Assembly (NCBI RefSeq): GCF_000969885.1
Contig: NZ_CP009501.1
Span: forward strand, 2,046,001-2,110,000
DNA length: 64,000 nucleotides
Direction of reading: 5' to 3'
Origin: Methanosarcina thermophila TM-1
GTDB taxonomy: Archaea; Halobacteriota; Methanosarcinia; Methanosarcinales; Methanosarcinaceae
Shown: piece after piece, positions 1-64,000 of the stretch
How positions within the stretch are numbered: position 1 is the first letter of the stretch
How the letters are laid out: the number at the start of each line of letters is the position of its first letter
Translations under genes and position numbers: made by a program
The notes under the pieces: model-generated
The model's input: the letters and a program-made list of their open reading frames with translations, nothing else
Told to the model about the DNA's origin: nothing
The model's database searches: none

Positions 1-60
1 AAATCTTTCATCTTTTTAGAGGATTCCCAGATTTTACTTCTTTGAGATATTTTCTCTTGC

Positions 61-999
61 TTATTGCCCTACTTCAATTAATCTTCCCTCTTCGTAGGAC
101 CTTATGGCTGCCAATGCCACTTCAAGAGCATGTTTTCCGTCCTCTCCGCAGGGACTGGGGTCTTTACCATTTGCAACACAATCTATGAAATAGGTGAGTT
201 CATTTTTCAGGGGCTCGCTGTGTTCTACTTTGGCTTTTCTTATCCACTCATTATCGTGCAGCTGTACTGTCTGGTTAATGTAGTCCAGATAGGCAACACC
301 TTTAACTCCGATCGCTGTTAGCTGCCTTACCTTGTGTGGAGTTAGCCAGTTTGTCTCCACAACCCCTGCAAAGTTATGATCCATGCGCAGGATAATTGAG
401 GCGTGATCTTCAAATGAATGAATATCCGCACCTGCAATTGCATAAACACTATTTATTTTCATACCGTAAAGGTATGAGATCACATCTATATCATGAACAC
501 CGATATCCAGAATTACTCCCACATCTCTGATCCTCGGATTATAGGGTCCTACTCTTTTGGTCGAGATTGAAACTATCTTTCCCAGAATTCCTGAATCAAT
601 AATCTCTTTAAGTTTTATGACTGCGGGATTAAAGCGTTCAATGTGCCCAACCATAAGAATTTTTCCCGCTTTTTTTGCTGCTGATATCATCAGATCCGCG
701 TTTTCAGTCGTATCTGCAATTGGTTTTTCTACAAGGACATGTAACCCTGCATCAAGAGCATCAAGCACAACCTGTTTATGCAATTTGGTAGGCACAACCA
801 CACTTACTGCATCAAGCCCTTCAGCGAACATTTCCTTATAATCTGTAAAGGATTTTGTTTTGAATTGTGCAGCCATTGACTCGACACGTTTCTGATCTAT
901 GTCCGATATTCCTGCAAGCTCCACACCATCCATTTCACTATAAATCCTTACATGGTTCTGCCCCATGGCACCTGTTCCTATTACTCCTACTCTGATCAA
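61..999 (-). CDS. Gfo/Idh/MocA-family NAD-dependent sugar dehydrogenase (WbpB/WlbA-like)
   Basis: Predicted cytoplasmic NAD(P)-dependent dehydrogenase of 312 residues that would oxidise a nucleotide sugar, most likely the 3-hydroxyl of UDP-N-acetylglucosaminuronate. The N-terminal Rossmann motif GTGAMG lies at residues 8-13 and the family EKP motif at about 91-93. A GVHDID segment near residue 170 supplies the usual catalytic-region His/Asp. I place the start at the TTG at 997-999 because AGGAG lies 8 nt upstream; the GTG three codons earlier has no such site. The aminotransferase and acyltransferase genes lie immediately upstream on the same strand, the same trio as WbpB-WbpE-WbpD. The family is certain; the exact substrate is inference. 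Confidence 0.88.
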   Translation of the reverse strand: MIRVGVIGTGAMGQNHVRIYSEMDGVELAGISDIDQKRVESMAAQFKTKSFTDYKEMFAEGLDAVSVVVPTKLHKQVVLDALDAGLHVLVEKPIADTTENADLMISAAKKAGKILMVGHIERFNPAVIKLKEIIDSGILGKIVSISTKRVGPYNPRIRDVGVILDIGVHDIDVISYLYGMKINSVYAIAGADIHSFEDHASIILRMDHNFAGVVETNWLTPHKVRQLTAIGVKGVAYLDYINQTVQLHDNEWIRKAKVEHSEPLKNELTYFIDCVANGKDPSPCGEDGKHALEVALAAIRSYEEGRLIEVGQ

Positions 1000-1043
1000 A
1001 AGTCTCACTCCTGATTCTGAAAATGCAGTGGCTGGAAAGCTGC

Positions 1044-2126
1044 TCAGTCTTTTGCATAAAATTCTTTGGTTGTTTCGATTATCTCCTGCAAATCGGTTCT
1101 GGATAACATCGGATGCACAGGGAGAGAAAGAACATCTTCTGCTGCTTTCTCTGAGACCTGCAAGGAATCTCTGTATCCAAGCTCCCTGTATAGAGGTTGC
1201 TTATGAATGGGTATAGGATAGTGGATTCCTGTTCCTATATCTCTTTCTTTCAGGAAAGCTGCAAGTTGATCCCTCTTTTCTGCCCGGATGGTATACTGAT
1301 GGAACACATGGGTGCAGCCAGTTTTTATAACTGGAGGCACAACTTCTGATACCTTTTCTAATCCCGCAGAGAGTGTTTTTGCATTCTTTTGCCTGGCAGA
1401 GGTAAATCCATCTAACTTTCCAAGCTGTACAAGTCCGATTGCAGCTGCAATATCAGTCATTCTCAGGTTGAAACCCAGCATTTCATGCAGATAACGGACT
1501 TTTGAGCCATGAGCCCGGATCATTTTTGCCTTTTCTGCAATTTCCTTGTCGTTTGTAGTGAGCATTCCACCTTCACTGGTTGTCATATTTTTAGTTGGGT
1601 AGAAGCTAAATGCTCCTGTTCCGAAACTGCCCACCTTCTTTCCGAGGCATTCTGCACCATGGGATTGGCAGGCATCCTCAATCACAATAAGCTTATTATC
1701 GTCAGCAATTTCCATTATAGCTTTCATGTCCGCAGGATGCCCATAGAGATGGACAGGCATGATAGCACGAGTCTTTAGGGTAATTTTTTCCAGAATTTTC
1801 TCAGGATCTATATTATAAGTATCTGGTTCTATATCAGCAAAAACAGGTTTTGCCCCGGTGTAAAGGATGCTATTTGCTGTTGCAATAAAACTGAACGGAC
1901 TTGTAATCACCTCATCTCCTTTTCCTATGCCATGGGCAAGAAGTGCAATGTGCAGGGCTGCAGTACCAGAGTTTACAGCGACTGCGTACTCACAATCATT
2001 ATATTCGGAAAAAGCGAGTTCAAATTCTTCGACTTTCGGACCCTGCGCAATCATGCCTGAATTCAAGACCTCAGTTACTGCATCAATTTCTTCCTTACCC
2101 AGCATGGGCTTGGCAATTGGGATCAT
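1044..2126 (-). CDS. DegT/DnrJ/EryC1-family PLP sugar aminotransferase (WbpE-like)
   Basis: PLP-dependent aminotransferase of 360 residues that transfers an amino group from an amino acid to a keto nucleotide sugar. The Schiff-base lysine is K179 in [13 protein letters not shown]. The PLP-contacting [10 protein letters not shown] segment lies at about 149-158 and the phosphate-binding NSGTAALH at about 52-59. The start is chosen at the ATG at 2124-2126, with AGAGGT 6 nt upstream; an in-frame GTG 14 codons earlier lacks a site. It is 44 bp upstream of the dehydrogenase and downstream of the acyltransferase, so the three probably form one operon making a 3-amino sugar. Substrate is inferred from context. 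Confidence 0.9.
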
Positions 2127-2191
2127 TTTAGGACCTCTTTTAATAACCTCAATAAAACTTATTTTCACCTAACATTGGTTTTCTATTAAGT

Positions 2192-2860
2192 TTATATTCG
2201 ATTCAATTCCATCATATCTTCAGAAAGTTCTTGTATTCTGGCAGGTGCCCCGACTGCAAGCTTCCAAGCGGGTACATTTTTTGTAACAAGAGCTCCCCCC
2301 GCAACCATTGCCCCTTCTCCAATTTCGATACCTGGAAGCAAGGTAGCATTCGCACCTATAGATGACCCTTTTCTCAAAATAGGACCTTTCAGATCATACT
2401 TCTTTCGAATGGGATATTTATCGTTAGCTAGAACTGCACAGGGTCCGATGAATACATGATCTTCAATAACCACGTTGGTCGGAATGTATACATTGCCCTG
2501 GATGCTGACATTGTTTCCTATCTTGACGTGCCCGTCTATAATGACATTGGTTCCGATAAGGACATTATCTCCAATTTCCGTATTTTCTCTGATCATTACA
2601 TTATGTCCTGTTTTGAAGTTTTTTCCGGTTTTTACATTGGAAAATATCGTTGATCCAGCCCTTATAATCGAGTCAGGGCCTATGGTACATCCTGGAAAAT
2701 CATAATTTTCTATTTCAACATTCTGCTCCAAGATTTCCATCAAAACCCTGTGTTCAGGGTATCCCAGAATTACATTTTCCATTATTACTGTGCCTTTCCC
2801 TATTACAGAATTACCATATATTTTAGAAGAATTATGAATTTTAAATTCAGTGGAGTTCAT
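2192..2860 (-). CDS. Hexapeptide-repeat sugar N-acyltransferase (WbpD-like)
   Basis: Left-handed beta-helix acyltransferase of 222 residues, expected to acetylate the amino group made by the neighbouring aminotransferase with acetyl-CoA. Repeated [LIV]-G-x4 hexapeptides run through most of the protein (for example IGDNVLIGTNVIIDG and IGNNVSIQGNVYI), ending in a GASIGANATLLPGIEIGEGA-like coil typical of NeuD/WbpD proteins. The start at 2858-2860 has a run of six G about 5 nt upstream; an ATG 19 codons further out is unlikely. First gene of the presumed three-gene operon. Acetyl as the acyl group is family knowledge, not visible in the sequence. Confidence 0.87.
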   Translation of the reverse strand: MNSTEFKIHNSSKIYGNSVIGKGTVIMENVILGYPEHRVLMEILEQNVEIENYDFPGCTIGPDSIIRAGSTIFSNVKTGKNFKTGHNVMIRENTEIGDNVLIGTNVIIDGHVKIGNNVSIQGNVYIPTNVVIEDHVFIGPCAVLANDKYPIRKKYDLKGPILRKGSSIGANATLLPGIEIGEGAMVAGGALVTKNVPAWKLAVGAPARIQELSEDMMELNRI

Positions 2861-4106
2861 TTTTCCCCCCGTTTCTCTGATTTTTCGTTTGACCAGAGAA
2901 ACTTTCCTTTGGAACATAAAAGTATCTGTCTGCTCTTTTGTACAATCTTACACAGCTTTTCGTTTTTCACATTCCGACTATCGGGGTAATCTACACGCTC
3001 AAAATAAGCCCCCAAGGGCGATTTTTATTGTTTTTTCTATATTCACTCCAATTTACTTCCATAACTATCTTAATTTTTTAGTTCAATATACTTTGTAATT
3101 ATTTAAGTGATTTGGTTTATTTATCTACCACTTCTTCCTTTCTCATAAGTATTTCAACATATCTTTTTTGCATTAAGAATCTCAAAACATATCTTCTAAT
3201 TATTTACAATGTATCTTCGTAAAATATTATATAGTTATTCACTTAAATTCTCCAGTGATTAAGCGATAGAGGACGTTTACGTGGATAAGAGTTTCCACTC
3301 AGTATGGTTAAAAATCCAATATTCATTGATCAAGAAATTTACTTAATAAGGCATTGACTAAGAGGAATTCTACCTACTTTTAAGGTTTGACAGGCATTCT
3401 TCCCTTCTGAATTTTACTTATTCGATTGTAAGCTAAAATTTACAGAACCTTCGTTGTTTGTTAATATGGCTTTCTCCGTCTTCCAAAACTAAAATTTAGC
3501 AGCTCTATTCTAAATATTGTCGATGGAATGAGAAGAATTTTTATACCATATAGCATACTTATCTCATAAATACGCTAATCAACTCGAGGTGTTCTAACTA
3601 CGCTTACAAGCCTATCTATTAATTCGATTTCAGCAGATGCGCTCTCAACTGCGACCGTAATACCAGGAATACCTGACGGTGCATCAGTAGCTACGGCAGT
3701 TTTACTTTTACTGCTTTTGCTCAGGGATTTTCTCCCTGTATCAGAATATTGGAAAAGTAGTGTCAATGTTTCTTTAAATATGGGAATTGTTCCACTGCTG
3801 TTTTCTTTCTGTGCAATACTTCTCTTTAAGGTTGTCGCACTCTTTTATTGATTTTGTACAGATGAACCCCAAAAGGCTGCATCAGGGAATCCCCCAGATC
3901 CCCAGGGGGACAACCTAAAATATTGCTCATGTTTGCTCTATTCCGTACCTTTCGTGATTGAAAAAAGTACTGTATCCTTAAAATTGGTAACCGGAAGGAG
4001 TCAGGAAATTATGTTCCTGACTGTGTAGCAGTTTTCTTTTCTAACTTGACTACCTTTAATCCCTTTTCTTTTTATTTTTCAGAATTTGTTGCTGAGATTA
4101 AAAAAT
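2861..4106. other. Gene-poor AT-rich gap with one decayed reading frame
   Basis: About 1.2 kb between the acyltransferase gene and the CPBP protease gene. The left part should hold the promoter of the leftward sugar operon. The only coding signal is a broken small membrane-protein frame at 3579-3851 (listed separately). A GC-rich inverted repeat, TCCCCC and GGGGGA separated by 9 nt, lies near 3892-3912. I see nothing else. Confidence 0.6.
3579..3851 (+). pseudogene. Decayed small membrane protein, related to the one at 22932-23240
   Basis: The open frame between the in-frame stop at 3576-3578 and the TGA at 3849-3851 encodes two hydrophobic helices (LLLLLLLRDFLPVSEYWKSS, then MGIVPLLFSFCAILLFKVV). 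Its last 50 or so residues align without gaps to the small protein at 22932-23240, sharing VS, a serine, MGIxPL, F, A and LF at matching positions. There is no ATG, GTG or TTG before the first helix. An ATG in the same frame at 3528 is cut off by stops at 3567 and 3576, so the gene looks broken. The other possibility is an undetected start or translation by read-through. Confidence 0.5.
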
Positions 4107-4946
4107 TCAAAGGAGGGGAATAATCCCGAAAAAGAATACATTGATAAAACCATGAATTAGAGCGACCAGTGGCAAACTCCGAGTTCTGTAAAACAGAAAG
4201 CCTAGAAGAATACCCACAAGGGATATGTAGAGAATTTCAATTATGTTCCCATATCCTGAGTGCATTAGTCCGAATAAAATACTCGTAATTATCAACGCTT
4301 TCCAACTGCCTAGTACTATCTCTAACCGATTCTGCAGGATTGATCTGAAGATCATTTCCTCCACAGGGCTCACTAAGAAAATCATGATCATCGTGAGACC
4401 CAGAAGGTTGAGAATTGAAAGATCATTGATGAGAGGATTTTTCCCTACAATGAGATATTCCACCGTTCCTAACAAGAGACCAAGTACTATTGAAAACGGA
4501 ATATATATTCCTATTTTTTTAAATGTTATCCCGAGCTGCGAGCCAGTAAATCCCTGGTTTGTGGCTGCAATAATTACAGGAATTGTCATGAGACCGTATA
4601 TGAAAATAAGGTTGTAAAGCTTCTCCTCATAGAAAAGTGGCATTGAAAGGTCTACCAGGCGCAGGATAGGCAGCAGAATAAACGCCTGGTAGGTTTTCTG
4701 AATTTCCTCATTTCTTATGAACATCGTAGAAAAAGAAAGCCCAAGCAAAATTAATGCATGCATTATTATGGCTTCAAGTTCCCTTCCTGAATAAATTAAC
4801 AGTTCTGCAAAAGCAATCGCCGCGAATGGTATTGTAAGGTAAACCCATTTATTTTTTATCTCAGGCGCCCTTTCAATCAGATATTCAGATGTTTTCATTT
4901 TAATAGCTTCCGAGGTCTCCATATTCAAACTCCCAAGCGTCCCCAT
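4107..4946 (-). CDS. CPBP-family intramembrane metalloprotease (CAAX/Abi type)
   Basis: Polytopic membrane protein of 279 residues with about eight helices. The three family motifs are present in order: PVEEMIFRSI (EExxxR) near residue 195, FGLMHSG (FxxxH) near 225, and LIHGFINV (HxxxN/B) near 265. Members are membrane-embedded glutamyl proteases of the Rce1/CAAX type; some cleave exported or prenylated proteins. The start is the ATG at 4944-4946, since GGGGAGG lies 7 nt upstream; an ATG two codons earlier is too close to that site. It begins 2 nt after the stop of the DUF1616 gene, so the two are almost surely co-transcribed. The substrate is unknown. Confidence 0.85.
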   Translation of the reverse strand: MGTLGSLNMETSEAIKMKTSEYLIERAPEIKNKWVYLTIPFAAIAFAELLIYSGRELEAIIMHALILLGLSFSTMFIRNEEIQKTYQAFILLPILRLVDLSMPLFYEEKLYNLIFIYGLMTIPVIIAATNQGFTGSQLGITFKKIGIYIPFSIVLGLLLGTVEYLIVGKNPLINDLSILNLLGLTMIMIFLVSPVEEMIFRSILQNRLEIVLGSWKALIITSILFGLMHSGYGNIIEILYISLVGILLGFLFYRTRSLPLVALIHGFINVFFFGIIPLL

Positions 4947-4948
4947 CT

Positions 4949-5836
4949 TCATGCCTCCCCTTCAACATTTATCCAGAGGCGCAGGTCTTTGTAGGGCACA
5001 TTCTTTTCAGTCTCATTGAAAAGCAGGAACTCAAGCTTCATATTCTCCCCTTCAACAGGAGGCGTAATCTCAAGGGGCTCTTCCAGAGTGGTATTGTGGG
5101 GAAGCCTGATATGCTGCAGGTTTTCTGGAAGAGGCAGTGATTCATTTTCAAGCCTTACTTCCATTGTATAGTCCATTGTTCTGTGCTCATTGTTTGTTAT
5201 TCCTATAATGTAAGTACCACTTTCTCCTCTTATGTACTCCGTTGTATAATTATTAGCCATCCCATTGCTTCCAAGAATATAAAACTCCGTAAATGGCTCT
5301 CTTTCCTGAGGTATCAGAATGGCGTAAGCTCCAGCTACTATCAAAATCAGGAAGGAGAGAGCCAGGATTATCCGGAGTTTTTTCTCAGTCTTTGACTCCG
5401 GTTCTCCCATAACCCCTGATATCAGGGTAATGGCAAGAGCCCTGAAGGGTACTTCAAATGTACTGTCCGCGGGCAGACGCATTCTTCTAATGTATGCTAT
5501 TACCAGTGTTAGCAGGGTAAAAGCGGAAAGGCTTGTAAGGAAAGGTACCTCTTTGATTCCCCAGCGTGTAAAATTAAGTGCAAGTCCTATCAAAGGCGCA
5601 ATTGAAACACTCATTGCAACAGAGAGAGCAAACCTCTCCATCCCCTCAAGTCCGCTTTTTTTCGGAAAAAGCATGGCTATCAAGGCATACCCTGGAAGGA
5701 AGAGCAACATGAGTAGACCAAGGGCTGTGCGAATTACACTTCCATTAAGTACAGGAACTAGTACGAAAATATCCGTAAGAATTACAAGGCTTGCTACTAA
5801 TAGCAAATCAGATGGAAACTTCTGGTTTCCGGCCAT
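4949..5836 (-). CDS. DUF1616 membrane protein with extracytoplasmic C-terminal domain
   Basis: 295 residues. Four hydrophobic helices lie in roughly residues 10-110, with PGYALIAMLFP between helices 2 and 3, a hallmark I associate with DUF1616. A fifth helix near 155-175 is followed by a soluble, beta-rich domain of about 110 residues (an NNEHRTMDYTMEV-like segment) that is probably outside the cell. The ATG at 5834-5836 has GAGGAG 4 nt upstream; an in-frame ATG four codons earlier overlaps that site. Function is not known. DUF1616 proteins are common near archaeal cell-surface genes, and the CPBP protease gene follows 2 nt downstream. Confidence 0.8.
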   Translation of the reverse strand: MAGNQKFPSDLLLVASLVILTDIFVLVPVLNGSVIRTALGLLMLLFLPGYALIAMLFPKKSGLEGMERFALSVAMSVSIAPLIGLALNFTRWGIKEVPFLTSLSAFTLLTLVIAYIRRMRLPADSTFEVPFRALAITLISGVMGEPESKTEKKLRIILALSFLILIVAGAYAILIPQEREPFTEFYILGSNGMANNYTTEYIRGESGTYIIGITNNEHRTMDYTMEVRLENESLPLPENLQHIRLPHNTTLEEPLEITPPVEGENMKLEFLLFNETEKNVPYKDLRLWINVEGEA

Positions 5837-5848
5837 ATGACTCCTCAT

Positions 5849-6739
5849 AAAACGATTTTATGTTTTTTTTGACTTCCCATTTTTTTGTTATTCGGGCTAA
5901 CTCACCATCTTTCTGTTTTTCTCATGAGGTTTTTCGGAAACCTTCCGATTTCCTCTTACTGGCTTTTTTAATCTCCAATTGAGAAAATAACTATGGAAAG
6001 GTAAAAATATGTCCGAGCTTTAACCCGGTTTTCTTCCATTTATCAGAAATTATTTCCTGAATTACATTAGTTTTCAAGAATGTTTTAACCCGAACTACTC
6101 AATTATCTATTTGTATAAAATATCTTTCCCTTTTTCCTGCATGATATCTAAAATACTTTTCCCTTTTTTTCTATTTCCACGGAAGAAACCTCTACCGTTT
6201 AAACCTTTGTCTTTATAACTTTCTTATTAGAGATCTCGGGCTGATTCAGGAGATTTTTACCCGTTAACGTATATATAAGAAAATATAAGAAAAAAATTTG
6301 ATTTCTTATATCAATGTAAGTTTTTCCTTCAATATTTCGTTGTGTTATATAAAAGATAAACATTTTTAAACTATTATTCAGGAAAACAGGCACCTAATGC
6401 GAGCTTAATTATTTTTCATTGTCGAGGAGACTGATTAATTATTTTTCGTGCCTAAATGTTTATATAGCTCGTATTTTAAAAAAGGTACAGGTCTCAAATT
6501 AAATGCCGTGACGCACTTACAGAGTATTTATATTCCTTCTTTCAACAAAAGAAAGGAAAAAAAGGTCCCCCAGCCGATTCTCTGTAAATATAGCTCTAAA
6601 AGACCTTTTGAAACCCTTAAAAAATTATGGAGCGATGACTCTGAAAAATATATTTACCGAATTTGGGATCTTTACTGATTCTTCAATAAATTACGTTACT
6701 AAGGACACTTCTTACTTTTATCTTCAAAGAGGTAGATGA
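5849..6739. other. AT-rich intergenic region between divergent transcription units
   Basis: About 0.9 kb separates the leftward DUF1616 gene from the rightward GT2 gene. It is very AT-rich with many short stop-interrupted frames and no convincing gene. It contains a TATA-like tract near 6268-6290 and a clean TTTATATA box at 6459-6466, both suited to promoters. Confidence 0.55.
6459..6466 (+). promoter_or_regulatory. Candidate archaeal TATA box for the GT2 pair
   Basis: TTTATATA matches the archaeal box A consensus. Initiation would be expected about 25 nt downstream, leaving a leader of roughly 250 nt before the TTG start at 6740; long leaders are usual in Methanosarcina. No transcription data support it. 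Confidence 0.35.
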
Positions 6740-7645
6740 TTGCATATGGCCATTACGATTGCAGCCATGCCTGCGTATAACGAAGCCCATATCATTGCAG
6801 ATGTTATAAAGGGGTGCAAAAAATACGTCGATAAAGTAGTAGTTGTGGATGATGGAAGTACCGATAATACTACCGAGATTGCCGAATCCCTTGGCGCCTA
6901 TGTAGTTCGGCACGAAACAAATAAAGGATATGGAGCAGCCCTGCAGAACTGTTTTGAAACCGCCCGCAGGCTCAATGCAAATGCAATGGTCATAATTGAC
7001 TCTGACGGTCAACATGACCCCTCCGAGATTCCCAAACTCCTTGAGCCTCTAAAAAACGGATTCGATCTGGTAATTGGCTCAAGATTTGTTAATGGCAACG
7101 GTAAAAATGTTCCTATTTACCGTAAATTCGGGATGAAGATTCTTGATATCGCGACTTATATGGCAGGCGGTTTGAATGTCACTGATTCTCAGAGCGGATT
7201 TCGAGCCTATGGAAGAAGAGCTATTGAGAGTATAAATTTGAACGGCACAGATATGTCCGCAGGCTCTGAGATTCTCATCCAGGCAAGAGATCACAACCTG
7301 AAGTTTACTGAAGTGGAGATCCATTGCAGATATGATCTCGAGGACTGTTCAAGCGAACATCCTTTCATACACGGACCCAGAGTCCTGTTCCGCATCCTGA
7401 AGGATATGGAATACAGACGGCCTCTGTATTATTTTTCGGTTCCAGGACTGATTATGGCATCTACAGGTTTTCTTATGGGACTGAAATTTTTACAGGACTA
7501 CTATCTGGGAGGATACCTGCGCTTCGGACCTACACTCCTTATGGTGATGTTGACAATTATAGGGGCTTTCATGATATTTACTGGAATAATACTGCATGCA
7601 ATTTCAAGGATGATATTTTTAAATGAGCAAATCCGAAGGCAATAA
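6740..7645 (+). CDS. GT2 glycosyltransferase with C-terminal membrane anchor (dolichol-phosphate sugar synthase type)
   Basis: 301 residues. The N-terminal GT-A domain has AAMPAYNEA near residue 10, VVDDGSTDNT near 40, and the metal-binding IDSDGQHD near 90 (DxD type). Two hydrophobic helices near residues 235-295 anchor it. This arrangement is typical of dolichyl-phosphate mannose or glucose synthases and AglD-like enzymes, which move a sugar from a nucleotide donor to a lipid carrier on the inner face of the membrane. The TTG at 6740 is favoured over the ATG at 6746 because GAGGT lies 6 nt before it. The next GT2 gene starts 22 nt downstream, so they form an operon. Confidence 0.87.
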   Translation: MHMAITIAAMPAYNEAHIIADVIKGCKKYVDKVVVVDDGSTDNTTEIAESLGAYVVRHETNKGYGAALQNCFETARRLNANAMVIIDSDGQHDPSEIPKLLEPLKNGFDLVIGSRFVNGNGKNVPIYRKFGMKILDIATYMAGGLNVTDSQSGFRAYGRRAIESINLNGTDMSAGSEILIQARDHNLKFTEVEIHCRYDLEDCSSEHPFIHGPRVLFRILKDMEYRRPLYYFSVPGLIMASTGFLMGLKFLQDYYLGGYLRFGPTLLMVMLTIIGAFMIFTGIILHAISRMIFLNEQIRRQ

Positions 7646-7667
7646 TGTTAAAACGGGGGTAATTTAT

Positions 7668-8681
7668 ATGGAATACCCTTTTGTTTCAATCGTAGTAGGC
7701 ATTCGCAATGAAGAAAAATTCATTGAAGAATGTATTGAGTCACTTCTCAATTTAGATTACCCACGAGATTCTTACGAGATCATTATCGTTGATGGAATGT
7801 CTACCGATAAAACACGGGATATCGTACGTAGATATCCTGTCAAACTTCTTCTCAATGAAAGAAAAAATGTTGCTGCGGCGAGGAACCTTGGTGTGAAAAA
7901 TGCCAAGGGAGAACTTGTTGCGTTTACTGATGGTGACTGTAAGGTTGATCCACAGTGGCTAAAAACCCTTGTCCATGAAATGCAAGAGGCTCCAGATGAC
8001 GTTGTGTGTGTTGGAGGCCCTAACCTGATTTTTGACACTGACCCTGTATTTGGCAGGGTGGTGGGATATGCCCAGGAATCTTTTTTGGGCTCTGGAGGCT
8101 CGGCACAGTCTAAGAATTCCACTAAAAAGCATTATGTCAGCTCCCTTCCTAACTGTAATGCAATGTACAAAAAATCTGCAATTCAGGAAGTAGGGGGTTT
8201 TGACGAGCGGTTCGTTGTAGGTCAGGATGGAGACCTGAACTATAGAATAAATAAGAAAGGCTACAGGTTTTTGTATATCCCGGAAGCGCGGGTTCTGCAT
8301 CATAGAAGAGGAACTCTCAAGTCCTTTTCCATAAGAATGTTTAAATATGGTATGTGGATGGCAGAAATTTTCAAGAAGCATGGAGAATTTGTCCGCTGGT
8401 ATGCATTTCTGCCTTCGATTGCCATCTTGTTTGCGGTCACTTTGCTTATCGCTTCTATCAAATATTACACTCCAAGCCTGATTCTTTTTACACTCATGGC
8501 GATATACTTTATCCTCGTTCTTATTACCTCAATGCAGGTTACCTACAAAATGAAATCAAAATACGGTCTTTTCGCACTGCTTATTATTCCTGTACAACAC
8601 ATTGCTTATGGGTTAGGGTTTTTATACAGCTTTACGAACCCTCCTCTCGTTTCAAAAACCTGTTCCTGCTCAGATATCTAA
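7668..8681 (+). CDS. GT2 glycosyltransferase with C-terminal membrane helices
   Basis: 337 residues. The N-terminal GT-A fold shows VSIVVGIRNEEKFI near residue 5, IIVDGMSTDKT near 40, and a DxD motif in FTDGDCKVD near 85. GGFDERFVVGQDGDLNYR near 180 matches the GGFDE...ED acceptor-side motif of processive and chain-extending GT2 enzymes. Two to three helices at about 250-320 anchor it. The ATG at 7668 has a run of five G 8 nt upstream; earlier in-frame starts overlap the previous gene. It probably adds a sugar to a lipid-linked oligosaccharide; donor and acceptor are not visible. Confidence 0.87.
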   Translation: MEYPFVSIVVGIRNEEKFIEECIESLLNLDYPRDSYEIIIVDGMSTDKTRDIVRRYPVKLLLNERKNVAAARNLGVKNAKGELVAFTDGDCKVDPQWLKTLVHEMQEAPDDVVCVGGPNLIFDTDPVFGRVVGYAQESFLGSGGSAQSKNSTKKHYVSSLPNCNAMYKKSAIQEVGGFDERFVVGQDGDLNYRINKKGYRFLYIPEARVLHHRRGTLKSFSIRMFKYGMWMAEIFKKHGEFVRWYAFLPSIAILFAVTLLIASIKYYTPSLILFTLMAIYFILVLITSMQVTYKMKSKYGLFALLIIPVQHIAYGLGFLYSFTNPPLVSKTCSCSDI

Positions 8682-8867
8682 TATTTGCGAATATATTTGA
8701 TCTAAAAACCAGCCGAAATATTTGAATATATATGGGAAGGTTTTCAGGGCAAAATCTTCTTAATCAATGCAGCCCTGATGTGCTCTTACCGATTCTCAAA
8801 CACAGAAGTTTGATTAGTAATTTATTCGATTTGTAAAATTATGATTATTTAAGATCATGGAGATAGT

Positions 8868-10847
8868 ATGTTTGGATTAAGCAAAGAAGCGGGATTCAAA
8901 TTGGATAATGCTCGTCTAATGAGGTTAATTTCCATTCTGTTCCCGCTAGCTATAATTTTCGCAGTAATATTCACGTTCTTATGGATGTTTGCAGCCGGAA
9001 AACTCGCTTATGCGCTTCGCGGGCTATTTACAGGAATACCTGCAATACTTTCCTGCCTTTTCATACTATTCATTTACAAGAAAGATGTAAGCTTACATGA
9101 CATAGACTTCTATCCGTCACTGAGCACAAAGTACCTTACATACCTGTTTGGGATATTTTATATCAGTTCCCTTGTTGTACTTCTGCTGTCTCAGGGAAGT
9201 AGACCACCATACTATTTCATCTTTATTTTAGGGCTCTACCTGTCGGTATTCCTGCAAATTTTCTCTAAAGAGATAAATCCATCTCTTATTCTGGCAGAGA
9301 CATTTCTAATTGCGATTAACCTGATTTATAGTGTTACATTAAATTACGATTTCTACTTCGGTACTACAGATATCCTGCCGCACATCTTTCTTTCAGAAGT
9401 TACTGCAATGTCCGGGCGCACGATTCCTACTTCTTTAAGTGATTACGCCTACTTCCCTCTTTATCATGTGCTTATTGCAGAAGCCTCTCAACTCCTGAAT
9501 ATAAGCACAAAATACTCACTTTTTTTGGTGACCGCCCCTATCTATGCAGTAACCATAATTTTTCTCTACTATCTTTTTAATTACATAACAAACAACAGGC
9601 AGATCTCGCTACTCTCATGTGTGCTGTTCTCAGTGAGTTCGGTTGTGCTCTATTATGGCGTAAATGTGATCACCCGTACAATGGCATTTATAATGTTCAT
9701 TGTATTATTGTACCTGGTTTATAGTGTCAATTTCAAAAAAGATAAACTTTCCTTAAAAACTCTCTCAGTGATTGTTGCGGTTTTTTTAACTCTGGTACAT
9801 AATGTATCCCTTCCTCAACTTGTCTTATTGCTGATTCTTCTTCTTGCATCGGAATATATTATAGGGAACGGGAGCTATATCAGCAAGCCTTTCTTTATAT
9901 TGCTTAACGTTATTTTCACTTCATACTGGTTCTTTATAGCATACATATTTGTACAGAGGAGCCTTGCCCCTCGTTTGCAGAGCCAGTTTTTGGATTCAAT
10001 AGTCTTAACTGCAGGAGGCGCTGAGGTACTCCAGGAAAGTTTGATTAATTTAGTAGGGCTTCTGGATAAATCGATATTTTTATTTTTTGCTTTGATAGGA
10101 ATAAGTTTTCTTCTGAAAAATTACAGGAACAATTATGCTTCCGTGCTGGGATTGTTTGCTCTGCTAACTCTGATATTTTATGTGCCCAATCCTCTCAACA
10201 CGATCTGGCAGTTTAAAGTCCTTTTCAGACTCGATCGATTTATGCTTTTCGTCAGCCCATTTATGGCTTTTGTAATGGGGTACGGCTTGTACATATTCTG
10301 GAATTATATGTCTAAATACGCCCCCAGAAAAGTCAACTCCGCTGCGCTAGTGGTTTTATTGTTCTCTACTTTCGTTCTTGTTTCTTCGGTCTTCAGTATT
10401 GGGGACTCGGACTTTCTTGGTCAGGGAGCAAGACACGAATACTTTACTTCTGAAGAGTTGAGCGGTTTTGAACATATTTTCAAGTATGTTCCTATCGATT
10501 CCTCAATCTATACCGATTATTATTCTTCAAGATTCTTCTATTTGCCACTGATTCCTGCAACATCAGCAGAAATGAATATCTCGTCATACGATAATTACAG
10601 AATCGGTGATGTAAACAAACTCTCACAATATAGAGGTTATATAGTCCTCCGAACCAAAGAATTTTTGAGGAGTGGGTTATATTTTGGTAGTGAGGAAAGT
10701 ACACTCAGAGACACTGCCAACTATTTCTATCAGGGATTGCCCGAAAACCAGCTTGAGCTGCAAAGCAACCTTGCAGGTCTTAGTAAGATTTATTCGAGCT
10801 CATCTACAGATATTTTCATTCCGCATAAGGGATTAGGCAATCCCTGA
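8868..10847 (+). CDS. Large polytopic membrane protein, GT-C-like (paralogue of 30911-32842)
   Basis: 659 residues, about 12-13 membrane helices in the first 500, then a soluble tail of about 150 residues. An outer-loop motif TTDILPH at about 166-172 followed by YFPLYHV 25 or so residues later matches, in position and spacing, GYDAYFH and YYPLAHI of the paralogue at 30911. This resembles the acidic first-loop motif of GT-C transferases, which take sugars from lipid-linked donors outside the membrane. GGAGAT lies a few bases before the ATG. It follows the GT2 pair by 186 bp. It could instead be a polymerase or an unrelated transporter; I am sure only of the topology and the paralogy. Confidence 0.65.
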   Translation: MFGLSKEAGFKLDNARLMRLISILFPLAIIFAVIFTFLWMFAAGKLAYALRGLFTGIPAILSCLFILFIYKKDVSLHDIDFYPSLSTKYLTYLFGIFYISSLVVLLLSQGSRPPYYFIFILGLYLSVFLQIFSKEINPSLILAETFLIAINLIYSVTLNYDFYFGTTDILPHIFLSEVTAMSGRTIPTSLSDYAYFPLYHVLIAEASQLLNISTKYSLFLVTAPIYAVTIIFLYYLFNYITNNRQISLLSCVLFSVSSVVLYYGVNVITRTMAFIMFIVLLYLVYSVNFKKDKLSLKTLSVIVAVFLTLVHNVSLPQLVLLLILLLASEYIIGNGSYISKPFFILLNVIFTSYWFFIAYIFVQRSLAPRLQSQFLDSIVLTAGGAEVLQESLINLVGLLDKSIFLFFALIGISFLLKNYRNNYASVLGLFALLTLIFYVPNPLNTIWQFKVLFRLDRFMLFVSPFMAFVMGYGLYIFWNYMSKYAPRKVNSAALVVLLFSTFVLVSSVFSIGDSDFLGQGARHEYFTSEELSGFEHIFKYVPIDSSIYTDYYSSRFFYLPLIPATSAEMNISSYDNYRIGDVNKLSQYRGYIVLRTKEFLRSGLYFGSEESTLRDTANYFYQGLPENQLELQSNLAGLSKIYSSSSTDIFIPHKGLGNP

Positions 10848-11001
10848 GATTTATTTTTAAAAACAATTTTTTACTTCGAGCCTGTCAACTTATATGGATA
10901 AAGTGGTATAGCAGGCATCTGTACAGGAGTAAAAGTTTTTATGAATTTTTGTCTCTGTCTGTATATATCCAGATCTGCAGTGTGACTGGATTAGGAATTA
11001 A

Positions 11002-11085
11002 AAAGTAAGTGGAATGCCTCGAAAGTAAGTGGAAATGTCTAGGAAAGTAAATGGAGATGTCTTGAAAGTAAGTGGAAATGCCTAG
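11002..11085. repeat. Four tandem copies of a ~21-bp repeat
   Basis: Units beginning AAAGTAAGTGGAAATG start at 11002, 11022, 11044 and 11065 (periods 20, 22 and 21) with a few substitutions. They sit between two convergent genes, directly after the stop of the GT4 gene at 11095. No coding sense and no spacers. Confidence 0.85.
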
Positions 11086-11094
11086 ACATCAATT

Positions 11095-12294
11095 TTAGGA
11101 TTTTGTTAGAAGTTCCTGGTATATGTCTACAGTTGTTTTAGCATGTGCTTCCCAGGTCAGCCCCCTCTGGATTATGCATTTACGCCCGAACTTGCCCATT
11201 TTCTCTCTTCGATTTTTATCGTCAAGCAATTTATTAATTTTTCTGGATAACTCGTCAGGACTTTTTGGAGGCACGAGATAGCCTGTTTCCCCGTCGACCA
11301 TGAGTTCAGGAATTCCACCTACGTCTGTCGCTACAACTGGAACCTCACAGGCAAGAGCTTCAAGTATTACGTTTGGTCTACCCTCAGAAAGAGAAGGCAA
11401 TACAAGAATATCCGAAGCTGAGATCCAGAGCGGAATATCTTCATGATTTACGGGACCAGTAAATTTAATATAATTCGCAATTTTGAGCTCATATGCCCTT
11501 TTTTCCAGATTTTTTTTCAGGCCGTCGTCCCTGCCTACCATAAAAAGATAGGTATCTTTGTCCACAAAGCTGTGTGCAGCCTCAATGAGGTAGTCCACGC
11601 CTTTTATTTTCCGAAGGGCTCCGACAAATAGAACAATATTTTTGTCTTGCGGCAGGTTTAATATACTCCTTGCATGTGCTTTTCCTGCAGGTTTGAACTT
11701 GCCAATATCAACACCATTTGGGACAACATGAACTTTATTCTTGTCTATTCCCAGATTAACTATGTGAAGCTTGAGATCCTCGCTGACAGAAAGAATTCTG
11801 TCTGCAAAACTCATTGCCTCTATAATCTGTTTTGAGGTGTAGGATCCTTCATAGGCAACCTTTCTTTCTATTGTACCGAGCGCACTTATTACAAGAGGGA
11901 TATTCCATCTCTTTGCAAGCTTCATCATCCCATACCCATCAGGATATGAAAAGTGTGCGTGGATAAGGGCTGGTATTGGCTTTATGTTTTTAACAGCATA
12001 TTTGGAAACAAAGAGAGAGTATGAAATCCCTGTAATGGGATAGAAATATTTCTTGGGTACAGCATATATATAACGTGGATAGTGAAGGTCATATTTTTCA
12101 GTATGCTCAATCCGGGGCAGTTTAAAAAAGTTATGATATGGAAATGAGGAAAAAGGAAGGACGAAAGGTTTTGGAGAAATAACTGTAACATCTACGCCCT
12201 GATTTGCAATTGAGTCTATACTCTGTTTTATGAATGTCCCAAGTTGAGGGTAATACCTGTTAGGAAATTCCTGACATACTTCCAATACTTTCAT
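11095..12294 (-). CDS. GT4 glycosyltransferase
   Basis: 399 residues with the GT-B fold of family 4. The N-terminal acceptor domain includes LIHAHFSYPDGYG near 130; the C-terminal donor domain includes VLFVGALRKIKGVDYLIEA near 220 and the full E-x7-E motif in EGRPNVILEALACEVPVVAT near 305, followed by DVGGIPE. GT4 enzymes retain the anomeric configuration and use nucleotide-sugar donors at the cytoplasmic face. The start is the ATG at 12292-12294; the ribosome site is weak. It stands alone, divergent from the next GT4 gene. The sugar transferred cannot be told from the sequence. Confidence 0.88.
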   Translation of the reverse strand: MKVLEVCQEFPNRYYPQLGTFIKQSIDSIANQGVDVTVISPKPFVLPFSSFPYHNFFKLPRIEHTEKYDLHYPRYIYAVPKKYFYPITGISYSLFVSKYAVKNIKPIPALIHAHFSYPDGYGMMKLAKRWNIPLVISALGTIERKVAYEGSYTSKQIIEAMSFADRILSVSEDLKLHIVNLGIDKNKVHVVPNGVDIGKFKPAGKAHARSILNLPQDKNIVLFVGALRKIKGVDYLIEAAHSFVDKDTYLFMVGRDDGLKKNLEKRAYELKIANYIKFTGPVNHEDIPLWISASDILVLPSLSEGRPNVILEALACEVPVVATDVGGIPELMVDGETGYLVPPKSPDELSRKINKLLDDKNRREKMGKFGRKCIIQRGLTWEAHAKTTVDIYQELLTKS

Positions 12295-12499
12295 AATCTT
12301 TTACTCTTTTTCGATTCGAATGCCTCAAAACAGACAGAGGAGAGAGTTAATCCTATAAAATACTTCTCTCCAAAATGCATTGAATCCATATTCCGGGTCT
12401 AATACTGAACCCCTGTTCTGGAAATTAAGAAAATAATAAGAAAAATTATGGGATAAAACTAATTAACTACTTTTGCTATTCTGGTAACCGGCTACAATT

Positions 12500-13684
12500 A
12501 TGTTTAAAAAAGTAAATAATATTTTTCTGGTTTACTACGGCTCCTTCAATGCTAAATCAGGTTCGAATGTCCATATTCTTGAGCTTCTTAGGAATTTGAA
12601 AAAATATACTGATATAGTCCTCTTTGCTCCCGGACAGAAAAGTGTAAATCGTTCCCTTGCCGGAGCAAAATATGTGCCTGTAATAGATAATAAATATCTT
12701 GTACAGCCTTCTTACGAGCTCATGCTTTCCTTCTATCTTCTGTACTCGTGCATAAAAAACAGACCTGATGTGCTTTACCTTCGACAGAATTCTTTTCCGT
12801 TCTTTCCCATAATGCTATGTAAAATCTTGAAGATCCCCTCAATTGTGGAAGTTAATGGGCTGGTTCTCGATGAGTTAAAAGTCAACCCGAATTCGCAGTC
12901 TTTTGCATACAGGGTCTTCTCTTATCTAGCACTTTGTTCTGAGAAGTTCAACTACAAGCACTGCGACAGAATTGTTTCTGTCACGGATAAGCTAAAGGAT
13001 GAACTTGTGAGATTATACTCGGTTCCGGAGAGTAAGATCCATATTATCAACAATGGGGCAAATACTGATGTATTCAAGCCTATGGACTCGAGACAGACAA
13101 GGAAAAAACTGCAGCTCGATGAATCAAAAAAATATGTATGTTTTGTCGGGCACCTTGCAGCCTGGCAAGGTGTTGAGTTTTTGATTCAGGCATCTCCTTT
13201 AATTCTTGAAAAATGTCCGGATGCTCGTTTCCTTATTATCGGGGATGGAGTTATGAAGGATAAACTGATTGAAATAACTTCCGAACTAGGAGTTTCGGAT
13301 AAGTTCACTTTTACCGGAAGAGTGCCCTACGAGCAGGTTCCTTTTTACATAAACGCTGCCGATGTCTGCGTTGCCCCTTTCATCAAGGAAAGAAACTCGA
13401 GAATAGGGCTTTCAGCCTTGAAAACATATGAATATCTTGCTTGTGGAAAGCCGATTGTGGCAAGCAGTATTCCGGGAGTTCACGATCTGATTGAGTCATC
13501 AGGCGGCGGGATTTCAGTAACTCCCGAGGATCCAGAGGAACTTGCTAATGCTGTAGTAAGATTACTTTCCGATGAAAAAGCCAGGGCTGAGATGGGAAAA
13601 AAGGGTCGTAAATACGTTGTTAAGAATCACAGCTGGGACGGAGTTGCAGGAAAGATTCTAGAAATATGTGAAGATATAGTCTGA
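12500..13684 (+). CDS. GT4 glycosyltransferase, WbuB-like subgroup (paralogue of 26823-28043)
   Basis: 394 residues, GT-B fold. The C-terminal domain reads YVCFVGHLAAWQGVEFL near 215, FLIIGDGVMKDKL near 250 and LKTYEYLACGKPIVAS near 315. The second Glu of the E-x7-E motif is present (YEYLACG) but the first is replaced, as in the subgroup with a KLYEYMAxGKP signature. It is strikingly similar to the GT4 at 26823-28043 over its donor half, including IGDGVMKD and SSGGGI, so the two are duplicates. It probably makes a related linkage of the same polymer. Confidence 0.87.
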   Translation: MFKKVNNIFLVYYGSFNAKSGSNVHILELLRNLKKYTDIVLFAPGQKSVNRSLAGAKYVPVIDNKYLVQPSYELMLSFYLLYSCIKNRPDVLYLRQNSFPFFPIMLCKILKIPSIVEVNGLVLDELKVNPNSQSFAYRVFSYLALCSEKFNYKHCDRIVSVTDKLKDELVRLYSVPESKIHIINNGANTDVFKPMDSRQTRKKLQLDESKKYVCFVGHLAAWQGVEFLIQASPLILEKCPDARFLIIGDGVMKDKLIEITSELGVSDKFTFTGRVPYEQVPFYINAADVCVAPFIKERNSRIGLSALKTYEYLACGKPIVASSIPGVHDLIESSGGGISVTPEDPEELANAVVRLLSDEKARAEMGKKGRKYVVKNHSWDGVAGKILEICEDIV

Positions 13685-14216
13685 TCTTATTTTGCTATAA
13701 TGTATTCTGACCTTATTCCTGAGATAATTTCTATCTCACAGGCAGATGCATAACCTTTACTTTATTATGATCTTCTACGTTCATGCGAACTTCATAAAAA
13801 TTCAGGACATAACATACATACTTTTATAATACAATGATCTAATTATAGTGATAACTATAGAAATTTAGTTAGAGGCTTATATACAATTTATTCACATTGT
13901 TTTCGGGGGATCAGTGTGAATTTGGGGATTAGCCTGAAAAAAAAAGGAGATTTATTTCAAGCCATCTGTTGTTGAATCCAATTAGATTCAATGACTTATG
14001 ATATGAATATTTCTCCAGAAATCTTCTATAGCCTGAATCCCGGGTAGTGGATACCATCTGATAATTTATAAAAAATTCAGGAAAAACATGCTAAATATTT
14101 TGACAAAAAATTGAGTAGACAGTCTTAAATTTTAAAGACATCGGGATACTTCCCTGTCTAACTTTGACTTAAACAAAATCCTAATTTAATTTTTATACTT
14201 GGCGTGGGTGATAGAA
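13685..14216. other. Intergenic region upstream of the disaggregatase-like gene
   Basis: About 530 bp without a gene. A hairpin (TGAGATA and TATCTCA, loop of 5) lies near 13711-13729, soon after the stop of the GT4 gene, and may be a terminator. A GCTTATATAC box lies at 13875-13884. Just before the start codon, 14175-14197 carries a 23-bp AT-rich sequence that recurs at 29163-29185. Confidence 0.55.
13875..13884 (+). promoter_or_regulatory. Candidate TATA box for the disaggregatase-like gene
   Basis: GCTTATATAC resembles archaeal box A. It would give a leader of about 310 nt. The AT tract TTTAATTTTTATACTT at 14185-14200 is an alternative promoter element much closer to the start. Neither can be chosen from sequence alone. 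Confidence 0.3.
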
Positions 14217-16886
14217 ATGTTGATAAAAAGATTAGGGATTTTTCTCCTGGTGATTTGCCTTATCTTTGCAAACGCACCGGTTGCTTCATGCAGAAGCGCC
14301 CCACCAATTGTTTATGTTTCCGGAAATGGGAGTGGGGATTTCAACTGTGATGGAAAAGATGATCATGTTCAGATAAATCAGGCTCTAAAATTTGTGGCAA
14401 GTAATCCTAAATATACAACTGTCCATCTCAAAGGACCTTTTACGTACGTTATTGACGATACTCTTTTAATTGGCAGCAATACTATTCTCCAAGGGGATTC
14501 GACTGCTGTGATAAAACTGGCAAATAATGCAGGCTGGAAATCAATGAAACCATTAATCCAGCAAATGAACAGTTATGGAAATAATAACATTGTAATAAGA
14601 GGGTTTGAGGTTGATGTAAACCATGATGGAAATCTTAAGGTTGATAAGGGTAAAGGGTACTACAATATAATGTATTTCCTTTACTGCAAAAACGTAACTG
14701 TATGCGATATGCATATGCATGATGGGCATGGAGACGGGCTGAGGATAAAATACAGTGAAAATATTCGGTTTTACAATAACACTATCGACAGACTTGGACA
14801 CGACGGCATGTTTGCAATTGAATGCCAGAATGTGGAAGCCTGGAATAATGCAATAACCTGCAGAACTAACAGTGCCCTTAGAATCTGGAACTCAAACCAT
14901 GTAAAGCTCCATGACAATCTAATAAACTCTTTTTATCACTGGAGTGCAGGAGGACCTGGAATCCAGATCGAGAAATCGGCAGGCATTATGGATGATATTG
15001 AGATTTACAACAATACAATCCATAACACATACGGGCCCGGAATCTGGCTTTTCAGCTACGATACCTCTTCGGCTACCCGTGAGCAGGGTAGAAATGTTCA
15101 TATCCACCATAACATCTTCTATAGCACTGGCACTAATCCTAGCATTACCTGGGTAGGGGGCATTATAACTAATGGATTTGAAGATACTCTCATAGAAAAC
15201 AACGTTTTTGACAGCGTATATCACTCGGCAATCGCCCATATGGATATGACTGGTGGCTCCTCAACCTATGCACCAGCAGGTGATGGATATACAACAATTG
15301 TCCGCAATAATATTATTGTAAATACCCTGTCACGTACAAAAGAGCCGAGCGGAACAGGATATGGAGTTATTAATTATCTGTCCGGAACACATACTTTTGT
15401 GCTGGAAAATAACTGTCTTTACAATAATAAAGCAGGCAACTATAAAAACTGTGCATCGAAATCTGATATCTATGCAGACCCTCTTTTTGCAGACCTGAAA
15501 AACCATGATTATCACCTGAAGTCAAAAGCAGGTCGCTGGAACGGAGAAAGATGGGTAAAAGACACAGTGACTTCTCCGTGCATTGATGCCGGTTACCCTC
15601 TCTCTGATTACACTAACGAGCCTGAAGATAATGGAGATAGGATCAATATTGGAAGATACGGAAACACAATCTATGCATCTCTCTCAGGAACTGGTCCTGG
15701 CGATAATCATGAGAACCCTGCATCTCAGGAATCTGTAATTCTAACAGTATCTGACAATCGTTTGCGTGAAAATTCTCCTGAAACTGTTCTCCATGATACG
15801 TCCTTTATTGATGTAGGAGGATTAGGTACTGACAGATACAGAGGTTTAATATCTTTTAATCTTAGCGAGTATACTGGTGCAGACATTAATAGGGCAACCC
15901 TCTCTCTTTTCTGGTATTATCCTGAAGGAATCACAAGACCTGAAGACACAGTAATTGAAGTCTACAGACCTGCTTCTTCCTGGAATGCAAATTATGTTAG
16001 CTGGAACAAACGGGATAAAGGAATTGCATGGAATAATGCAGGAGGAGATTGGTACGACAAAAATGGAGTCTTGCAGGGTAATACCCCATATGCAACGATC
16101 ACTTTTAAAGGCAGTACCCTGCCTGATAACAGGTACTACGAACTGGATGTGACAGATCTAGTGAAAGAGTATATCAGTGGCAAATATGCAAACACGGGCT
16201 TCCTGATAAAAGCCCGTAGTGAAAGCAATAACTATATTGCTTTCTATAGCAGTGACTGCGGAAATAAAAACCAGATACCAAAACTCAGTATAACAAAGAA
16301 AGTACCTGTAAATGTAACTATCACTGGAGCAAAGGATAACCGCCTTCGTGAAGCCTCCTCTGAAGCTGTTTTCCATGATACGCCCTTTATTGATGTCGGA
16401 GGATTGGGTACTGGCAGATACAGAGGGTTAATATCTTTTAATCTTAGCGAGTATACTGGTGCAGACATTGATAGAGCAACCCTCTCTCTTTTCTGGTATT
16501 ATCCTGAAGGAAGCACAAGATCTGAAGACACAGTAATTGAGGTCTACAGACCTGCTTCTTCCTGGAATGAAAGTTATGTTAGCTGGAACAAACGAGACAA
16601 AGGAATTGCATGGAATAATGCAGGAGGGGATTGGTACGACAAAAATGGAGTCTTGCAGGGTAACACCCCTTATGCAACGATCACTTTTAAAGGCAGTACC
16701 TTGCCTGATAACAGATACTATGAGCTGGATGTAACAGATCTCGTGAAAGAGTATGTCAGCGGCAAATATGCAAACACGGGTTTCCTGATAAAAGCCCGTA
16801 GTGAGAGAAACAACTATATTGCCTTCTATAGCAGTGACTGCGGAAATGAAAACCAGGTGCCAAGATTGAATTTGGTATATAGCTAA
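14217..16886 (+). CDS. Secreted disaggregatase-family beta-helix protein with two C-terminal repeat domains
   Basis: 889 residues. A Sec signal peptide (KRLGIFLLVICLIFANA) occupies about residues 1-27. A DFNCDGKDDHVQINQAL segment near 40 looks like an aspartate-rich calcium-type loop, and about 100-420 is a right-handed parallel beta-helix of the NosD/pectate-lyase kind (NNTI, NNVF, NNIIVN rungs). Two copies of a ~190-residue domain (DNRLRE...YWKP-free, with LSLFWYYPEG, GGDWYDKNG, YYELDVTDLV and GFLIKAR) begin at about 513 and 707; this is the disaggregatase-related repeat of Methanosarcina. Disaggregatase cuts the matrix polysaccharide so that cell packets disperse. The start is the ATG at 14217, with GGTGAT 4 nt upstream. 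Enzymatic activity is inferred from the family. Confidence 0.85.
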   Translation: MLIKRLGIFLLVICLIFANAPVASCRSAPPIVYVSGNGSGDFNCDGKDDHVQINQALKFVASNPKYTTVHLKGPFTYVIDDTLLIGSNTILQGDSTAVIKLANNAGWKSMKPLIQQMNSYGNNNIVIRGFEVDVNHDGNLKVDKGKGYYNIMYFLYCKNVTVCDMHMHDGHGDGLRIKYSENIRFYNNTIDRLGHDGMFAIECQNVEAWNNAITCRTNSALRIWNSNHVKLHDNLINSFYHWSAGGPGIQIEKSAGIMDDIEIYNNTIHNTYGPGIWLFSYDTSSATREQGRNVHIHHNIFYSTGTNPSITWVGGIITNGFEDTLIENNVFDSVYHSAIAHMDMTGGSSTYAPAGDGYTTIVRNNIIVNTLSRTKEPSGTGYGVINYLSGTHTFVLENNCLYNNKAGNYKNCASKSDIYADPLFADLKNHDYHLKSKAGRWNGERWVKDTVTSPCIDAGYPLSDYTNEPEDNGDRINIGRYGNTIYASLSGTGPGDNHENPASQESVILTVSDNRLRENSPETVLHDTSFIDVGGLGTDRYRGLISFNLSEYTGADINRATLSLFWYYPEGITRPEDTVIEVYRPASSWNANYVSWNKRDKGIAWNNAGGDWYDKNGVLQGNTPYATITFKGSTLPDNRYYELDVTDLVKEYISGKYANTGFLIKARSESNNYIAFYSSDCGNKNQIPKLSITKKVPVNVTITGAKDNRLREASSEAVFHDTPFIDVGGLGTGRYRGLISFNLSEYTGADIDRATLSLFWYYPEGSTRSEDTVIEVYRPASSWNESYVSWNKRDKGIAWNNAGGDWYDKNGVLQGNTPYATITFKGSTLPDNRYYELDVTDLVKEYVSGKYANTGFLIKARSERNNYIAFYSSDCGNENQVPRLNLVYS
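15753..16883 (+). repeat. Internal tandem duplication of the C-terminal domain, period 582 bp
   Basis: Two in-frame copies begin at 15753 and 16335, exactly 194 codons apart. Long stretches are nearly identical in DNA, such as the region encoding ISFNLSEYTGAD through LFWYYPEG. The near identity suggests recent duplication or ongoing homogenisation. Confidence 0.9.
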
Positions 16887-16924
16887 GGTTATTACCCTAA
16901 AATGAGACTTCCATTGCTTCCGGG

Positions 16925-16948
16925 CTGAGAACAGAGCTCTGTTCTCAG
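16925..16948. terminator. Perfect 24-bp palindrome after the disaggregatase-like gene
   Basis: CTGAGAACAGAG is followed directly by its reverse complement, 38 bp after the stop codon. As RNA it could form a long hairpin at the transcript end; as DNA it could bind a dimeric regulator. There is no T-run directly after it, so a terminator role is uncertain. Confidence 0.4.
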
Positions 16949-17422
16949 AGCTCTGAGTACCGGATGTTTTGGAATATCTCCCTGTGCTGTGTGAGAAATA
17001 TGGAGTTCTCAAGAATCTCCGGTAAGAAGAAGTATTTTAAGCAAAACATCTTAGCTTTTAGGAGTATCAAAGGCTAAGCTCACTAATTTATTAGCTGGAT
17101 ACAGCTATCAACTGAGTTGTAATATGTCTGCGGATATTTTATTTACTTTCCAATCTTTACTCTATTGTTAAGTTTTGTTCTGGAAGTTGCGAATGTTACA
17201 GAAGCCACTTGACTTTACTATCGAACCCTGAGTAGAAGGTTCTGTAGAGAAGTTCTGCAGGTAAAACCTAGATTTATCTATTTTTCAAGAAGTTATGTTC
17301 AGATTCGTATTGAATTTTTACTAAAAATATTTAAACACAAAGGCTTTTATCTATTGTAGAAATCTCCTTATGAAGTTAATTAGAACCTGATTTTTGTTGA
17401 AGAATCCCGCCGAAATAAACCC

Positions 17423-17541
17423 GAACTTAACACTGAATACAAGCAAGTGAACTCAAACTTAACACTGAATATAAGTAATTAAATTCAAACTTAACACTGA
17501 ATATAAGTAATTAAATTCAAACTTAACACTGAATATATATA
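17423..17541. repeat. 32-bp tandem repeat, about 3.7 copies
   Basis: Units start at 17423, 17455, 17487 and 17519. Copies 2 and 3 are identical; copy 1 has several changes and copy 4 is cut short where a TATATATAATATAT tract begins. The core is AAACTTAACACTGAATATAA. It lies just upstream of the flippase gene. Confidence 0.92.
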
Positions 17542-17656
17542 ATATATCCAAGACTTTAAAATTCAAAATTTAAAGGTACTTTGTATGAACAAAAGTGGCT
17601 ATTTTCATAACTTTCTTAGATCGAAATTACTAAAAACGGAGTTTTTTTAAGGTGAT

Positions 17657-19126
17657 ATGGTGTCATATCAAAAGTTTGCAAAAGACGTTGGCTTTATCGG
17701 AATAGTCCAAATACTTACAAGCCTGGGCACTTTCTTCCTGCTTCCTATAATCACGAAAACCCTTGGAACGTATTATTACGGACTCTGGGCTCAAATCAAT
17801 ATCACTGTATCACTTATCTCCCCCCTTGCACTTATGGGTCTATCTATGGGTTTTGTCAGATTTCTATCCTCTGAAACTGATACCAAAAAGATAAGGGAAG
17901 CAGTATACTCGATTCTCTTTTTTGTAACTGTATCTGGGCTACTTGCCTCACTTTTACTTTATACTTTTGCGAAACCTCTTGCGACTTTTGGATTTAATGA
18001 CCCCAACGCGGCTTATTTTATTCAGGCGGGCTCATTTCTGATTCTCGTGGGCGTAATTGAGTCTATATCTCTTTTTTATTTCAGAGTTTTCAGGCAGATC
18101 CAGAAGTTTTCTTACTTTACCCTCTTCGAAACATTTGGAAAATTACTTTTTATTCTCATTCTCCTCAAATTGGGATACGGACTTCTTGGTGTAATAGCAG
18201 CGACCTTACTTGTACAGGGGTCTATTTTTTTAATTTCTTTTTTGATTATAATATCACAGATAGGCTTCGTCATTCCCAGGTTTACTTACATAAAAGAGTA
18301 TCTGCAATTTTCCTTACCATTAACTCCCACTGCACTTATAAGATGGATTACAGAATCAAGCGACAGATACCTGGTTACTTACTTTCTCGGGCTTAGAAGT
18401 GTGGGCGTATATTCGGCAGCCTGTTCTATCGGCAACCTGATACAGCTTTTTGTAAGCCCTCTTCAGCTCATTCTCTTTCCCGAACTGTCAAAGCTGTTTG
18501 ACGAAAATAAAATGGATGAAATAAGAATTTATATGTCTCATTCTCTGAGATACTTCCTTCTTATTTCTATTCCTGCAGTTTTCGGACTCGCAGCCCTTGC
18601 AAAACCGTTGCTTGGAATCCTTACCACTGAGGATTTTCTTTCAGGCTGGTTTGTAATTCCTATTATTGCCTTCTCCGGGCTTATGGCAGGAGTCTTTCAG
18701 ATATTTGTCAATACAATGTATCTTATAAAGCGAACAAAAATCGCAACTTACATCAATATTGTTGCGGCGATTTCAAATGTATTGATCAACATTCTGCTGA
18801 TACCATCTATCGGAATTGCCGGAGCTTCACTATCAACTTTATTTTCTTACTTTTTAATGGCTGTGCTTTGCATGCATTTATCCTTAAAACACTTTAAATT
18901 TGATTTTTATTTTAATGATATCGCGAAAAGCATTCTGTCCTCAGTAGCTATGTACCTCTTTGTATCTCATTTTACTATCTCAAGCATCCTTGAACTTTTC
19001 GAGATTACATGCATGGGTGTGCTCATCTATCTGGTTGCTATGCTTCTGGTGGGTGGATTCAGTGACTACGAACTTTCTTTAATACGAAGGTATTTATTCA
19101 GAGTCGAGAAAGAAGTCAAGCACTAA
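17657..19126 (+). CDS. Polysaccharide flippase, MOP superfamily (Wzx type)
   Basis: 489 residues and about 14 membrane helices, the size and topology of Wzx/RfbX lipid-linked oligosaccharide flippases. It begins with SYQKFAKDVGFIGIVQILTS, followed by the typical first-helix FLLPIITKTLG. It should move lipid-linked glycan units from the inner to the outer face of the membrane. GGTGAT directly precedes the ATG; the GTG codon next to it is an alternative start. It stands alone between long gaps, downstream of the disaggregatase-like gene. A second flippase lies at 29354-30817, so the locus may export two glycans. Confidence 0.9.
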   Translation: MVSYQKFAKDVGFIGIVQILTSLGTFFLLPIITKTLGTYYYGLWAQINITVSLISPLALMGLSMGFVRFLSSETDTKKIREAVYSILFFVTVSGLLASLLLYTFAKPLATFGFNDPNAAYFIQAGSFLILVGVIESISLFYFRVFRQIQKFSYFTLFETFGKLLFILILLKLGYGLLGVIAATLLVQGSIFLISFLIIISQIGFVIPRFTYIKEYLQFSLPLTPTALIRWITESSDRYLVTYFLGLRSVGVYSAACSIGNLIQLFVSPLQLILFPELSKLFDENKMDEIRIYMSHSLRYFLLISIPAVFGLAALAKPLLGILTTEDFLSGWFVIPIIAFSGLMAGVFQIFVNTMYLIKRTKIATYINIVAAISNVLINILLIPSIGIAGASLSTLFSYFLMAVLCMHLSLKHFKFDFYFNDIAKSILSSVAMYLFVSHFTISSILELFEITCMGVLIYLVAMLLVGGFSDYELSLIRRYLFRVEKEVKH

Positions 19127-19318
19127 AACCTTTATTCTCAAGGTTTTCGGGATTTTTCCCTGCTCTGGACACACTTACTCTGAACACTCAAATTTTAAAA
19201 AATTTTATACCTTCTGTACCCGCAGATCACAATAAAACCCCAAAAGAGTATGCTGGCATAAAAGTGCAGGTACTAACTATTATATAGCCGGCAAAGTAAC
19301 AATTTTGGAAAAACGCCA

Positions 19319-20284
19319 TCAGGGATATTGCATTAATCTCTCCCCAAGTAATGCTCTTGCCGTCTCCCTCACACTTCTCTCTGATGAATAGACTGGCTTC
19401 CATCCCAAAGCCTTCATTTTTTCAATCCCTAGCCTCATCTTTGGCACATCACCTTTCCAGCCCCTGCTTCCTCCAGTATAAACAAATTTAACATCAGAAA
19501 GCCCCATCTCTTCTATGACAATTTTTCCTATCTCTGTTGCACTGATAGTATCCTCGGAACCGATATTGAAAATATTTACCTTCTCTCTGCTTTTCTCTAT
19601 TAAAAATATTATTGCATCGACACATTCCGATACGTGAAGGTAGGATTTTTCCTGCTTGCCATCGCCCAGAACTTCAAGTACATTGGGGTTTTTCTCCAGC
19701 TTCTTTATGAAATCTATCGTGATCCCATGTGTGCTGCGCGGACCAACAATATTTGCAAAACGAAATATCCATGCCCGCATATCGAAGGTGTGAGAATATG
19801 AAGTAATAAGGGCTTCACAGGCTAATTTGGAGGCGCCATAAAGGGATATAGGAATAAGAGGACCGTAATCTTCCGGAGTTGGCATAATACTAGCTTCACC
19901 ATACACAGTAGAGGTAGAAGTAAATGCAATTTCTTTAACGCTGTTTTTCCTCATAGCTTCCAGAAGATTGTAGGTTGCCAGAATATTCTGTTCCAGGTGA
20001 GCTCTAGTATCCGTGGCTCCTAGCCTGACATCAGGATTTGCAGCCACGTGGCAAACAATGTCAATATCTCTACAGGCGGCCTCTATAGCTTCCTGGTCAA
20101 GAAGATCTCCTTTTATCAGAGTAAAATCTGGATTTTCAAGATGGTGTTCTATAAACTGTAATTTCCCTGAACTGATGTTATCAAAAACAGTAACCTTATT
20201 TCCTTTTTCAATTAAACGGTCTACAAGGTGACTTCCTATAAAACCGGCTCCTCCTGTCACAAGTATTTTATTCTTTGTAAGCAT
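19319..20284 (-). CDS. NAD-dependent nucleotide-sugar epimerase (GalE/WbpP-like)
   Basis: 321 residues, extended short-chain dehydrogenase. The NAD motif GGAGFIGSHL is at residues 11-20. The catalytic S/TxY-K set is visible as TSTSTVYGE near 123 and YGASK near 149. The expected role is 4-epimerisation of UDP-glucose to UDP-galactose or UDP-GlcNAc to UDP-GalNAc. GGAG lies 8 nt before the ATG. The divergent galU-like gene and the nearby UDP-glucose dehydrogenase place it in precursor supply. Whether it takes N-acetylated sugars cannot be read off; dTDP-sugar epimerase/dehydratase activity is the main alternative. Confidence 0.87.
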   Translation of the reverse strand: MLTKNKILVTGGAGFIGSHLVDRLIEKGNKVTVFDNISSGKLQFIEHHLENPDFTLIKGDLLDQEAIEAACRDIDIVCHVAANPDVRLGATDTRAHLEQNILATYNLLEAMRKNSVKEIAFTSTSTVYGEASIMPTPEDYGPLIPISLYGASKLACEALITSYSHTFDMRAWIFRFANIVGPRSTHGITIDFIKKLEKNPNVLEVLGDGKQEKSYLHVSECVDAIIFLIEKSREKVNIFNIGSEDTISATEIGKIVIEEMGLSDVKFVYTGGSRGWKGDVPKMRLGIEKMKALGWKPVYSSERSVRETARALLGERLMQYP

Positions 20285-20479
20285 GAAAAGTTCTCCAGAT
20301 GATCTTCATTTCATATATTTTATAATGTGTTAAAATAATTATGGTTCGTTTTTACCCTATTCTCTACATGAATCTAGGCAAATGATGATGGAAAAATTAA
20401 AGATGTTATGGCTGAAAAAGTACTTTAATCCAACTGTAAGGATAACCTTTTCACAGATATTTTATTGGAGGGTTTTATA

Positions 20480-21367
20480 TTGACTATTAAAAAAGCGCTT
20501 ATTCCAGCTGCCGGACTTGGAACCCGTTTCCTGCCTGCCACCAAATCAATGCCAAAAGAGATGCTTCCTATTATTGACACCCCTGTAATCCAGTATGTTG
20601 TAGAGGAAGCCATTGAATCGGGAATTGAAGATATTATCATTATTACAGGCAGAGGTAAAAGGGCAATTGAGGACTATTTCGATGATTCCCCCGAACTCGA
20701 GATGCACCTTGCGAAAAAGCGAAATACTGAACTTCTAAAGCTTGTAAGGGATGTTTCCTCTCTTGTGGATATTCACTATATCCGACAGAAAGAACCCAAT
20801 GGACTTGGAGATGCAGTCCTCAGAGCAGAAAAACATATTGGAGATGAGCCTTTCGCCGTGCTTCTAGGAGATGATATTATTGTGAATGACAAACCCTGCA
20901 CGGCTCAGCTCATTGATAATTTTCAGAAATATGGAAGATCCACACTCGCAGTCGAGGAAGTTCCTTATGAAAAGTTGAGCAGCTATGGGATTATAAAGGG
21001 GAAACCTCTCAATGATTCTCTCTATGTACTGGAAGATATTGTTGAGAAGCCGTCACCTGAGAATGCTCCTTCCAATATAGGTGCCATAGGGCGTTACGTT
21101 TTCACCCCTGAAATTTTTGATTGCATAAAAGAAGCCGGAACAGGCGTGGGAGATGAAATTCAGTTGACCGATGGAATCCGGCTCCTGAACAACACCCAGA
21201 CAATCTACGCTTGCAGGTTCAAAGGAAAAAGATTTGACACCGGCGACAGGCTCGGGTATGTAAAATCGATAATTGACTTTGCTCTTAAAAACGAAAATCT
21301 TAGAGATGATGTACTTGAATATCTGAGAGATATTCTGACAACAGTGGATGACCCCTCTGACAAATAA
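20480..21367 (+). CDS. galU: UTP-glucose-1-phosphate uridylyltransferase
   Basis: 295 residues, the usual GalU length. The nucleotidyltransferase signature GLGTRFLPATKSMPKE begins near residue 10, with VEEAIESGIEDIIIITGRGK near 45, LLGDDII near 130 and FTGDRLGYVKS-like FDTGDRLGY near 265. The enzyme makes UDP-glucose from UTP and glucose-1-phosphate. The TTG at 20480 is the start, because GGAGGG lies 7 nt upstream; an in-frame TTG at 20465 precedes that site. UDP-glucose would feed both the UDP-glucose dehydrogenase convergent downstream and the epimerase upstream. Confidence 0.93.
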   Translation: MTIKKALIPAAGLGTRFLPATKSMPKEMLPIIDTPVIQYVVEEAIESGIEDIIIITGRGKRAIEDYFDDSPELEMHLAKKRNTELLKLVRDVSSLVDIHYIRQKEPNGLGDAVLRAEKHIGDEPFAVLLGDDIIVNDKPCTAQLIDNFQKYGRSTLAVEEVPYEKLSSYGIIKGKPLNDSLYVLEDIVEKPSPENAPSNIGAIGRYVFTPEIFDCIKEAGTGVGDEIQLTDGIRLLNNTQTIYACRFKGKRFDTGDRLGYVKSIIDFALKNENLRDDVLEYLRDILTTVDDPSDK

Positions 21368-21452
21368 GATCCACATAAATAAGGCAGCTAGAGACCAGAA
21401 AAGTTGAACTAATAATTTTGAATAAAAAAGGGGACACGGTGTCTGCTAGTTT

Positions 21453-22736
21453 TTACCAGCAGAGGCCCTCATAATCTACTTTTTTCGAATTAATTACCTT
21501 TCTTCCGTCAATTACTATCTTTTCTTTCATGGCTTCAAATTCGGAGTCAAGTTGTTTGAATTCATCCCACTCTGTCATTACGAGGCAAGCATCAGCCCCC
21601 TGAAGAGCATCTCTAGCATTCCCAAAGTATTCAACTGTCGGAAAGATCCGTCTCATATTTTCAATTGCCATAGGATCATAAGCTGAAACCTTTGCCCCAA
21701 GCCTGAGGAGTTCGGCAATGACAGGGATAGCTCTGGATTCCCTTACATCATCTGTTTCGTTCTTAAAAGCAAGCCCAAGGACTGCAACCTTTTTTCCCTC
21801 AAGGCTTCCAATTTTCCTCTGAAGCATCTCGATCATTAGAATCGGCTGTTTTTCATTTACTTCAATTACAGATTCCAAAAGTAATGGAGAATATCCGATT
21901 TCTTTCGCCTTTCTTATAAGCGCCTTTACATCTTTTGGGAAACAGGATCCTCCAAATCCCGCACCTGAGTTCAAAAATTTCGGGGATATTCTGGAGTCTT
22001 TACCTACGGCTTCCATAACCTCATATGTATTAATTTTTAATCTTTTACAGATATTTCCAATCTCATTGGCAAAAGATATCTTAGTTGCAAGAAGAGAATT
22101 ATTTGCGTATTTGATCATTTCTGCTGTAGATGGATTTGTGCGGATGATTCCGCATTTAAAGGTTTCGTAAAGTTTCGAGACAAGATCTCCGGATTTCTGA
22201 TCAATTGCTCCAATGACTATTTTGTCTGGATTCATGAAGTCGTAGACTGCTTTTCCTTCCCTGAGAAACTCAGGATTCATTGCAACTCCAAAGTCTTTTC
22301 CAGCTATCTTCCCTGAAGATTCTTCAAGCAGGGGAATGACAAACTTCTCAGTTGTCTCAGGCACCACCGTGCTTTTGACAACAACTACGTGGTATCCTTC
22401 TTTTTTTGCCAGGACTGTGCCTATGCTTGTTGTCGCCGCACGGACGATTGAAAGGTCTATGCTTCCATCTTCTGCTGAGGGAGTTCCTACGCATATAAAA
22501 GAAATATCCGTCTTCCTGATTGCAGATTCATAATCAGTGGTTGCTGTAAGATTTTTTCCGGCATGTTTTTGTAAAAGCTCCCCTAAGCCTTCTTCATATA
22601 TTGGGGGGATTCCTTCGTTTATCAGATCCGTTTTTCTCTTATCAATATCTAAACAGATTACTTCATGCCCGAGTTCTGCAAAACATGCGGCTGTGACTGA
22701 GCCCACATACCCTGAACCTATAACGGAAATTTTCAT
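21453..22736 (-). CDS. UDP-glucose 6-dehydrogenase
   Basis: 427 residues, the standard length. The NAD motif GSGYVG lies at residues 7-12. CVGTPS is near 85, AEMIKYANNSLLATKISFAN near 205 and the catalytic cysteine is in GFGGSCFPKD near 257-266. NETDDVRESRA near 325 is the usual UDP-binding segment. The enzyme oxidises UDP-glucose to UDP-glucuronate, the uronic acid donor for acidic polysaccharides. The ATG at 22734-22736 has AGAGGT 8 nt upstream; in-frame codons further out lack a site. It converges on galU, which makes its substrate. UDP-GlcNAc dehydrogenase is a less likely alternative. Confidence 0.92.
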   Translation of the reverse strand: MKISVIGSGYVGSVTAACFAELGHEVICLDIDKRKTDLINEGIPPIYEEGLGELLQKHAGKNLTATTDYESAIRKTDISFICVGTPSAEDGSIDLSIVRAATTSIGTVLAKKEGYHVVVVKSTVVPETTEKFVIPLLEESSGKIAGKDFGVAMNPEFLREGKAVYDFMNPDKIVIGAIDQKSGDLVSKLYETFKCGIIRTNPSTAEMIKYANNSLLATKISFANEIGNICKRLKINTYEVMEAVGKDSRISPKFLNSGAGFGGSCFPKDVKALIRKAKEIGYSPLLLESVIEVNEKQPILMIEMLQRKIGSLEGKKVAVLGLAFKNETDDVRESRAIPVIAELLRLGAKVSAYDPMAIENMRRIFPTVEYFGNARDALQGADACLVMTEWDEFKQLDSEFEAMKEKIVIDGRKVINSKKVDYEGLCW

Positions 22737-22931
22737 AAATTGAACCTCTTTATTGAGTGGAGGGGTAATAAATTCCAAATCATATTTATTTTTTGATAAA
22801 CACTCTTCTATATCCCTTCTGAAGAAAGTCAATTTTTCTTATTTATACAACTCATCTCGTCAGTCTTAATAGATTCATATAGTTTAATGCTTATATCCTG
22901 TATAGTTAGGATTTAATATGTGTTATGACAA

Positions 22932-23240
22932 TTGCTTTACAGAGATTATGGGGGATTTATAACGCTTTCAATATTTGATGTGGGTACAGAATTTGCTGCG
23001 AGAAACTCTCATCCGGATTTAGGTATTTGTTTCCTCTCGACAGATTTTGGAATCCCTGAATACTATCAGATAACTGTCGTAGGTCTAATTGCTCTTCTGG
23101 GTATGAAAGAAATGCTACTGGTCTCCAAAGAAGAGGATAGATTTTCTTTAGATTCAATGGATATGGGAATTTATCCTTTGATTATCTGTTTTATCGCCAG
23201 TTTTCTTTTTGCAAGCCTGGAAATAATTTTTACAAGGTAA
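22932..23240 (+). CDS. Small two-helix membrane protein of an unnamed Methanosarcina-type family
   Basis: Up to 102 residues. The N-terminal half is soluble. The C-terminal half has two hydrophobic helices (ITVVGLIALLGM and GIYPLIICFIASFLFASLEI) joined by a short polar loop (KEEDRFSLDSM). The last half aligns without gaps with the decayed frame at 3579-3851. There is no ATG start; the frame opens with TTG at 22932, and a GTG at about 22980 is possible, so the true N-terminus is uncertain. It may be a small accessory membrane protein; no function is known to me. Confidence 0.55.
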   Translation: MLYRDYGGFITLSIFDVGTEFAARNSHPDLGICFLSTDFGIPEYYQITVVGLIALLGMKEMLLVSKEEDRFSLDSMDMGIYPLIICFIASFLFASLEIIFTR

Positions 23241-23753
23241 ACCTCTTTGAGATTATAAATTTCTTTATTATAAGCATTTCGTTCATTCCTTTGTAATTCA
23301 TTTTCTTGTCTAAATATTAGAGGATGGATAATGCTTATTTTTTATTTCTGAAAACCGAAGAGTGCGCAATCATATTTTCTAAAATTTTTAATTATGTTAG
23401 TTCAGTAACTTAGTTTCCATACTTATTTATTCTTGAGTCATTTATCTTCTAGTCGTAATATTGTTTGTTGGCGACTATATCTGAAGTAAAAATTTGAGTT
23501 TCATAAGGACACTATTAGGGGATGTTTGAGCTAGGGGGACGTTTGAGGCAGGGGGACGCTTGAGCTAATGAACCATAAAAATGATTCTATGTTCGGATAG
23601 AGTAAGATATTGGAAGTCTATCTGACAGAAAGGTTCGAGATAAAAGCTGGATGATAAACAAGATTCAATTGTTATTTTCTCTAAATAAGGCATAAATAGA
23701 CTGTCCATCTGTCTTAGTGTAATTATAGGAAATGTCAATTGGGGAGTGAAAAG
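23241..23753. other. Intergenic region upstream of the DUF354-led operon
   Basis: About 510 bp, AT-rich. The only structured element is a 17-bp repeat in three copies at 23518-23567. The GGGGAGTG at 23741-23748 is the ribosome binding site for the TTG at 23754. Confidence 0.55.
23518..23567. repeat. 17-bp tandem repeat, three copies
   Basis: Units begin at 23518, 23534 and 23551 and follow the pattern GGGGGACGTTTGAGCTA with one to three changes each. They are strongly G-rich on the plus strand, unlike the surrounding AT-rich DNA, and lie about 190 bp before the DUF354 gene. Confidence 0.85.
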
Positions 23754-24827
23754 TTGAGGGTTCTTGTCGATATAGGGCATCCAGCCCATGTCCACTTTTT
23801 TAAAAACGCTATATGGAGTCTTGAGAAAAAAGGGCATCAAGTAATGGTAGTTTCGCGAGATAAGGATGTAGTTATAGAGCTCTTGAACGCCTACGGGATC
23901 CCACATACGGTTTTGAGCAAAGTAAAGCCAGGGAAGGGAAATTTGCTTGAAGAATGGTTCATAAGAGAGTATAAAACTTTTAAAATTACCCAGCAATTTA
24001 AACCTGATATCTTCATAGGTGTCCTTTCTCCAGTTGTAGCTCAAATAGCCAGGATACAGAGGAAAAAATCTATAATTTTTAACGACACCGAACATGCAGT
24101 ACTGGCTCAAAAACTAACCTATCCTTTCTGTGACATAATCTGTACTCCTTCAAGCTATCTAAAAGACGAAGGAAAAAAACAGATAAAGTACAATGGTTAC
24201 CACGAACTGGCTTACCTTCATCCATCTTATTTTACTCCCCGTCCTGAGATTCTGAAAGATCTGGGGGTAGAAGAAGGTGAACCTTTCATAATCCTTCGCT
24301 TTGTCTCATGGGGTGCACACCATGATGTCGGCCAGCATGGAATCAATAATAAATTATCACTCGTTAAGGAAATTAAAAAATTCGGAAAAGTATTCATAAC
24401 CTCAGAAGGACCGCTGGCAAAAGAGTTTGAAAAATATAGAATCCGAGTTTCTCCCGAGAAAATTCATCACCTGCTCTATTATGCCACTCTGTATATTGGT
24501 GAAGGAGCAACTATGGCTGTTGAAAGTGCAATCCTGGGAACGCCTTCGATCTATGTTTCCACTCTGGCGGGAACTATGGGAAACTTTTCCGAACTCGAGA
24601 ATAAGTATGGTTTACTCTTCAACTACAGTGATTCGGAATCAGCTCTAGCAAAAAGTATAGAGCTTCTCAAGGATCGGGAGCTTAAGAAAACCTGGAGATT
24701 GAAAAGGGCTGCTCTTCTCAAGGACAAGATCGATGTGACCAAGTTCATGGTCCAGCTCATAGAAAAAGTTCCTGAGAACAAATCTGAATCTGTTTTATCT
24801 TCGGTCTCGGATGAGTCCTATGCATGA
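23754..24827 (+). CDS. DUF354 protein, predicted GT-B-fold glycosyltransferase or epimerase
   Basis: 357 residues. It begins with RVLVDIGHPAHVHFFKNA, the signature start of DUF354, a family with the fold of UDP-GlcNAc 2-epimerases and MurG-like transferases. GEGATMAVESAILGTPSIY near 250 matches the donor-binding region of that fold. The TTG at 23754 is chosen because GGGGAG ends 7 nt before it. It is first in a run of overlapping genes (deacetylase overlaps by 17 nt), so it belongs to an operon for one glycan. Precise reaction unknown. Confidence 0.82.
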   Translation: MRVLVDIGHPAHVHFFKNAIWSLEKKGHQVMVVSRDKDVVIELLNAYGIPHTVLSKVKPGKGNLLEEWFIREYKTFKITQQFKPDIFIGVLSPVVAQIARIQRKKSIIFNDTEHAVLAQKLTYPFCDIICTPSSYLKDEGKKQIKYNGYHELAYLHPSYFTPRPEILKDLGVEEGEPFIILRFVSWGAHHDVGQHGINNKLSLVKEIKKFGKVFITSEGPLAKEFEKYRIRVSPEKIHHLLYYATLYIGEGATMAVESAILGTPSIYVSTLAGTMGNFSELENKYGLLFNYSDSESALAKSIELLKDRELKKTWRLKRAALLKDKIDVTKFMVQLIEKVPENKSESVLSSVSDESYA

Positions 24828-25860
24828 ACTACTGATGCAAAACCAGGATATATGGGATCTTTTCACTCGAAAAGAAGAATATTCTCCCAAAAAGCTGGAC
24901 GAACACCAGCGTTTTCTTTTCTCCGAAGAAGATCTTCGAAATGCTTCTGAGCCAGTGGTATCCAGGTATCTTATTAAGCATGGAATGCAGGTCGAATTTC
25001 CTGAGAACAAATCATTTGCCGTCTGTTTAACTCATGATGTGGATGATATTTATCCACCTCTCTCACACAGCTTATTGTCATCAGTTTACAGTCTTAAACG
25101 GCTGGATCTCAAGGGTTCTGTAGATCAGCTAATGTGGAAATTGAGGGGAGCAGGCTACTCCCCCTACCTTAATTTTTCTAAGATAATGGATATTGAAGCC
25201 AAGTTTGGAGCAAAGTCCTCTTTTTATTTCATTACTGCAGAAGCTGATCCAGTAAGATTAAGGTATGATATTGAGGACATAGAGGATCATCTAGGAGAAA
25301 TCTCAGATAGGGGATGGGAAATAGGTCTTCACGGAGGTTACTATTCGTATAACAGTCTGGAAAAAATAAAACAGGAAAAAGAGAGACTTGAAGCTGCCCT
25401 GGGGAGAAAAGTCATAGGTTTTCGTAATCATTACCTCAGGTTCAAAACTCCCGATTCCTGGGAAATACTTGCAGACGCAGGTTTCGGTTATGATTCAACT
25501 TTCGGGCATAGATACTCAATTGGCTTCAGGAACGGAATGTGTCATCCTTTTAATCCATATAACCTTAACACAGGAAAAGAGATTGATATTCTCGAAATTC
25601 CACTTGTTATAATGGATGTAGCGCTTTTTGCTACTAGCAAATCTTTCGAGGAAGCCTGGGAGCGTACAAAGAACCTTATTGATATTACAGCAAGCCTCAA
25701 TGGCGTTATTACCCTGCTATGGCATAATTTCGTTTTCAGTTGCGAATTTAGAAAAGATTGGGCAAGGCTGTATGAGAAGGTGCTTCATTACTGCTACGGA
25801 AAAAGAGCCTGGATTACAAGCGGAGAAGAAATTTACAGGTGGTGGAGAGATGGGGTCTGA
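24811..25860 (+). CDS. Polysaccharide-deacetylase-like protein with atypical metal motif
   Basis: 349 residues. An N-terminal segment (IWDLFTRKEEYSPKKLDEHQ) is followed by a NodB-like domain. Motif 1 is CLTHDVDD near 70-77. Motif 2 reads GLHGGYYSYN near 172, so the first His is present but the second metal His of HxxxH is not. YDSTFG lies near 228. The family removes acetyl groups from N-acetyl sugars with a divalent metal. A paralogue lies at 32977-34131; a 28-residue block starting GFRNGMCHPFNPYNL is identical, and 56 bp of its DNA (25525-25580) are identical too. The gene overlaps its neighbours on both sides, so it is within an operon. The activity may differ from classical deacetylases. 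Confidence 0.8.
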   Translation: MSPMHELLMQNQDIWDLFTRKEEYSPKKLDEHQRFLFSEEDLRNASEPVVSRYLIKHGMQVEFPENKSFAVCLTHDVDDIYPPLSHSLLSSVYSLKRLDLKGSVDQLMWKLRGAGYSPYLNFSKIMDIEAKFGAKSSFYFITAEADPVRLRYDIEDIEDHLGEISDRGWEIGLHGGYYSYNSLEKIKQEKERLEAALGRKVIGFRNHYLRFKTPDSWEILADAGFGYDSTFGHRYSIGFRNGMCHPFNPYNLNTGKEIDILEIPLVIMDVALFATSKSFEEAWERTKNLIDITASLNGVITLLWHNFVFSCEFRKDWARLYEKVLHYCYGKRAWITSGEEIYRWWRDGV

Positions 25861-26749
25861 TATAAAAGGAAAGTATTTGCTGATTACCCCCGCCAAGAAT
25901 GAAGAGCAAAACCTGCTCGAAGTTTCGAAATCTGTAATAGGACAGAAACTAAAACCTGAGTTATGGGTTATAGTCGACGACGGGAGTACCGATGGAACAC
26001 CACGTATTCTCGAAGACTTGCAGGCAAATCACTCCTGGATCCGTAGCATAAAATTGCCTCCCAGACCAAGAGACATTACTTTTCACTATAGCTATGTCTG
26101 CAAACAGGGCTTTGACTACGCGCTTGAATACTGTAGAGAAAATAATATTGAGTTCGAGTATATAGGTCTTCTTGATGCTGATACAGTTCTGGAGGAGAGC
26201 TATTTTGAGAAGCTTCTGACTGAGTTTGAAAAGAATAGTTCTATTGGGATTGCAAGCGGTGGGATATATTATGAGAATGACGGAAAGCTTTCTCTAGAAG
26301 TGACTAACAAAAATCTTCCTCGTGGGACAGGAAGGATCTGGAGGAAAGAATGCTTTTTTGAGACTGGCGGCTACCAAGTTGAACCATCTCCAGATTCGAT
26401 CTCCAATATAAAAGCTCTCCTGCGAGGCTGGCAGCTCATACAATATGCTGATGTCGTTCAGATACAGAAACGTAAAACAAGCGCAGCAGATGGACTCTGG
26501 AGTGGATATACCAAAAATGGCTGGATGGCTTACTATCTTGGGAAAAGACCTCTCATTGCTCTTGTAAACGTGCTTTATCTCTCATTGAAACCTCCCTATT
26601 ATACAGGTGCTGCTTACTTCTTGGGTTATTTTAGTTCAGCAATCAAGAGGGAGAAAAGAATTGAAGATCCTGAGATCAGGAATTACTACAGAAATCAGGG
26701 ACTTTCAGGAATATTATCCCAAATCCTGGGAATATCCAGCCGGAGCTAA
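25850..26749 (+). CDS. GT2 glycosyltransferase
   Basis: 299 residues. LLITPAKNEEQNL near residue 10, VIVDDGSTDGTP near 40 and the DxD-type LLDADTVLEESYF near 105 define a GT-A family 2 enzyme. TGGYQVEPSPD near 185 corresponds to the acceptor-side region. A hydrophobic stretch near 240-265 may touch the membrane. The ATG at 25850 overlaps the end of the deacetylase gene by 11 nt, with AGGTGGAG just upstream; an open frame extending left from here lies inside the deacetylase gene and is not used. Its place between deacetylase and GT4 genes implies a shared glycan. Confidence 0.85.
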   Translation: MGSDIKGKYLLITPAKNEEQNLLEVSKSVIGQKLKPELWVIVDDGSTDGTPRILEDLQANHSWIRSIKLPPRPRDITFHYSYVCKQGFDYALEYCRENNIEFEYIGLLDADTVLEESYFEKLLTEFEKNSSIGIASGGIYYENDGKLSLEVTNKNLPRGTGRIWRKECFFETGGYQVEPSPDSISNIKALLRGWQLIQYADVVQIQKRKTSAADGLWSGYTKNGWMAYYLGKRPLIALVNVLYLSLKPPYYTGAAYFLGYFSSAIKREKRIEDPEIRNYYRNQGLSGILSQILGISSRS

Positions 26750-26822
26750 AGAGATTTACGGGAAGGAGAGCCGTGAATAGTAACAACATTTTGAAAAAAG
26801 CGGTTTACTCACAGGTGATAAT

Positions 26823-28043
26823 TTGAAGATGCTTTTCCTAGATATGGTAAAGCCTCTTTCTCTTGCCGATGGTTCGCTTATCCATAGATACGAACTTGTT
26901 AGCAATCTAGCCAGGTTTGAGAATGAAATCCATATATTTACTGCTGGTAATACCCCTCTATCGAATATCAAGAATATACATAGCCATAATATCCCACCTG
27001 GAAATTTCCTTTCACTCATTGTCAATTACTTCAGCAGTTCTATAAGCCTTCTCAGTTCCGAAACTTTTGATGTGCTGTATACCCGCAATCCTAACTTTGG
27101 ATTTCTTGCTGGACTTTTCTGCAAGACCAGATGTAAAAAAATAGTTTACGAGTTAAATGGGATTCCTGAGGACGAAAAGAATCTTTTCAGAACAAAATAT
27201 GAGGAGGACGGATTTTCACAACCACGCAAAAAGAATTATTTTTCAAACCAGTATTTCTCTGTGCATGCAAAGCTTAAACTGTTTATTCTCAAAAAAGCTC
27301 TCGGGTTTTCAGACAGAATTATTGTCGTGACTCCAGGTATAAAAACAAATCTTGAGAAGATATATAACATTCCTGGAGAAAAAATAGTTGTAGTCTCCAA
27401 TGGAGCAAATACCTCCCTGTTCAGGCCGAAAGAGCAGGAGATCTGTAGAAAAGAACTCGGTCTGGAGCTTGAAACTCCCTATGTATGTTTTGTGGGCAAC
27501 CTTGCTCCTTGGCAGGGGGTCGAGTATCTGGTAAAGGCAGCTCCATCTATACTTTCCAGGTTTCCAGAATGCCATTTCCTGATTGTCGGAGATGGAGTTA
27601 TGAAAGACAACCTTCTCAAGCTCTGCAGGGAACTCGGAGTTGAGGATAAGTTTATTTTTACAGGCGTGGTTGCCTACGATCGCGTGCCTCTTTACATTAA
27701 TGCGAGTGATATATGTGCAGCTCCTTTTATACTTGCCAGAAATGCAAAAATAGGTCTTTCTCCTCTGAAATTATACGAGTACATGGCTTGCGGAAAAACT
27801 GTAGTTGCAAGTAATATTAGTGGTGTTTCCGATGTACTTGAGGCTTCAGGAGGAGGAATTCTTGTCCCTCCTGAAAACCCGAATGCTCTTGCAGAAGGAA
27901 TCATAAAGGTGCTTGAAAATCCGGGTTTGGGGAAGAAACTGGGCTCAAAAGGTTTAAGTTATGTTACTGAAAATTACAGCTGGTACAGCGTTGCGAAAAA
28001 GGTTAACGAAGTCTGCAAATCAGTACTCGAAGCCGAGAACTGA
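26823..28043 (+). CDS. GT4 glycosyltransferase, WbuB-like subgroup (paralogue of 12500-13684)
   Basis: 406 residues, GT-B fold. YVCFVGNLAPWQGVEYL near 222, FLIVGDGVMKDNL near 255 and LKLYEYMACGKTVVAS near 320 mark the nucleotide-sugar domain. As in its paralogue, the first Glu of E-x7-E is not conserved while the second is (YEYMACG). TTG at 26823 or ATG at 26829 may be the start; AGGTGAT lies just upstream. It follows the GT2 gene by 73 bp and is probably part of the same transcript. The donor sugar is unknown. Confidence 0.87.
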   Translation: MKMLFLDMVKPLSLADGSLIHRYELVSNLARFENEIHIFTAGNTPLSNIKNIHSHNIPPGNFLSLIVNYFSSSISLLSSETFDVLYTRNPNFGFLAGLFCKTRCKKIVYELNGIPEDEKNLFRTKYEEDGFSQPRKKNYFSNQYFSVHAKLKLFILKKALGFSDRIIVVTPGIKTNLEKIYNIPGEKIVVVSNGANTSLFRPKEQEICRKELGLELETPYVCFVGNLAPWQGVEYLVKAAPSILSRFPECHFLIVGDGVMKDNLLKLCRELGVEDKFIFTGVVAYDRVPLYINASDICAAPFILARNAKIGLSPLKLYEYMACGKTVVASNISGVSDVLEASGGGILVPPENPNALAEGIIKVLENPGLGKKLGSKGLSYVTENYSWYSVAKKVNEVCKSVLEAEN

Positions 28044-28122
28044 GAATTCGAAATTAATTGATGTTTTCCTATAACTCAATTATTAATCAGATAAGAATAG
28101 TATCTATTGCACGGGGCTTAAA

Positions 28123-29130
28123 ATGGACGAAATTGAAGTTAGAGAATTAGCGCCATCTGAATACAAAGAATGGGATCTGCTTGTAGAGAAAGCTGAGCCT
28201 GGTACAATTTTCCATACCAGTGAATGGCTTGGAATCTGCAGGGATGTCCTGTCAAAAGATCTCAGAATCTACGGCTGTTTCAGAAAGGGCGAACTTGTAG
28301 GAGGCTGTCCGCTTTTTGTTAAAAACATTAAGGGAATCTTGAAAGTAGCAACCTCGACCTGTGATATGACCAGCTATAGTGGACCTCTTGTAAAAGAGAG
28401 TGCCAGTTCCAGGACAAGTAAACGTATACAGGAGATTCATGAAATTCTTAATCCCCTCAGGGAGTTTCTTTGCAAGCAGGGATTTGATAGTATTCATCTT
28501 ACGCTTTCTCCCGGGTTTAAGGATGTGAGACCTTTTACCTGGTATGGATGGGATTCCACCGTGCATTATACTCATTACTTAAATCTGAAAGATAATGTGG
28601 ATAACAACCTTTCAAGAAAGATCCGCAGAGAACTCAGAACTGCAAATGAGGCAGGACTTAAGACCAGGGTATGGAATGATCCTGAGACATATTACCATCT
28701 GCTCTCAATGGTTTACGAAAAACAGAATTTAGCGCCTCCCCTTCCCAGAGAATTTTTCGAGAGAGTATTTAAGCTGATTCAGGAAAAAGATATTGGTTAT
28801 ATGTTTGTCACAGAGACTCCTGAAGGTGAAGCTATTGCAGCTCACCTGAATCTGTATGGAAAGAAAAGCACCATAACCTGGACCTCAGCCCTGAACCCGG
28901 ATTTTGGTCGTCTGGGTCCCAATGCTCTTCTATATTATAATGAATTTCTTGATCTTAAGTCCCGAAACTTCGAGTACATGAATGTAATGGCAGCGAATAT
29001 TCCCAGGTTTGCGGATTTTATCATGGGTTTCTCTCCTGAGCTAATTCCCTATTATAGCGTGACTCTGGAGAGCAAAAAATATTCAATCGCAAAAACCCTG
29101 TATAAAATCACTCACAAAGAAACTTTCTAA
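28123..29130 (+). CDS. FemAB-like / GNAT-fold acyltransferase
   Basis: 335 residues. The sequence FHTSEWLGICRDVL near residue 32 and the later SRKIRRELRTANEAGLKTRV near 165 fit the FemAB-like, BioF2-type acetyltransferase family (Acetyltransf_6). In bacteria such proteins transfer amino acids from tRNA to lipid-linked precursors, or work in exopolysaccharide systems. This archaeon has no peptidoglycan, so an acyl or aminoacyl modification of a lipid-linked glycan is a possible role. GGGG lies 6 nt before the ATG. It lies 80 bp after the GT4 gene and may close the operon. The donor is unknown. Confidence 0.72.
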   Translation: MDEIEVRELAPSEYKEWDLLVEKAEPGTIFHTSEWLGICRDVLSKDLRIYGCFRKGELVGGCPLFVKNIKGILKVATSTCDMTSYSGPLVKESASSRTSKRIQEIHEILNPLREFLCKQGFDSIHLTLSPGFKDVRPFTWYGWDSTVHYTHYLNLKDNVDNNLSRKIRRELRTANEAGLKTRVWNDPETYYHLLSMVYEKQNLAPPLPREFFERVFKLIQEKDIGYMFVTETPEGEAIAAHLNLYGKKSTITWTSALNPDFGRLGPNALLYYNEFLDLKSRNFEYMNVMAANIPRFADFIMGFSPELIPYYSVTLESKKYSIAKTLYKITHKETF

Positions 29131-29353
29131 CAGAACCGATTTTTTTAGAATTGTAAAATCAGGAAAATCCTAATTTAATTTTTATATTCTTTTCTAATGG
29201 GGCTTAAATCAGGAAAATCCTGGTTTAATTTTTATATTTTTTCTAATCGGAACTCTTTCCTGACCAGATACTTTTTTTCTTTGTAAATGGGATGTTTTAG
29301 AAATTTTCAGCTTTTTCTTAAAGTTATTTCCCTTAAAAGGTTTAATTTCCTAT
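29131..29353. repeat. Intergenic tandem repeat, about 45 bp, two copies
   Basis: Two copies of an AT-rich unit begin near 29157 and 29207 (period 50) and run to 29250. Both contain AGGAAAATCCT or CCTGG followed by TTTAATTTTTATATT. The same 23-bp core (AAAATCCTAATTTAATTTTT plus ATA) occurs just before the disaggregatase-like gene at 14175-14197. The region lies between convergent genes. Confidence 0.8.
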
Positions 29354-30817
29354 TCAGATTTTGTTTTTTATATTCACGAGAAAAGCCGAAAAAATCTTCC
29401 TGAATGTAGGGTCATCACGAAGGGTTAGACCGTAATAAATAGGAGTTATGATGACAGTTGCAAGAAGGATAATATAAAAGTTTGCAGAGAACACTTCAAG
29501 CAAAATTAATGGGATCGATACAGCGATTCCTATTGCTGCATATTTAATAAGGATCTCTACGCTTTCCATTCTATTAATTCCTGCAAGATTAAGCAAATAC
29601 GCATTATTCCAGAGCCAGAATATAACTCCTGTTAAGCTGAAGAGTCCGAGGGCAAACTCAGGGCTTCCGTACATTCCTCCTATAACCAGTGCTACTATCC
29701 TGGAGATAAGAAGAACAATGCTGAAGGTAAGCCAGACCTTCTGTTTCTCAAAGATGCTATAGAGAGTTGAGATAGGCGAGGACAGGAAAACGAGGAATAT
29801 CCAGGGCACAAGGATTTTCACATAAGTGCCTGATACGTGCCAGCCCTCTCCGAAAGCAAATGTAAAGATTTCCTCTCCTAGGATCAGCAGAAGTATCATT
29901 GGGAATATGCCTATTAGAATTAGCTTTTTGTAAACCTCGCTAACAATAGTTTTCATATCCCCTTCTCCATTCCCGTTCTTTACCTCACTGATTCTCTGGA
30001 AGAAAACCTGCTGAATAGCTGTCCCGATAAGCCCCATAGGCATATTTACTACTTGATTCGCAAGCGAAAAATATCCGACAACACTTGTACTGTAAAAGTA
30101 CACAAGCAAAAAGGTAGGCACCTGTGGCGAAATTGAGTTTGCGAGTGTGGACCAGGAGCTAAATAAGGGAAAGTTTTTATACCGAATAGCTAACTCTTTC
30201 ATTTTTTTTATCGAAACCTTCTTGAAGATTTTTAAATCTTCTTTTGCACCCTTTAGCATGAACAAGTCCGCTAATCCGTATCCAATTGTGTATCCTGCTA
30301 TGAGACCCAGAGGCGATACTGCACTCCATATTGGGGCAACTAACTGTAATATTTTGGTTGACAATGTGTTTAGAACTTTGGAGCCTGCTATAATTCCAAA
30401 ACGTACTTTTCTTGAAAGCCAGTAATTCTGAACAAAGAAAAGCCCGTTAAAAAATACTATTAGAGGTAGATAAATTAAATACTCTGAGATTCCAGGAGCA
30501 TTAAGGATTCGCTCAATTTTATCTGGGAATATTATTACAGTTGCAGCCGTGAGTAAAGATATAAAGATAACTAATACCGTGCAAAGAGAGACTACGTTTG
30601 CAGAATCTTCTTCGGTTTTTGGTAGCATAATAGCATACTGGTATGAAAAAGTAGAGAAAATTACCAGTATTCCTGATACCGAAACAAAAAGCTGAAAAAC
30701 TCCCAAGTCATCAGGGCTGTAAATTCTTGTGACTAGGGGTACAAGAAGTATAGCCAGAACCTGTGAAGCAACACTTCCTGATACAAGTTTCAAAACATTA
30801 GCGATAAAGTTTGACAT
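29354..30817 (-). CDS. Polysaccharide flippase, MOP superfamily (second copy)
   Basis: 487 residues with about 14 helices. The N-terminus (LKLVSGSVASQVLAILLVPL, then VTRIYSPDDLGVFQLF) is the classic start of Wzx/PST-type exporters. LFSSWSTLANSISPQVPTFL near 215 is also typical. It should flip a lipid-linked glycan. It is not closely similar to the flippase at 17657-19126, suggesting a different cargo. The GT-C-like gene 93 bp upstream on the same strand may be co-transcribed. The ribosome site is weak. Confidence 0.9.
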   Translation of the reverse strand: MSNFIANVLKLVSGSVASQVLAILLVPLVTRIYSPDDLGVFQLFVSVSGILVIFSTFSYQYAIMLPKTEEDSANVVSLCTVLVIFISLLTAATVIIFPDKIERILNAPGISEYLIYLPLIVFFNGLFFVQNYWLSRKVRFGIIAGSKVLNTLSTKILQLVAPIWSAVSPLGLIAGYTIGYGLADLFMLKGAKEDLKIFKKVSIKKMKELAIRYKNFPLFSSWSTLANSISPQVPTFLLVYFYSTSVVGYFSLANQVVNMPMGLIGTAIQQVFFQRISEVKNGNGEGDMKTIVSEVYKKLILIGIFPMILLLILGEEIFTFAFGEGWHVSGTYVKILVPWIFLVFLSSPISTLYSIFEKQKVWLTFSIVLLISRIVALVIGGMYGSPEFALGLFSLTGVIFWLWNNAYLLNLAGINRMESVEILIKYAAIGIAVSIPLILLEVFSANFYIILLATVIITPIYYGLTLRDDPTFRKIFSAFLVNIKNKI

Positions 30818-30910
30818 CTATCTTCAACTCTAAAAATATAGGCTCCAGATGCATGGGCTCTTCTTTCATTTCCCAATTGTGTAAATGGAGTTTATTCTCG
30901 GCTCTTGATT

Positions 30911-32842
30911 TCAGGCCGTTTTTTCTTCCTTTATATAAGCAAATACTTCTTCGTTATCATATACACGGGCATAATCATATGTTTTAAATCTGTTGAAAAA
31001 TTCTTCTGGCATCTTCTGAATAAAATTCACTCCATAACGTTCAGGATCATTAATGGATACCGGCTCTTTCAAAGTCGATTTTCTCAGCAAAACCAAGGGA
31101 TTGCCAGCAATCTCTCCTGTCTGTATATGCTGAATGTTAAAATATGTTGCGTTACTTGAATCATATCCTCTATCCCTGTAAAAAAGACAACTGTCATATG
31201 GAGAATCCATCAGGATGTTTCCGGAGTGTTTTGCTGTTATTGTTTTTATTGCTTCGATTTCAACCTCTTTGAACTGGTTCCTGACGGTTGTATCCTTTGC
31301 AACAAGAGGGTTGTCTTTATTTATGCCTGGCGTGGTTACCATTATAAATGAAAACAGTGAAATGATTACAAAAATTGCGAGCACCTTTGCTTTTTTCGAA
31401 TTAAAGAGACTCGCTAATTTTAGCATATATGAAGCAGCTACAAGTACCAGAAACACTGCTATTAGCGGGAACCATCGGCTTGTTAGAAAATTTCTCATTC
31501 CGAGTAGAGGAATGCCATACGCAAGACCGTACAGAATTGCAACTACAAGAGCAACAGAGAATTTGTTTATACTTTTGATATCTCTGCCAGAAAACCAGGC
31601 TAATACTCCTCCTATTGCGAAAAATGGCAAGGCAAGATAGCTTATGTGAAGTAAGAGTACTTCCAGTGTTTCCTGATTTCTTGCGGAGCCTAAAATGAGC
31701 TCCTCGCTTGAGTAGCTTGATCCTGCCTCAATCACATCCATAAGAGGACCGAGAACCATCTCAAGGAATGAGGTGTTCGGATTGACAAATGTGAACATCC
31801 AGTATGTTTGTAAGCTAATAACAAAAAAGAGCATATAATTAAAGCTGTTTGTTTTGGTAGGGAGACTCTTATAAACATGGTTGTGAAGGTATTTGCCTGC
31901 ATAGATTGAGGCTAAAGAAAGAAGTACTACAAAAGTGGTCAACTGGTGGGTTAGAACCATTAGAATAGTAGTTATAAGGATAAGTCCTGTGTATCTCAAG
32001 CTCTGTTTCTCGCTAAAGATCGCGTATATAACAAATATAAAGTAGCAGAGAACAAGTGAGCCAGGAGTTATATTCGCAATGCCAGCAACGATGTTATGAT
32101 TATTTAAGTTTATTAGCAAAGTCGCCAGCAAACCCATCTGAGGGCCTTCAAGTTTCTCTCCTATGAGGTAAATGACCAGAGTACTGAGAATGCTGACAAT
32201 TCCTATGGAGTAAAATATTGCGTCTTTAACATCTGTATTACCCATTATCTGAGTTGCTGAGATAAAAATATGAGCAAGTGGATAATAGAAGTATTTGCCA
32301 CTTATCTCAATAGGAGCAATGGATCCGGTATCAGTAATATACCGTGCCATACTGGCATGGAAATAAGCATCGTAGCCCATAAGACTCGGAAAATTGTAAA
32401 AAATCCCTACTCTTATGAGAATGGATAGAAGGAATATTTGCAGCAGTATGGATACTACACTGTCTCCCTTCCTAATATAAAGGATCTGAGAGGCAATAAT
32501 GGCTGCAAGGACAGATATCAATATGAAATAAGATATGGGTCTGTAATATAGATTCATACTATATATTAAAACGCATATCAAGAAAATGAGATAGAATGAG
32601 ATTCCCAGTATACTTTTAAATCTGTCTTCTTGGGAAGATATCGCAGCCTCGCTTTTAAATTTATTTCTGAAGACGAAGTAGATTAAACATGAAGAGAGAA
32701 TGGCTATGCCAATATCTATCTGGTTTAGATTGATTATATAATATAAAGAAATAATAAATAACCCTAAACCGAATCCCATGATGCTGAGAATTACATCAAG
32801 GTTTTTAGTAAGCTCCTCTGCGTATCTTTTTGCAGTTTCCAT
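30911..32842 (-). CDS. Large polytopic membrane protein, GT-C-like (paralogue of 8868-10847)
   Basis: 643 residues, about 12-13 membrane helices and a soluble C-terminal tail of about 120 residues. GYDAYFHASMARYITD near residue 157 and YYPLAHIFIS near 185 form a first outer loop with an acidic residue followed by His, as in GT-C transferases such as oligosaccharyltransferases and mannosyltransferases. The paralogue at 8868 has TTDILPH and YFPLYHV at the same positions. I place the start at the ATG at 32840-32842, which has GGGG 5 nt upstream; an ATG nine codons earlier is possible. A polymerase role is an alternative. Confidence 0.66.
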   Translation of the reverse strand: METAKRYAEELTKNLDVILSIMGFGLGLFIISLYYIINLNQIDIGIAILSSCLIYFVFRNKFKSEAAISSQEDRFKSILGISFYLIFLICVLIYSMNLYYRPISYFILISVLAAIIASQILYIRKGDSVVSILLQIFLLSILIRVGIFYNFPSLMGYDAYFHASMARYITDTGSIAPIEISGKYFYYPLAHIFISATQIMGNTDVKDAIFYSIGIVSILSTLVIYLIGEKLEGPQMGLLATLLINLNNHNIVAGIANITPGSLVLCYFIFVIYAIFSEKQSLRYTGLILITTILMVLTHQLTTFVVLLSLASIYAGKYLHNHVYKSLPTKTNSFNYMLFFVISLQTYWMFTFVNPNTSFLEMVLGPLMDVIEAGSSYSSEELILGSARNQETLEVLLLHISYLALPFFAIGGVLAWFSGRDIKSINKFSVALVVAILYGLAYGIPLLGMRNFLTSRWFPLIAVFLVLVAASYMLKLASLFNSKKAKVLAIFVIISLFSFIMVTTPGINKDNPLVAKDTTVRNQFKEVEIEAIKTITAKHSGNILMDSPYDSCLFYRDRGYDSSNATYFNIQHIQTGEIAGNPLVLLRKSTLKEPVSINDPERYGVNFIQKMPEEFFNRFKTYDYARVYDNEEVFAYIKEEKTA

Positions 32843-32976
32843 ATAACCCCACAAATCAATAACTTTCATAATCTAAAACATTCTAAGTTAAAATATTTTT
32901 TGCCTGTAAATCCGGATGGTTTTCTCACAGGTTAATTTTCTTTTTCAATCCCATGTTATTTCTCTTAATATCATAT

Positions 32977-34131
32977 TCAGTAGTTTTCCTTCCACCATCT
33001 GTATATCTCGGCTCCTGATGTCATCCAGGCATTTTTTTGAGTACAATACTCCAGGATTCTTTTATAGAATTCCAGATAATCCCCTTGCATATACGTGTTA
33101 TGCCAGAGGATTGTAAGTACGCCTTTATAATTTTCAACTGTATCAATGAGCTTTTCCGTAAGTTTCCATGCCTGATTGAAGTTTAGATGCATCTGGCTGA
33201 AAAGGGTGGTATCCATAATACCCAGTGGAATTTCCAGAATATCGATTTCTTTTCCTGTGTTAAGGTTATATGGATTAAAAGGATGACACATTCCGTTCCT
33301 GAACCCCACACAATCATGATAGCCGAAGGTTGAATCGTAACTGAAGCCCGCCTCTGTAAGGAATTCCCAGGTTTCTGGAGTTTTAAATCGAAGATAATGA
33401 TTCCTGTAGCTTATAACCTCCTTTCGGAGTACTTTCTCCAGTTTTTGTTTTTTGTTTTTCATTTCTATTAGGTTATTGTAAGCCTCATGACCTCCGTGAA
33501 GCCCCACCTCCCATCCATTGTCCAAAATATAGCCGAGTTCTTCTTCCACTTCTTCAATGCTGAAAGTAAAATCTTCGTCTCCAGGATCAAGGGTCAGAAA
33601 ATAAAATGTGGATTTTGCCCCATAGCCTTTTTCCAGTTTCATAATTTGTCTAAAATTCCACAAAGGGTTCCAGGTTTTGTTTATTCTTGAGAACGGAAGG
33701 ATAGAAGCCTGTACGAACTGACCCCTTTTGAGAGCTTTTACTGCTCTGGCTGCAGTATTCAGCATTCCTGGGCATACAAAATCGATATCATGAGTCAGAC
33801 ATACGGCAAAATTTCTTCCTTCAGGATATTCGAAACTTAGCCCATTTTTAATCAAAAATTTCGAGACATGAGGCTCAAAAATATTTCTTTGACTGCTTAA
33901 GTAATATGAGAATCTTCCATACTTATCTAAGAGGATAGGGTCGTACTCTTCTTTTTTTGTAAATAAATCCCATAGCTCCCTATCTTCCATTATTTTCTCA
34001 GACAAAGTATTCTCTTTATTCTTATTGCTTGGAGCTTCAACTTTATTAAATATTTGATTAACTCTGGTTCCTTTATTTTTATCTTTTAGGAACTTATCTC
34101 GATGAGCTTTTTGTATCAATCCTACCCCCAC
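32977..34131 (-). CDS. Polysaccharide-deacetylase-like protein (paralogue of 24811-25860)
   Basis: Up to 384 residues. The ELWDLFTKKEEYDPILLDKY segment matches the N-terminus of the paralogue, so translation could begin at the ATG at 33988-33990 (337 residues); the earlier GTG at 34131 would add a polar extension of 47. Motif 1 is CLTHDIDF, motif 2 GLHGGHEAYN, where a second His lies at +3 rather than +4. YDSTFGYHDC follows. The same 28-residue block starting GFRNGMCHPFNPYNL is identical in both, and 33248-33303 is identical in DNA to 25525-25580. Expected role: deacetylation or a related metal-dependent step on a glycan. It stands upstream of the GT-C and flippase genes on the same strand. 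Confidence 0.8.
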   Translation of the reverse strand: MGVGLIQKAHRDKFLKDKNKGTRVNQIFNKVEAPSNKNKENTLSEKIMEDRELWDLFTKKEEYDPILLDKYGRFSYYLSSQRNIFEPHVSKFLIKNGLSFEYPEGRNFAVCLTHDIDFVCPGMLNTAARAVKALKRGQFVQASILPFSRINKTWNPLWNFRQIMKLEKGYGAKSTFYFLTLDPGDEDFTFSIEEVEEELGYILDNGWEVGLHGGHEAYNNLIEMKNKKQKLEKVLRKEVISYRNHYLRFKTPETWEFLTEAGFSYDSTFGYHDCVGFRNGMCHPFNPYNLNTGKEIDILEIPLGIMDTTLFSQMHLNFNQAWKLTEKLIDTVENYKGVLTILWHNTYMQGDYLEFYKRILEYCTQKNAWMTSGAEIYRWWKENY

Positions 34132-35561
34132 TGGAACCCTAATGTACTATTCTCATAGACTATATTATATCGTTTAGACCACTGCCTTAAAAACATTAAT
34201 CTCATTTATTCTCTAAAGTTATCTTGTCACTCTAGAGTCCCGCTTATTAGTTGTGCTTTTGATTGCAAAAACTGATTAACTTCTCTGCTGGCTAACCCTA
34301 CTCCCAATTCCCTTATTATCTTGGATCTTTTTCAGTGCGGCTTCCATCAACATTCTGGCAATCTTCTGAATAAAAAATTTTGTTTTAACACAGGTGTTCA
34401 ATTATCGGCAGAGAGAATCTGTATTTTTATTCTCTGTAGATTAGCCTTAATTATTCAATGATTGAAACCATTAGACGTATTGATTGAGACCATCAGACAT
34501 ATTTTTTCTTTATGCCATGTATAATATAATAGATTAATATATAGGAGAAGTACGTGTAAGAGAAGCAAGGTTATTGCGCCAGCCTCTGAATAATAAGGTT
34601 CCAGGTTAACCAGAGTTATTTTGCAACTTTGTTCATAAGTCGAGACCCTGCAGTATCCACCAATTTACAATGTTCCCCCATAAATGAATAAATATTATTA
34701 GGATATAAGTTTTAGCGTTGGAATAAAATTTTTTTCACAATACTTATTACTATTATAATATATTACTCTACTCGACGATAGATCATGAATGCTGCTCAAT
34801 ATGCTGCGACTTTTATTTATACTTTCAGGGCTACAAGTTGTCTACTTCCAAGCTTTATAACTATCTCAGAAAAAAACTCTAACACGCACATTTTTTATTA
34901 GTTGGGTCCTCTTACAGTATTATCTTATCTGATAATCTATCTTCAGTCAGGACATGATTTGATTCTATGGCGGTTGTCACATGGAAAGTAGATCGATAAA
35001 TTCAGACTGCCTGATATCAGGAATTTATATCCACGGATGTGGTATAAATGCTTGAGAAACTGCAATATTAACCTTGTCAATACAAAGATTCTTATCTCGA
35101 TATATGGTTTGATCAGGCAGATTTTAGTGTGTTCCATTCGAGTTATTCTTCCGTTCTTTTCCCAAACTAATTATTTCTTTAAGACACTCCATTTCATGAC
35201 AATAAAAGCTGAAAATTGCATACAAAGAACCTTTCTATATTAAAAAATAGTTTACAAGTTAAGGGTTAGTTAAGCTGCACGGATAATATAGGTCTCTCAA
35301 TTATCCTGTTTTTAATCTCTAAAGAATCAGGTTTAATTTTCTGTTTAGATGTATAGAAAATTCCTCATCGTTTTATAGCTATTTTAAGAATCTTTTGTAA
35401 GGATATTTTTTCCATATTAATATTTTTATTGGAATATCCATATCATGTGTTAACCTTAAATATATCATAGTCTAATAATTTTTAGTATGATAGCCTTTAA
35501 TATTTTTGCAATTATACACATAAAGGGGGTTATAGCACATGCATTTGTATAGGGGGGTAAG
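34132..35561. other. Long AT-rich gap without a convincing gene
   Basis: 1.43 kb between divergent genes. All open frames are short, lack ribosome sites and look non-coding. I see a hairpin (AGAGAAT and ATTCTCT, loop 10) near 34413-34436, a 22-bp direct repeat at 34459-34502, and TATA-like tracts near 34530-34545. It is much longer than two promoters need. Confidence 0.55.
34459..34502. repeat. 22-bp direct repeat, two adjacent copies
   Basis: TGATTGAAACCATTAGACGT at 34459 is followed at 34481 by TGATTGAGACCATCAGACAT; each unit is 22 bp and differs at three positions. Confidence 0.8.
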
Positions 35562-37163
35562 TTGGGTTTGCATTCAGCCTTTTCACTTGGTCTCAACTCT
35601 CTAATCTCTGATCCTATTAACATAGTATCTTCGCCAACCCAACTTACCGATAGGTTGCTCAGGCATGAATTTACTGTCTTGATACCAGCTCAGAACGAGG
35701 AGACTTCCATTGGAAGCAAGGTTCTGATTGCGGCAAGTTACGCTGACCGCGTACTTGTTCTTGATAAAGGCTCTACAGATCGAACTATGGAGGTAGCTGC
35801 CTTGGGAGGGGCACGAGTTGTCCCTATCTCAGGGGGAGAGGAAGCATTACTCAACGTCCTCTACAAGGCATCTCTTGATTCAGAAATTGTTGTTCTTATC
35901 TATCCGGAATGCATACAGGATATAGATTTGCTTTCCCATGTACTTGAGCCGCTAAGACAGGGATTTGATCTATCAGTGGGTTCATGGCCCTGTCGTATAT
36001 CCTATGAGCTGGAAACGGTAATGCTTTTCAATGGGAAAAATACCTTTAAGGAAAAAATAGGGTTTCTTGCGATAACCTCAGATGCGCTGCAGAAAGTCAG
36101 TTCAGGCATGGAACATCTCTCTTTGAAATCCTTGCTTTCTGCGGCGAAAGCTGGAGGACTTAAGGTTAACTACCTGAGTTTCGATGTAGACCCTATGTTC
36201 AGGAAACTTGAGAGCACTCGTATAGGAGTTGTCGTGCCTGCTTATAATGAGGAATTGCTTATAGGCGAAACTCTAAGCGGCATCCCCGAATATGTAGACA
36301 GAATTTATGTAATTGACGATGCCAGCACAGATCGCACAGGCGAGATTGTAAAAAACTTTGGGGATCCACGGATTGTGTATTTGCGTCATGAAGTAAACAA
36401 AGGAGTGGGCGCAGGAATAATCAGCGGATATAAACTTGCCCTCAAAGACGAGATGGATATCGTTGCGGTCATGGCTGGAGATAATCAAATGGACCCAGTC
36501 CAGCTTCCCAGGTTAATTTTCCCAATTATTGAAGGGAGAGCTGATTATACAAAAGGGAATAGACTACTTACTGATGATTTTAGGACCGGAATGAGCAAAT
36601 GGAGGTCTTTTGGAAATTATCTCCTCAGCTTTATCACAAAAATAGGCAGCGGTTACTGGCAGGTTATGGACCCTCAGAACGGATATACAGCTATCTCCAG
36701 GCAGGCCCTGGAGGTGATCGATCTAGATTCAGTCTATCCTTATTATGGTTATTGTAACGATCTGTTAATCAAGCTTAATGCTTTCGGAATGAGAGTAATG
36801 GATGTTGTGATGCCTGCTCGCTATGGCAAAGAAAAGTCCAAGATTCGGTATGGCAAGTTTATCCACAAAGTGGCTCCCATGATCTTCAGAGGTTTTCTCT
36901 GGAGGCTAAGGGTCAAATACACTGTACTGGACTTCCATCCACTTGTATTATTCTATTTCCTTGGAATGCTGGCTTTGCCTGTGGGTGTTCTGTTAGGATT
37001 GTGGGGCTTTTTGCAGATATTACTGCAAAATCCTCTCCCTTCCTACTACCCTCTGCTTGGCTTCCTTGTACTGGGTACAGGGCTTCAAATGCTTCTCTTC
37101 GGAATGCTTTTTGATATGCAGGTTGAGAAGAAAAAAAATGAGAAGGTAGGGCTTGCTCGCTAA
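35562..37163 (+). CDS. Fusion of two GT2 domains, the first lacking the DxD motif, with C-terminal membrane anchor
   Basis: 533 residues. Domain 1 (about 33-205) starts FTVLIPAQNEETSIG and has VLVLDKGSTDRTM, but where a DGDGQHD-type metal motif should be it reads LIYPECIQDID. Domain 2 (about 225-440) is complete: VVVPAYNEELLIG, YVIDDASTDRTG and VMAGDNQMDP. Two helices near 465-525 anchor it. Domain 2 resembles dolichyl-phosphate sugar synthases and the GT2 at 6740. Domain 1 is probably a non-catalytic or regulatory copy. The TTG start follows GGGGGGTAAG. It stands alone after a 1.4-kb gap. Confidence 0.83.
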   Translation: MGLHSAFSLGLNSLISDPINIVSSPTQLTDRLLRHEFTVLIPAQNEETSIGSKVLIAASYADRVLVLDKGSTDRTMEVAALGGARVVPISGGEEALLNVLYKASLDSEIVVLIYPECIQDIDLLSHVLEPLRQGFDLSVGSWPCRISYELETVMLFNGKNTFKEKIGFLAITSDALQKVSSGMEHLSLKSLLSAAKAGGLKVNYLSFDVDPMFRKLESTRIGVVVPAYNEELLIGETLSGIPEYVDRIYVIDDASTDRTGEIVKNFGDPRIVYLRHEVNKGVGAGIISGYKLALKDEMDIVAVMAGDNQMDPVQLPRLIFPIIEGRADYTKGNRLLTDDFRTGMSKWRSFGNYLLSFITKIGSGYWQVMDPQNGYTAISRQALEVIDLDSVYPYYGYCNDLLIKLNAFGMRVMDVVMPARYGKEKSKIRYGKFIHKVAPMIFRGFLWRLRVKYTVLDFHPLVLFYFLGMLALPVGVLLGLWGFLQILLQNPLPSYYPLLGFLVLGTGLQMLLFGMLFDMQVEKKKNEKVGLAR

Positions 37164-37166
37164 GAC

Positions 37167-37198
37167 CCGGAGAAGAAACCCTCCGGATTTTATTTATA
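37167..37198 (+). terminator. Hairpin plus T-rich tract after the GT2 fusion gene
   Basis: CCGGAG at 37167-37172 pairs with CTCCGG at 37181-37186 over an 8-nt loop, followed by ATTTTATTTAT. It lies only 4 bp after the stop codon, like an intrinsic terminator. Confidence 0.6.
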
Positions 37199-37264
37199 TA
37201 CCCAAGCTTTACCTTCAACTCCTTTCTTCCTTTATTCCATCTTTTTTTATGTCCTCTTGTTCCA

Positions 37265-37792
37265 TCAGAATTTTTTGCTCAGCCGTCTTTTTAGCCAGTT
37301 TACAGCAAAGATAGCTATTAACCCGATTCCAAGAACTTCAGCGATGAAAGTTTGTGAGAATTCAGGTTCAAAAGACCTCCCGAACATTATTAATAAGTAT
37401 TCCAGACCGGTATAGTCAGTAGAATCTCTGGGAAAGCTTAGCCCGAAGAGAGGCCAGAAGAAAGTCAGAGGCTGAAACCACATTTGGTCCTCTAGAAGAT
37501 GAAGAAAAGAACCTGAAGCAAGAGCAATGCCTCTGCAATTATTACTTTTTTTGTACAGGTATATTCCTACTAGCGAGAGAATAAGTGAAAACAATAGTGT
37601 ATGACCTATAATGCGTCCATTTGCAAGGACAGAAGCAAAGATAACTCTCCCTAAAGGTTTATCTATTAAGTCAGGCAGGAGGGCTCCAATAGCTAGATAT
37701 CTCAGGTCTATTAGAGTTCTCAGTCGGGGTGTAAAGATAGAGCATAATAAAAAGACCCCCAGTGTAATCCCCAGATGTCCAAAGAACAGCAT
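37265..37792 (-). CDS. YdjM/DUF457-like membrane protein (putative metal-dependent hydrolase; paralogue of 46293-46802)
   Basis: 175 residues, four to five membrane helices. Conserved polar positions inside the membrane region are GHLGITLG at the N-terminus, LLPDLIDKPLGR near 47, GRIIGHTLLF near 67 and HLLEDQMWF near 105. His/Asp sets of this kind define the YdjM (LexA-regulated, putative metal-dependent hydrolase) family. The paralogue at 46293 shares all four. Function is unknown; phospholipid or lipid-carrier hydrolysis is a guess. It is transcribed toward the disaggregatase-like genes but 79 bp after the next one's end, so not obviously co-transcribed. Confidence 0.78.
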   Translation of the reverse strand: MLFFGHLGITLGVFLLCSIFTPRLRTLIDLRYLAIGALLPDLIDKPLGRVIFASVLANGRIIGHTLLFSLILSLVGIYLYKKSNNCRGIALASGSFLHLLEDQMWFQPLTFFWPLFGLSFPRDSTDYTGLEYLLIMFGRSFEPEFSQTFIAEVLGIGLIAIFAVNWLKRRLSKKF

Positions 37793-37871
37793 CTAAAGCT
37801 AAAAGGTTTTTCGTTTATATCTAAATGTTGCCCCTTTACGAACCAGCATATCTCAGACTATTTACTGATAT

Positions 37872-39965
37872 TCAGGTATACTCTATAGTGAGTTTGGGTC
37901 TCTGGTCTTTGTTTTGCCAGTTGGTACTGTAGAAAGCAATATAATTTTCATCCTCCTCTCGGGCTTTAATTAGGAAACCTGTATTTTTGTACTTACCGCT
38001 TATATATTCCTGAACAAGGTCTGTTACGTCCAGTTCAATGTAGCGGTTGCCAGGGATTTCATCTCCACTGATAGTTATTGAAGCATATGGGATGCTGCCT
38101 TGGAAGACTCCATTCCTGTCATACCAGTCTCCTCCTGAATTTCTCCAGGGAATGTTGGTTTCTCTTTGCTCCCACGTAACATGTTCTTTGCACCATTCCA
38201 CAGGTCTATATACTTCCAGTACAGTATCCTTCGGTCTCATTTGATTCTCCGGGTAGTACCAGAATAAAGACAGAGTTGCTTTTTCGATCTGGTCAGTTTG
38301 ATTGAATGAACCCAACTCAAAGATTATAAGACCCCTGTAAATGCCTCCATCTGGTGTCATTCCTATGTCAATATATTCACTTTCACTGAAAGTCATGTTA
38401 GGAGCCTCTTGCTTTAACCTGTTGTCAGAAATGACGTATGGTAATGCAATTTTAAGATTTTCCACTTCACCAGACTGCAGTGAAAGGTCTAAAAAAAATC
38501 TTTTAAGAAATCTTAAAAACTCTGAAAATATTCTTTCAATTTTTGATTCAAACTCTTCTTCCTGTCCTGCCTGGACTCCACTGTCATCTATCTCATAAGG
38601 CGTCTGAGGTCCGGCAGACATAGCTTCACTCCAGGGGAAATCCTCTCCTAAAGACTCATTTCTACTCAACTTCGCCGCAAGTTCAGAGTCAGCCTCGACA
38701 TCTGAAGTAGAATTTGCACCAAGATAATTCCCACCTGCATTATTGGAAAGGCAATTATTTTCTAGGATAAATGAATGGGTATCTCTCAACTGATTGTATA
38801 CAGCATATCCTTCTCCGGCTGCAGGACTCGGCTGAGTATTAATTATTATATTATTTCTCACGATAGTCGTATATCCTGAGCCCGGAGCCAAAAATTCTTT
38901 AGTAACCTGTTTATGGGCAATAGCAGCGCCGTAGCACTCATCGAATTTATTGTTCTCTATCAAAGTGTTTTGAAAACCGTTAAGTACTATTCCTCCTGCC
39001 CAGTCTGCACCGCGGTTAATTCCAGTTTTATAAAATTTGTTGTGATGAATATGGATATCTCTTGCAGAGTCTTTAGAATATCCGTTCCCGTAACCTGTAA
39101 TCCAGATACCTGCCGCATTGGTCTCGTATAGCAGGTTATTGCAGATCTCAATATCATTCATCACAGTTGAAGGACCGATCTTCTGGATTTCAATCCCTGC
39201 TCCTCCTTCTCCTTCGGAATTGATAATATTGTTATGGAACTTTACGTGATTTGTATTGTAAATTCTTAAACCGCTGTTTGTTCTACATGTTATTTTATTG
39301 TTCCAGGCTTCTACATTTGAGGAATAGATGGCATAGAGAGCATCATGCCCTAATTTATAAACCCGGTTATTGTAAAACTGAATATCTGAACATTTTACGA
39401 CTTTAAGCCCATCCCCATGACTGTCATGCATGTACATGTCGTGGACTTTTATATTCTCACAATCAGTGAAACTAATCAGATTATGATATCCTTTGCCCCT
39501 GCTTTTACCATCGTTATTATCATGATTTCCATCAATCTCAAACCCTCTTATGGTAATATCATGATTTCCGGCACTGTCCATTTGCGTAATCAAAGGCTTT
39601 CCTTCCGGCCAACCTGCATTATCCTCAAGCTTGATCACAGCTGTAGGATCTCCCTGTAGAATAGTATTACTCCCTATATAGATAGTGTCCGAAATAACGT
39701 ATGTATTAGGTCCTTCCAAATGAACGGTTGTAAGCTCTGGATGCTCCGCAACATATGCAAGAGCCTGGTTTATTTCTATCTGATCATCAATTCCATCGCA
39801 ATTAAAGTCCCCATTTCCATTGGTAGAAACACGAACTACTGTATCTGTATCAGATGGGGTGGATAAAGTTATGGTCACACCTGCAATTAGAGAAATAAAA
39901 ATTATACTAAAAAGTAGTAATTTTTTTCTATCTCCCCATTTATACATTCGCCTTTTTCCGTCCAT
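37872..39965 (-). CDS. Disaggregatase-family beta-helix protein with one C-terminal repeat domain
   Basis: 697 residues. An N-terminal signal/anchor helix (KKLLLFSIIFISLIAGVTIT) spans about 15-34. The aspartate-rich GDFNCDGIDDQIEINQAL loop and NosD-like beta-helix rungs (NNRVY, NNIINS, NNKFDE, NNCLSN) follow, to about residue 430. A linker of about 60 residues, with a hydrophobic stretch FLRFLKRFFLDLS, precedes a single disaggregatase-related domain from about 513 (DNRLKQ, LSLFWYYPEN, GGDWYDRNG, YIELDVTDLV, GFLIKAR). The ATG at 39963-39965 has GGGGAT 6 nt upstream. Expected to act outside the cell on matrix polysaccharide; activity inferred. Confidence 0.84.
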   Translation of the reverse strand: MDGKRRMYKWGDRKKLLLFSIIFISLIAGVTITLSTPSDTDTVVRVSTNGNGDFNCDGIDDQIEINQALAYVAEHPELTTVHLEGPNTYVISDTIYIGSNTILQGDPTAVIKLEDNAGWPEGKPLITQMDSAGNHDITIRGFEIDGNHDNNDGKSRGKGYHNLISFTDCENIKVHDMYMHDSHGDGLKVVKCSDIQFYNNRVYKLGHDALYAIYSSNVEAWNNKITCRTNSGLRIYNTNHVKFHNNIINSEGEGGAGIEIQKIGPSTVMNDIEICNNLLYETNAAGIWITGYGNGYSKDSARDIHIHHNKFYKTGINRGADWAGGIVLNGFQNTLIENNKFDECYGAAIAHKQVTKEFLAPGSGYTTIVRNNIIINTQPSPAAGEGYAVYNQLRDTHSFILENNCLSNNAGGNYLGANSTSDVEADSELAAKLSRNESLGEDFPWSEAMSAGPQTPYEIDDSGVQAGQEEEFESKIERIFSEFLRFLKRFFLDLSLQSGEVENLKIALPYVISDNRLKQEAPNMTFSESEYIDIGMTPDGGIYRGLIIFELGSFNQTDQIEKATLSLFWYYPENQMRPKDTVLEVYRPVEWCKEHVTWEQRETNIPWRNSGGDWYDRNGVFQGSIPYASITISGDEIPGNRYIELDVTDLVQEYISGKYKNTGFLIKAREEDENYIAFYSTNWQNKDQRPKLTIEYT

Positions 39966-40355
39966 ATTAAATCCCCAATACATAAAACTATAACTCTTTA
40001 AGATTAAAAAAGGTTACCTGTTAAGTTTGCAAATGAAATAGTCTCGAGAATACAATCATTCTTTTCGCTGCTCGAGTCTCGAGAATTGCAACCGATCCCC
40101 AAGGACACTCCTGCACGCATAAACAACTTTATTAATTTCAGGTAATTGTTTTATGAGAAGAGTATTTCAATTGCAGGTATTCCTGCCAAAAAGATAAAAA
40201 AGGAACAGACGACATTATAGTCACTCCTACACAAATTGCCAAAGAGAGTAACTAATTCTAATAATTGCTAATAAATTAAAGTTAAATCACTTACTTTGAC
40301 TCTTTTCTATTCCAGTAAGTATTTTGTTAAAAGGCAGGTTTAAGGCGTTTTAATA
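39966..40355. other. Intergenic region between two disaggregatase-like genes
   Basis: About 390 bp, AT-rich; it should hold the promoter of the gene to its left. GTCTCGAGAAT occurs twice, at 40041-40051 and 40076-40086, with a third partial CTCGAG between. No gene and no remnant of a repeat domain for the truncated paralogue were found. Confidence 0.5.
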
Positions 40356-41960
40356 TTATATTGAAGAAGAATAAAAAATAGTTCTCAACAGGAACCTTAA
40401 ATTCTTCCATTGTGGTGAAAATATCTGGTTCCACCATACAACATATCCAGGAATATCGCCTGAAATAGAAGCATATTCGGTATTTCCATACCTGCCTATG
40501 TTGATCCTCCCTCCATTATTCCCGGGCTCCTTTGAATAGTCAGAACCCAGATAGCCGGCATCAATGCAGGGAGAACTTACAAGATCTTTTACCCAGGTTT
40601 TTCCGTTCCATCTTCCACCTGTTGATTTCAAGTGGTAATCGTGATCTTTCTGATTTGCAAAGAGAGGATCAGCATAAATATCAGTTGTCGATGTGCAGTT
40701 TTTATAGTTGCCTGCTTTATTATTGTAAAGACAGTTATTTTCCAGCACAAAAGTATGTGTTCCGGGCAGATAATTAATAACTCCGTACCCTGTTCCGCTA
40801 GGTTCTTTTTTGCGTGGCAGGGTATTTACAATAATATTATTGCGGACAATTGTTGTGTATCCTGTGCCCTTGGGTGAAAGATCAATAGAATAACCTGTAG
40901 GATACATATGGATAACTGCAGCATGATATACGCCATCAAACACATTATTTTCAATGCGAGTATTATAAAAACCACTCGCTACTATACCACCTACCCAATC
41001 TATACTTGGGTTTGTACCTGTGCTGTAAAATATATTGTGATGAATGTACACATCCTGTGCTTCTTCCCTGGGATAAAAATTGCCATAGCCTAACAGCCAG
41101 ATTCCGGGACCATAGGTATTATGGATAGTATTATTGTACACCTCTATATCATTCATCACACCTGTTGTTTTCTGAATCTGGATTCCAGGTCCTCCTGCAC
41201 TCCAGTGATAAAAAGAATTAATTAGATTGTCATGGAGCTTTACATGGTTTGAGTTCCAGATTCTAAGGGCACTGTTAGTTCTGCAGGTTATTGCGTTATT
41301 CCAGGCTTCTACATTCTGACATTCAATGGCATAAAGCCCATCATGCCCCAGTTTATAAACCCGGTTATCGTAAAACTGTATATTCGAACTTCTTTCTACC
41401 TTCAGTCCATCTCCATGCCCGTTATGCATATACATGGAGTGAACCTGAATGTTGCTGGAATTCAAGAAATGGATGAGATTGTGATATCCCTCTCCTCTCT
41501 TTTTGTCTAGATTTTTGTTATGGTTTCCGTTGATTTCAAATCCTCTTATGGTGATGTTGTGGCTTCCTGCTTTGTCCATCTGTGTAATCAGGGGCTTATT
41601 CCTTGGCCAGTCAGCATTATCTTTAAGTTTAATTATGGCTGTAGGGTCTCCTTCCAGAATGGTGTCATTTCCAATTAGAATACTGTCTGAGATAATATAT
41701 GTACTAGGACCCTTCAGATGAACGGTTGTGAGTTGAGGGTTTTCTGCAACACATGCAAGAGCTTTATTTATTTCTACCTGGTCGTCACTTCCATCGCAGT
41801 TGAAATCCCCACTTCCATCGGTAGCAACATAAACAGTTTTATTGGGCGATGTCGTGGAAAGGGCGGTTGTTCCCATTGAAACCAAAAAAATTAAAATTGC
41901 AAGATAGATCCCGGTTTTTTTCCTGTTTTGCCATCTATGGCTCAGAGCTTTTCCGTTCAT
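40356..41960 (-). CDS. Disaggregatase-family beta-helix protein lacking the C-terminal repeat domain
   Basis: 534 residues. Signal/anchor helix KKTGIYLAILIFLVSMGTTA near 14-34, the GDFNCDGSDDQVEINKAL loop, then a parallel beta-helix with the same rung order as the protein at 14217. It ends after the SISGD boundary in a short unrelated hydrophobic tail, just where the others begin the DNRLRE domain, so it looks truncated. A stretch of 74 bp (41221-41294) is identical to 14850-14923 of the first paralogue. AGGGAT lies 6 nt before the ATG at 41960. It might cut the polymer without the binding domain, or be a decayed copy. Confidence 0.83.
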   Translation of the reverse strand: MNGKALSHRWQNRKKTGIYLAILIFLVSMGTTALSTTSPNKTVYVATDGSGDFNCDGSDDQVEINKALACVAENPQLTTVHLKGPSTYIISDSILIGNDTILEGDPTAIIKLKDNADWPRNKPLITQMDKAGSHNITIRGFEINGNHNKNLDKKRGEGYHNLIHFLNSSNIQVHSMYMHNGHGDGLKVERSSNIQFYDNRVYKLGHDGLYAIECQNVEAWNNAITCRTNSALRIWNSNHVKLHDNLINSFYHWSAGGPGIQIQKTTGVMNDIEVYNNTIHNTYGPGIWLLGYGNFYPREEAQDVYIHHNIFYSTGTNPSIDWVGGIVASGFYNTRIENNVFDGVYHAAVIHMYPTGYSIDLSPKGTGYTTIVRNNIIVNTLPRKKEPSGTGYGVINYLPGTHTFVLENNCLYNNKAGNYKNCTSTTDIYADPLFANQKDHDYHLKSTGGRWNGKTWVKDLVSSPCIDAGYLGSDYSKEPGNNGGRINIGRYGNTEYASISGDIPGYVVWWNQIFSPQWKNLRFLLRTIFYSSSI

Positions 41961-42755
41961 TTTTATCCCTGTACTTTTTTAGGTATAAATCTCCAGATGC
42001 GAAAAAAGCTATCTGCAGGGAGTATTATCCGTTTAATTTCGGGATAGACTAGCGTTCCATATAATTTAATGAACTGTACTGTTAACTGAAGCAAAATTTT
42101 ACCATTTTTTCTTAAAGCTTCGGGGGAAATGCAAAGACGATACTCATTGACTGCGGCAGTATACAAAAAGTTTATGTCTTAAAGTTTCTTTAATTGGTTC
42201 AATATTATGACTAAAAATTTATGAAGGTAAACCAATCTCCTCCGGATTGGACCCATAAATATCGTGATCTCTGCTGTTACTGGTTACATTCTCCGGTTTA
42301 TACAATGGTATGACCCAAAACTCAAAATTGAGTTCCCTGATCTCAAATCCTTAATAATCAATCGAGTCTCCGACCACGAAATTTGTTCTAGAAATTCTTA
42401 TTGATGTGAGGAATAACTCTGGAAATTCTTATTGATATGAGAAACAATTTGGTTTTGGAATGGGCTCAATCAGAAAGACAATCTGCACTAAGATCCTGTA
42501 TTTATATCTATTTATTATTCGTTGAGTCTAAATTAAATTTACACTGTTAAAAGCAAAGTAAGTGCTCAAGCTTACGTTTATATTTTTGATTTTAACCGAA
42601 AAACTGATAAATTTTTTATACTCTGATGACCCACCTCTAAATGGCAAATATTTTAGCCAGTTGTATTTGTACAATCTCCAACCTAATGTAATTTCAGTAC
42701 AGGTTAAGAATTTATCATATGCCACTATGAGCGTATTTGGTAGACGGGGGGTCTT
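41961..42755. other. Intergenic region with a 31-bp direct repeat
   Basis: About 800 bp between divergent genes. No gene was recognised. A unit starting GAAATTCTTATTGAT occurs at 42391 and again at 42422 (period 31), with changes in the second half. Confidence 0.5.
42391..42450. repeat. 31-bp direct repeat, two adjacent copies
   Basis: GAAATTCTTATTGATGTGAG at 42391 and GAAATTCTTATTGATATGAG at 42422, each followed by a less similar AAYAAY tail. Confidence 0.75.
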
Positions 42756-43655
42756 ATGGAGGGTACTTTTTCGGTTACAGTGGATATTGAGGATTGGTAT
42801 CATATTCCTTCAGTTTGCAGTTCTCCTTATGCTGTTTACAGGAGTGTAAATGAGTTTTTTGATAAATGGAAAGGTCAATATGATTTCCTGACTGAACCTA
42901 CAAAAAGGACTCTGAATATGCTCGAAGAATTCAATATAACTGCTACTTTCTTTGTAGTTGCAGATACTATAGAGCACTATCCTGGACTTATAGAGTCAAT
43001 TGCTGAGAAAGGACATGAAATTGCATGTCATGGACTGCATCACGCCTGCAAAATCGATCCTGAAACAAAGAAGCCACTAATGAGTGCCGAGGAGTTTGAA
43101 CAGAAAACCTTACTTGCAAAAAGAAATCTGGAAAAAATCAGTGGGGAAAAAGTAATAGGCTACAGGGCACCAAACGCCCTTGTAGGTGGCTGGATGTTGG
43201 ATTCACTGGAACGCATCGGGTTCAAATATGACTCATCGGTATCCGTAAATTCTCTTTATAATAAAACCGATTCATCCCTTAAGACAGTCTCTTCTTATCC
43301 TTACTATCCTGTAGAACGCGGACTTGAAGCAGGCGATGAAAGAAACTTTATTGAGTTCCCCTGGGCTTATTATCAGAATTTACTGAAAATTCCGGCATCT
43401 GGAGGTCCGGTACTCCGTTTCCTGGGTGCTCCTCTAGTATTGAATGGGCTTATTCAGAGCTTGAAAAGAGGTCATACTATCTTCTATTTCCACCCACTTG
43501 ACATTTCCTGTGCTAAATTCCCTTCAATAGGTAATAACAGGCCATTTTACTGGTGCGTGAAAGGAAAACTTGTAGAACGTAGAATTCGTCACATTTTGAA
43601 AAGTTTGAGAAGTATCAAAAAGTTGTGCTTAAGGGACTATCCAGGAATAAGCTAG
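42756..43655 (+). CDS. NodB-type polysaccharide deacetylase
   Basis: 299 residues, with no signal peptide. All classical motifs are present: motif 1 SVTVDIEDW at about 6-14, motif 2 CHGLHH near 96 (HxxxH), motif 3 GYRAPN near 143, and the C-terminal IFYFHPLDI near 245. It resembles the XrtA/PEP-CTERM-associated deacetylases that accompany exopolysaccharide loci. Expected to remove N-acetyl groups from a lipid-linked or cytoplasmic glycan using a divalent metal. GGGGGG lies 4 nt before the ATG. Unlike the other two deacetylase-like proteins here, it keeps the full metal site. Confidence 0.88.
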   Translation: MEGTFSVTVDIEDWYHIPSVCSSPYAVYRSVNEFFDKWKGQYDFLTEPTKRTLNMLEEFNITATFFVVADTIEHYPGLIESIAEKGHEIACHGLHHACKIDPETKKPLMSAEEFEQKTLLAKRNLEKISGEKVIGYRAPNALVGGWMLDSLERIGFKYDSSVSVNSLYNKTDSSLKTVSSYPYYPVERGLEAGDERNFIEFPWAYYQNLLKIPASGGPVLRFLGAPLVLNGLIQSLKRGHTIFYFHPLDISCAKFPSIGNNRPFYWCVKGKLVERRIRHILKSLRSIKKLCLRDYPGIS

Positions 43656-44302
43656 TCTAGAGGTTATCTTGAGTTCCCAGCCTAAACTGACAGATCATGA
43701 CAGAAGTTCCTTCTGATTCATTTCCCTTTAATTCGAAAATTAATAGGGAAATGAATTCACTCTATCGTGAGCTGTAAACATTAACCTCTTGCTGATATTT
43801 CTTTAATTTCTTTAACAATCTTAAAAGCATATTTATTCTGGTTACTTTACGGGCACTGATTTTTCGTATTATAAATTAATAATCTCAAATTTTAATAGTC
43901 AATCAGGTGGACAAAATCCTCGATTTTATCTGCTGTTTAACTTTAAAATAATATTGACATAGAAATACTGGAATTTCTAGATTGAGAACAATATCTGAAA
44001 AACTCTTAATTATTGAAAAATTTCTAACTCATGAAAACATTAATTAGGTAGAGGCAGGTATATCAAACTGCACTCAGGGCACAACCATTAATTATTTGTT
44101 GAGCCGATTGAATTGAGGAAAACAAGAAAGAGGAGAAATAAGTAATATTATGAACGATAGTTTTTGGACTTGTTGCTGTCTGTGAATATAAACTCTTCAA
44201 GGGTGGAACCGCAGTCTCAGGAATAGTCCATATTAAAATGAGAAAACTGGGCTCTCTAACTTCCAAAGTGTTAAAACTGGACTCTCTAACTTCCAAAAAA
44301 GG
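43656..44302. other. Intergenic region with a 30-bp direct repeat
   Basis: About 650 bp, AT-rich, with no gene seen. AAAACTGGRCTCTCTAACTT begins at 44243 and 44273 (period 30); the second copy ends at the ribosome-site region of the next gene. Confidence 0.5.
44243..44300. repeat. 30-bp direct repeat directly before the membrane-protein gene
   Basis: Two adjacent copies with one mismatch in the first 23 bp. The repeat abuts the start codon at 44303, so it would form part of the leader. Confidence 0.8.
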
Positions 44303-46096
44303 ATGGGGGACACATTGTCTAAAATCACGAATAACATATTGAATCTCGTAACCTCAATTTCTCTGTTATTACTAGTTTACAGCCTATTTACTCTCAGGGG
44401 AATTCAGCCTGAAGGATATACAGCCAATATCTATGAGCAGATTCCTTTCAACTTTTACCTTACCCTGCTCCTTTGTTACCTTTCAGCTTGTGTTCTGCTC
44501 CTTGCATACAGAAAAATGAGTGCAGTTCTCATACTGTTTCTCGTTCACATTGCGATACTGATCACACCTTACATGCTTGGTTATGTTTCAATAGGAAGAG
44601 GAGAGGAGTTCTCATACATAGGACTTGCAGGACAGAGTCCGCGTTGTGACCTCTCAAGCTTTTCCAGTCTTTCTCCTACGGGACCTCTACTAGTTTCAAC
44701 CCTGACTCAGATCACAGGTCTTGAAACGCCAGCACTCTCTTACTTTTTGCCAGTATTCTTTTCAATCCTATTTATTACCGGAATGTTCCTGTTTTATCGG
44801 CTTTTTATGAGCAGGGAAAAACTAGTTTTGGTAGCCTTTCTTTCCTCGATGATTCCTTATTTCGGGCATTTCCAGACTTCGGCAGCCCCCTGTTACCTGA
44901 CTTTTTGCCTGGTGCCTCTCTACCTTTTTGTGCTGAGAAGTGTACTCTCAGATAAGAATATGGCAATGGCTGTCTGCCTTCTTTTTATGATTCCTTTGAT
45001 TCCTTTAGCCCATCCCTTTATTTTTATATATCTTGCCTGTTTCTCCGTGCTCCTTACCTTCTCGGGCAAGATTCTGAAATCCGGATTTCTCCGTAAAATC
45101 TTGAGTCTTAAATCTCTTTCCCCTCGTGTTTCCCAATCTGCAGGAAAAAAAATACCCGTATTCATCTTCCTATCAGTTGCCTCGGGAAGCTTTCTTGTAT
45201 TCACAAAATATGATTCCCAGTTCTTTGATACCTTTATTTCTGACATTGTCCTCCGTGCTAAGCTATTAATAGCTGCAGGACTTTCCACGATACCAGGGAC
45301 GGAAAACGGGCTTTTCGAGTTTGTATATCTCTTAAATCTCTATTACGGCAAGTACTATATCCCTTTAATTTTGATTCTGATCAATTCTATAATTGTATGG
45401 CAAAATCGTAAAAGATTTTGCCACCATTTTGTTCGCAGGTATCCCCGTTTCCTGGCGCTCTATATAGCAACCTTCTTCCTTGAGCTCGCTTTCCTATTAA
45501 ATCCCTTTGTTCCGTACTCCCCAGATAGGTTTGCAAACTTGAGTTTCATTATCTTTGCTCAAATTCCTTTGCTGGGATATTCCCTTTACATTGTTTTCCT
45601 TAGAAAAGGGTATACTCTTGGTCTTGGCTCTGCAGTCCTGGTTCTCTGTCTTCTCTGGACAGTGGGATTCTTCACATGTTTCAGTTCACCATATGCAGGT
45701 GGAATTTCCGAAGCAATTTCACAGAATGAAGCAGAAGGAATTCAATGGCTATCCGAAGTGAAAGAAACCTATCCGTACATTATGTTCTCTCCAGATATGG
45801 AAGGAAGCGACGCCCTGCCAAGCATACTTAGCAGTAGCTCGGGCCTGACTGACAAAGGCTCTCAAAAACCCTCAAGAAACGATCTTGAAAAGGATATATC
45901 TGTAGAAAAAGTACCAGAAAACGAACCTTTCTATGTTGTAGAGACAACCTTCTCGGATGCTTATATTGCCAGAGCACAGAGGTCTGATGGAACATCGGAT
46001 CCCGCCGGCGAAAACTCACTCAAGGTCGAGCCCGATTATCCAGTTTACAAGATATATGATTCCCTTAATATAGAAATCTATGAGCATATCCCATAA
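44303..46096 (+). CDS. Large polytopic membrane protein, unknown function
   Basis: 597 residues with about 12 helices and a soluble tail of about 130 residues that begins near residue 470. It resembles in layout the two GT-C-like proteins at 8868 and 30911, but I do not see their acidic-His loop motif; its first outer loop reads RGEEFSYIGLAGQSPRCDL. It may be a polymerase, ligase or glycosyltransferase of the same locus. The start is ATG at 44303 or TTG at 44315, the latter with GGGGGA 4 nt upstream. Confidence 0.6.
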   Translation: MGDTLSKITNNILNLVTSISLLLLVYSLFTLRGIQPEGYTANIYEQIPFNFYLTLLLCYLSACVLLLAYRKMSAVLILFLVHIAILITPYMLGYVSIGRGEEFSYIGLAGQSPRCDLSSFSSLSPTGPLLVSTLTQITGLETPALSYFLPVFFSILFITGMFLFYRLFMSREKLVLVAFLSSMIPYFGHFQTSAAPCYLTFCLVPLYLFVLRSVLSDKNMAMAVCLLFMIPLIPLAHPFIFIYLACFSVLLTFSGKILKSGFLRKILSLKSLSPRVSQSAGKKIPVFIFLSVASGSFLVFTKYDSQFFDTFISDIVLRAKLLIAAGLSTIPGTENGLFEFVYLLNLYYGKYYIPLILILINSIIVWQNRKRFCHHFVRRYPRFLALYIATFFLELAFLLNPFVPYSPDRFANLSFIIFAQIPLLGYSLYIVFLRKGYTLGLGSAVLVLCLLWTVGFFTCFSSPYAGGISEAISQNEAEGIQWLSEVKETYPYIMFSPDMEGSDALPSILSSSSGLTDKGSQKPSRNDLEKDISVEKVPENEPFYVVETTFSDAYIARAQRSDGTSDPAGENSLKVEPDYPVYKIYDSLNIEIYEHIP

Positions 46097-46134
46097 ACTC
46101 TCTTCCTCTGTTTCTCCCTAGAATCAGGCTTTTT

Positions 46135-46235
46135 AAAGAAAGCTATATCAGCTTTAAAATTTGGGCTCTCTTTCTTTTTTTAAAGAAAGCAACATCAGCT
46201 TTAGAATTAGACTCTCTTTCTTTTTTAAAGAGACC
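46135..46235. repeat. 46-bp tandem repeat with T-rich ends between convergent genes
   Basis: Copies begin at 46135 and 46182. Each has AAAGAAAGC at the left and CTCTCTTTCTTTTTT at the right, so each can fold as a hairpin (AAAGAAAG with CTTTCTTT) ended by a T-tract on the plus strand. Probably a doubled terminator for the membrane-protein gene. Confidence 0.65.
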
Positions 46236-46292
46236 CCTCCCATCTTGAAGTTAAACTTTACTCTTTTTCTATATTATATACAGATTTCTCTT

Positions 46293-46802
46293 TTATTTTC
46301 TCTTGAATATACTTGCAGTAAGAAATACAATTATAAGCAAGCCTATAATTTCTGAGATAAAAACCTCTCTATATCGTGGGTCGTATGCTCTACTGAAAAC
46401 TATCATCAAATACTCTATAAAACTCCCTGAAATCGTATCTTTCGGAAATTCCCAACCAAAAAGGGGCCAGAAAAATGCTCCTGGGTAATTCCACATCTCA
46501 TCTTCAAGAAGGTGGCAAAAAGATGCTCCTGAAATAACCAGGAGTTCAGGTTTACCCCGGTTATACAGATAATACCCTGCCAGAACCAGCAGAAAGCCAA
46601 AAAGTAAAGTATGGGCAAAGATACGTCCACTTCCTATAATGTCAAAAAGAATTATCCTGCCGAGGGGTTTATCAATAAAATCTGGAAGAAGCGCCCCAAA
46701 TGCAATCCATGGAAAGTATGCCATGAAGTTATTTTTTGAAGATAAGCGGTTCAGGAGGTAGAAAATTCCCAGAGTAATTCCAATATGTCCAAATATTAGC
46801 AT
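46293..46802 (-). CDS. YdjM/DUF457-like membrane protein (paralogue of 37265-37792)
   Basis: 169 residues from the ATG at 46800-46802, chosen because the paralogue begins at the same point (MLIFGHIGITLG against MLFFGHLGITLG); an in-frame TTG at 46871 would add 23 residues. Membrane helices and the His/Asp positions GHIGITLG, LLPDFIDKPLGR, GRIFAHTLLF and HLLEDEMW are all kept. Both paralogues also share FFWPLFGWEFPKD near the end of the core. A putative metal-dependent hydrolase in the membrane; substrate unknown. Confidence 0.78.
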   Translation of the reverse strand: MLIFGHIGITLGIFYLLNRLSSKNNFMAYFPWIAFGALLPDFIDKPLGRIILFDIIGSGRIFAHTLLFGFLLVLAGYYLYNRGKPELLVISGASFCHLLEDEMWNYPGAFFWPLFGWEFPKDTISGSFIEYLMIVFSRAYDPRYREVFISEIIGLLIIVFLTASIFKRK

Positions 46803-46899
46803 CAGACTAAATATAGTTACTAACTTATTAATTATTTTGCTGCCGGCTTGCCTGATGACCTGCCGGCACAACTTTAAGTCATATACCAGAAAGGATTTC

Positions 46900-47604
46900 T
46901 CAAGCCTGGACTTCGGCTACGAGTTTCTCTACCAGTTCCTGCCGGATTGCAGTTCTTCTGTCTCCTCCGCAAACCATGCCCCTGACGCCAATAATATCTG
47001 GTCCTATCCTCTCAAGTATCGGAAGATCTTCAAATTTTAGTGAACCTGCAATTGCGTTTTCAAGCCCGTGCTCATGGGCAAGGTCGGTAAATTTTTTAAG
47101 TTCTTTCTCATCCATGAACTCAAAAGTTGATTTCCCATCCTTGATTGCTGTATCAACCATTACTACATCTACCCCGGCTTCTGCGGCAATTGAAGGAAGC
47201 AATAATGGAGAAATTGAGTTGATACGCTTGTAATCCGAGTACCCCGAGGCAACGACTTTTTTTGTCGAGTCATAATCCTTTACAGCCCGTGTTACTTTTG
47301 TCAGGAACTCAAAAGCCTGATCTTCAGTCTGGATATCGTAAAGACCAACTTTAATGTAATCTGCTCCTGCAACTGCTGCTCCTAATGCTGCAAGGGAAGC
47401 AGTTCCCGGTTTGTAATCAAAATCTCCTATGGTTGCACTTATAGGCTGTCTGCCTTCTATAGCTTCTTTTACTTCCCTTATTATCCATGGGAAATTCGCA
47501 CCAAGGGAACCTTCTTTGGGGTTTTTGACATCTACAATGTCTGCGCCGCCTCTGGAAGCAATAATTGCCTCCTCTTTATTGATTGGACTTACAAGCAGTT
47601 TCAT
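46900..47604 (-). CDS. mfnB: (5-formylfuran-3-yl)methyl phosphate synthase
   Basis: 234 residues, the family length. MfnB condenses two molecules of glyceraldehyde-3-phosphate to the furan precursor of methanofuran, the C1 carrier of methanogenesis. It is a TIM barrel using lysines; K27 in VDVKNPKEGSLG and K85 in YIKVGLYD sit at the positions known as key residues in the Methanocaldococcus enzyme. DVVMVDTAIKDGK near 150 and GVRGMVCGGDR near 207 (phosphate binding) complete the barrel. GAGGAT lies 5 nt before the ATG. It is divergent from the HisA-like gene. Confidence 0.93.
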   Translation of the reverse strand: MKLLVSPINKEEAIIASRGGADIVDVKNPKEGSLGANFPWIIREVKEAIEGRQPISATIGDFDYKPGTASLAALGAAVAGADYIKVGLYDIQTEDQAFEFLTKVTRAVKDYDSTKKVVASGYSDYKRINSISPLLLPSIAAEAGVDVVMVDTAIKDGKSTFEFMDEKELKKFTDLAHEHGLENAIAGSLKFEDLPILERIGPDIIGVRGMVCGGDRRTAIRQELVEKLVAEVQA

Positions 47605-47715
47605 AAAAATCCTCTAATTAAACATCGAATTGAAATCTTCCATTAATATTATTCTTTTTATACAATACGCTTTATTTTACATTTTTTTATAGGATGATGC
47701 AGCTATTGAATAAGT

Positions 47716-48450
47716 ATGTTCCGAGTAATTCTTGTGATGGATATATTTAACCGTAGCGTAGTTCTTGCAAAGGGAGGTAACAGGGAAAACTACCGTCCGA
47801 TTTCAGATTCAAGTAAAGTATGCAGCAGCTCGGACCCTGTCGATATAGTTGAACTCCTGCATCCCAGGGAAGTTTACATTGCCGACCTTAACGTACTCCA
47901 GGGCAAAGGGTCTCTCGAGACAAACGTCGGAGTAATCCGGGAAGTAAGTTTAAGAGCAGACACAATGCTTGATTTCGGGATCTCGTCTCTACAGGATGTA
48001 GATAAAGCTCTTTCCATTGCAGGGACTGCTGTAATAGGTACAGAGACAGGTATGCTTTCGACAATAAGGGACGCAGCCTCTGGAAACCCCGGAAAGATCA
48101 GTGTCAGTATTGATATTAAGCATGGCAAAGTCCTGAAAAAGGATCCAGAGCTTCCCGAGTCACCTTTTGAGATCGTAAAACTGTTAAATAGCTTCCCCTT
48201 AAAAGATCTTATCTTCCTTGATCTTGACAGAGTTGGAACTGCCTCAGGGTTTGATCCTGATTTCCTCCGGAAACTCGTTAAATGCTCCAGCCATAGTGTA
48301 CTTCTTGCAGGAGGAGTCAAGGATATGGAGGATCTTTTTACTCTTGAAGAACTTGAGGTAAAAGGAGCCCTGATTGCGACCGCCATTCATTCAGGATCGG
48401 TTCCACAAACTGTATTGAGTTCAGGACTTAGACCAAATAATAAAAAATAA
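47716..48450 (+). CDS. HisA-related TIM-barrel protein (COG1411 type)
   Basis: 244 residues. The half-barrel pattern of HisA/HisF is visible: VILVMDIFNRSVVLAKGG at the start, VYIADLNVLQG near 53, LDFGISS near 93, VSIDIKHGKVL near 133 and LLAGGVKDMEDL near 198. True HisA has different substrate-binding segments, so this is the archaeal HisA-like group of unknown function found in methanogens. Its divergent placement next to mfnB hints at coenzyme biosynthesis. A weak ribosome site precedes the ATG at 47716; an internal ATG at residue 10 is possible. Confidence 0.8.
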   Translation: MFRVILVMDIFNRSVVLAKGGNRENYRPISDSSKVCSSSDPVDIVELLHPREVYIADLNVLQGKGSLETNVGVIREVSLRADTMLDFGISSLQDVDKALSIAGTAVIGTETGMLSTIRDAASGNPGKISVSIDIKHGKVLKKDPELPESPFEIVKLLNSFPLKDLIFLDLDRVGTASGFDPDFLRKLVKCSSHSVLLAGGVKDMEDLFTLEELEVKGALIATAIHSGSVPQTVLSSGLRPNNKK

Positions 48451-48558
48451 CCCTTATATCGGAAATGCTTTTTACTTCAGCCCTTATATGTCTTGTATAA
48501 ATCGGGTGTTTTTGGTCTTTGTATTCGAGCAGCAGACCTCACTTAAAACCAAGAGATT

Positions 48559-48834
48559 ATGAGGTTACGAGATATGGTAAAGAAGAATATATCTGAAGAG
48601 AATAGTGAAGAAAAAATTGAAGAAAAAAGCGGAGTGGGATATATGGAAATCAAAATGGGGGGAGGCTGGTATATGACGATCTCCCTTGCACACAGCGACC
48701 GCTTTGAGAAGGAATATGTCGAACTAGCAAAGGAAAGGGGAGGCATGAAAAAATCCAGGTTTAACCTTAACCCTGCCCATGTAAGAATGCTAGGGGAAGC
48801 TCTGATCAAATTTGCTGACGATAATGGACTCTAA
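48559..48834 (+). CDS. Small conserved hypothetical protein
   Basis: 91 residues, or 86 if translation starts at the ATG at 48574, which has AGGT about 8 nt upstream. The first 27 residues are highly charged (Glu/Lys-rich). The rest (MEIKMGGGWYMTISLAHSDR, then RFNLNPAHVRMLGEALIKFA) looks like a small folded domain. I do not recognise it. It lies between the HisA-like gene and tmk (convergent). Confidence 0.65.
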   Translation: MRLRDMVKKNISEENSEEKIEEKSGVGYMEIKMGGGWYMTISLAHSDRFEKEYVELAKERGGMKKSRFNLNPAHVRMLGEALIKFADDNGL

Positions 48835-48875
48835 CAGGATATTTCGGGTTCAATCTTCCAATTCAATCTATCTGG

Positions 48876-49493
48876 TCAGTTCCTGCTTAGGAACTCCAGA
48901 ATTTTTTCGGTTACTTCCTTTTCTATGTATTCAGGGGAACGGGAAGCATCGATTATAATGAAACGTTCAGGCTCTTCTCTTGCAAGCCTGAGGAAAATCT
49001 CCCTGACTTTCCGTAGAAATTCAATTTTTTCGAACTTGCTTTGCTCTCCTCGTTTTCCACATCGCTGAATTGAGACTTCAGGCCTGATATCAAAAAGAAA
49101 AGTTAAATCCGGAACGATAGTCCAGTCCCGATGAAGATTCTTTACCCATTCAAGAGGGTTTTCCAGGTGAGTTTTCAGGGTTATGCCCTGATAAGCGTAT
49201 CGACTATCAGAATAGCGGTCAGAAATTACAATTTTTCCCTTCTCAAGTGCAGGCTTTACAATCTTAGCCAGATGTTCGGCATGGTCAGCTGTAAAAAGGA
49301 AGAGCTCGGCAAGCTGGTCAGTATCTGACTGAATGGCTTTTTCCACAGCATCTCCAGTCAGAGTGCCTTTCGTAGGCTCTCTGGTAAACACAGGTTCAAA
49401 AGCCTTAATAGCAGGGTTTTCCTGAAGCTTTCCCGCAACCGTACTTTTGCCCGAGCCGTCAATGCCCTCAAGTGTGATCAGTTTCCCTCTCAT
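48876..49493 (-). CDS. tmk: Thymidylate kinase
   Basis: 205 residues, as expected. The P-loop EGIDGSGKST is at 9-18, the TREPT motif near 37, and the DRYSDSRYAYQG signature near 91. It phosphorylates dTMP to dTDP for DNA synthesis. An Arg-rich stretch (RCGKRGEQSKFE) near 150 should be the lid. It is divergent from a DUF166 gene, a family once linked to thymidylate synthesis. The ribosome site is weak. Confidence 0.93.
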   Translation of the reverse strand: MRGKLITLEGIDGSGKSTVAGKLQENPAIKAFEPVFTREPTKGTLTGDAVEKAIQSDTDQLAELFLFTADHAEHLAKIVKPALEKGKIVISDRYSDSRYAYQGITLKTHLENPLEWVKNLHRDWTIVPDLTFLFDIRPEVSIQRCGKRGEQSKFEKIEFLRKVREIFLRLAREEPERFIIIDASRSPEYIEKEVTEKILEFLSRN

Positions 49494-49667
49494 AAGTACC
49501 GTCTTTTTTTTTAAGAGATTTTTAATGAAATGCGTTATCTATATTTATAATCTACAGGCTTCCCGGTTTATGGTAAGATTTTAACTCAATGTATAGGTAT
49601 CGAGTCACAGTATAATTCAGATAAAAATAAGCATCTATTTATACAATATTAAAATAAACTTAGAGTA

Positions 49668-50330
49668 ATGACTGTAATAGGAGTTATCACACGGGGCAAA
49701 TACGGGCACCGTCTGATTGAAACTATCAAAGAGCATAGTGATTTCTCGATTGTGACTGCAGACCTTCCTGAGTTCGTGCCTGTATTTATCGAAGAGCCTG
49801 ATGAATTTCTCGACGCCCTTAATTTTAACAGGCAAGTTTTCTCTGCCGAGATCATAATTACTTACTCACTGCATCCGGATCTGACATCAGCAATTGCAAA
49901 GCTTGCAGCAGAAGCTGGTGTACGTTCTCTTATAGTTCCAGGTGGACCGTCCAGAGCTTCAGTTCCCGAACTCAAAAAGATCTCTGAAGCTTCAGGCATG
50001 GATATAGAAGTAGATGAAATCTGCTGCAGTCTTGAGCCCAATGCTTTCAATAAGCCGTTTACGGATCTCTTTGGGTCTCCTATTCTGGAGGTAAAGACAA
50101 AAAATGGAAAGATTGCCGACGTCAAGGTAATAAGGGGGGCTCCATGCGGGAGTACCTGGCATATGGCGAAAGAAATAGTTGGAATGGATATAAAGGATGC
50201 GCCTCCAAGAGCTGGATTGTATATCCAGCATTACCCCTGCAGAGCAACACGTGGCGACCTTGGAGGAATCCATGAATCAGGGGAACTGCATAAGCAGGCA
50301 TTCATAAGAGCTCTTGAAAATGAGGAGTGA
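49668..50330 (+). CDS. DUF166 family protein (proposed archaeal thymidylate synthase relative)
   Basis: 220 residues. The start VIGVITRGKYGHRLIETI, a conserved VPGGPSRASVPELKK near 85 and a cysteine-rich C-terminal part (EICCSLEPN near 121, RGAPCGSTWHMAKE near 157, HYPCRATRGD near 187) fit DUF166. The family carries an old annotation as thymidylate synthase from methanogens, which I regard as unproved. Its place beside tmk is consistent with a nucleotide role. Four spaced cysteines suggest a metal or Fe-S site. Confidence 0.8.
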   Translation: MTVIGVITRGKYGHRLIETIKEHSDFSIVTADLPEFVPVFIEEPDEFLDALNFNRQVFSAEIIITYSLHPDLTSAIAKLAAEAGVRSLIVPGGPSRASVPELKKISEASGMDIEVDEICCSLEPNAFNKPFTDLFGSPILEVKTKNGKIADVKVIRGAPCGSTWHMAKEIVGMDIKDAPPRAGLYIQHYPCRATRGDLGGIHESGELHKQAFIRALENEE

Positions 50331-50444
50331 GTATATATTCTTTGAAAAAACATATTGTAAATATGACCGGAAAGTGGGATTCAACTTTTCATTGGTTAGA
50401 AACCCCTACTTTTTATCCTGCCCGGTCTCCAGTTATTCACGGGG

Positions 50445-50837
50445 GTGAAAAAGATTACTACCCTATTTATCTCAGAAGATTCAGGACCTGAAGACCTTGA
50501 GGCAATAGCAGTCGCAGTACACTCGGTCACCGGACTACCTACGACAATTCGCAGTCTCAAGCGAAAAGGGCTTCGCCTGGAAAAAGGGGAAATCCTTGAT
50601 AGGGATTACACAGGACCTGTGCTCGAAAAAGTATTGGAAACAAATGAAGTTATCCACGAAGTTCCTACAGAAGGCGTATACAAGGGAAAACATGTAGTTG
50701 TTGCGCCCATTCGCTCAAAAGACGGGAAAGCTATCGCAGCTCTAGGGATTGTAGATATACTGGCTATCATAGACCTGCAGTCCATTTTTCAAGAATATAC
50801 CTCAGTATTGCAAGAGGTTGAGAACTCAGAGAAATAA
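50445..50837 (+). CDS. DUF2111 family protein
   Basis: 130 residues. The order GPEDLEAIAVAVHSVTGLP, GEILDRDYTGPVLEKVL and VVVAPIRSKDGKAIAALGIV matches DUF2111, a small methanogen protein of unknown function; the last segment looks like a PAS/roadblock-like core strand set. GTG at 50445 is the start, with GGGG just before it. It is convergent with mtd. Confidence 0.78.
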   Translation: MKKITTLFISEDSGPEDLEAIAVAVHSVTGLPTTIRSLKRKGLRLEKGEILDRDYTGPVLEKVLETNEVIHEVPTEGVYKGKHVVVAPIRSKDGKAIAALGIVDILAIIDLQSIFQEYTSVLQEVENSEK

Positions 50838-50972
50838 AAAGCAGGCAATAATTGCTTATACTCAGACGGATAATAAAAAAGTGGTTATTGGAGGATCTGT
50901 CCCTCTTATTTACAAGGGAAATTTTATCTCCTCCAATTCAGCTTCTGGTTTTAACCTTAAAGTGATCCGGGA

Positions 50973-51803
50973 TTATTGTGGCTTTTCGTATAATTTTACT
51001 TTTTTCAGCAGAGCGCCGTTCTTTGCATGGGGCTGCCTAAATACTGTATCATTGGATTTTTCAATTTCTCTTGCCTGCATTGCAAGCTGTGCAGCAGCTC
51101 CCATTATCTCATGTCCGGCTGCGGCTGTAAGGCACACCTGATCGATTTCTTTTAACATGAAACATGCGGGGAAGTTAACCTGTGCTACTTTCTCAGCCAT
51201 ATGAAGAGCAGCAAGAGCTTTTGCTTTTGCATAAGGGTTTGCAAATCCAGCATGCTCAACACATTTCTCAGGTTTTGCAAAAATGTGTGGGAGCTCCAGT
51301 TCCTTTCCTGATTTGCCAGATGCAACCTGGTCGGTTACCTTATCCAGTTCTTCTTGAATGAGTCTAACAACACCACATACAGATAGCACTTTCATTGCAT
51401 CGGAGTTAAAGGATGCCATCTCCACTGGGTCAAGGAACTCTCTCTTTGCTCCGATAAGAGGGTCTACTGGGAGAATTATATATCCAAAGCCTTCCTGCTC
51501 AAGAGCTTCTCTGGCTTCTTTCTTTGTTGGGCCATCTGAGACAACAATACAGGGGACGTCTTTCCAGATCTCACGAGCCGCAGTGGGACCCGGAGCTGCT
51601 GCATTCGGGCTGATAATTACCACGAAATCTGGATTCCATTGCTTGAAATTTTCAGTATCTGCAGCTTCGGCAGGGCTCATCTTAGCCCCTGTACTAAATA
51701 CACGTACTGTAATCCCTTCTCTAGCTGCAATTTCATCCTGGATCAGATTAATAACCTGGCTCATACCCAGGTTGCCCATTTTTATAAAACCTATGTTGAC
51801 CAT
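50973..51803 (-). CDS. mtd: F420-dependent methylenetetrahydromethanopterin dehydrogenase
   Basis: 276 residues. VNIGFIKMGNLGMSQVINL at the N-terminus and the later STGAKMSPAEA, ISPNAAAPGP and YIILPVDPLIGAKREFLDP segments are characteristic of Mtd. It reversibly reduces methenyl-H4MPT (here tetrahydrosarcinapterin) to methylene with reduced F420, a central C1 step in methanogenesis. The ATG at 51801-51803 starts the family-typical MVNIGF; an ATG three codons earlier is not typical. It appears to be transcribed alone, with a TATA-rich region at 51900-51925. Confidence 0.96.
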   Translation of the reverse strand: MVNIGFIKMGNLGMSQVINLIQDEIAAREGITVRVFSTGAKMSPAEAADTENFKQWNPDFVVIISPNAAAPGPTAAREIWKDVPCIVVSDGPTKKEAREALEQEGFGYIILPVDPLIGAKREFLDPVEMASFNSDAMKVLSVCGVVRLIQEELDKVTDQVASGKSGKELELPHIFAKPEKCVEHAGFANPYAKAKALAALHMAEKVAQVNFPACFMLKEIDQVCLTAAAGHEIMGAAAQLAMQAREIEKSNDTVFRQPHAKNGALLKKVKLYEKPQ

Positions 51804-51899
51804 TTTTCTCAAAATCCTTTGTTAACCAATTTCTTCAATAATGGAATTCCTAAAGGGTTTATAACTCTTTTGGCAATCTTCGTACCTTATCAAACTTAT

Positions 51900-51925
51900 T
51901 TTTATAAATATATATGCAATATATA
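51900..51925 (-). promoter_or_regulatory. Candidate mtd promoter region
   Basis: On the minus strand this is an AT tract with TATATATTTATAAAAATA. Initiation about 25 nt further left would give a leader of roughly 75 nt before the mtd start. Not verified. Confidence 0.4.
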
Positions 51926-52115
51926 ATCATTATTCAGTATGTTTTTGAGCTCCTCCGAAAAGCTTAAAAAGGATGTGATTTATTTCACTCAAAAACGTTG
52001 ACATCAATGCTGTTGTTTTGTGGTTTTGTTTAACAGGACCCGTACTATAATTTGAAAACTTTATCCGTTGGTGGGCTTTTAATGTCAGGGCAAATACCTT
52101 ATACTGAGTTGCGGG

Positions 52116-52167
52116 GGTACCTTTGAAGGAGGTACCAGGCAGCTGCCCTTTTTCGGGAATCATCCCG
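52116..52167 (+). promoter_or_regulatory. Three consecutive hairpins upstream of the SerB-type gene
   Basis: GGTACCT (52116-52122) pairs with AGGTACC (52130-52136); GGCAGCTGCC (52138-52147) is a perfect palindrome; CGGGA (52154-52158) pairs with TCCCG (52163-52167). A CTTTTT tract lies between the second and third. This could be a structured leader, or the end of an independent small RNA, since a TATA-like box follows the hairpins. Confidence 0.45.
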
Positions 52168-52204
52168 CTATATTTAAAATTATTCAGGTCCAGGTTTTGA
52201 TTGA

Positions 52205-52909
52205 GTGAACTGTCCTACGTACAATTCTACAGAAAACAAAATGATTGTTTTTGATATGGATAGCACCCTTATAGACGCTGAGACTATCGATGAGCTCGCC
52301 AGGGCTGCAGGTGTTGTAAGCAAAGTAGAGGAGATTACAAAGAGAGCGATGTATGGAGACCTTGATTTCGAGCAAGCGCTTATCGAAAGGGTAAGACTTC
52401 TTAAGGGACTTCCCCTTGAAACTGCCCTTGACGCAGTAGACAAAATCAATCTGATGCCGGGAGCGGCAGAACTTATTCTCTACGTCAAAAGTAGGGGCTA
52501 TAAAACTGCAATGATCTCAGGCGGATTTACTATCTCTGCTGATGTAATAGGTAAGGTGCTTGGTATCGATTTCATTGTTTCCAACGAACTGCTTGTGGAA
52601 GACGGCTGCCTTACAGGCAAAGTTGTTGGCCCTATCACACAGAGCGACTCAAAAGCAAAGGTATTTGAGGAACTTACCCGGCTCAACGGAGTCCGGCCAG
52701 AGCAATGTGTGGTTGTCGGGGACGGCGCAAATGATGCCTGTATTTTTGAGAAGGCAGGTTTTGCCATAGCTTTCAATCCCAAGCCCATCCTGAGGGAATA
52801 TGCGGACGTGGTCATAACAAAAAAAGATCTTAGAGCCGTTATCCCTGTTCTTGAATCTCTTTCTTATCAATGTTGTAATCAGGCACAGCATGTCGACATC
52901 GAACAGTAG
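52205..52909 (+). CDS. serB: Phosphoserine phosphatase, HAD superfamily
   Basis: 234 residues. HAD motif I FDMDSTLIDAETIDELA near 15-31 holds the nucleophile and acid aspartates; motif II is MISGGFT near 102; motif III/IV GDGANDACIFEKAG near 172. It hydrolyses O-phosphoserine in serine biosynthesis. It has no ACT domain. GTG at 52205 or ATG at 52241 is the start; neither has a strong ribosome site, and the nearby TATA-like box suggests a near-leaderless message. The gene for the COG1340 coiled-coil protein follows by 49 bp. Confidence 0.87.
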   Translation: MNCPTYNSTENKMIVFDMDSTLIDAETIDELARAAGVVSKVEEITKRAMYGDLDFEQALIERVRLLKGLPLETALDAVDKINLMPGAAELILYVKSRGYKTAMISGGFTISADVIGKVLGIDFIVSNELLVEDGCLTGKVVGPITQSDSKAKVFEELTRLNGVRPEQCVVVGDGANDACIFEKAGFAIAFNPKPILREYADVVITKKDLRAVIPVLESLSYQCCNQAQHVDIEQ

Positions 52910-52958
52910 AACTACCAAAATGCCAGCTTTTTTGCTGGATCGGGAGGCACAATAAGAG

Positions 52959-53816
52959 ATGCTAAAAGAATTGCAGAAAAAAAGATCAGATTTGAAGATC
53001 ATTTCTGAAGAAGCTAAGGAAAAGAGAAATGCTTTAAACGCAGAGGCTAGCGCCCTCGCTGCGAAGCGTAATGAACTGAACAAGAAGACAAAAGACCTTA
53101 TCAATGAAGCCCAGGAATTAAAAGCCCTCAGGGATGAAATCAACGAGAAGGTCAGCGAATTCAAGAATAAACGCGACGAAACCAATGCCAGGGCAAACGA
53201 ACTCTTTGCAAAGGCTGATGCTATCAGGAAACAGAACAACCTGGGTGGCCCATCAATAAAAGCCCTGAGAAAAGACATCGATCGCCTTGAATTTGCCCAG
53301 CAGACTGAAGTCTTGAGCACAAGCAAGGAAAGGGAACTCGTTGGCAAGATTACTCAGCTTCAAAAACAATACCAGATCAAAAAATCCCAGCTTGAGAGCA
53401 ACCTCGAACTGAAGAACATTCTGGACGAAGCCCAGAGGATCCGAGATGAAGCCTCAGAATACCACAACCAGCTGGCTGAGTATGCCAGGAAGGCTCAGGA
53501 ATACCATGAGAAGATGATTGCCGCTTTCAAAGAGGCTGACAGAACCAGGGCAGAGTCTGACATTGCCCACCGGGAATTTGTAAGAGCTCAGGAAGCAGCT
53601 GACGAACAGCACAAGATTTTTATCAATGCCCAGAAGGAAATTCGGGAGCTTGACAAAGAAATCTTTAAACTCAAGAAGAAAGAGAAAGAAGGAAAGTCAC
53701 GAGTTGTCAAGTCCGAGCTTCAGAAGGATGCTAAGTCCATCTTCGAAAAGTTCAAGGGCGGAGCGAAACTCACCACCGAAGATCTTATGACTCTTCAAAG
53801 GTCGGGTTTAGTCTAA
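52959..53816 (+). CDS. Archaeal coiled-coil protein (COG1340 type)
   Basis: 285 residues, almost wholly alpha-helical and charged, with heptad patterns from about 1 to 260, for example NEAQELKALRDEINEKVSEF. A break with Gly/Pro lies near residue 100 (NNLGGPSIKAL), so it may fold back as an antiparallel hairpin. A short C-terminal segment (GGAKLTTEDLMTLQRSG) resembles a small globular tail. The family is widespread in archaea next to SerB-type genes; function is unknown. GGAGG lies upstream. Confidence 0.82.
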   Translation: MLKELQKKRSDLKIISEEAKEKRNALNAEASALAAKRNELNKKTKDLINEAQELKALRDEINEKVSEFKNKRDETNARANELFAKADAIRKQNNLGGPSIKALRKDIDRLEFAQQTEVLSTSKERELVGKITQLQKQYQIKKSQLESNLELKNILDEAQRIRDEASEYHNQLAEYARKAQEYHEKMIAAFKEADRTRAESDIAHREFVRAQEAADEQHKIFINAQKEIRELDKEIFKLKKKEKEGKSRVVKSELQKDAKSIFEKFKGGAKLTTEDLMTLQRSGLV

Positions 53817-54169
53817 TCCATCTTAGTAAAAATTAGCTGAAAAATATCAATTTCCGTTGCAGGTCGAGATAGATCTGCACCCCTATTTTCCCGGCCTGCT
53901 CTATACTTGTCACTTATTCTATTTTTCCCAGGTTGACTCTTCTTACACTTTCCGGTTTTCTATATTATTCTGGTTTCCTCTTTACTTTTATTTTCAATTA
54001 TTATTTTCAATCTATTCTGAGATTCTCCATTACATTACTAAAATTATTGTAAATTATTAAGAATTACTTCCAATCCGGAGCCTTCATATTTTTCGATTTA
54101 TTCAAGGAGATTTAGATATTTCTCCCTGAATTCAGGATTCCTCATAAGGCAGCCTTCATATTTTTCGAT
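53817..54169. other. Intergenic region containing one copy of a 72-bp duplication
   Basis: About 350 bp between convergent genes. The first 260 bp are AT-rich with no gene. The last 91 bp hold a perfect extra copy of the 3' end of the radical SAM gene (see next entry). Confidence 0.6.
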
Positions 54170-54222
54170 TTATTCAAGGAGATTTAGATATTTCTCCCTG
54201 AATTCAGGATTCCTCATAAGGC
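54079..54222. repeat. Perfect 72-bp tandem duplication over the 3' end of the radical SAM gene
   Basis: 54079-54150 and 54151-54222 are identical. The right copy contains the stop codon at 54170-54172 and the last codons (RNPEFREKYLNLLE) of the leftward gene. The left copy therefore encodes a repeat of the same tail, now outside the gene. Confidence 0.95.
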
Positions 54223-55309
54223 AGCACTTTGCATTATATACAGGATCTTCCCTGATCTTTTTCCAGACATCCTTTATCCTGTCTCTATGGACGTTTCCAT
54301 AAGGAATCGGGATACAGGCGCAGGGGAGAATATCCCCTTCCGGGGTGATATGGAGCCACTTACGGCCTGCCATGCAGCCTGTAGTCTTCATAACCTGAGG
54401 GATGGGAAAGACTCTGGGACCTTCTTTTTCCCTGGCTCTGGATACAAAGTTATCAAATTTTCTTAAATCTTTTGGAGTCATTATTTCGGAGGCGTGATCC
54501 ATCCACCTGCCAGTGGGGACTATCTCGTAAAAGGAAAGCTCGTGGACTTTGAGTTTGGATGCAAGAGCATATAATTCATCAAGCTCGTTCACATTGTCTC
54601 TGGAAAGCACAACATATATATTTACAAGGAGCCCTGCATTGACTCCGTTTTTGACGGCTTCAACTGCACTTTTAAAAACTCCTTTTCTGCCCCTTACGTA
54701 ATCATGTTTCTCTTCATATGCGCTGTCAAAGCTGACAGTAAGGGAATAAAGCCCTGCTTCTTTCAGGCTGCTGGCACGCTCTTGGGTCAGCCCTGCCCCC
54801 GAAGTGAACAAGCCTGTAATAGCTTTCTCAGGATTAACATACCTTATGAGATCTTCTAGACCCTGATATGTAAGGGGCTCACCTCCATCAAAGATCACGA
54901 AGGTTGTGCCCATCTCAAGTACCTGGTCTATTATGGATTTTACGGTTTCGGGGGCAAGTTTTTTCCGGTTTTTCGTGTCAGGCAGAGCACAGTGGATACA
55001 GTTGTTAGGGCATTCTTCAGTAATGGATATAGTTACCTGGTCCGGGATCATTTTTCCCAGAAAGGAAAAAAACTGGCTTTTTACCAGGCGGTCAAAACCC
55101 GGGCTTGGTACCGGGGGCATCCAGGTTGAACAGATGAGCCTGTCTGCCTCTGTTTTTACAGGCTTCTCACCTTCAAAAAGTGAAAGATTTTTTTCAAGGC
55201 TTTTTCTCATAAGGAAAGACCCAGCCCCGCTGACTTTCATCCTCATGTATCCGTCTTCGATTTCGGTATAAACTCTAAGAATCGGGCTTTTAAAGAAGTC
55301 GTATTGCAT
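54170..55309 (-). CDS. Radical SAM protein with SPASM-like C-terminal cluster domain
   Basis: 379 residues. The radical SAM motif CPNNCIHC lies near 100-107, followed by FDGGEPLTYQGL near 140. A C-terminal region has ITPEGDILPCACIPIPYGNV near 330 with further cysteines (TTGCMAGRK, KCCLM), as in SPASM/AhbD/PqqE-type proteins, which carry extra Fe-S clusters. AGGAAG precedes the ATG. It is third after the UbiA and geranylgeranyl reductase genes on the same strand, 73 bp downstream, so it may modify an isoprenoid or its head group. AhbD-type heme biosynthesis is an alternative. The 3' end is duplicated. Confidence 0.83.
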   Translation of the reverse strand: MQYDFFKSPILRVYTEIEDGYMRMKVSGAGSFLMRKSLEKNLSLFEGEKPVKTEADRLICSTWMPPVPSPGFDRLVKSQFFSFLGKMIPDQVTISITEECPNNCIHCALPDTKNRKKLAPETVKSIIDQVLEMGTTFVIFDGGEPLTYQGLEDLIRYVNPEKAITGLFTSGAGLTQERASSLKEAGLYSLTVSFDSAYEEKHDYVRGRKGVFKSAVEAVKNGVNAGLLVNIYVVLSRDNVNELDELYALASKLKVHELSFYEIVPTGRWMDHASEIMTPKDLRKFDNFVSRAREKEGPRVFPIPQVMKTTGCMAGRKWLHITPEGDILPCACIPIPYGNVHRDRIKDVWKKIREDPVYNAKCCLMRNPEFREKYLNLLE

Positions 55310-55382
55310 ATTGCTTCCTGCACCTGATAGTTGATGCTAATGTCAATATAAGTTCTGTTCTCTTGCTCTTTTAAACTTCAGT

Positions 55383-56540
55383 TTATTTATTCCTCAGAAG
55401 TGCCCTGCACTTTAGGATGGCAGAAGGTTTTTTCTTTAGCATGAATGCAAAAATTTGCATTGCCTGCTCAATTGAGCTTCCATGAATAAATGAAAGATCC
55501 TCTTTTTCAAAAACCTTTACCATCTCATCAATTTCCTTATCCGTCATTTTTCTGAGGGTCTCAAGCCCTATACGTCCCAGGTAATGCTCTGCTTTAAATT
55601 CTTTTTCCCAGATCCTCCGGTACTCTAAAAGGGCAGATTTAGAGACATTTCCTTTTCTTACGGCATCTGCAGCCACATCTCCACAGATCTGACCTGCCCT
55701 CATCGCATAGCCTATTCCTGACTGACCTGCTGCTCCACCAGCAACCATTATCCCGTCGGTTATGTATTCTTTCGGAATCGTTACTATGGGGTCTCCACCT
55801 GAAAGCTTTCTTACAACCTCAAGCTCTTTGAGCCCTTTAAGCTTTTTGAAATTCTCAACCCAGGCATTAAGGTAAGGCGTTGCGTCCGTTCCACATCTGC
55901 GGACATAGGCTCCAATTGAGGCATTATCGCCTCCTCTTGGGGCATATGTAGTCTTCCATCCAGGAGCATGATTTCCTATGTAATACTCAAACATCTTCGG
56001 TTTACCAAGCCCGGGGCTTTTAATATCCAGTTCAATTCCCCACGCAATATCTTCAGGGTATCTCATTGTTTTCAGACCCAGATGGGAAGCCAGTTTTGAG
56101 TTTATACCGTTGGCAATAATAATCAGTTTCGAGGTGAATATCCCGCCAGAGGTGTTGACAATAAAATTCTCTTCTTCTCTATGGATTTCCCGAACTTCAA
56201 TTCCCTCTCGAAGGTCTACGCCGGATTTTAGTATTTTTTTCGCATAAAACCTGTCAAAGGCGGTTTTATCAATCGCATACCCGGGAGCTTCAACCTCCAC
56301 TATCCTTCCTGACGGGGAAATAATCTTCATACCTTTGAGATAATGCGTCACATAGGAAGGATCCACTTTCTCTCCACATTTATCGAACATCCCCTTAAAA
56401 AACGAATTTGCAGGATGGGGAGGATGCCCTATTTTCTCTTTTTTTTCCAGTAAAAGAACTGACGATCCTTTTTCCCAGGCATTCCTTGCAGCCATCAGCC
56501 CTGCAGGAGATGCCCCTACTACAATAATATCTGCATCCAT
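55383..56540 (-). CDS. Geranylgeranyl reductase family flavoprotein (digeranylgeranylglycerophospholipid reductase type)
   Basis: 385 residues. The FAD motif GASPAGLMAARNA (GxGxxG form) starts near residue 8; PPHPANSFFKGMFDK replaces the usual Cys-containing loop; IANGINSKLASHLGL near 140 and VAGGAAGQSGIGYAMRAGQI near 270 are the family's FAD-binding and active regions. Members saturate isoprenoid double bonds in archaeal lipids or quinone-like side chains. It lies 14 bp after the UbiA gene, so it is co-transcribed with it. Archaeol saturation is the common role; the methanophenazine side chain is possible. Confidence 0.87.
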   Translation of the reverse strand: MDADIIVVGASPAGLMAARNAWEKGSSVLLLEKKEKIGHPPHPANSFFKGMFDKCGEKVDPSYVTHYLKGMKIISPSGRIVEVEAPGYAIDKTAFDRFYAKKILKSGVDLREGIEVREIHREEENFIVNTSGGIFTSKLIIIANGINSKLASHLGLKTMRYPEDIAWGIELDIKSPGLGKPKMFEYYIGNHAPGWKTTYAPRGGDNASIGAYVRRCGTDATPYLNAWVENFKKLKGLKELEVVRKLSGGDPIVTIPKEYITDGIMVAGGAAGQSGIGYAMRAGQICGDVAADAVRKGNVSKSALLEYRRIWEKEFKAEHYLGRIGLETLRKMTDKEIDEMVKVFEKEDLSFIHGSSIEQAMQIFAFMLKKKPSAILKCRALLRNK

Positions 56541-56554
56541 TTTTCTCTACCTTT

Positions 56555-57496
56555 TTACCAGAGAATGGAGGTGTATACCCCTGCGTAAATGCACAGCACG
56601 ACATCCAGAATCATTGATCCGAACATAATCGCTCTGTAATTTGAACCATTAAGGAAAAGTGTGCCGCCTCTCTCCGGAGTAGGATGTTTAATAAAATCAA
56701 GACATTGGGCAAGCATCCAGAGTCCCGAAGCAAGGGCTCCTGCAAAATACACAGGTCCGAGCTGAGCTGACCACCCTATTATCAAGGAAGCGATAACTCC
56801 CACAACCCACCAGAAGGTAACAAATCTGGCAGTAAAGGGAATTCCGAAGGTCACTGGCAGAGTAGGTGCACCTTTCAATCTGTCCCCTTCCACATCTCTG
56901 GAAACTCCTCCGAGGGTAAAAGCCCAATCAGTAACGCATATCATTAGCCCGAAGCAAATAGCTGGCAGAGGGAGAATCACCCCATCATTACCTTTCAAGA
57001 TTCCTGCAGGGTCAAAGGCAAGCCAGACACCGATAGGCACCAGCCCGTAGGAAATACCCACTGGTAGGAAGCTGAGAAAGGTATTTCTTTTTGCAAATGC
57101 CGAGTAGATAGTTATAGTTCCAGCTGCAATAAAAAGGACAATAAGAGACTCAGGATTGAGATAAGCAGCCGCGGCGCCAGCAATTCCTAATAAAAAGAGG
57201 GCATAAGCGAGTGCAGAATTCTTTGAAACTCTGGATGAAGGCAGAGGTCGACCAGGCAGGTTGATTGTATCGATGTCAATATCGCAGCAATCATTGAATA
57301 CGTATGAACTTGTAATAGCTGCAAAGCCGCCTATTACTGCAATCATAAAGGGAAGAAACTCAGGAAGCCCCCCGGTCGCCAGATAGGAAGCAAGGATTGC
57401 ACTCGAGGCAGGTAGGGTAAGGTCCATGTAGTAGAGTTCAGGTCTCAACAGCTGCAGATAGGGACTGAGTTCGCCAATTCTTGCTGTAAGGGACAA
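56555..57496 (-). CDS. UbiA-family membrane prenyltransferase
   Basis: 313 residues, about nine membrane helices. The first metal-binding motif is NDCCDIDIDTINLPGRPLPS near 68-87 (NDxxDxxxD), and the second is SRDVEGDRLKGAPTLPV near 195-210. It transfers a prenyl chain to an acceptor, as in digeranylgeranylglyceryl phosphate synthase or phenazine/quinone prenylation. TTG at 57494-57496 is favoured as start, since AGGTGA lies 5 nt upstream; a GTG three codons earlier overlaps that site. First gene of an isoprenoid operon with the reductase and radical SAM protein. Confidence 0.85.
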   Translation of the reverse strand: MSLTARIGELSPYLQLLRPELYYMDLTLPASSAILASYLATGGLPEFLPFMIAVIGGFAAITSSYVFNDCCDIDIDTINLPGRPLPSSRVSKNSALAYALFLLGIAGAAAAYLNPESLIVLFIAAGTITIYSAFAKRNTFLSFLPVGISYGLVPIGVWLAFDPAGILKGNDGVILPLPAICFGLMICVTDWAFTLGGVSRDVEGDRLKGAPTLPVTFGIPFTARFVTFWWVVGVIASLIIGWSAQLGPVYFAGALASGLWMLAQCLDFIKHPTPERGGTLFLNGSNYRAIMFGSMILDVVLCIYAGVYTSILW

Positions 57497-57708
57497 TAGT
57501 TTCACCTAAATTTTTCAAATTTATACAGGAATTTTTGTATCAAAACTTTGCATTCTGATTTTTCCTTGCTCAAAAGGTTCTTTGCAGATAATTCTATAAA
57601 GGTTTGCACTTCAAAAAAGTTTTCTTTTTAACTTTTTGAGATGGATTTTGATTCGAAGAAGTCTCAAAGACTTACGAATTTCCGACGCCGTTAATGAACC
57701 CTTCAATA

Positions 57709-59181
57709 TTATTCTTCTCTCCAGTCTTCTCTGTATACCAGTTTTGCTTTTTTGTTTATCTCGTCAATCAGTGGGTGACTGAACTCCTTCTCGCAGATAA
57801 AAGTAAACTCAGCCTGCGGGTTCAGTTCTATCAGTTTAAGGGTGTTTGAAAGAGCTGTGGTAAGAGCCTCATAATCCGGGAATTTCGGGACTTCGGCATT
57901 GAAGGGATACACTTCTTCCATTTCGGCAGGAAATGCCCCGAAAGGCGCTTTGAATATAAGAATCTGATCATAATCCTTCTCTCCTTTTACAGGGGTCGTT
58001 CGAATTATTACTGAGCCTTCCAGGTTGAACCTATCCAGCCGTTTTCCAAAGCGAAGAACTTCGGGACGGGAAGCGGATTCTGGCCCGCAGTAGAAGAAAG
58101 TGCCTTTTGTAGCCGGATCAAGTTGCTCAAGCCAGGGAGAATGGCTATAAAGTTCTTTTAACCCATCAAGAAGTTTCGGGTGGGCACGGCAGCGCTGCTC
58201 CACAAGTTCGAGCAGTTTTCCATCTTTTATACATTGTTTAATCAGCCGGATCTCAGCAAAGGTCGCGTAAAGGTTATGCCTTGCCAAGAGTTCTTCCCGG
58301 TTGTCGGCTTTTCTCAGTTCGTCGGCACTGTACCTTGAACAGACCGGACAGGAGCAGGGTAGATAATTTAATTTTTCAACATGGTAAGTCCCGTTTACAG
58401 TAATATAGCGCCCATCCTTGGCGTAAAGGGCGTAAGCTGCAGAATCAAAAAGATCACAGCCCAGGGCTACTGCAAGGGCAAACATCATAGGATGACCTGC
58501 CCCGAAGAGATGGACTGGAGAAGCTGGAGAAAGCCCCCTTTTGGATGCGGCGATCACGTCAACAAGTTCTGTGTAACGGTAGGCTTCCATGAGCGGAACA
58601 ACGGCACCCAGGGGATAAACTTCAAAATGAAGATCTTTAAGGTAGGAAGCAGCTTTCTCCCTTAATTCAGGATAAGTCGAACCCTGGACCGGTCCTGCCA
58701 GAAGCTGCTCGCCCTGAATAAGCCTGCGGGCTGCCTCAAGCCGTTCGGCTGTGACCGCAAGTTCTTCTTCAGCCCTCCTGAAGTGAACATCAGGAGGCGT
58801 CGGGATATCCAGCGGGACAATTATATCGCTTCCTATTTTTTGCTGGAACTCGAGAATCTCTTCATTCGTAACCTCCACCGACCCGTATACAGAAAGCTGG
58901 AAAGAGCCCGAATCCGTCATGATGGGTCCGTCAAAGTCCAGGAGTCCGTGTAGCCCTTTTTCAAGGGCAACACTTCTCAGTTCTTCCTTGCGGTAGATAA
59001 TGTAAGAATTGGTAATCAGGATCTCTGCCCCGAAGTTTCGCATTTCCTTCGGGGGGATAAGCTGAATGTTTGGATTAATCACAGGCATGACGGTAGGTGT
59101 CTCAACAGTCCCATGGGGAGTCCTGAGCCTGCCTATCCTGCCGCCTGCGTCTTTACCAAGAATTTCGAATATTGCTGACAT
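57709..59181 (-). CDS. tgtA: Archaeosine tRNA-guanine transglycosylase
   Basis: 490 residues. The nucleophile-type region TDSGSFQLSVYG lies near 88-99 and VPLDIPTPP near 125; zinc ligands appear in CSCPVCSRY near 272-280. The enzyme swaps guanine 15 of tRNA for preQ0 as the first step to archaeosine. The C-terminal part ends without an obvious PUA domain, which longer archaeal homologues carry, so RNA binding by PUA may be provided by another protein. The ATG at 59179-59181 starts MSAIFEI; an ATG five codons earlier is possible. No clear ribosome site is present, so the message may be leaderless. Confidence 0.92.
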   Translation of the reverse strand: MSAIFEILGKDAGGRIGRLRTPHGTVETPTVMPVINPNIQLIPPKEMRNFGAEILITNSYIIYRKEELRSVALEKGLHGLLDFDGPIMTDSGSFQLSVYGSVEVTNEEILEFQQKIGSDIIVPLDIPTPPDVHFRRAEEELAVTAERLEAARRLIQGEQLLAGPVQGSTYPELREKAASYLKDLHFEVYPLGAVVPLMEAYRYTELVDVIAASKRGLSPASPVHLFGAGHPMMFALAVALGCDLFDSAAYALYAKDGRYITVNGTYHVEKLNYLPCSCPVCSRYSADELRKADNREELLARHNLYATFAEIRLIKQCIKDGKLLELVEQRCRAHPKLLDGLKELYSHSPWLEQLDPATKGTFFYCGPESASRPEVLRFGKRLDRFNLEGSVIIRTTPVKGEKDYDQILIFKAPFGAFPAEMEEVYPFNAEVPKFPDYEALTTALSNTLKLIELNPQAEFTFICEKEFSHPLIDEINKKAKLVYREDWREE

Positions 59182-59225
59182 GCCGGGGTTATACATGCCG
59201 CTCAGATATATTTATCTTTGGGAAT

Positions 59226-59813
59226 TTAATCTTCTTTAGCTCGCGGCATGGCAATAATTTCCCGAACCTGTAGGGAGAAGAAATCTATGCTGTGGGCTGG
59301 CCTGAGGACAAGAGCTACATCTGCACCCTGTCTTGTGCCTCCTATAGCTATAATCTCTGTGTTGTCGGAAACAGGGATATAACCTGAATCTGCCGCCATA
59401 ATTGCGACCTCAATAGCTACTTTAAAACCTTTTCCGAAGAGAGATCTGAGGGTATCAGAAATTACTTCTGCTCGTGAATAACCACCAAATTTCTTTGTTA
59501 TGGAGCGCTCAATTCCGGAAAACATATGAGATTGAGTGGCGATTACCGCCCCAAGAGCTTCGAGTTTCTTTTTGTATTCTTCTTCCACTTCCCATTTGCC
59601 TTTTTCTTTCTGACCGTACTGGTGGCTTATTCCAATAACTTTTATACCACTCCCTTTTACTGCTTCTGCCATTTTCAATGCGGTTTTTCCGCTGGTGCTT
59701 GCCACCACAATATGGGAGATTTGAAGTTCTGCAGCCCTTTTTGCTGCCGCTTCAATAACGGCTTCTGTATTCTGTTCCCCTACGTTGTCAAAATAAAGAA
59801 TGGATTTTTCCAT
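59226..59813 (-). CDS. Pyruvate-kinase C-terminal-domain protein
   Basis: 195 residues. VASTSGKTALKMAEAVK near 35 and ISHQYGQKEKG near 65 resemble the regulatory C-terminal domain of pyruvate kinase, which exists as a free protein in archaea. IAIGGTRQGADVALVLRPAH near 150 is the second conserved block. The ATG at 59811-59813 has GGAGGG 7 nt upstream; the longer open frame to 59933 starts before that site and is not used. The catalytic pyruvate kinase domains are absent. Function is unknown, perhaps binding a phosphorylated ligand. Confidence 0.82.
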   Translation of the reverse strand: MEKSILYFDNVGEQNTEAVIEAAAKRAAELQISHIVVASTSGKTALKMAEAVKGSGIKVIGISHQYGQKEKGKWEVEEEYKKKLEALGAVIATQSHMFSGIERSITKKFGGYSRAEVISDTLRSLFGKGFKVAIEVAIMAADSGYIPVSDNTEIIAIGGTRQGADVALVLRPAHSIDFFSLQVREIIAMPRAKED

Positions 59814-60175
59814 GCTTTTCCCTCCTGTATTTGAACTTTTTTCCCTTCCATGAGTTCTTTTACGGTTCTTTCTATCTATTATTATTCTTATCGATTTACC
59901 TTTATAGAATAGAATCTCGGTCAAGCCTTCCATTGGAGAAAAAACTGAATTTATTATCTGGACATCTGAATTATTTATTCCTGTAAGGAGAAAAGATATA
60001 TAACAAAAGGATTCTCTCTTATCAAAAAGGGTTATGGCGTTTGGAAACCTGGGGTTGTTGTGAATTTCAGTTAGGGTATATGTAGGAATAGTGCAAAACC
60101 CGGTCTTTAGAGAAACTTGTTTATTTAGGATTAGATTAGATATAATCTAGGGGTTTTATTCGCCGAGGTGGTTAT

Positions 60176-60922
60176 TTGTCAAGTACAGATTACGACAACA
60201 ATGATGTGAGAATTATTACAAAACCTGTGAGATCAAAAAATCCTGTTCTGATTGAAGGTTTTCCTGGAATCGGGCTTGTGGGGAATATTGCAAGTCAGCA
60301 TATAATAGAAGAATTGAGAATGGAATATATCGGCTCTATTGACTCAAGGTATTTCCCCTCAATTGCGGTGCTTTATGAGGGGCTTATAAATATGCCTGTG
60401 AGGATTTACGAGAAAGTGGAACATAACCTGATTGTTGTAATCTCCGATATTCCTATCAGTCATACTGTTTCCTACGATGTTAGTAATGCTCTGGTGGACT
60501 GGGCTGAGTCCATAAACGTAAGGGAAATCGCTTCCATCGCAGGAATTGCCATATTGAACGGGGGGCATAAAGTCTTCGGGGCAGCCACCACTCCAGAAAT
60601 GTTGGATAGAATCAGGGACAAGGTAGAAATTTTCCAAATGGGAACAATTTCCGGGATATCGGGCAGCGTGATGGCTGAATGTTTGCAACGTGGAATTCCT
60701 GCATTTAGTCTACTTGGCGCTACCAGAACCCAGAATCCTGATCCAAGGGCTGCTTCTGCTGTTATTGAGGTCTTAAATGAACTCTATGGATTTTCAATAA
60801 GTACGGCTCGGCTCATAGAGCAGGCTGAGCGTATAGAGACCGAACTCCAGAGGCTTGCTGAAGAGGTTCAGACTGTTGAGCAGAAAGGAGAAGTAAGGAA
60901 GGAGTTCCCAATGTACGGGTGA
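60176..60922 (+). CDS. PAC2-family protein, proteasome assembly chaperone type
   Basis: 248 residues. PVLIEGFPGIGLVGNIASQH near 22-41 is the PAC2 signature, with a later SGISGSVMAECLQRGIPAFS near 160. Archaeal PAC2 proteins are thought to help assemble the 20S proteasome. A coiled C-terminal helix (RLIEQAERIETELQRLAEEV) lies at about 220-240. TTG at 60176 has GAGGTGG 5 nt upstream. The DUF473 gene follows after 4 bp, so they share a transcript. Confidence 0.88.
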   Translation: MSSTDYDNNDVRIITKPVRSKNPVLIEGFPGIGLVGNIASQHIIEELRMEYIGSIDSRYFPSIAVLYEGLINMPVRIYEKVEHNLIVVISDIPISHTVSYDVSNALVDWAESINVREIASIAGIAILNGGHKVFGAATTPEMLDRIRDKVEIFQMGTISGISGSVMAECLQRGIPAFSLLGATRTQNPDPRAASAVIEVLNELYGFSISTARLIEQAERIETELQRLAEEVQTVEQKGEVRKEFPMYG

Positions 60923-60926
60923 TCTC

Positions 60927-61316
60927 ATGGAGTACATCGCGTTAACAGGAATTGCTGATTCTCTTATTGAGGTTCTGAAGAGACATCATCTCAGAACTCT
61001 TGAGATTCGGAGTCCACAAAACTTCGTAGGAGTACTCGGGCTTAACGCAGGAGACAGTGTTCTCTTGACCTCTACCAGCCTCCAAGATCTCACGGATGGG
61101 ACTCAGGGTCTCATAGCAAAAGTCTTGCAGAAACAGGTTTCAGTCCATTCTGTTGTCAGTTCGAACGAACTCTATATCGAAGAACGAGAAGCCATGTCCG
61201 CCCGCATCCAACTTGAGTGCAAATGCGTAGCAAGGATAAAGAATGTTATCTCAAATGAACTTGGAAAACCCGTCAGGGTAGATGCCAGGGAAATCTCATG
61301 CTATGAAGCTAGATAA
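60927..61316 (+). CDS. DUF473 family protein
   Basis: 129 residues. IADSLIEVLKRHHLRTLEIR near 9 and GDSVLLTSTSLQDLTDGTQG near 43 match DUF473, a methanogen protein of unknown function. It begins 4 bp after the PAC2 gene; GGTGATC in that junction serves as ribosome site. Its 3' end is part of a 22-bp repeat. Confidence 0.78.
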   Translation: MEYIALTGIADSLIEVLKRHHLRTLEIRSPQNFVGVLGLNAGDSVLLTSTSLQDLTDGTQGLIAKVLQKQVSVHSVVSSNELYIEEREAMSARIQLECKCVARIKNVISNELGKPVRVDAREISCYEAR

Positions 61317-61343
61317 CAGTCGATATGAAGCTAGATAACAGTC
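61302..61343. repeat. 22-bp direct repeat covering the end of the DUF473 gene
   Basis: TATGAAGCTAGATAACAGTC at 61302-61321 recurs at 61324-61343. The first copy includes the last codons and stop of the gene; the second lies after it. Confidence 0.85.
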
Positions 61344-61477
61344 CTTATCGATTACTGTGTCTAGCTTAATATACTCAGTTAAAAGAGCTTTAAAAACGTT
61401 CACTTTTAATTTTTAAATGTTTTTTGAAAAATGCTTTAAATTATAAAGAACAGCTTCTAAAAAGAGAAATATCAAGG

Positions 61478-61497
61478 GTGCTGGAAATTTCCAGCAC
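61478..61497 (-). terminator. Perfect 20-bp palindrome downstream of the thermosome gene
   Basis: GTGCTGGAAA is followed directly by its reverse complement. It lies 30 bp past the thermosome stop codon on the minus strand and can form a 10-bp stem. It may also serve the convergent DUF473 transcript. Confidence 0.5.
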
Positions 61498-61527
61498 TCC
61501 TGCATTTAAAATTCTACCTTAAATCAT

Positions 61528-63168
<1,641 letters not shown>

Positions 63169-63274
63169 GCTTCAATCTCCTTTTATGATTATGAATTTTT
63201 ATAAATTTTTATTAATTGAATTCCTGAGCACGTTATCTTTGTGCATAATTTTCCTATTCTTAATGCAAGCACTT

Positions 63275-63283
63275 CTATATAAG
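63275..63283 (-). promoter_or_regulatory. Candidate TATA box of the thermosome gene
   Basis: On the minus strand CTTATATAG matches the archaeal box A consensus. It would start transcription near 63250, giving a leader of about 80 nt. Confidence 0.45.
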
Positions 63284-63481
63284 AATTACTCTGGAGCACA
63301 AGTTTTGGATCTCAAAAACAAGATCTCCTGGATCTTTTAATACCCGAGTGACCAATGTGCGTGTAAATCACGCCTCTAGCCCATACACACATTAAAAATT
63401 ATAATGCTATTACCAAAGGCTTTATACATATATTAACGATAAATTTATAAATATAATGGTATAATATTAATGTGCCATGTA

Positions 63482-63545
63482 AATCTCCCTTTCTGTGATG
63501 TGATTGTGCTGCCAGCCTGAGCATATCATGTCACAGATGGAGATT
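63482..63545. ncRNA. Imperfect stem-loop, possible small RNA or regulatory structure
   Basis: AATCTCC...CTGTGA at 63482-63498 pairs with TCACAG...GGAGATT at 63531-63545, with a small internal loop, and some pairing continues inward to a loop near 63505-63522. The loop contains GCCTGAGC. I do not recognise a known RNA family. Confidence 0.3.
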
Positions 63546-63865
63546 ATATTACATGAGAATACTGAAGTATTTTTGTGACTTTTCTGCTCTCAGAACTGGC
63601 TATTTATCTTTAAATACCTTCATAAAAGTTGTATTTTCAGAGGTTTCACCCTCGACGTTAGCTCCGTACGTTTTAAATAAACTTTCTGAAGAGGAGCGAT
63701 TTTAAGTTTTGGGATCAGCTCAAAAATTAAGTCGAAAGAACTATCACTTTCCTTTCAACTTTTCCACATATCATGGACTGAAAAGATACTGGAATCGCTG
63801 CTATTTATCTGCAGCATAAGCTCAACCACAAGGTCAGTCTTATAAAAAAATAAAGTCGCCGAACT

Positions 63866-64000
63866 TTAGAAACTCAGGGCATCTTTAGGACAGGCACTCA
63901 CACAGCGTCCGCATTTGATACAGTCGGGTATTATATCGTTCTCACGGATTTTAAGTTGCATTGGGCAAACCTTATCACATTTGCTGCAGTTAACGCATTT
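63866..64000 (-). CDS. C-terminal end of a 2[4Fe-4S] ferredoxin-type protein (partial)
   Basis: The last 44 residues of a gene that starts beyond the right edge of the window; the stop is at 63866-63868. Two four-cysteine clusters are complete: CVNCSKCDKVCP and CIKCGRCVSACP, each CxxCxxCxxxCP, 29 residues apart. It could be a free ferredoxin or the tail of a larger membrane or redox protein (NapH/polyferredoxin type); the visible part cannot decide. Confidence 0.85.
   Translation of the reverse strand, partial: KCVNCSKCDKVCPMQLKIRENDIIPDCIKCGRCVSACPKDALSF

Follow-up and report, generated by a model that had tools for sequence, protein, structure and literature searches.

The stretch of DNA analysed here, referred to as the window, covers 64 kb (G000:C1:2046001-2110000) of the Methanosarcina thermophila TM-1 genome (G000), which is a single contig of 3.13 Mb. 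At positions 28123-29130 of the window, on the forward strand, lies an ORF of 335 amino acids with an ATG start, encoding an acyltransferase of predicted FemABX (tandem GNAT) fold. This protein, hereafter the window FemAB, closes an operon within a surface-glycan locus. The operon starts with the gene for a DUF354 (PF04007) protein (23739-24827), followed by genes for a deacetylase of predicted CE4 fold (24811-25860), a GT2 glycosyltransferase (25847-26749, for which the ORF list gives an earlier TTG start at 25628), and a GT4 glycosyltransferase (26823-28043). The whole run is on the forward strand, with overlaps among the first three genes and gaps of 73 and 79 bp before the last two, and the order ahead of the FemAB gene is the one described in an earlier note on this DNA. 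The conserved left flank of the operon consists of a GalE-type epimerase (19319-20284, reverse strand), a GalU-type nucleotidyltransferase (20465-21367, forward strand), and an AglM-type UDP-glucose 6-dehydrogenase (21453-22832, reverse strand; 600 bits, cut-off 670). The last gene was considered as WbpA and ruled out, its NCBIfam match being AglM/UDP-glucose-dehydrogenase-like. On the other side, a Wzx/MOP-type flippase (29354-30817, reverse strand) is a conserved neighbour, and a second VimE-like deacetylase (111 bits, VimE cut-off 440) lies at 32977-34131 on the reverse strand.

Close orthologs of the window FemAB (74-96% identity) are found in 28 of the 29 other genomes of the genus, the exception being G025, which has a distant match only, and dN/dS against six orthologs ranges from 0.05 to 0.21; the ORF is thus not a chance one, and the gene is under purifying selection and conserved in Methanosarcina. 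Among 20 Methanosarcina regions, 13 carry the full run from DUF354 to FemAB (DUF354 is split in one, L038), one (L044) has ORFs inserted ahead of FemAB, and one is a degraded second copy of G000. The remaining five hold a solo FemAB in unrelated surroundings with no deacetylase nearby. These intact solo copies (L040, L043, L046, L047, and L048) are located away from any deacetylase or glycosyltransferase gene, and the solo position appears to be conserved, as L040, L043, L046, and L047 have unrelated neighbours in common. The second copy in G000 (C1:1003719-1004627, L050) is broken by in-frame stops, while related genomes (e.g., L048) retain an intact counterpart that is 70-73% identical.

Residues 164-289 of the window FemAB match Pfam PF13480 (Acetyltransf_6; E=1e-12, 48.9 bits, cut-off 22), and the best NCBIfam match is TIGR03019 (pepcterm_femAB; 3.8e-13), which at 49.2 bits against a cut-off of 260.35 misses the equivalog level. 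A further PF13480 match in G000, at C1:2200740-2200916 (24.1 bits; region L066), is not recovered by the FemAB profile. Used as a single query sequence, the window FemAB finds no Fem protein at E<=1, whereas with a profile built from 11 archaeal homologs, Staphylococcus FemX (6SNR) is matched at 5e-20, Weissella FemX at about 1e-12, and 9WQW, an aminoacyl-tRNA-dependent peptide synthase, at 1e-10. The AlphaFold2 model of the protein (pLDDT 83.1, pTM 0.81) matches FemA (VIA Z 23.6, 291 residues, rmsd 3.9), FemX (Z 23.5, 291 residues, rmsd 3.5), and Sbb17 (Z 22.2, 270 residues, rmsd 3.1), with FemA, FemX, and the aminoacyl-tRNA-dependent synthases Sbb17/Sba18 spanning Z 21.9-23.6 over 267-299 residues. 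MprF/aminoacyl-PG synthases follow at Z 15.9-17.3, and the CoA-using tandem GNATs reach at most 15.3, the value of mycothiol synthase. Since FemA, FemX, and Sbb17 are matched above the MprF types and mycothiol synthase, the predicted fold of the window FemAB is that of FemABX, a tandem GNAT arrangement along the whole chain, in agreement with the FemAB-like assignment of the earlier note; the fold by itself does not identify the acyl donor. A FemAB in an organism without peptidoglycan had also been thought odd, but a profile search finds FemAB-like homologs in 107 of 294 genomes of the same phylum. In common with the FemABX family (Weissella FemX, Staphylococcus FemA/FemX), the window protein has the tandem GNAT fold and detectable profile similarity; it differs in that no peptidoglycan precursor is expected in Methanosarcina, and in the residue discussed below.

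The catalytic lysine of FemX is Lys305 (PMC12945691). In the profile alignment, the Phe-Lys pair of FemX (304-305) aligns with Phe299-Ile300 of the window FemAB. Among 117 aligned archaeal homologs (5 of 121 FemAB ORFs fell outside 290-420 amino acids and were left out), the position holds Lys in 74, Ile, Ala, Val, or Thr in 35, and Tyr, His, or Phe in 8. In a tree of 107 rows, from which 10 Methanosarcina near-copies were omitted, the window FemAB falls in a set of 25 rows, all 25 of which are without the lysine, with support of 100/100, and this Lys-less clade covers six families of the phylum. Gly61, Cys62, Trp143, Met289, and Asn292 are invariant in 35 of 35 sequences and Asn287 is found in 34; around the lysine site, the changes specific to the clade are Asn287, which replaces Asp/Glu, together with Met289 and Asn292. 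The mean net charge of domain 2 is +2.4 in the Lys-less clade (+2 in the window protein) versus +5.6 in the Lys-bearing archaeal homologs, a difference that, judged from sequence, would not favour tRNA binding. A wider profile search adds outlying members; the three profile-selected genomes outside the alignment have Ala in all three copies (G097), Tyr (G209), and Lys (G128), so that the profile threshold selects the clade and not the residue.

The deacetylase of the operon (24811-25860) has VimE (NF053580) as its best NCBIfam match, at 100.2 bits, which misses the cut-off of 440, a level reached in none of the 39 genomes searched. Its predicted model (pLDDT 72.8) matches 3rxz (VIA Z 23.1, 248 aligned residues, rmsd 3.7), and the protein is assigned, from model and motifs, to a CE4 fold with catalytic motifs. 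The motifs THDxD, GLHG, RxH, and LWHN are conserved; across 11 sequences there is no variation in His-Asp-x-Asp, in RxH, or in the His residues of GLHG and LWHN, and we take these motifs to have their usual catalytic roles. Of the usual HxxxH, the second His is missing.

The association between FemAB-type genes and deacetylases extends well beyond this operon, in which the deacetylase is three genes from FemAB and not adjacent. Across 68 regions, 57 of 101 FemAB-type genes adjoin a CE4 deacetylase on either strand, compared with 17.0 on average and never more than 29 in 2000 shuffles; eight of the regions came from the ortholog search with the window FemAB and 60 were hand-chosen from the better-scoring archaeal matches listed, and the genes were not dereplicated. 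When clustered at 60% identity, 36 of 68 FemAB clusters have an adjacent deacetylase on the same strand. A GT4 control, in which 1 of 74 GT4 genes adjoins a deacetylase, was replaced by the shuffle test; the control is weak, since many of these genes stem from repeated sampling of a single Methanosarcina operon whose GT4 gene never adjoins the deacetylase. The deacetylase type that accompanies the Lys-less clade is marked by a KEEY motif near the N-terminus and has VimE as its best NCBIfam model. Outside Methanosarcina, where a FemAB gene has a deacetylase on the same strand no more than three genes away, the nearest one is of this type for 8 of 10 Lys-less versus 3 of 59 Lys-bearing genes; no same-strand deacetylase lies in that range for another five Lys-less and 15 Lys-bearing genes. 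Loci selected by the deacetylase (the best 75 of 221 relatives, 34 from Methanosarcina and 41 from elsewhere) give a complementary view: in the 41 non-Methanosarcina loci, a same-strand FemAB, of either the Lys-less or the Lys-bearing kind, adjoins the deacetylase in 15 and lies up to four genes away in 2, a Wbp-type operon is present in 1, and neither is found in 23, a figure uncorrected for short contigs and including two loci (L208 and L219) with an opposite-strand FemAB adjoining the deacetylase. On a contig titled Chloroflexi (MAG; L223 8013-10133), a KEEY-type deacetylase adjoins a Lys-bearing FemAB, which may mean that the pairing extends to bacteria or that the bin is mixed.

At the level of whole genomes, the window FemAB clade is present in 21 of 294 genomes, the full-length VimE-like type in 40, and both in 20; thus, 20 of the 21 clade genomes hold both (Fisher 5e-19), as do 13 of 14 without Methanosarcina, in tests that ignore shared ancestry. 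The thresholds were set by the authors. The FemAB threshold (profile A4, at least 200 bits) is backed by a gap in local scores, where Lys-less members score at least 295 bits and others at most 161, with G128 between them at 238, whereas that of the deacetylase (profile A3, at least 380 bits) is a choice within a graded list. Profile A3 was built partly from neighbours of these FemAB genes; when the seven genomes that gave rows to it are removed, 14 of 15 clade genomes hold both (5e-14), and 8 of 9 when Methanosarcina is removed as well (2e-8). The two genes lie within 5 kb of each other in 19 of the 21 genomes, the exceptions being G209, where the pair is far apart, and G128, the only clade genome without the VimE-like type, whose FemAB retains the lysine. 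The link between the acyltransferase and a deacetylase proposed in the earlier note is therefore supported, both by CE4 adjacency above the shuffles and by the VimE-like type in 20 of 21 clade genomes.

At its left edge, the window holds part of a Wbp-type operon on the reverse strand (61-2917), comprising genes for a UDP-GlcNAc 3-dehydrogenase (WbpB-type step; 61-1008; NF040723, 528 bits, above the cut-off of 450), a PLP sugar aminotransferase (WbpE-type step; 1044-2168; assigned by position and family, under equivalog cut-offs), and a hexapeptide (LbH) acetyltransferase (WbpD-type step; 2192-2917; likewise by position and family, under cut-offs). The operon continues to G000:C1:2043416-2045973 (L065 17317-19874), with a nucleotide-sugar dehydrogenase just outside the window (L065 18438-19874) and then a terminal VimE-like deacetylase. 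The WbpB-type gene is thus over its cut-off, and the adjacent WbpE-, WbpD-, and dehydrogenase-type genes are assigned at family level only; from these assignments, the operon is predicted to make a 2,3-diacetamido-uronic acid. The order WbpD-WbpE-WbpB-dehydrogenase-deacetylase recurs in Methanosarcina, and a Wbp-type operon ending in a VimE-like deacetylase occurs in 17 of the 34 Methanosarcina versus 1 of the 41 other loci among the best 75 of 221. In 13 of 24 genomes of the genus, a further VimE-like match, partial in G002 and G018, lies 29-45 kb from FemAB on the same contig. In Methanomicrobium mobile (L219), Wbp-type genes, deacetylase, and a Lys-bearing FemAB lie within about 8 kb.

This combination resembles the Wbp/Vim system of Porphyromonas gingivalis and Tannerella forsythia, where one genome likewise combines Wbp-type genes for a 2,3-diacetamido-uronic acid with a deacetylase of the VimE type and a transferase of the GNAT type (PMC7468200 and PMC13086638). 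The P. gingivalis enzymes WbpA, B, E, and D are expected to yield UDP-GlcNAc(3NAc)A, and the role proposed for the CE4 protein VimE is removal of an acetyl group (PMC7468200 and PMC4031482); when vimA was exchanged, the linker sugar carried Gly in place of Ser (PMC7468200). Deacetylation followed by N-acylation is the scheme described there, and it is also the one proposed here for the archaeal pair. The present system differs in being archaeal, in a deacetylase far under the VimE cut-off, and in the absence of the FemX lysine, and the likeness to VimA lies in the VimE-type partner in the operon and the Wbp-type genes, not in a sequence comparison. In the Caulobacter holdfast, HfsH and HfsK likewise combine a polysaccharide deacetylase with a FemX-like acyltransferase in a surface glycan, and acylation of the freed amine has been proposed; that system differs in being bacterial and controlled by c-di-GMP (PMC5362036). 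The suggestion that a deacetylated amine is re-acylated, made in the earlier note, gains support from the genetic precedent of VimE/VimA (PMC7468200) and from the HfsH/HfsK proposal (PMC5362036).

Because the FemAB and the sugar deacetylase travel together, they probably swap a group on a sugar nitrogen. The favoured reading, to which a probability of about one half is assigned, is that the window FemAB is an N-acyltransferase of FemABX fold that completes a deacetylate-then-re-acylate pair. Its partner, the VimE-like CE4 deacetylase, would strip the N-acetyl group from an amino sugar of the surface glycan at the sugar-nucleotide or lipid-linked stage, and the FemAB-fold enzyme would then attach another acyl group, in the likeliest case an amino acid, to the amine thus freed, ahead of flipping and polymerisation. 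The likeliest acceptor would be the 2,3-diamino-uronic acid derived from the left-edge Wbp-type genes, as in the Porphyromonas Wbp/Vim system. The activity as an N-acyltransferase, the order of the steps, and the acceptor are what we infer for the window FemAB, while the donor, aminoacyl-tRNA or another activated acyl group, is the least certain part. The aminoacyl step is the weakest point of the scheme: the fold favours the aminoacyl-tRNA idea of the earlier note, which is weakened by Ile300 at the site of the FemX catalytic lysine, with the lower charge of domain 2 also against it. Counting against the reading as a whole are the five solo copies in Methanosarcina, the 23 of 41 deacetylase loci from elsewhere that lack a same-strand FemAB up to four genes away, the three-gene distance between deacetylase and FemAB in the window's own operon, and scores under the TIGR03019 and VimE cut-offs. 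More speculatively, and on balance improbably, the Lys-less FemABX branch with its VimE-like partner would represent a novel type of N-acyltransferase whose active site is distinct (Ile, Ala, or Val for Lys, Asn for Asp/Glu, and the invariant Cys62). Combined with the Wbp-type operon, it would provide the archaeal equivalent of the Wbp/Vim sugar, perhaps even as a covalent link joining glycans to surface proteins.

A deacetylase/acyltransferase pair is, as a principle, already known from VimE/VimA and proposed for HfsH/HfsK, and amino-acid decoration would not be new to archaeal glycans in general, as the earlier note had supposed: Methanococcus N-glycans carry threonine at position 6 of a mannuronic acid, the enzyme for which is not identified in the review cited (PMC2952790). 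That case likewise places an amino acid on an archaeal surface glycan, near a diacetamido-glucuronic acid, but differs from the change proposed for Methanosarcina in not being an N-acyl swap (PMC2952790). The Lys-less clade, its tie to a VimE-like deacetylase, and an N-acyl swap in archaea were not found in the literature searched. The results replace a guess with a two-enzyme module that can be tested in a genetically tractable genus. This module is a candidate source of archaeal sugars with an N-acyl, possibly an aminoacyl, group; until now, such a modification has been associated with a bacterial sugar that anchors proteins. Moreover, a FemABX branch that retains fold and partner without the catalytic lysine offers a direct test of the importance of this residue.

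Among the alternatives, acetyl-CoA or another acyl-CoA may be the donor, with the FemAB re-acetylating or acylating the amine without amino acid or tRNA, which is possible although rather unlikely. The isoleucine at the lysine site, the less basic second domain, the changes at 287, 289, and 292 near the site, and the invariant Cys62 are consistent with such a donor, whereas the CoA-using tandem GNATs give the weaker structural matches (Z at most 15.3 versus 21.9-23.6), and deacetylation followed by plain re-acetylation would be futile. In addition, neither half shows by eye the canonical CoA pyrophosphate loop.

Alternatively, the acceptor could be the GalNAc of methanochondroitin, given the GalE, GalU, and AglM-type neighbours and three disaggregatase-related proteins in the window. 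The same enzyme pair would then serve methanochondroitin, a repeat of GalNAc, GalNAc, and GlcA whose biosynthetic genes are described as unidentified in a 2025 review (PMC12369344), with its GalNAc deacetylated and the FemAB-fold enzyme re-acylating or capping the chain. The flanking genes, conserved in synteny, would supply UDP-GalNAc and UDP-GlcA. This assignment is nevertheless doubtful, as the repeat is reported with N-acetyl groups only and methanochondroitin is called unique to Methanosarcina (PMC12369344), whereas a Lys-less FemAB with the same KEEY-type deacetylase also occurs in Methanoculleus (L195 and L206), Methanocalculus (L182), and a Methanomassiliicoccales archaeon (L155); furthermore, this type of deacetylase is linked to the Wbp-type operon. 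As a separate observation, the three disaggregatase-related proteins, which contain PF08480 and in two cases also PF06848 and CBM96, are encoded within 14199-22832 and 37872-41960, and these two segments, with GalE, GalU, the AglM-type gene, glycosyltransferases, and two flippases, constitute a candidate methanochondroitin locus.

A loss of catalysis in the Lys-less clade, with the protein acting as a scaffold for the deacetylase or as its sugar-binding partner, is quite unlikely. The catalytic lysine is indeed lost throughout the clade, but the strong purifying selection and the many invariant residues argue against a dead enzyme, as does the persistence of solo copies without a deacetylase. 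FemX itself is described as working by a substrate-assisted mechanism without a classical base (PMC12945691), so that the loss of one residue need not be fatal.

Least probable of all is an archaeal member of the XrtA/PEP-CTERM (exosortase-linked) exopolysaccharide system of TIGR03019, for which TIGR03019 as best NCBIfam match of the window FemAB, the TIGR04063 match of the GT4 protein, a TIGR03006-like deacetylase in the window, and an archaeosortase-type protein in G000 (TIGR04178, 73.3 bits, cut-off 23) would speak. However, the first three matches are all far under their cut-offs (49 of 260, 128 of 442, and 113 of 276 bits, respectively), and the archaeosortase gene lies about 260 kb away (G000:C1:2331780-2332064, L233). 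The window FemAB also lies in a different clade, TIGR03019 being closer to the Lys-bearing sister clade: L061 scores 173.5 bits, the window FemAB 49.2, and six other members of the Lys-less clade 19.5-40.2. The Pfam exosortase model PF09721 finds no match in G000 and thus misses the archaeosortase-type protein detected by TIGR04178. The TIGR03006-like deacetylase of the window lies at 42756-43655, and its relatives either adjoin a Lys-bearing FemAB (L062) or lie two genes from one (L061).
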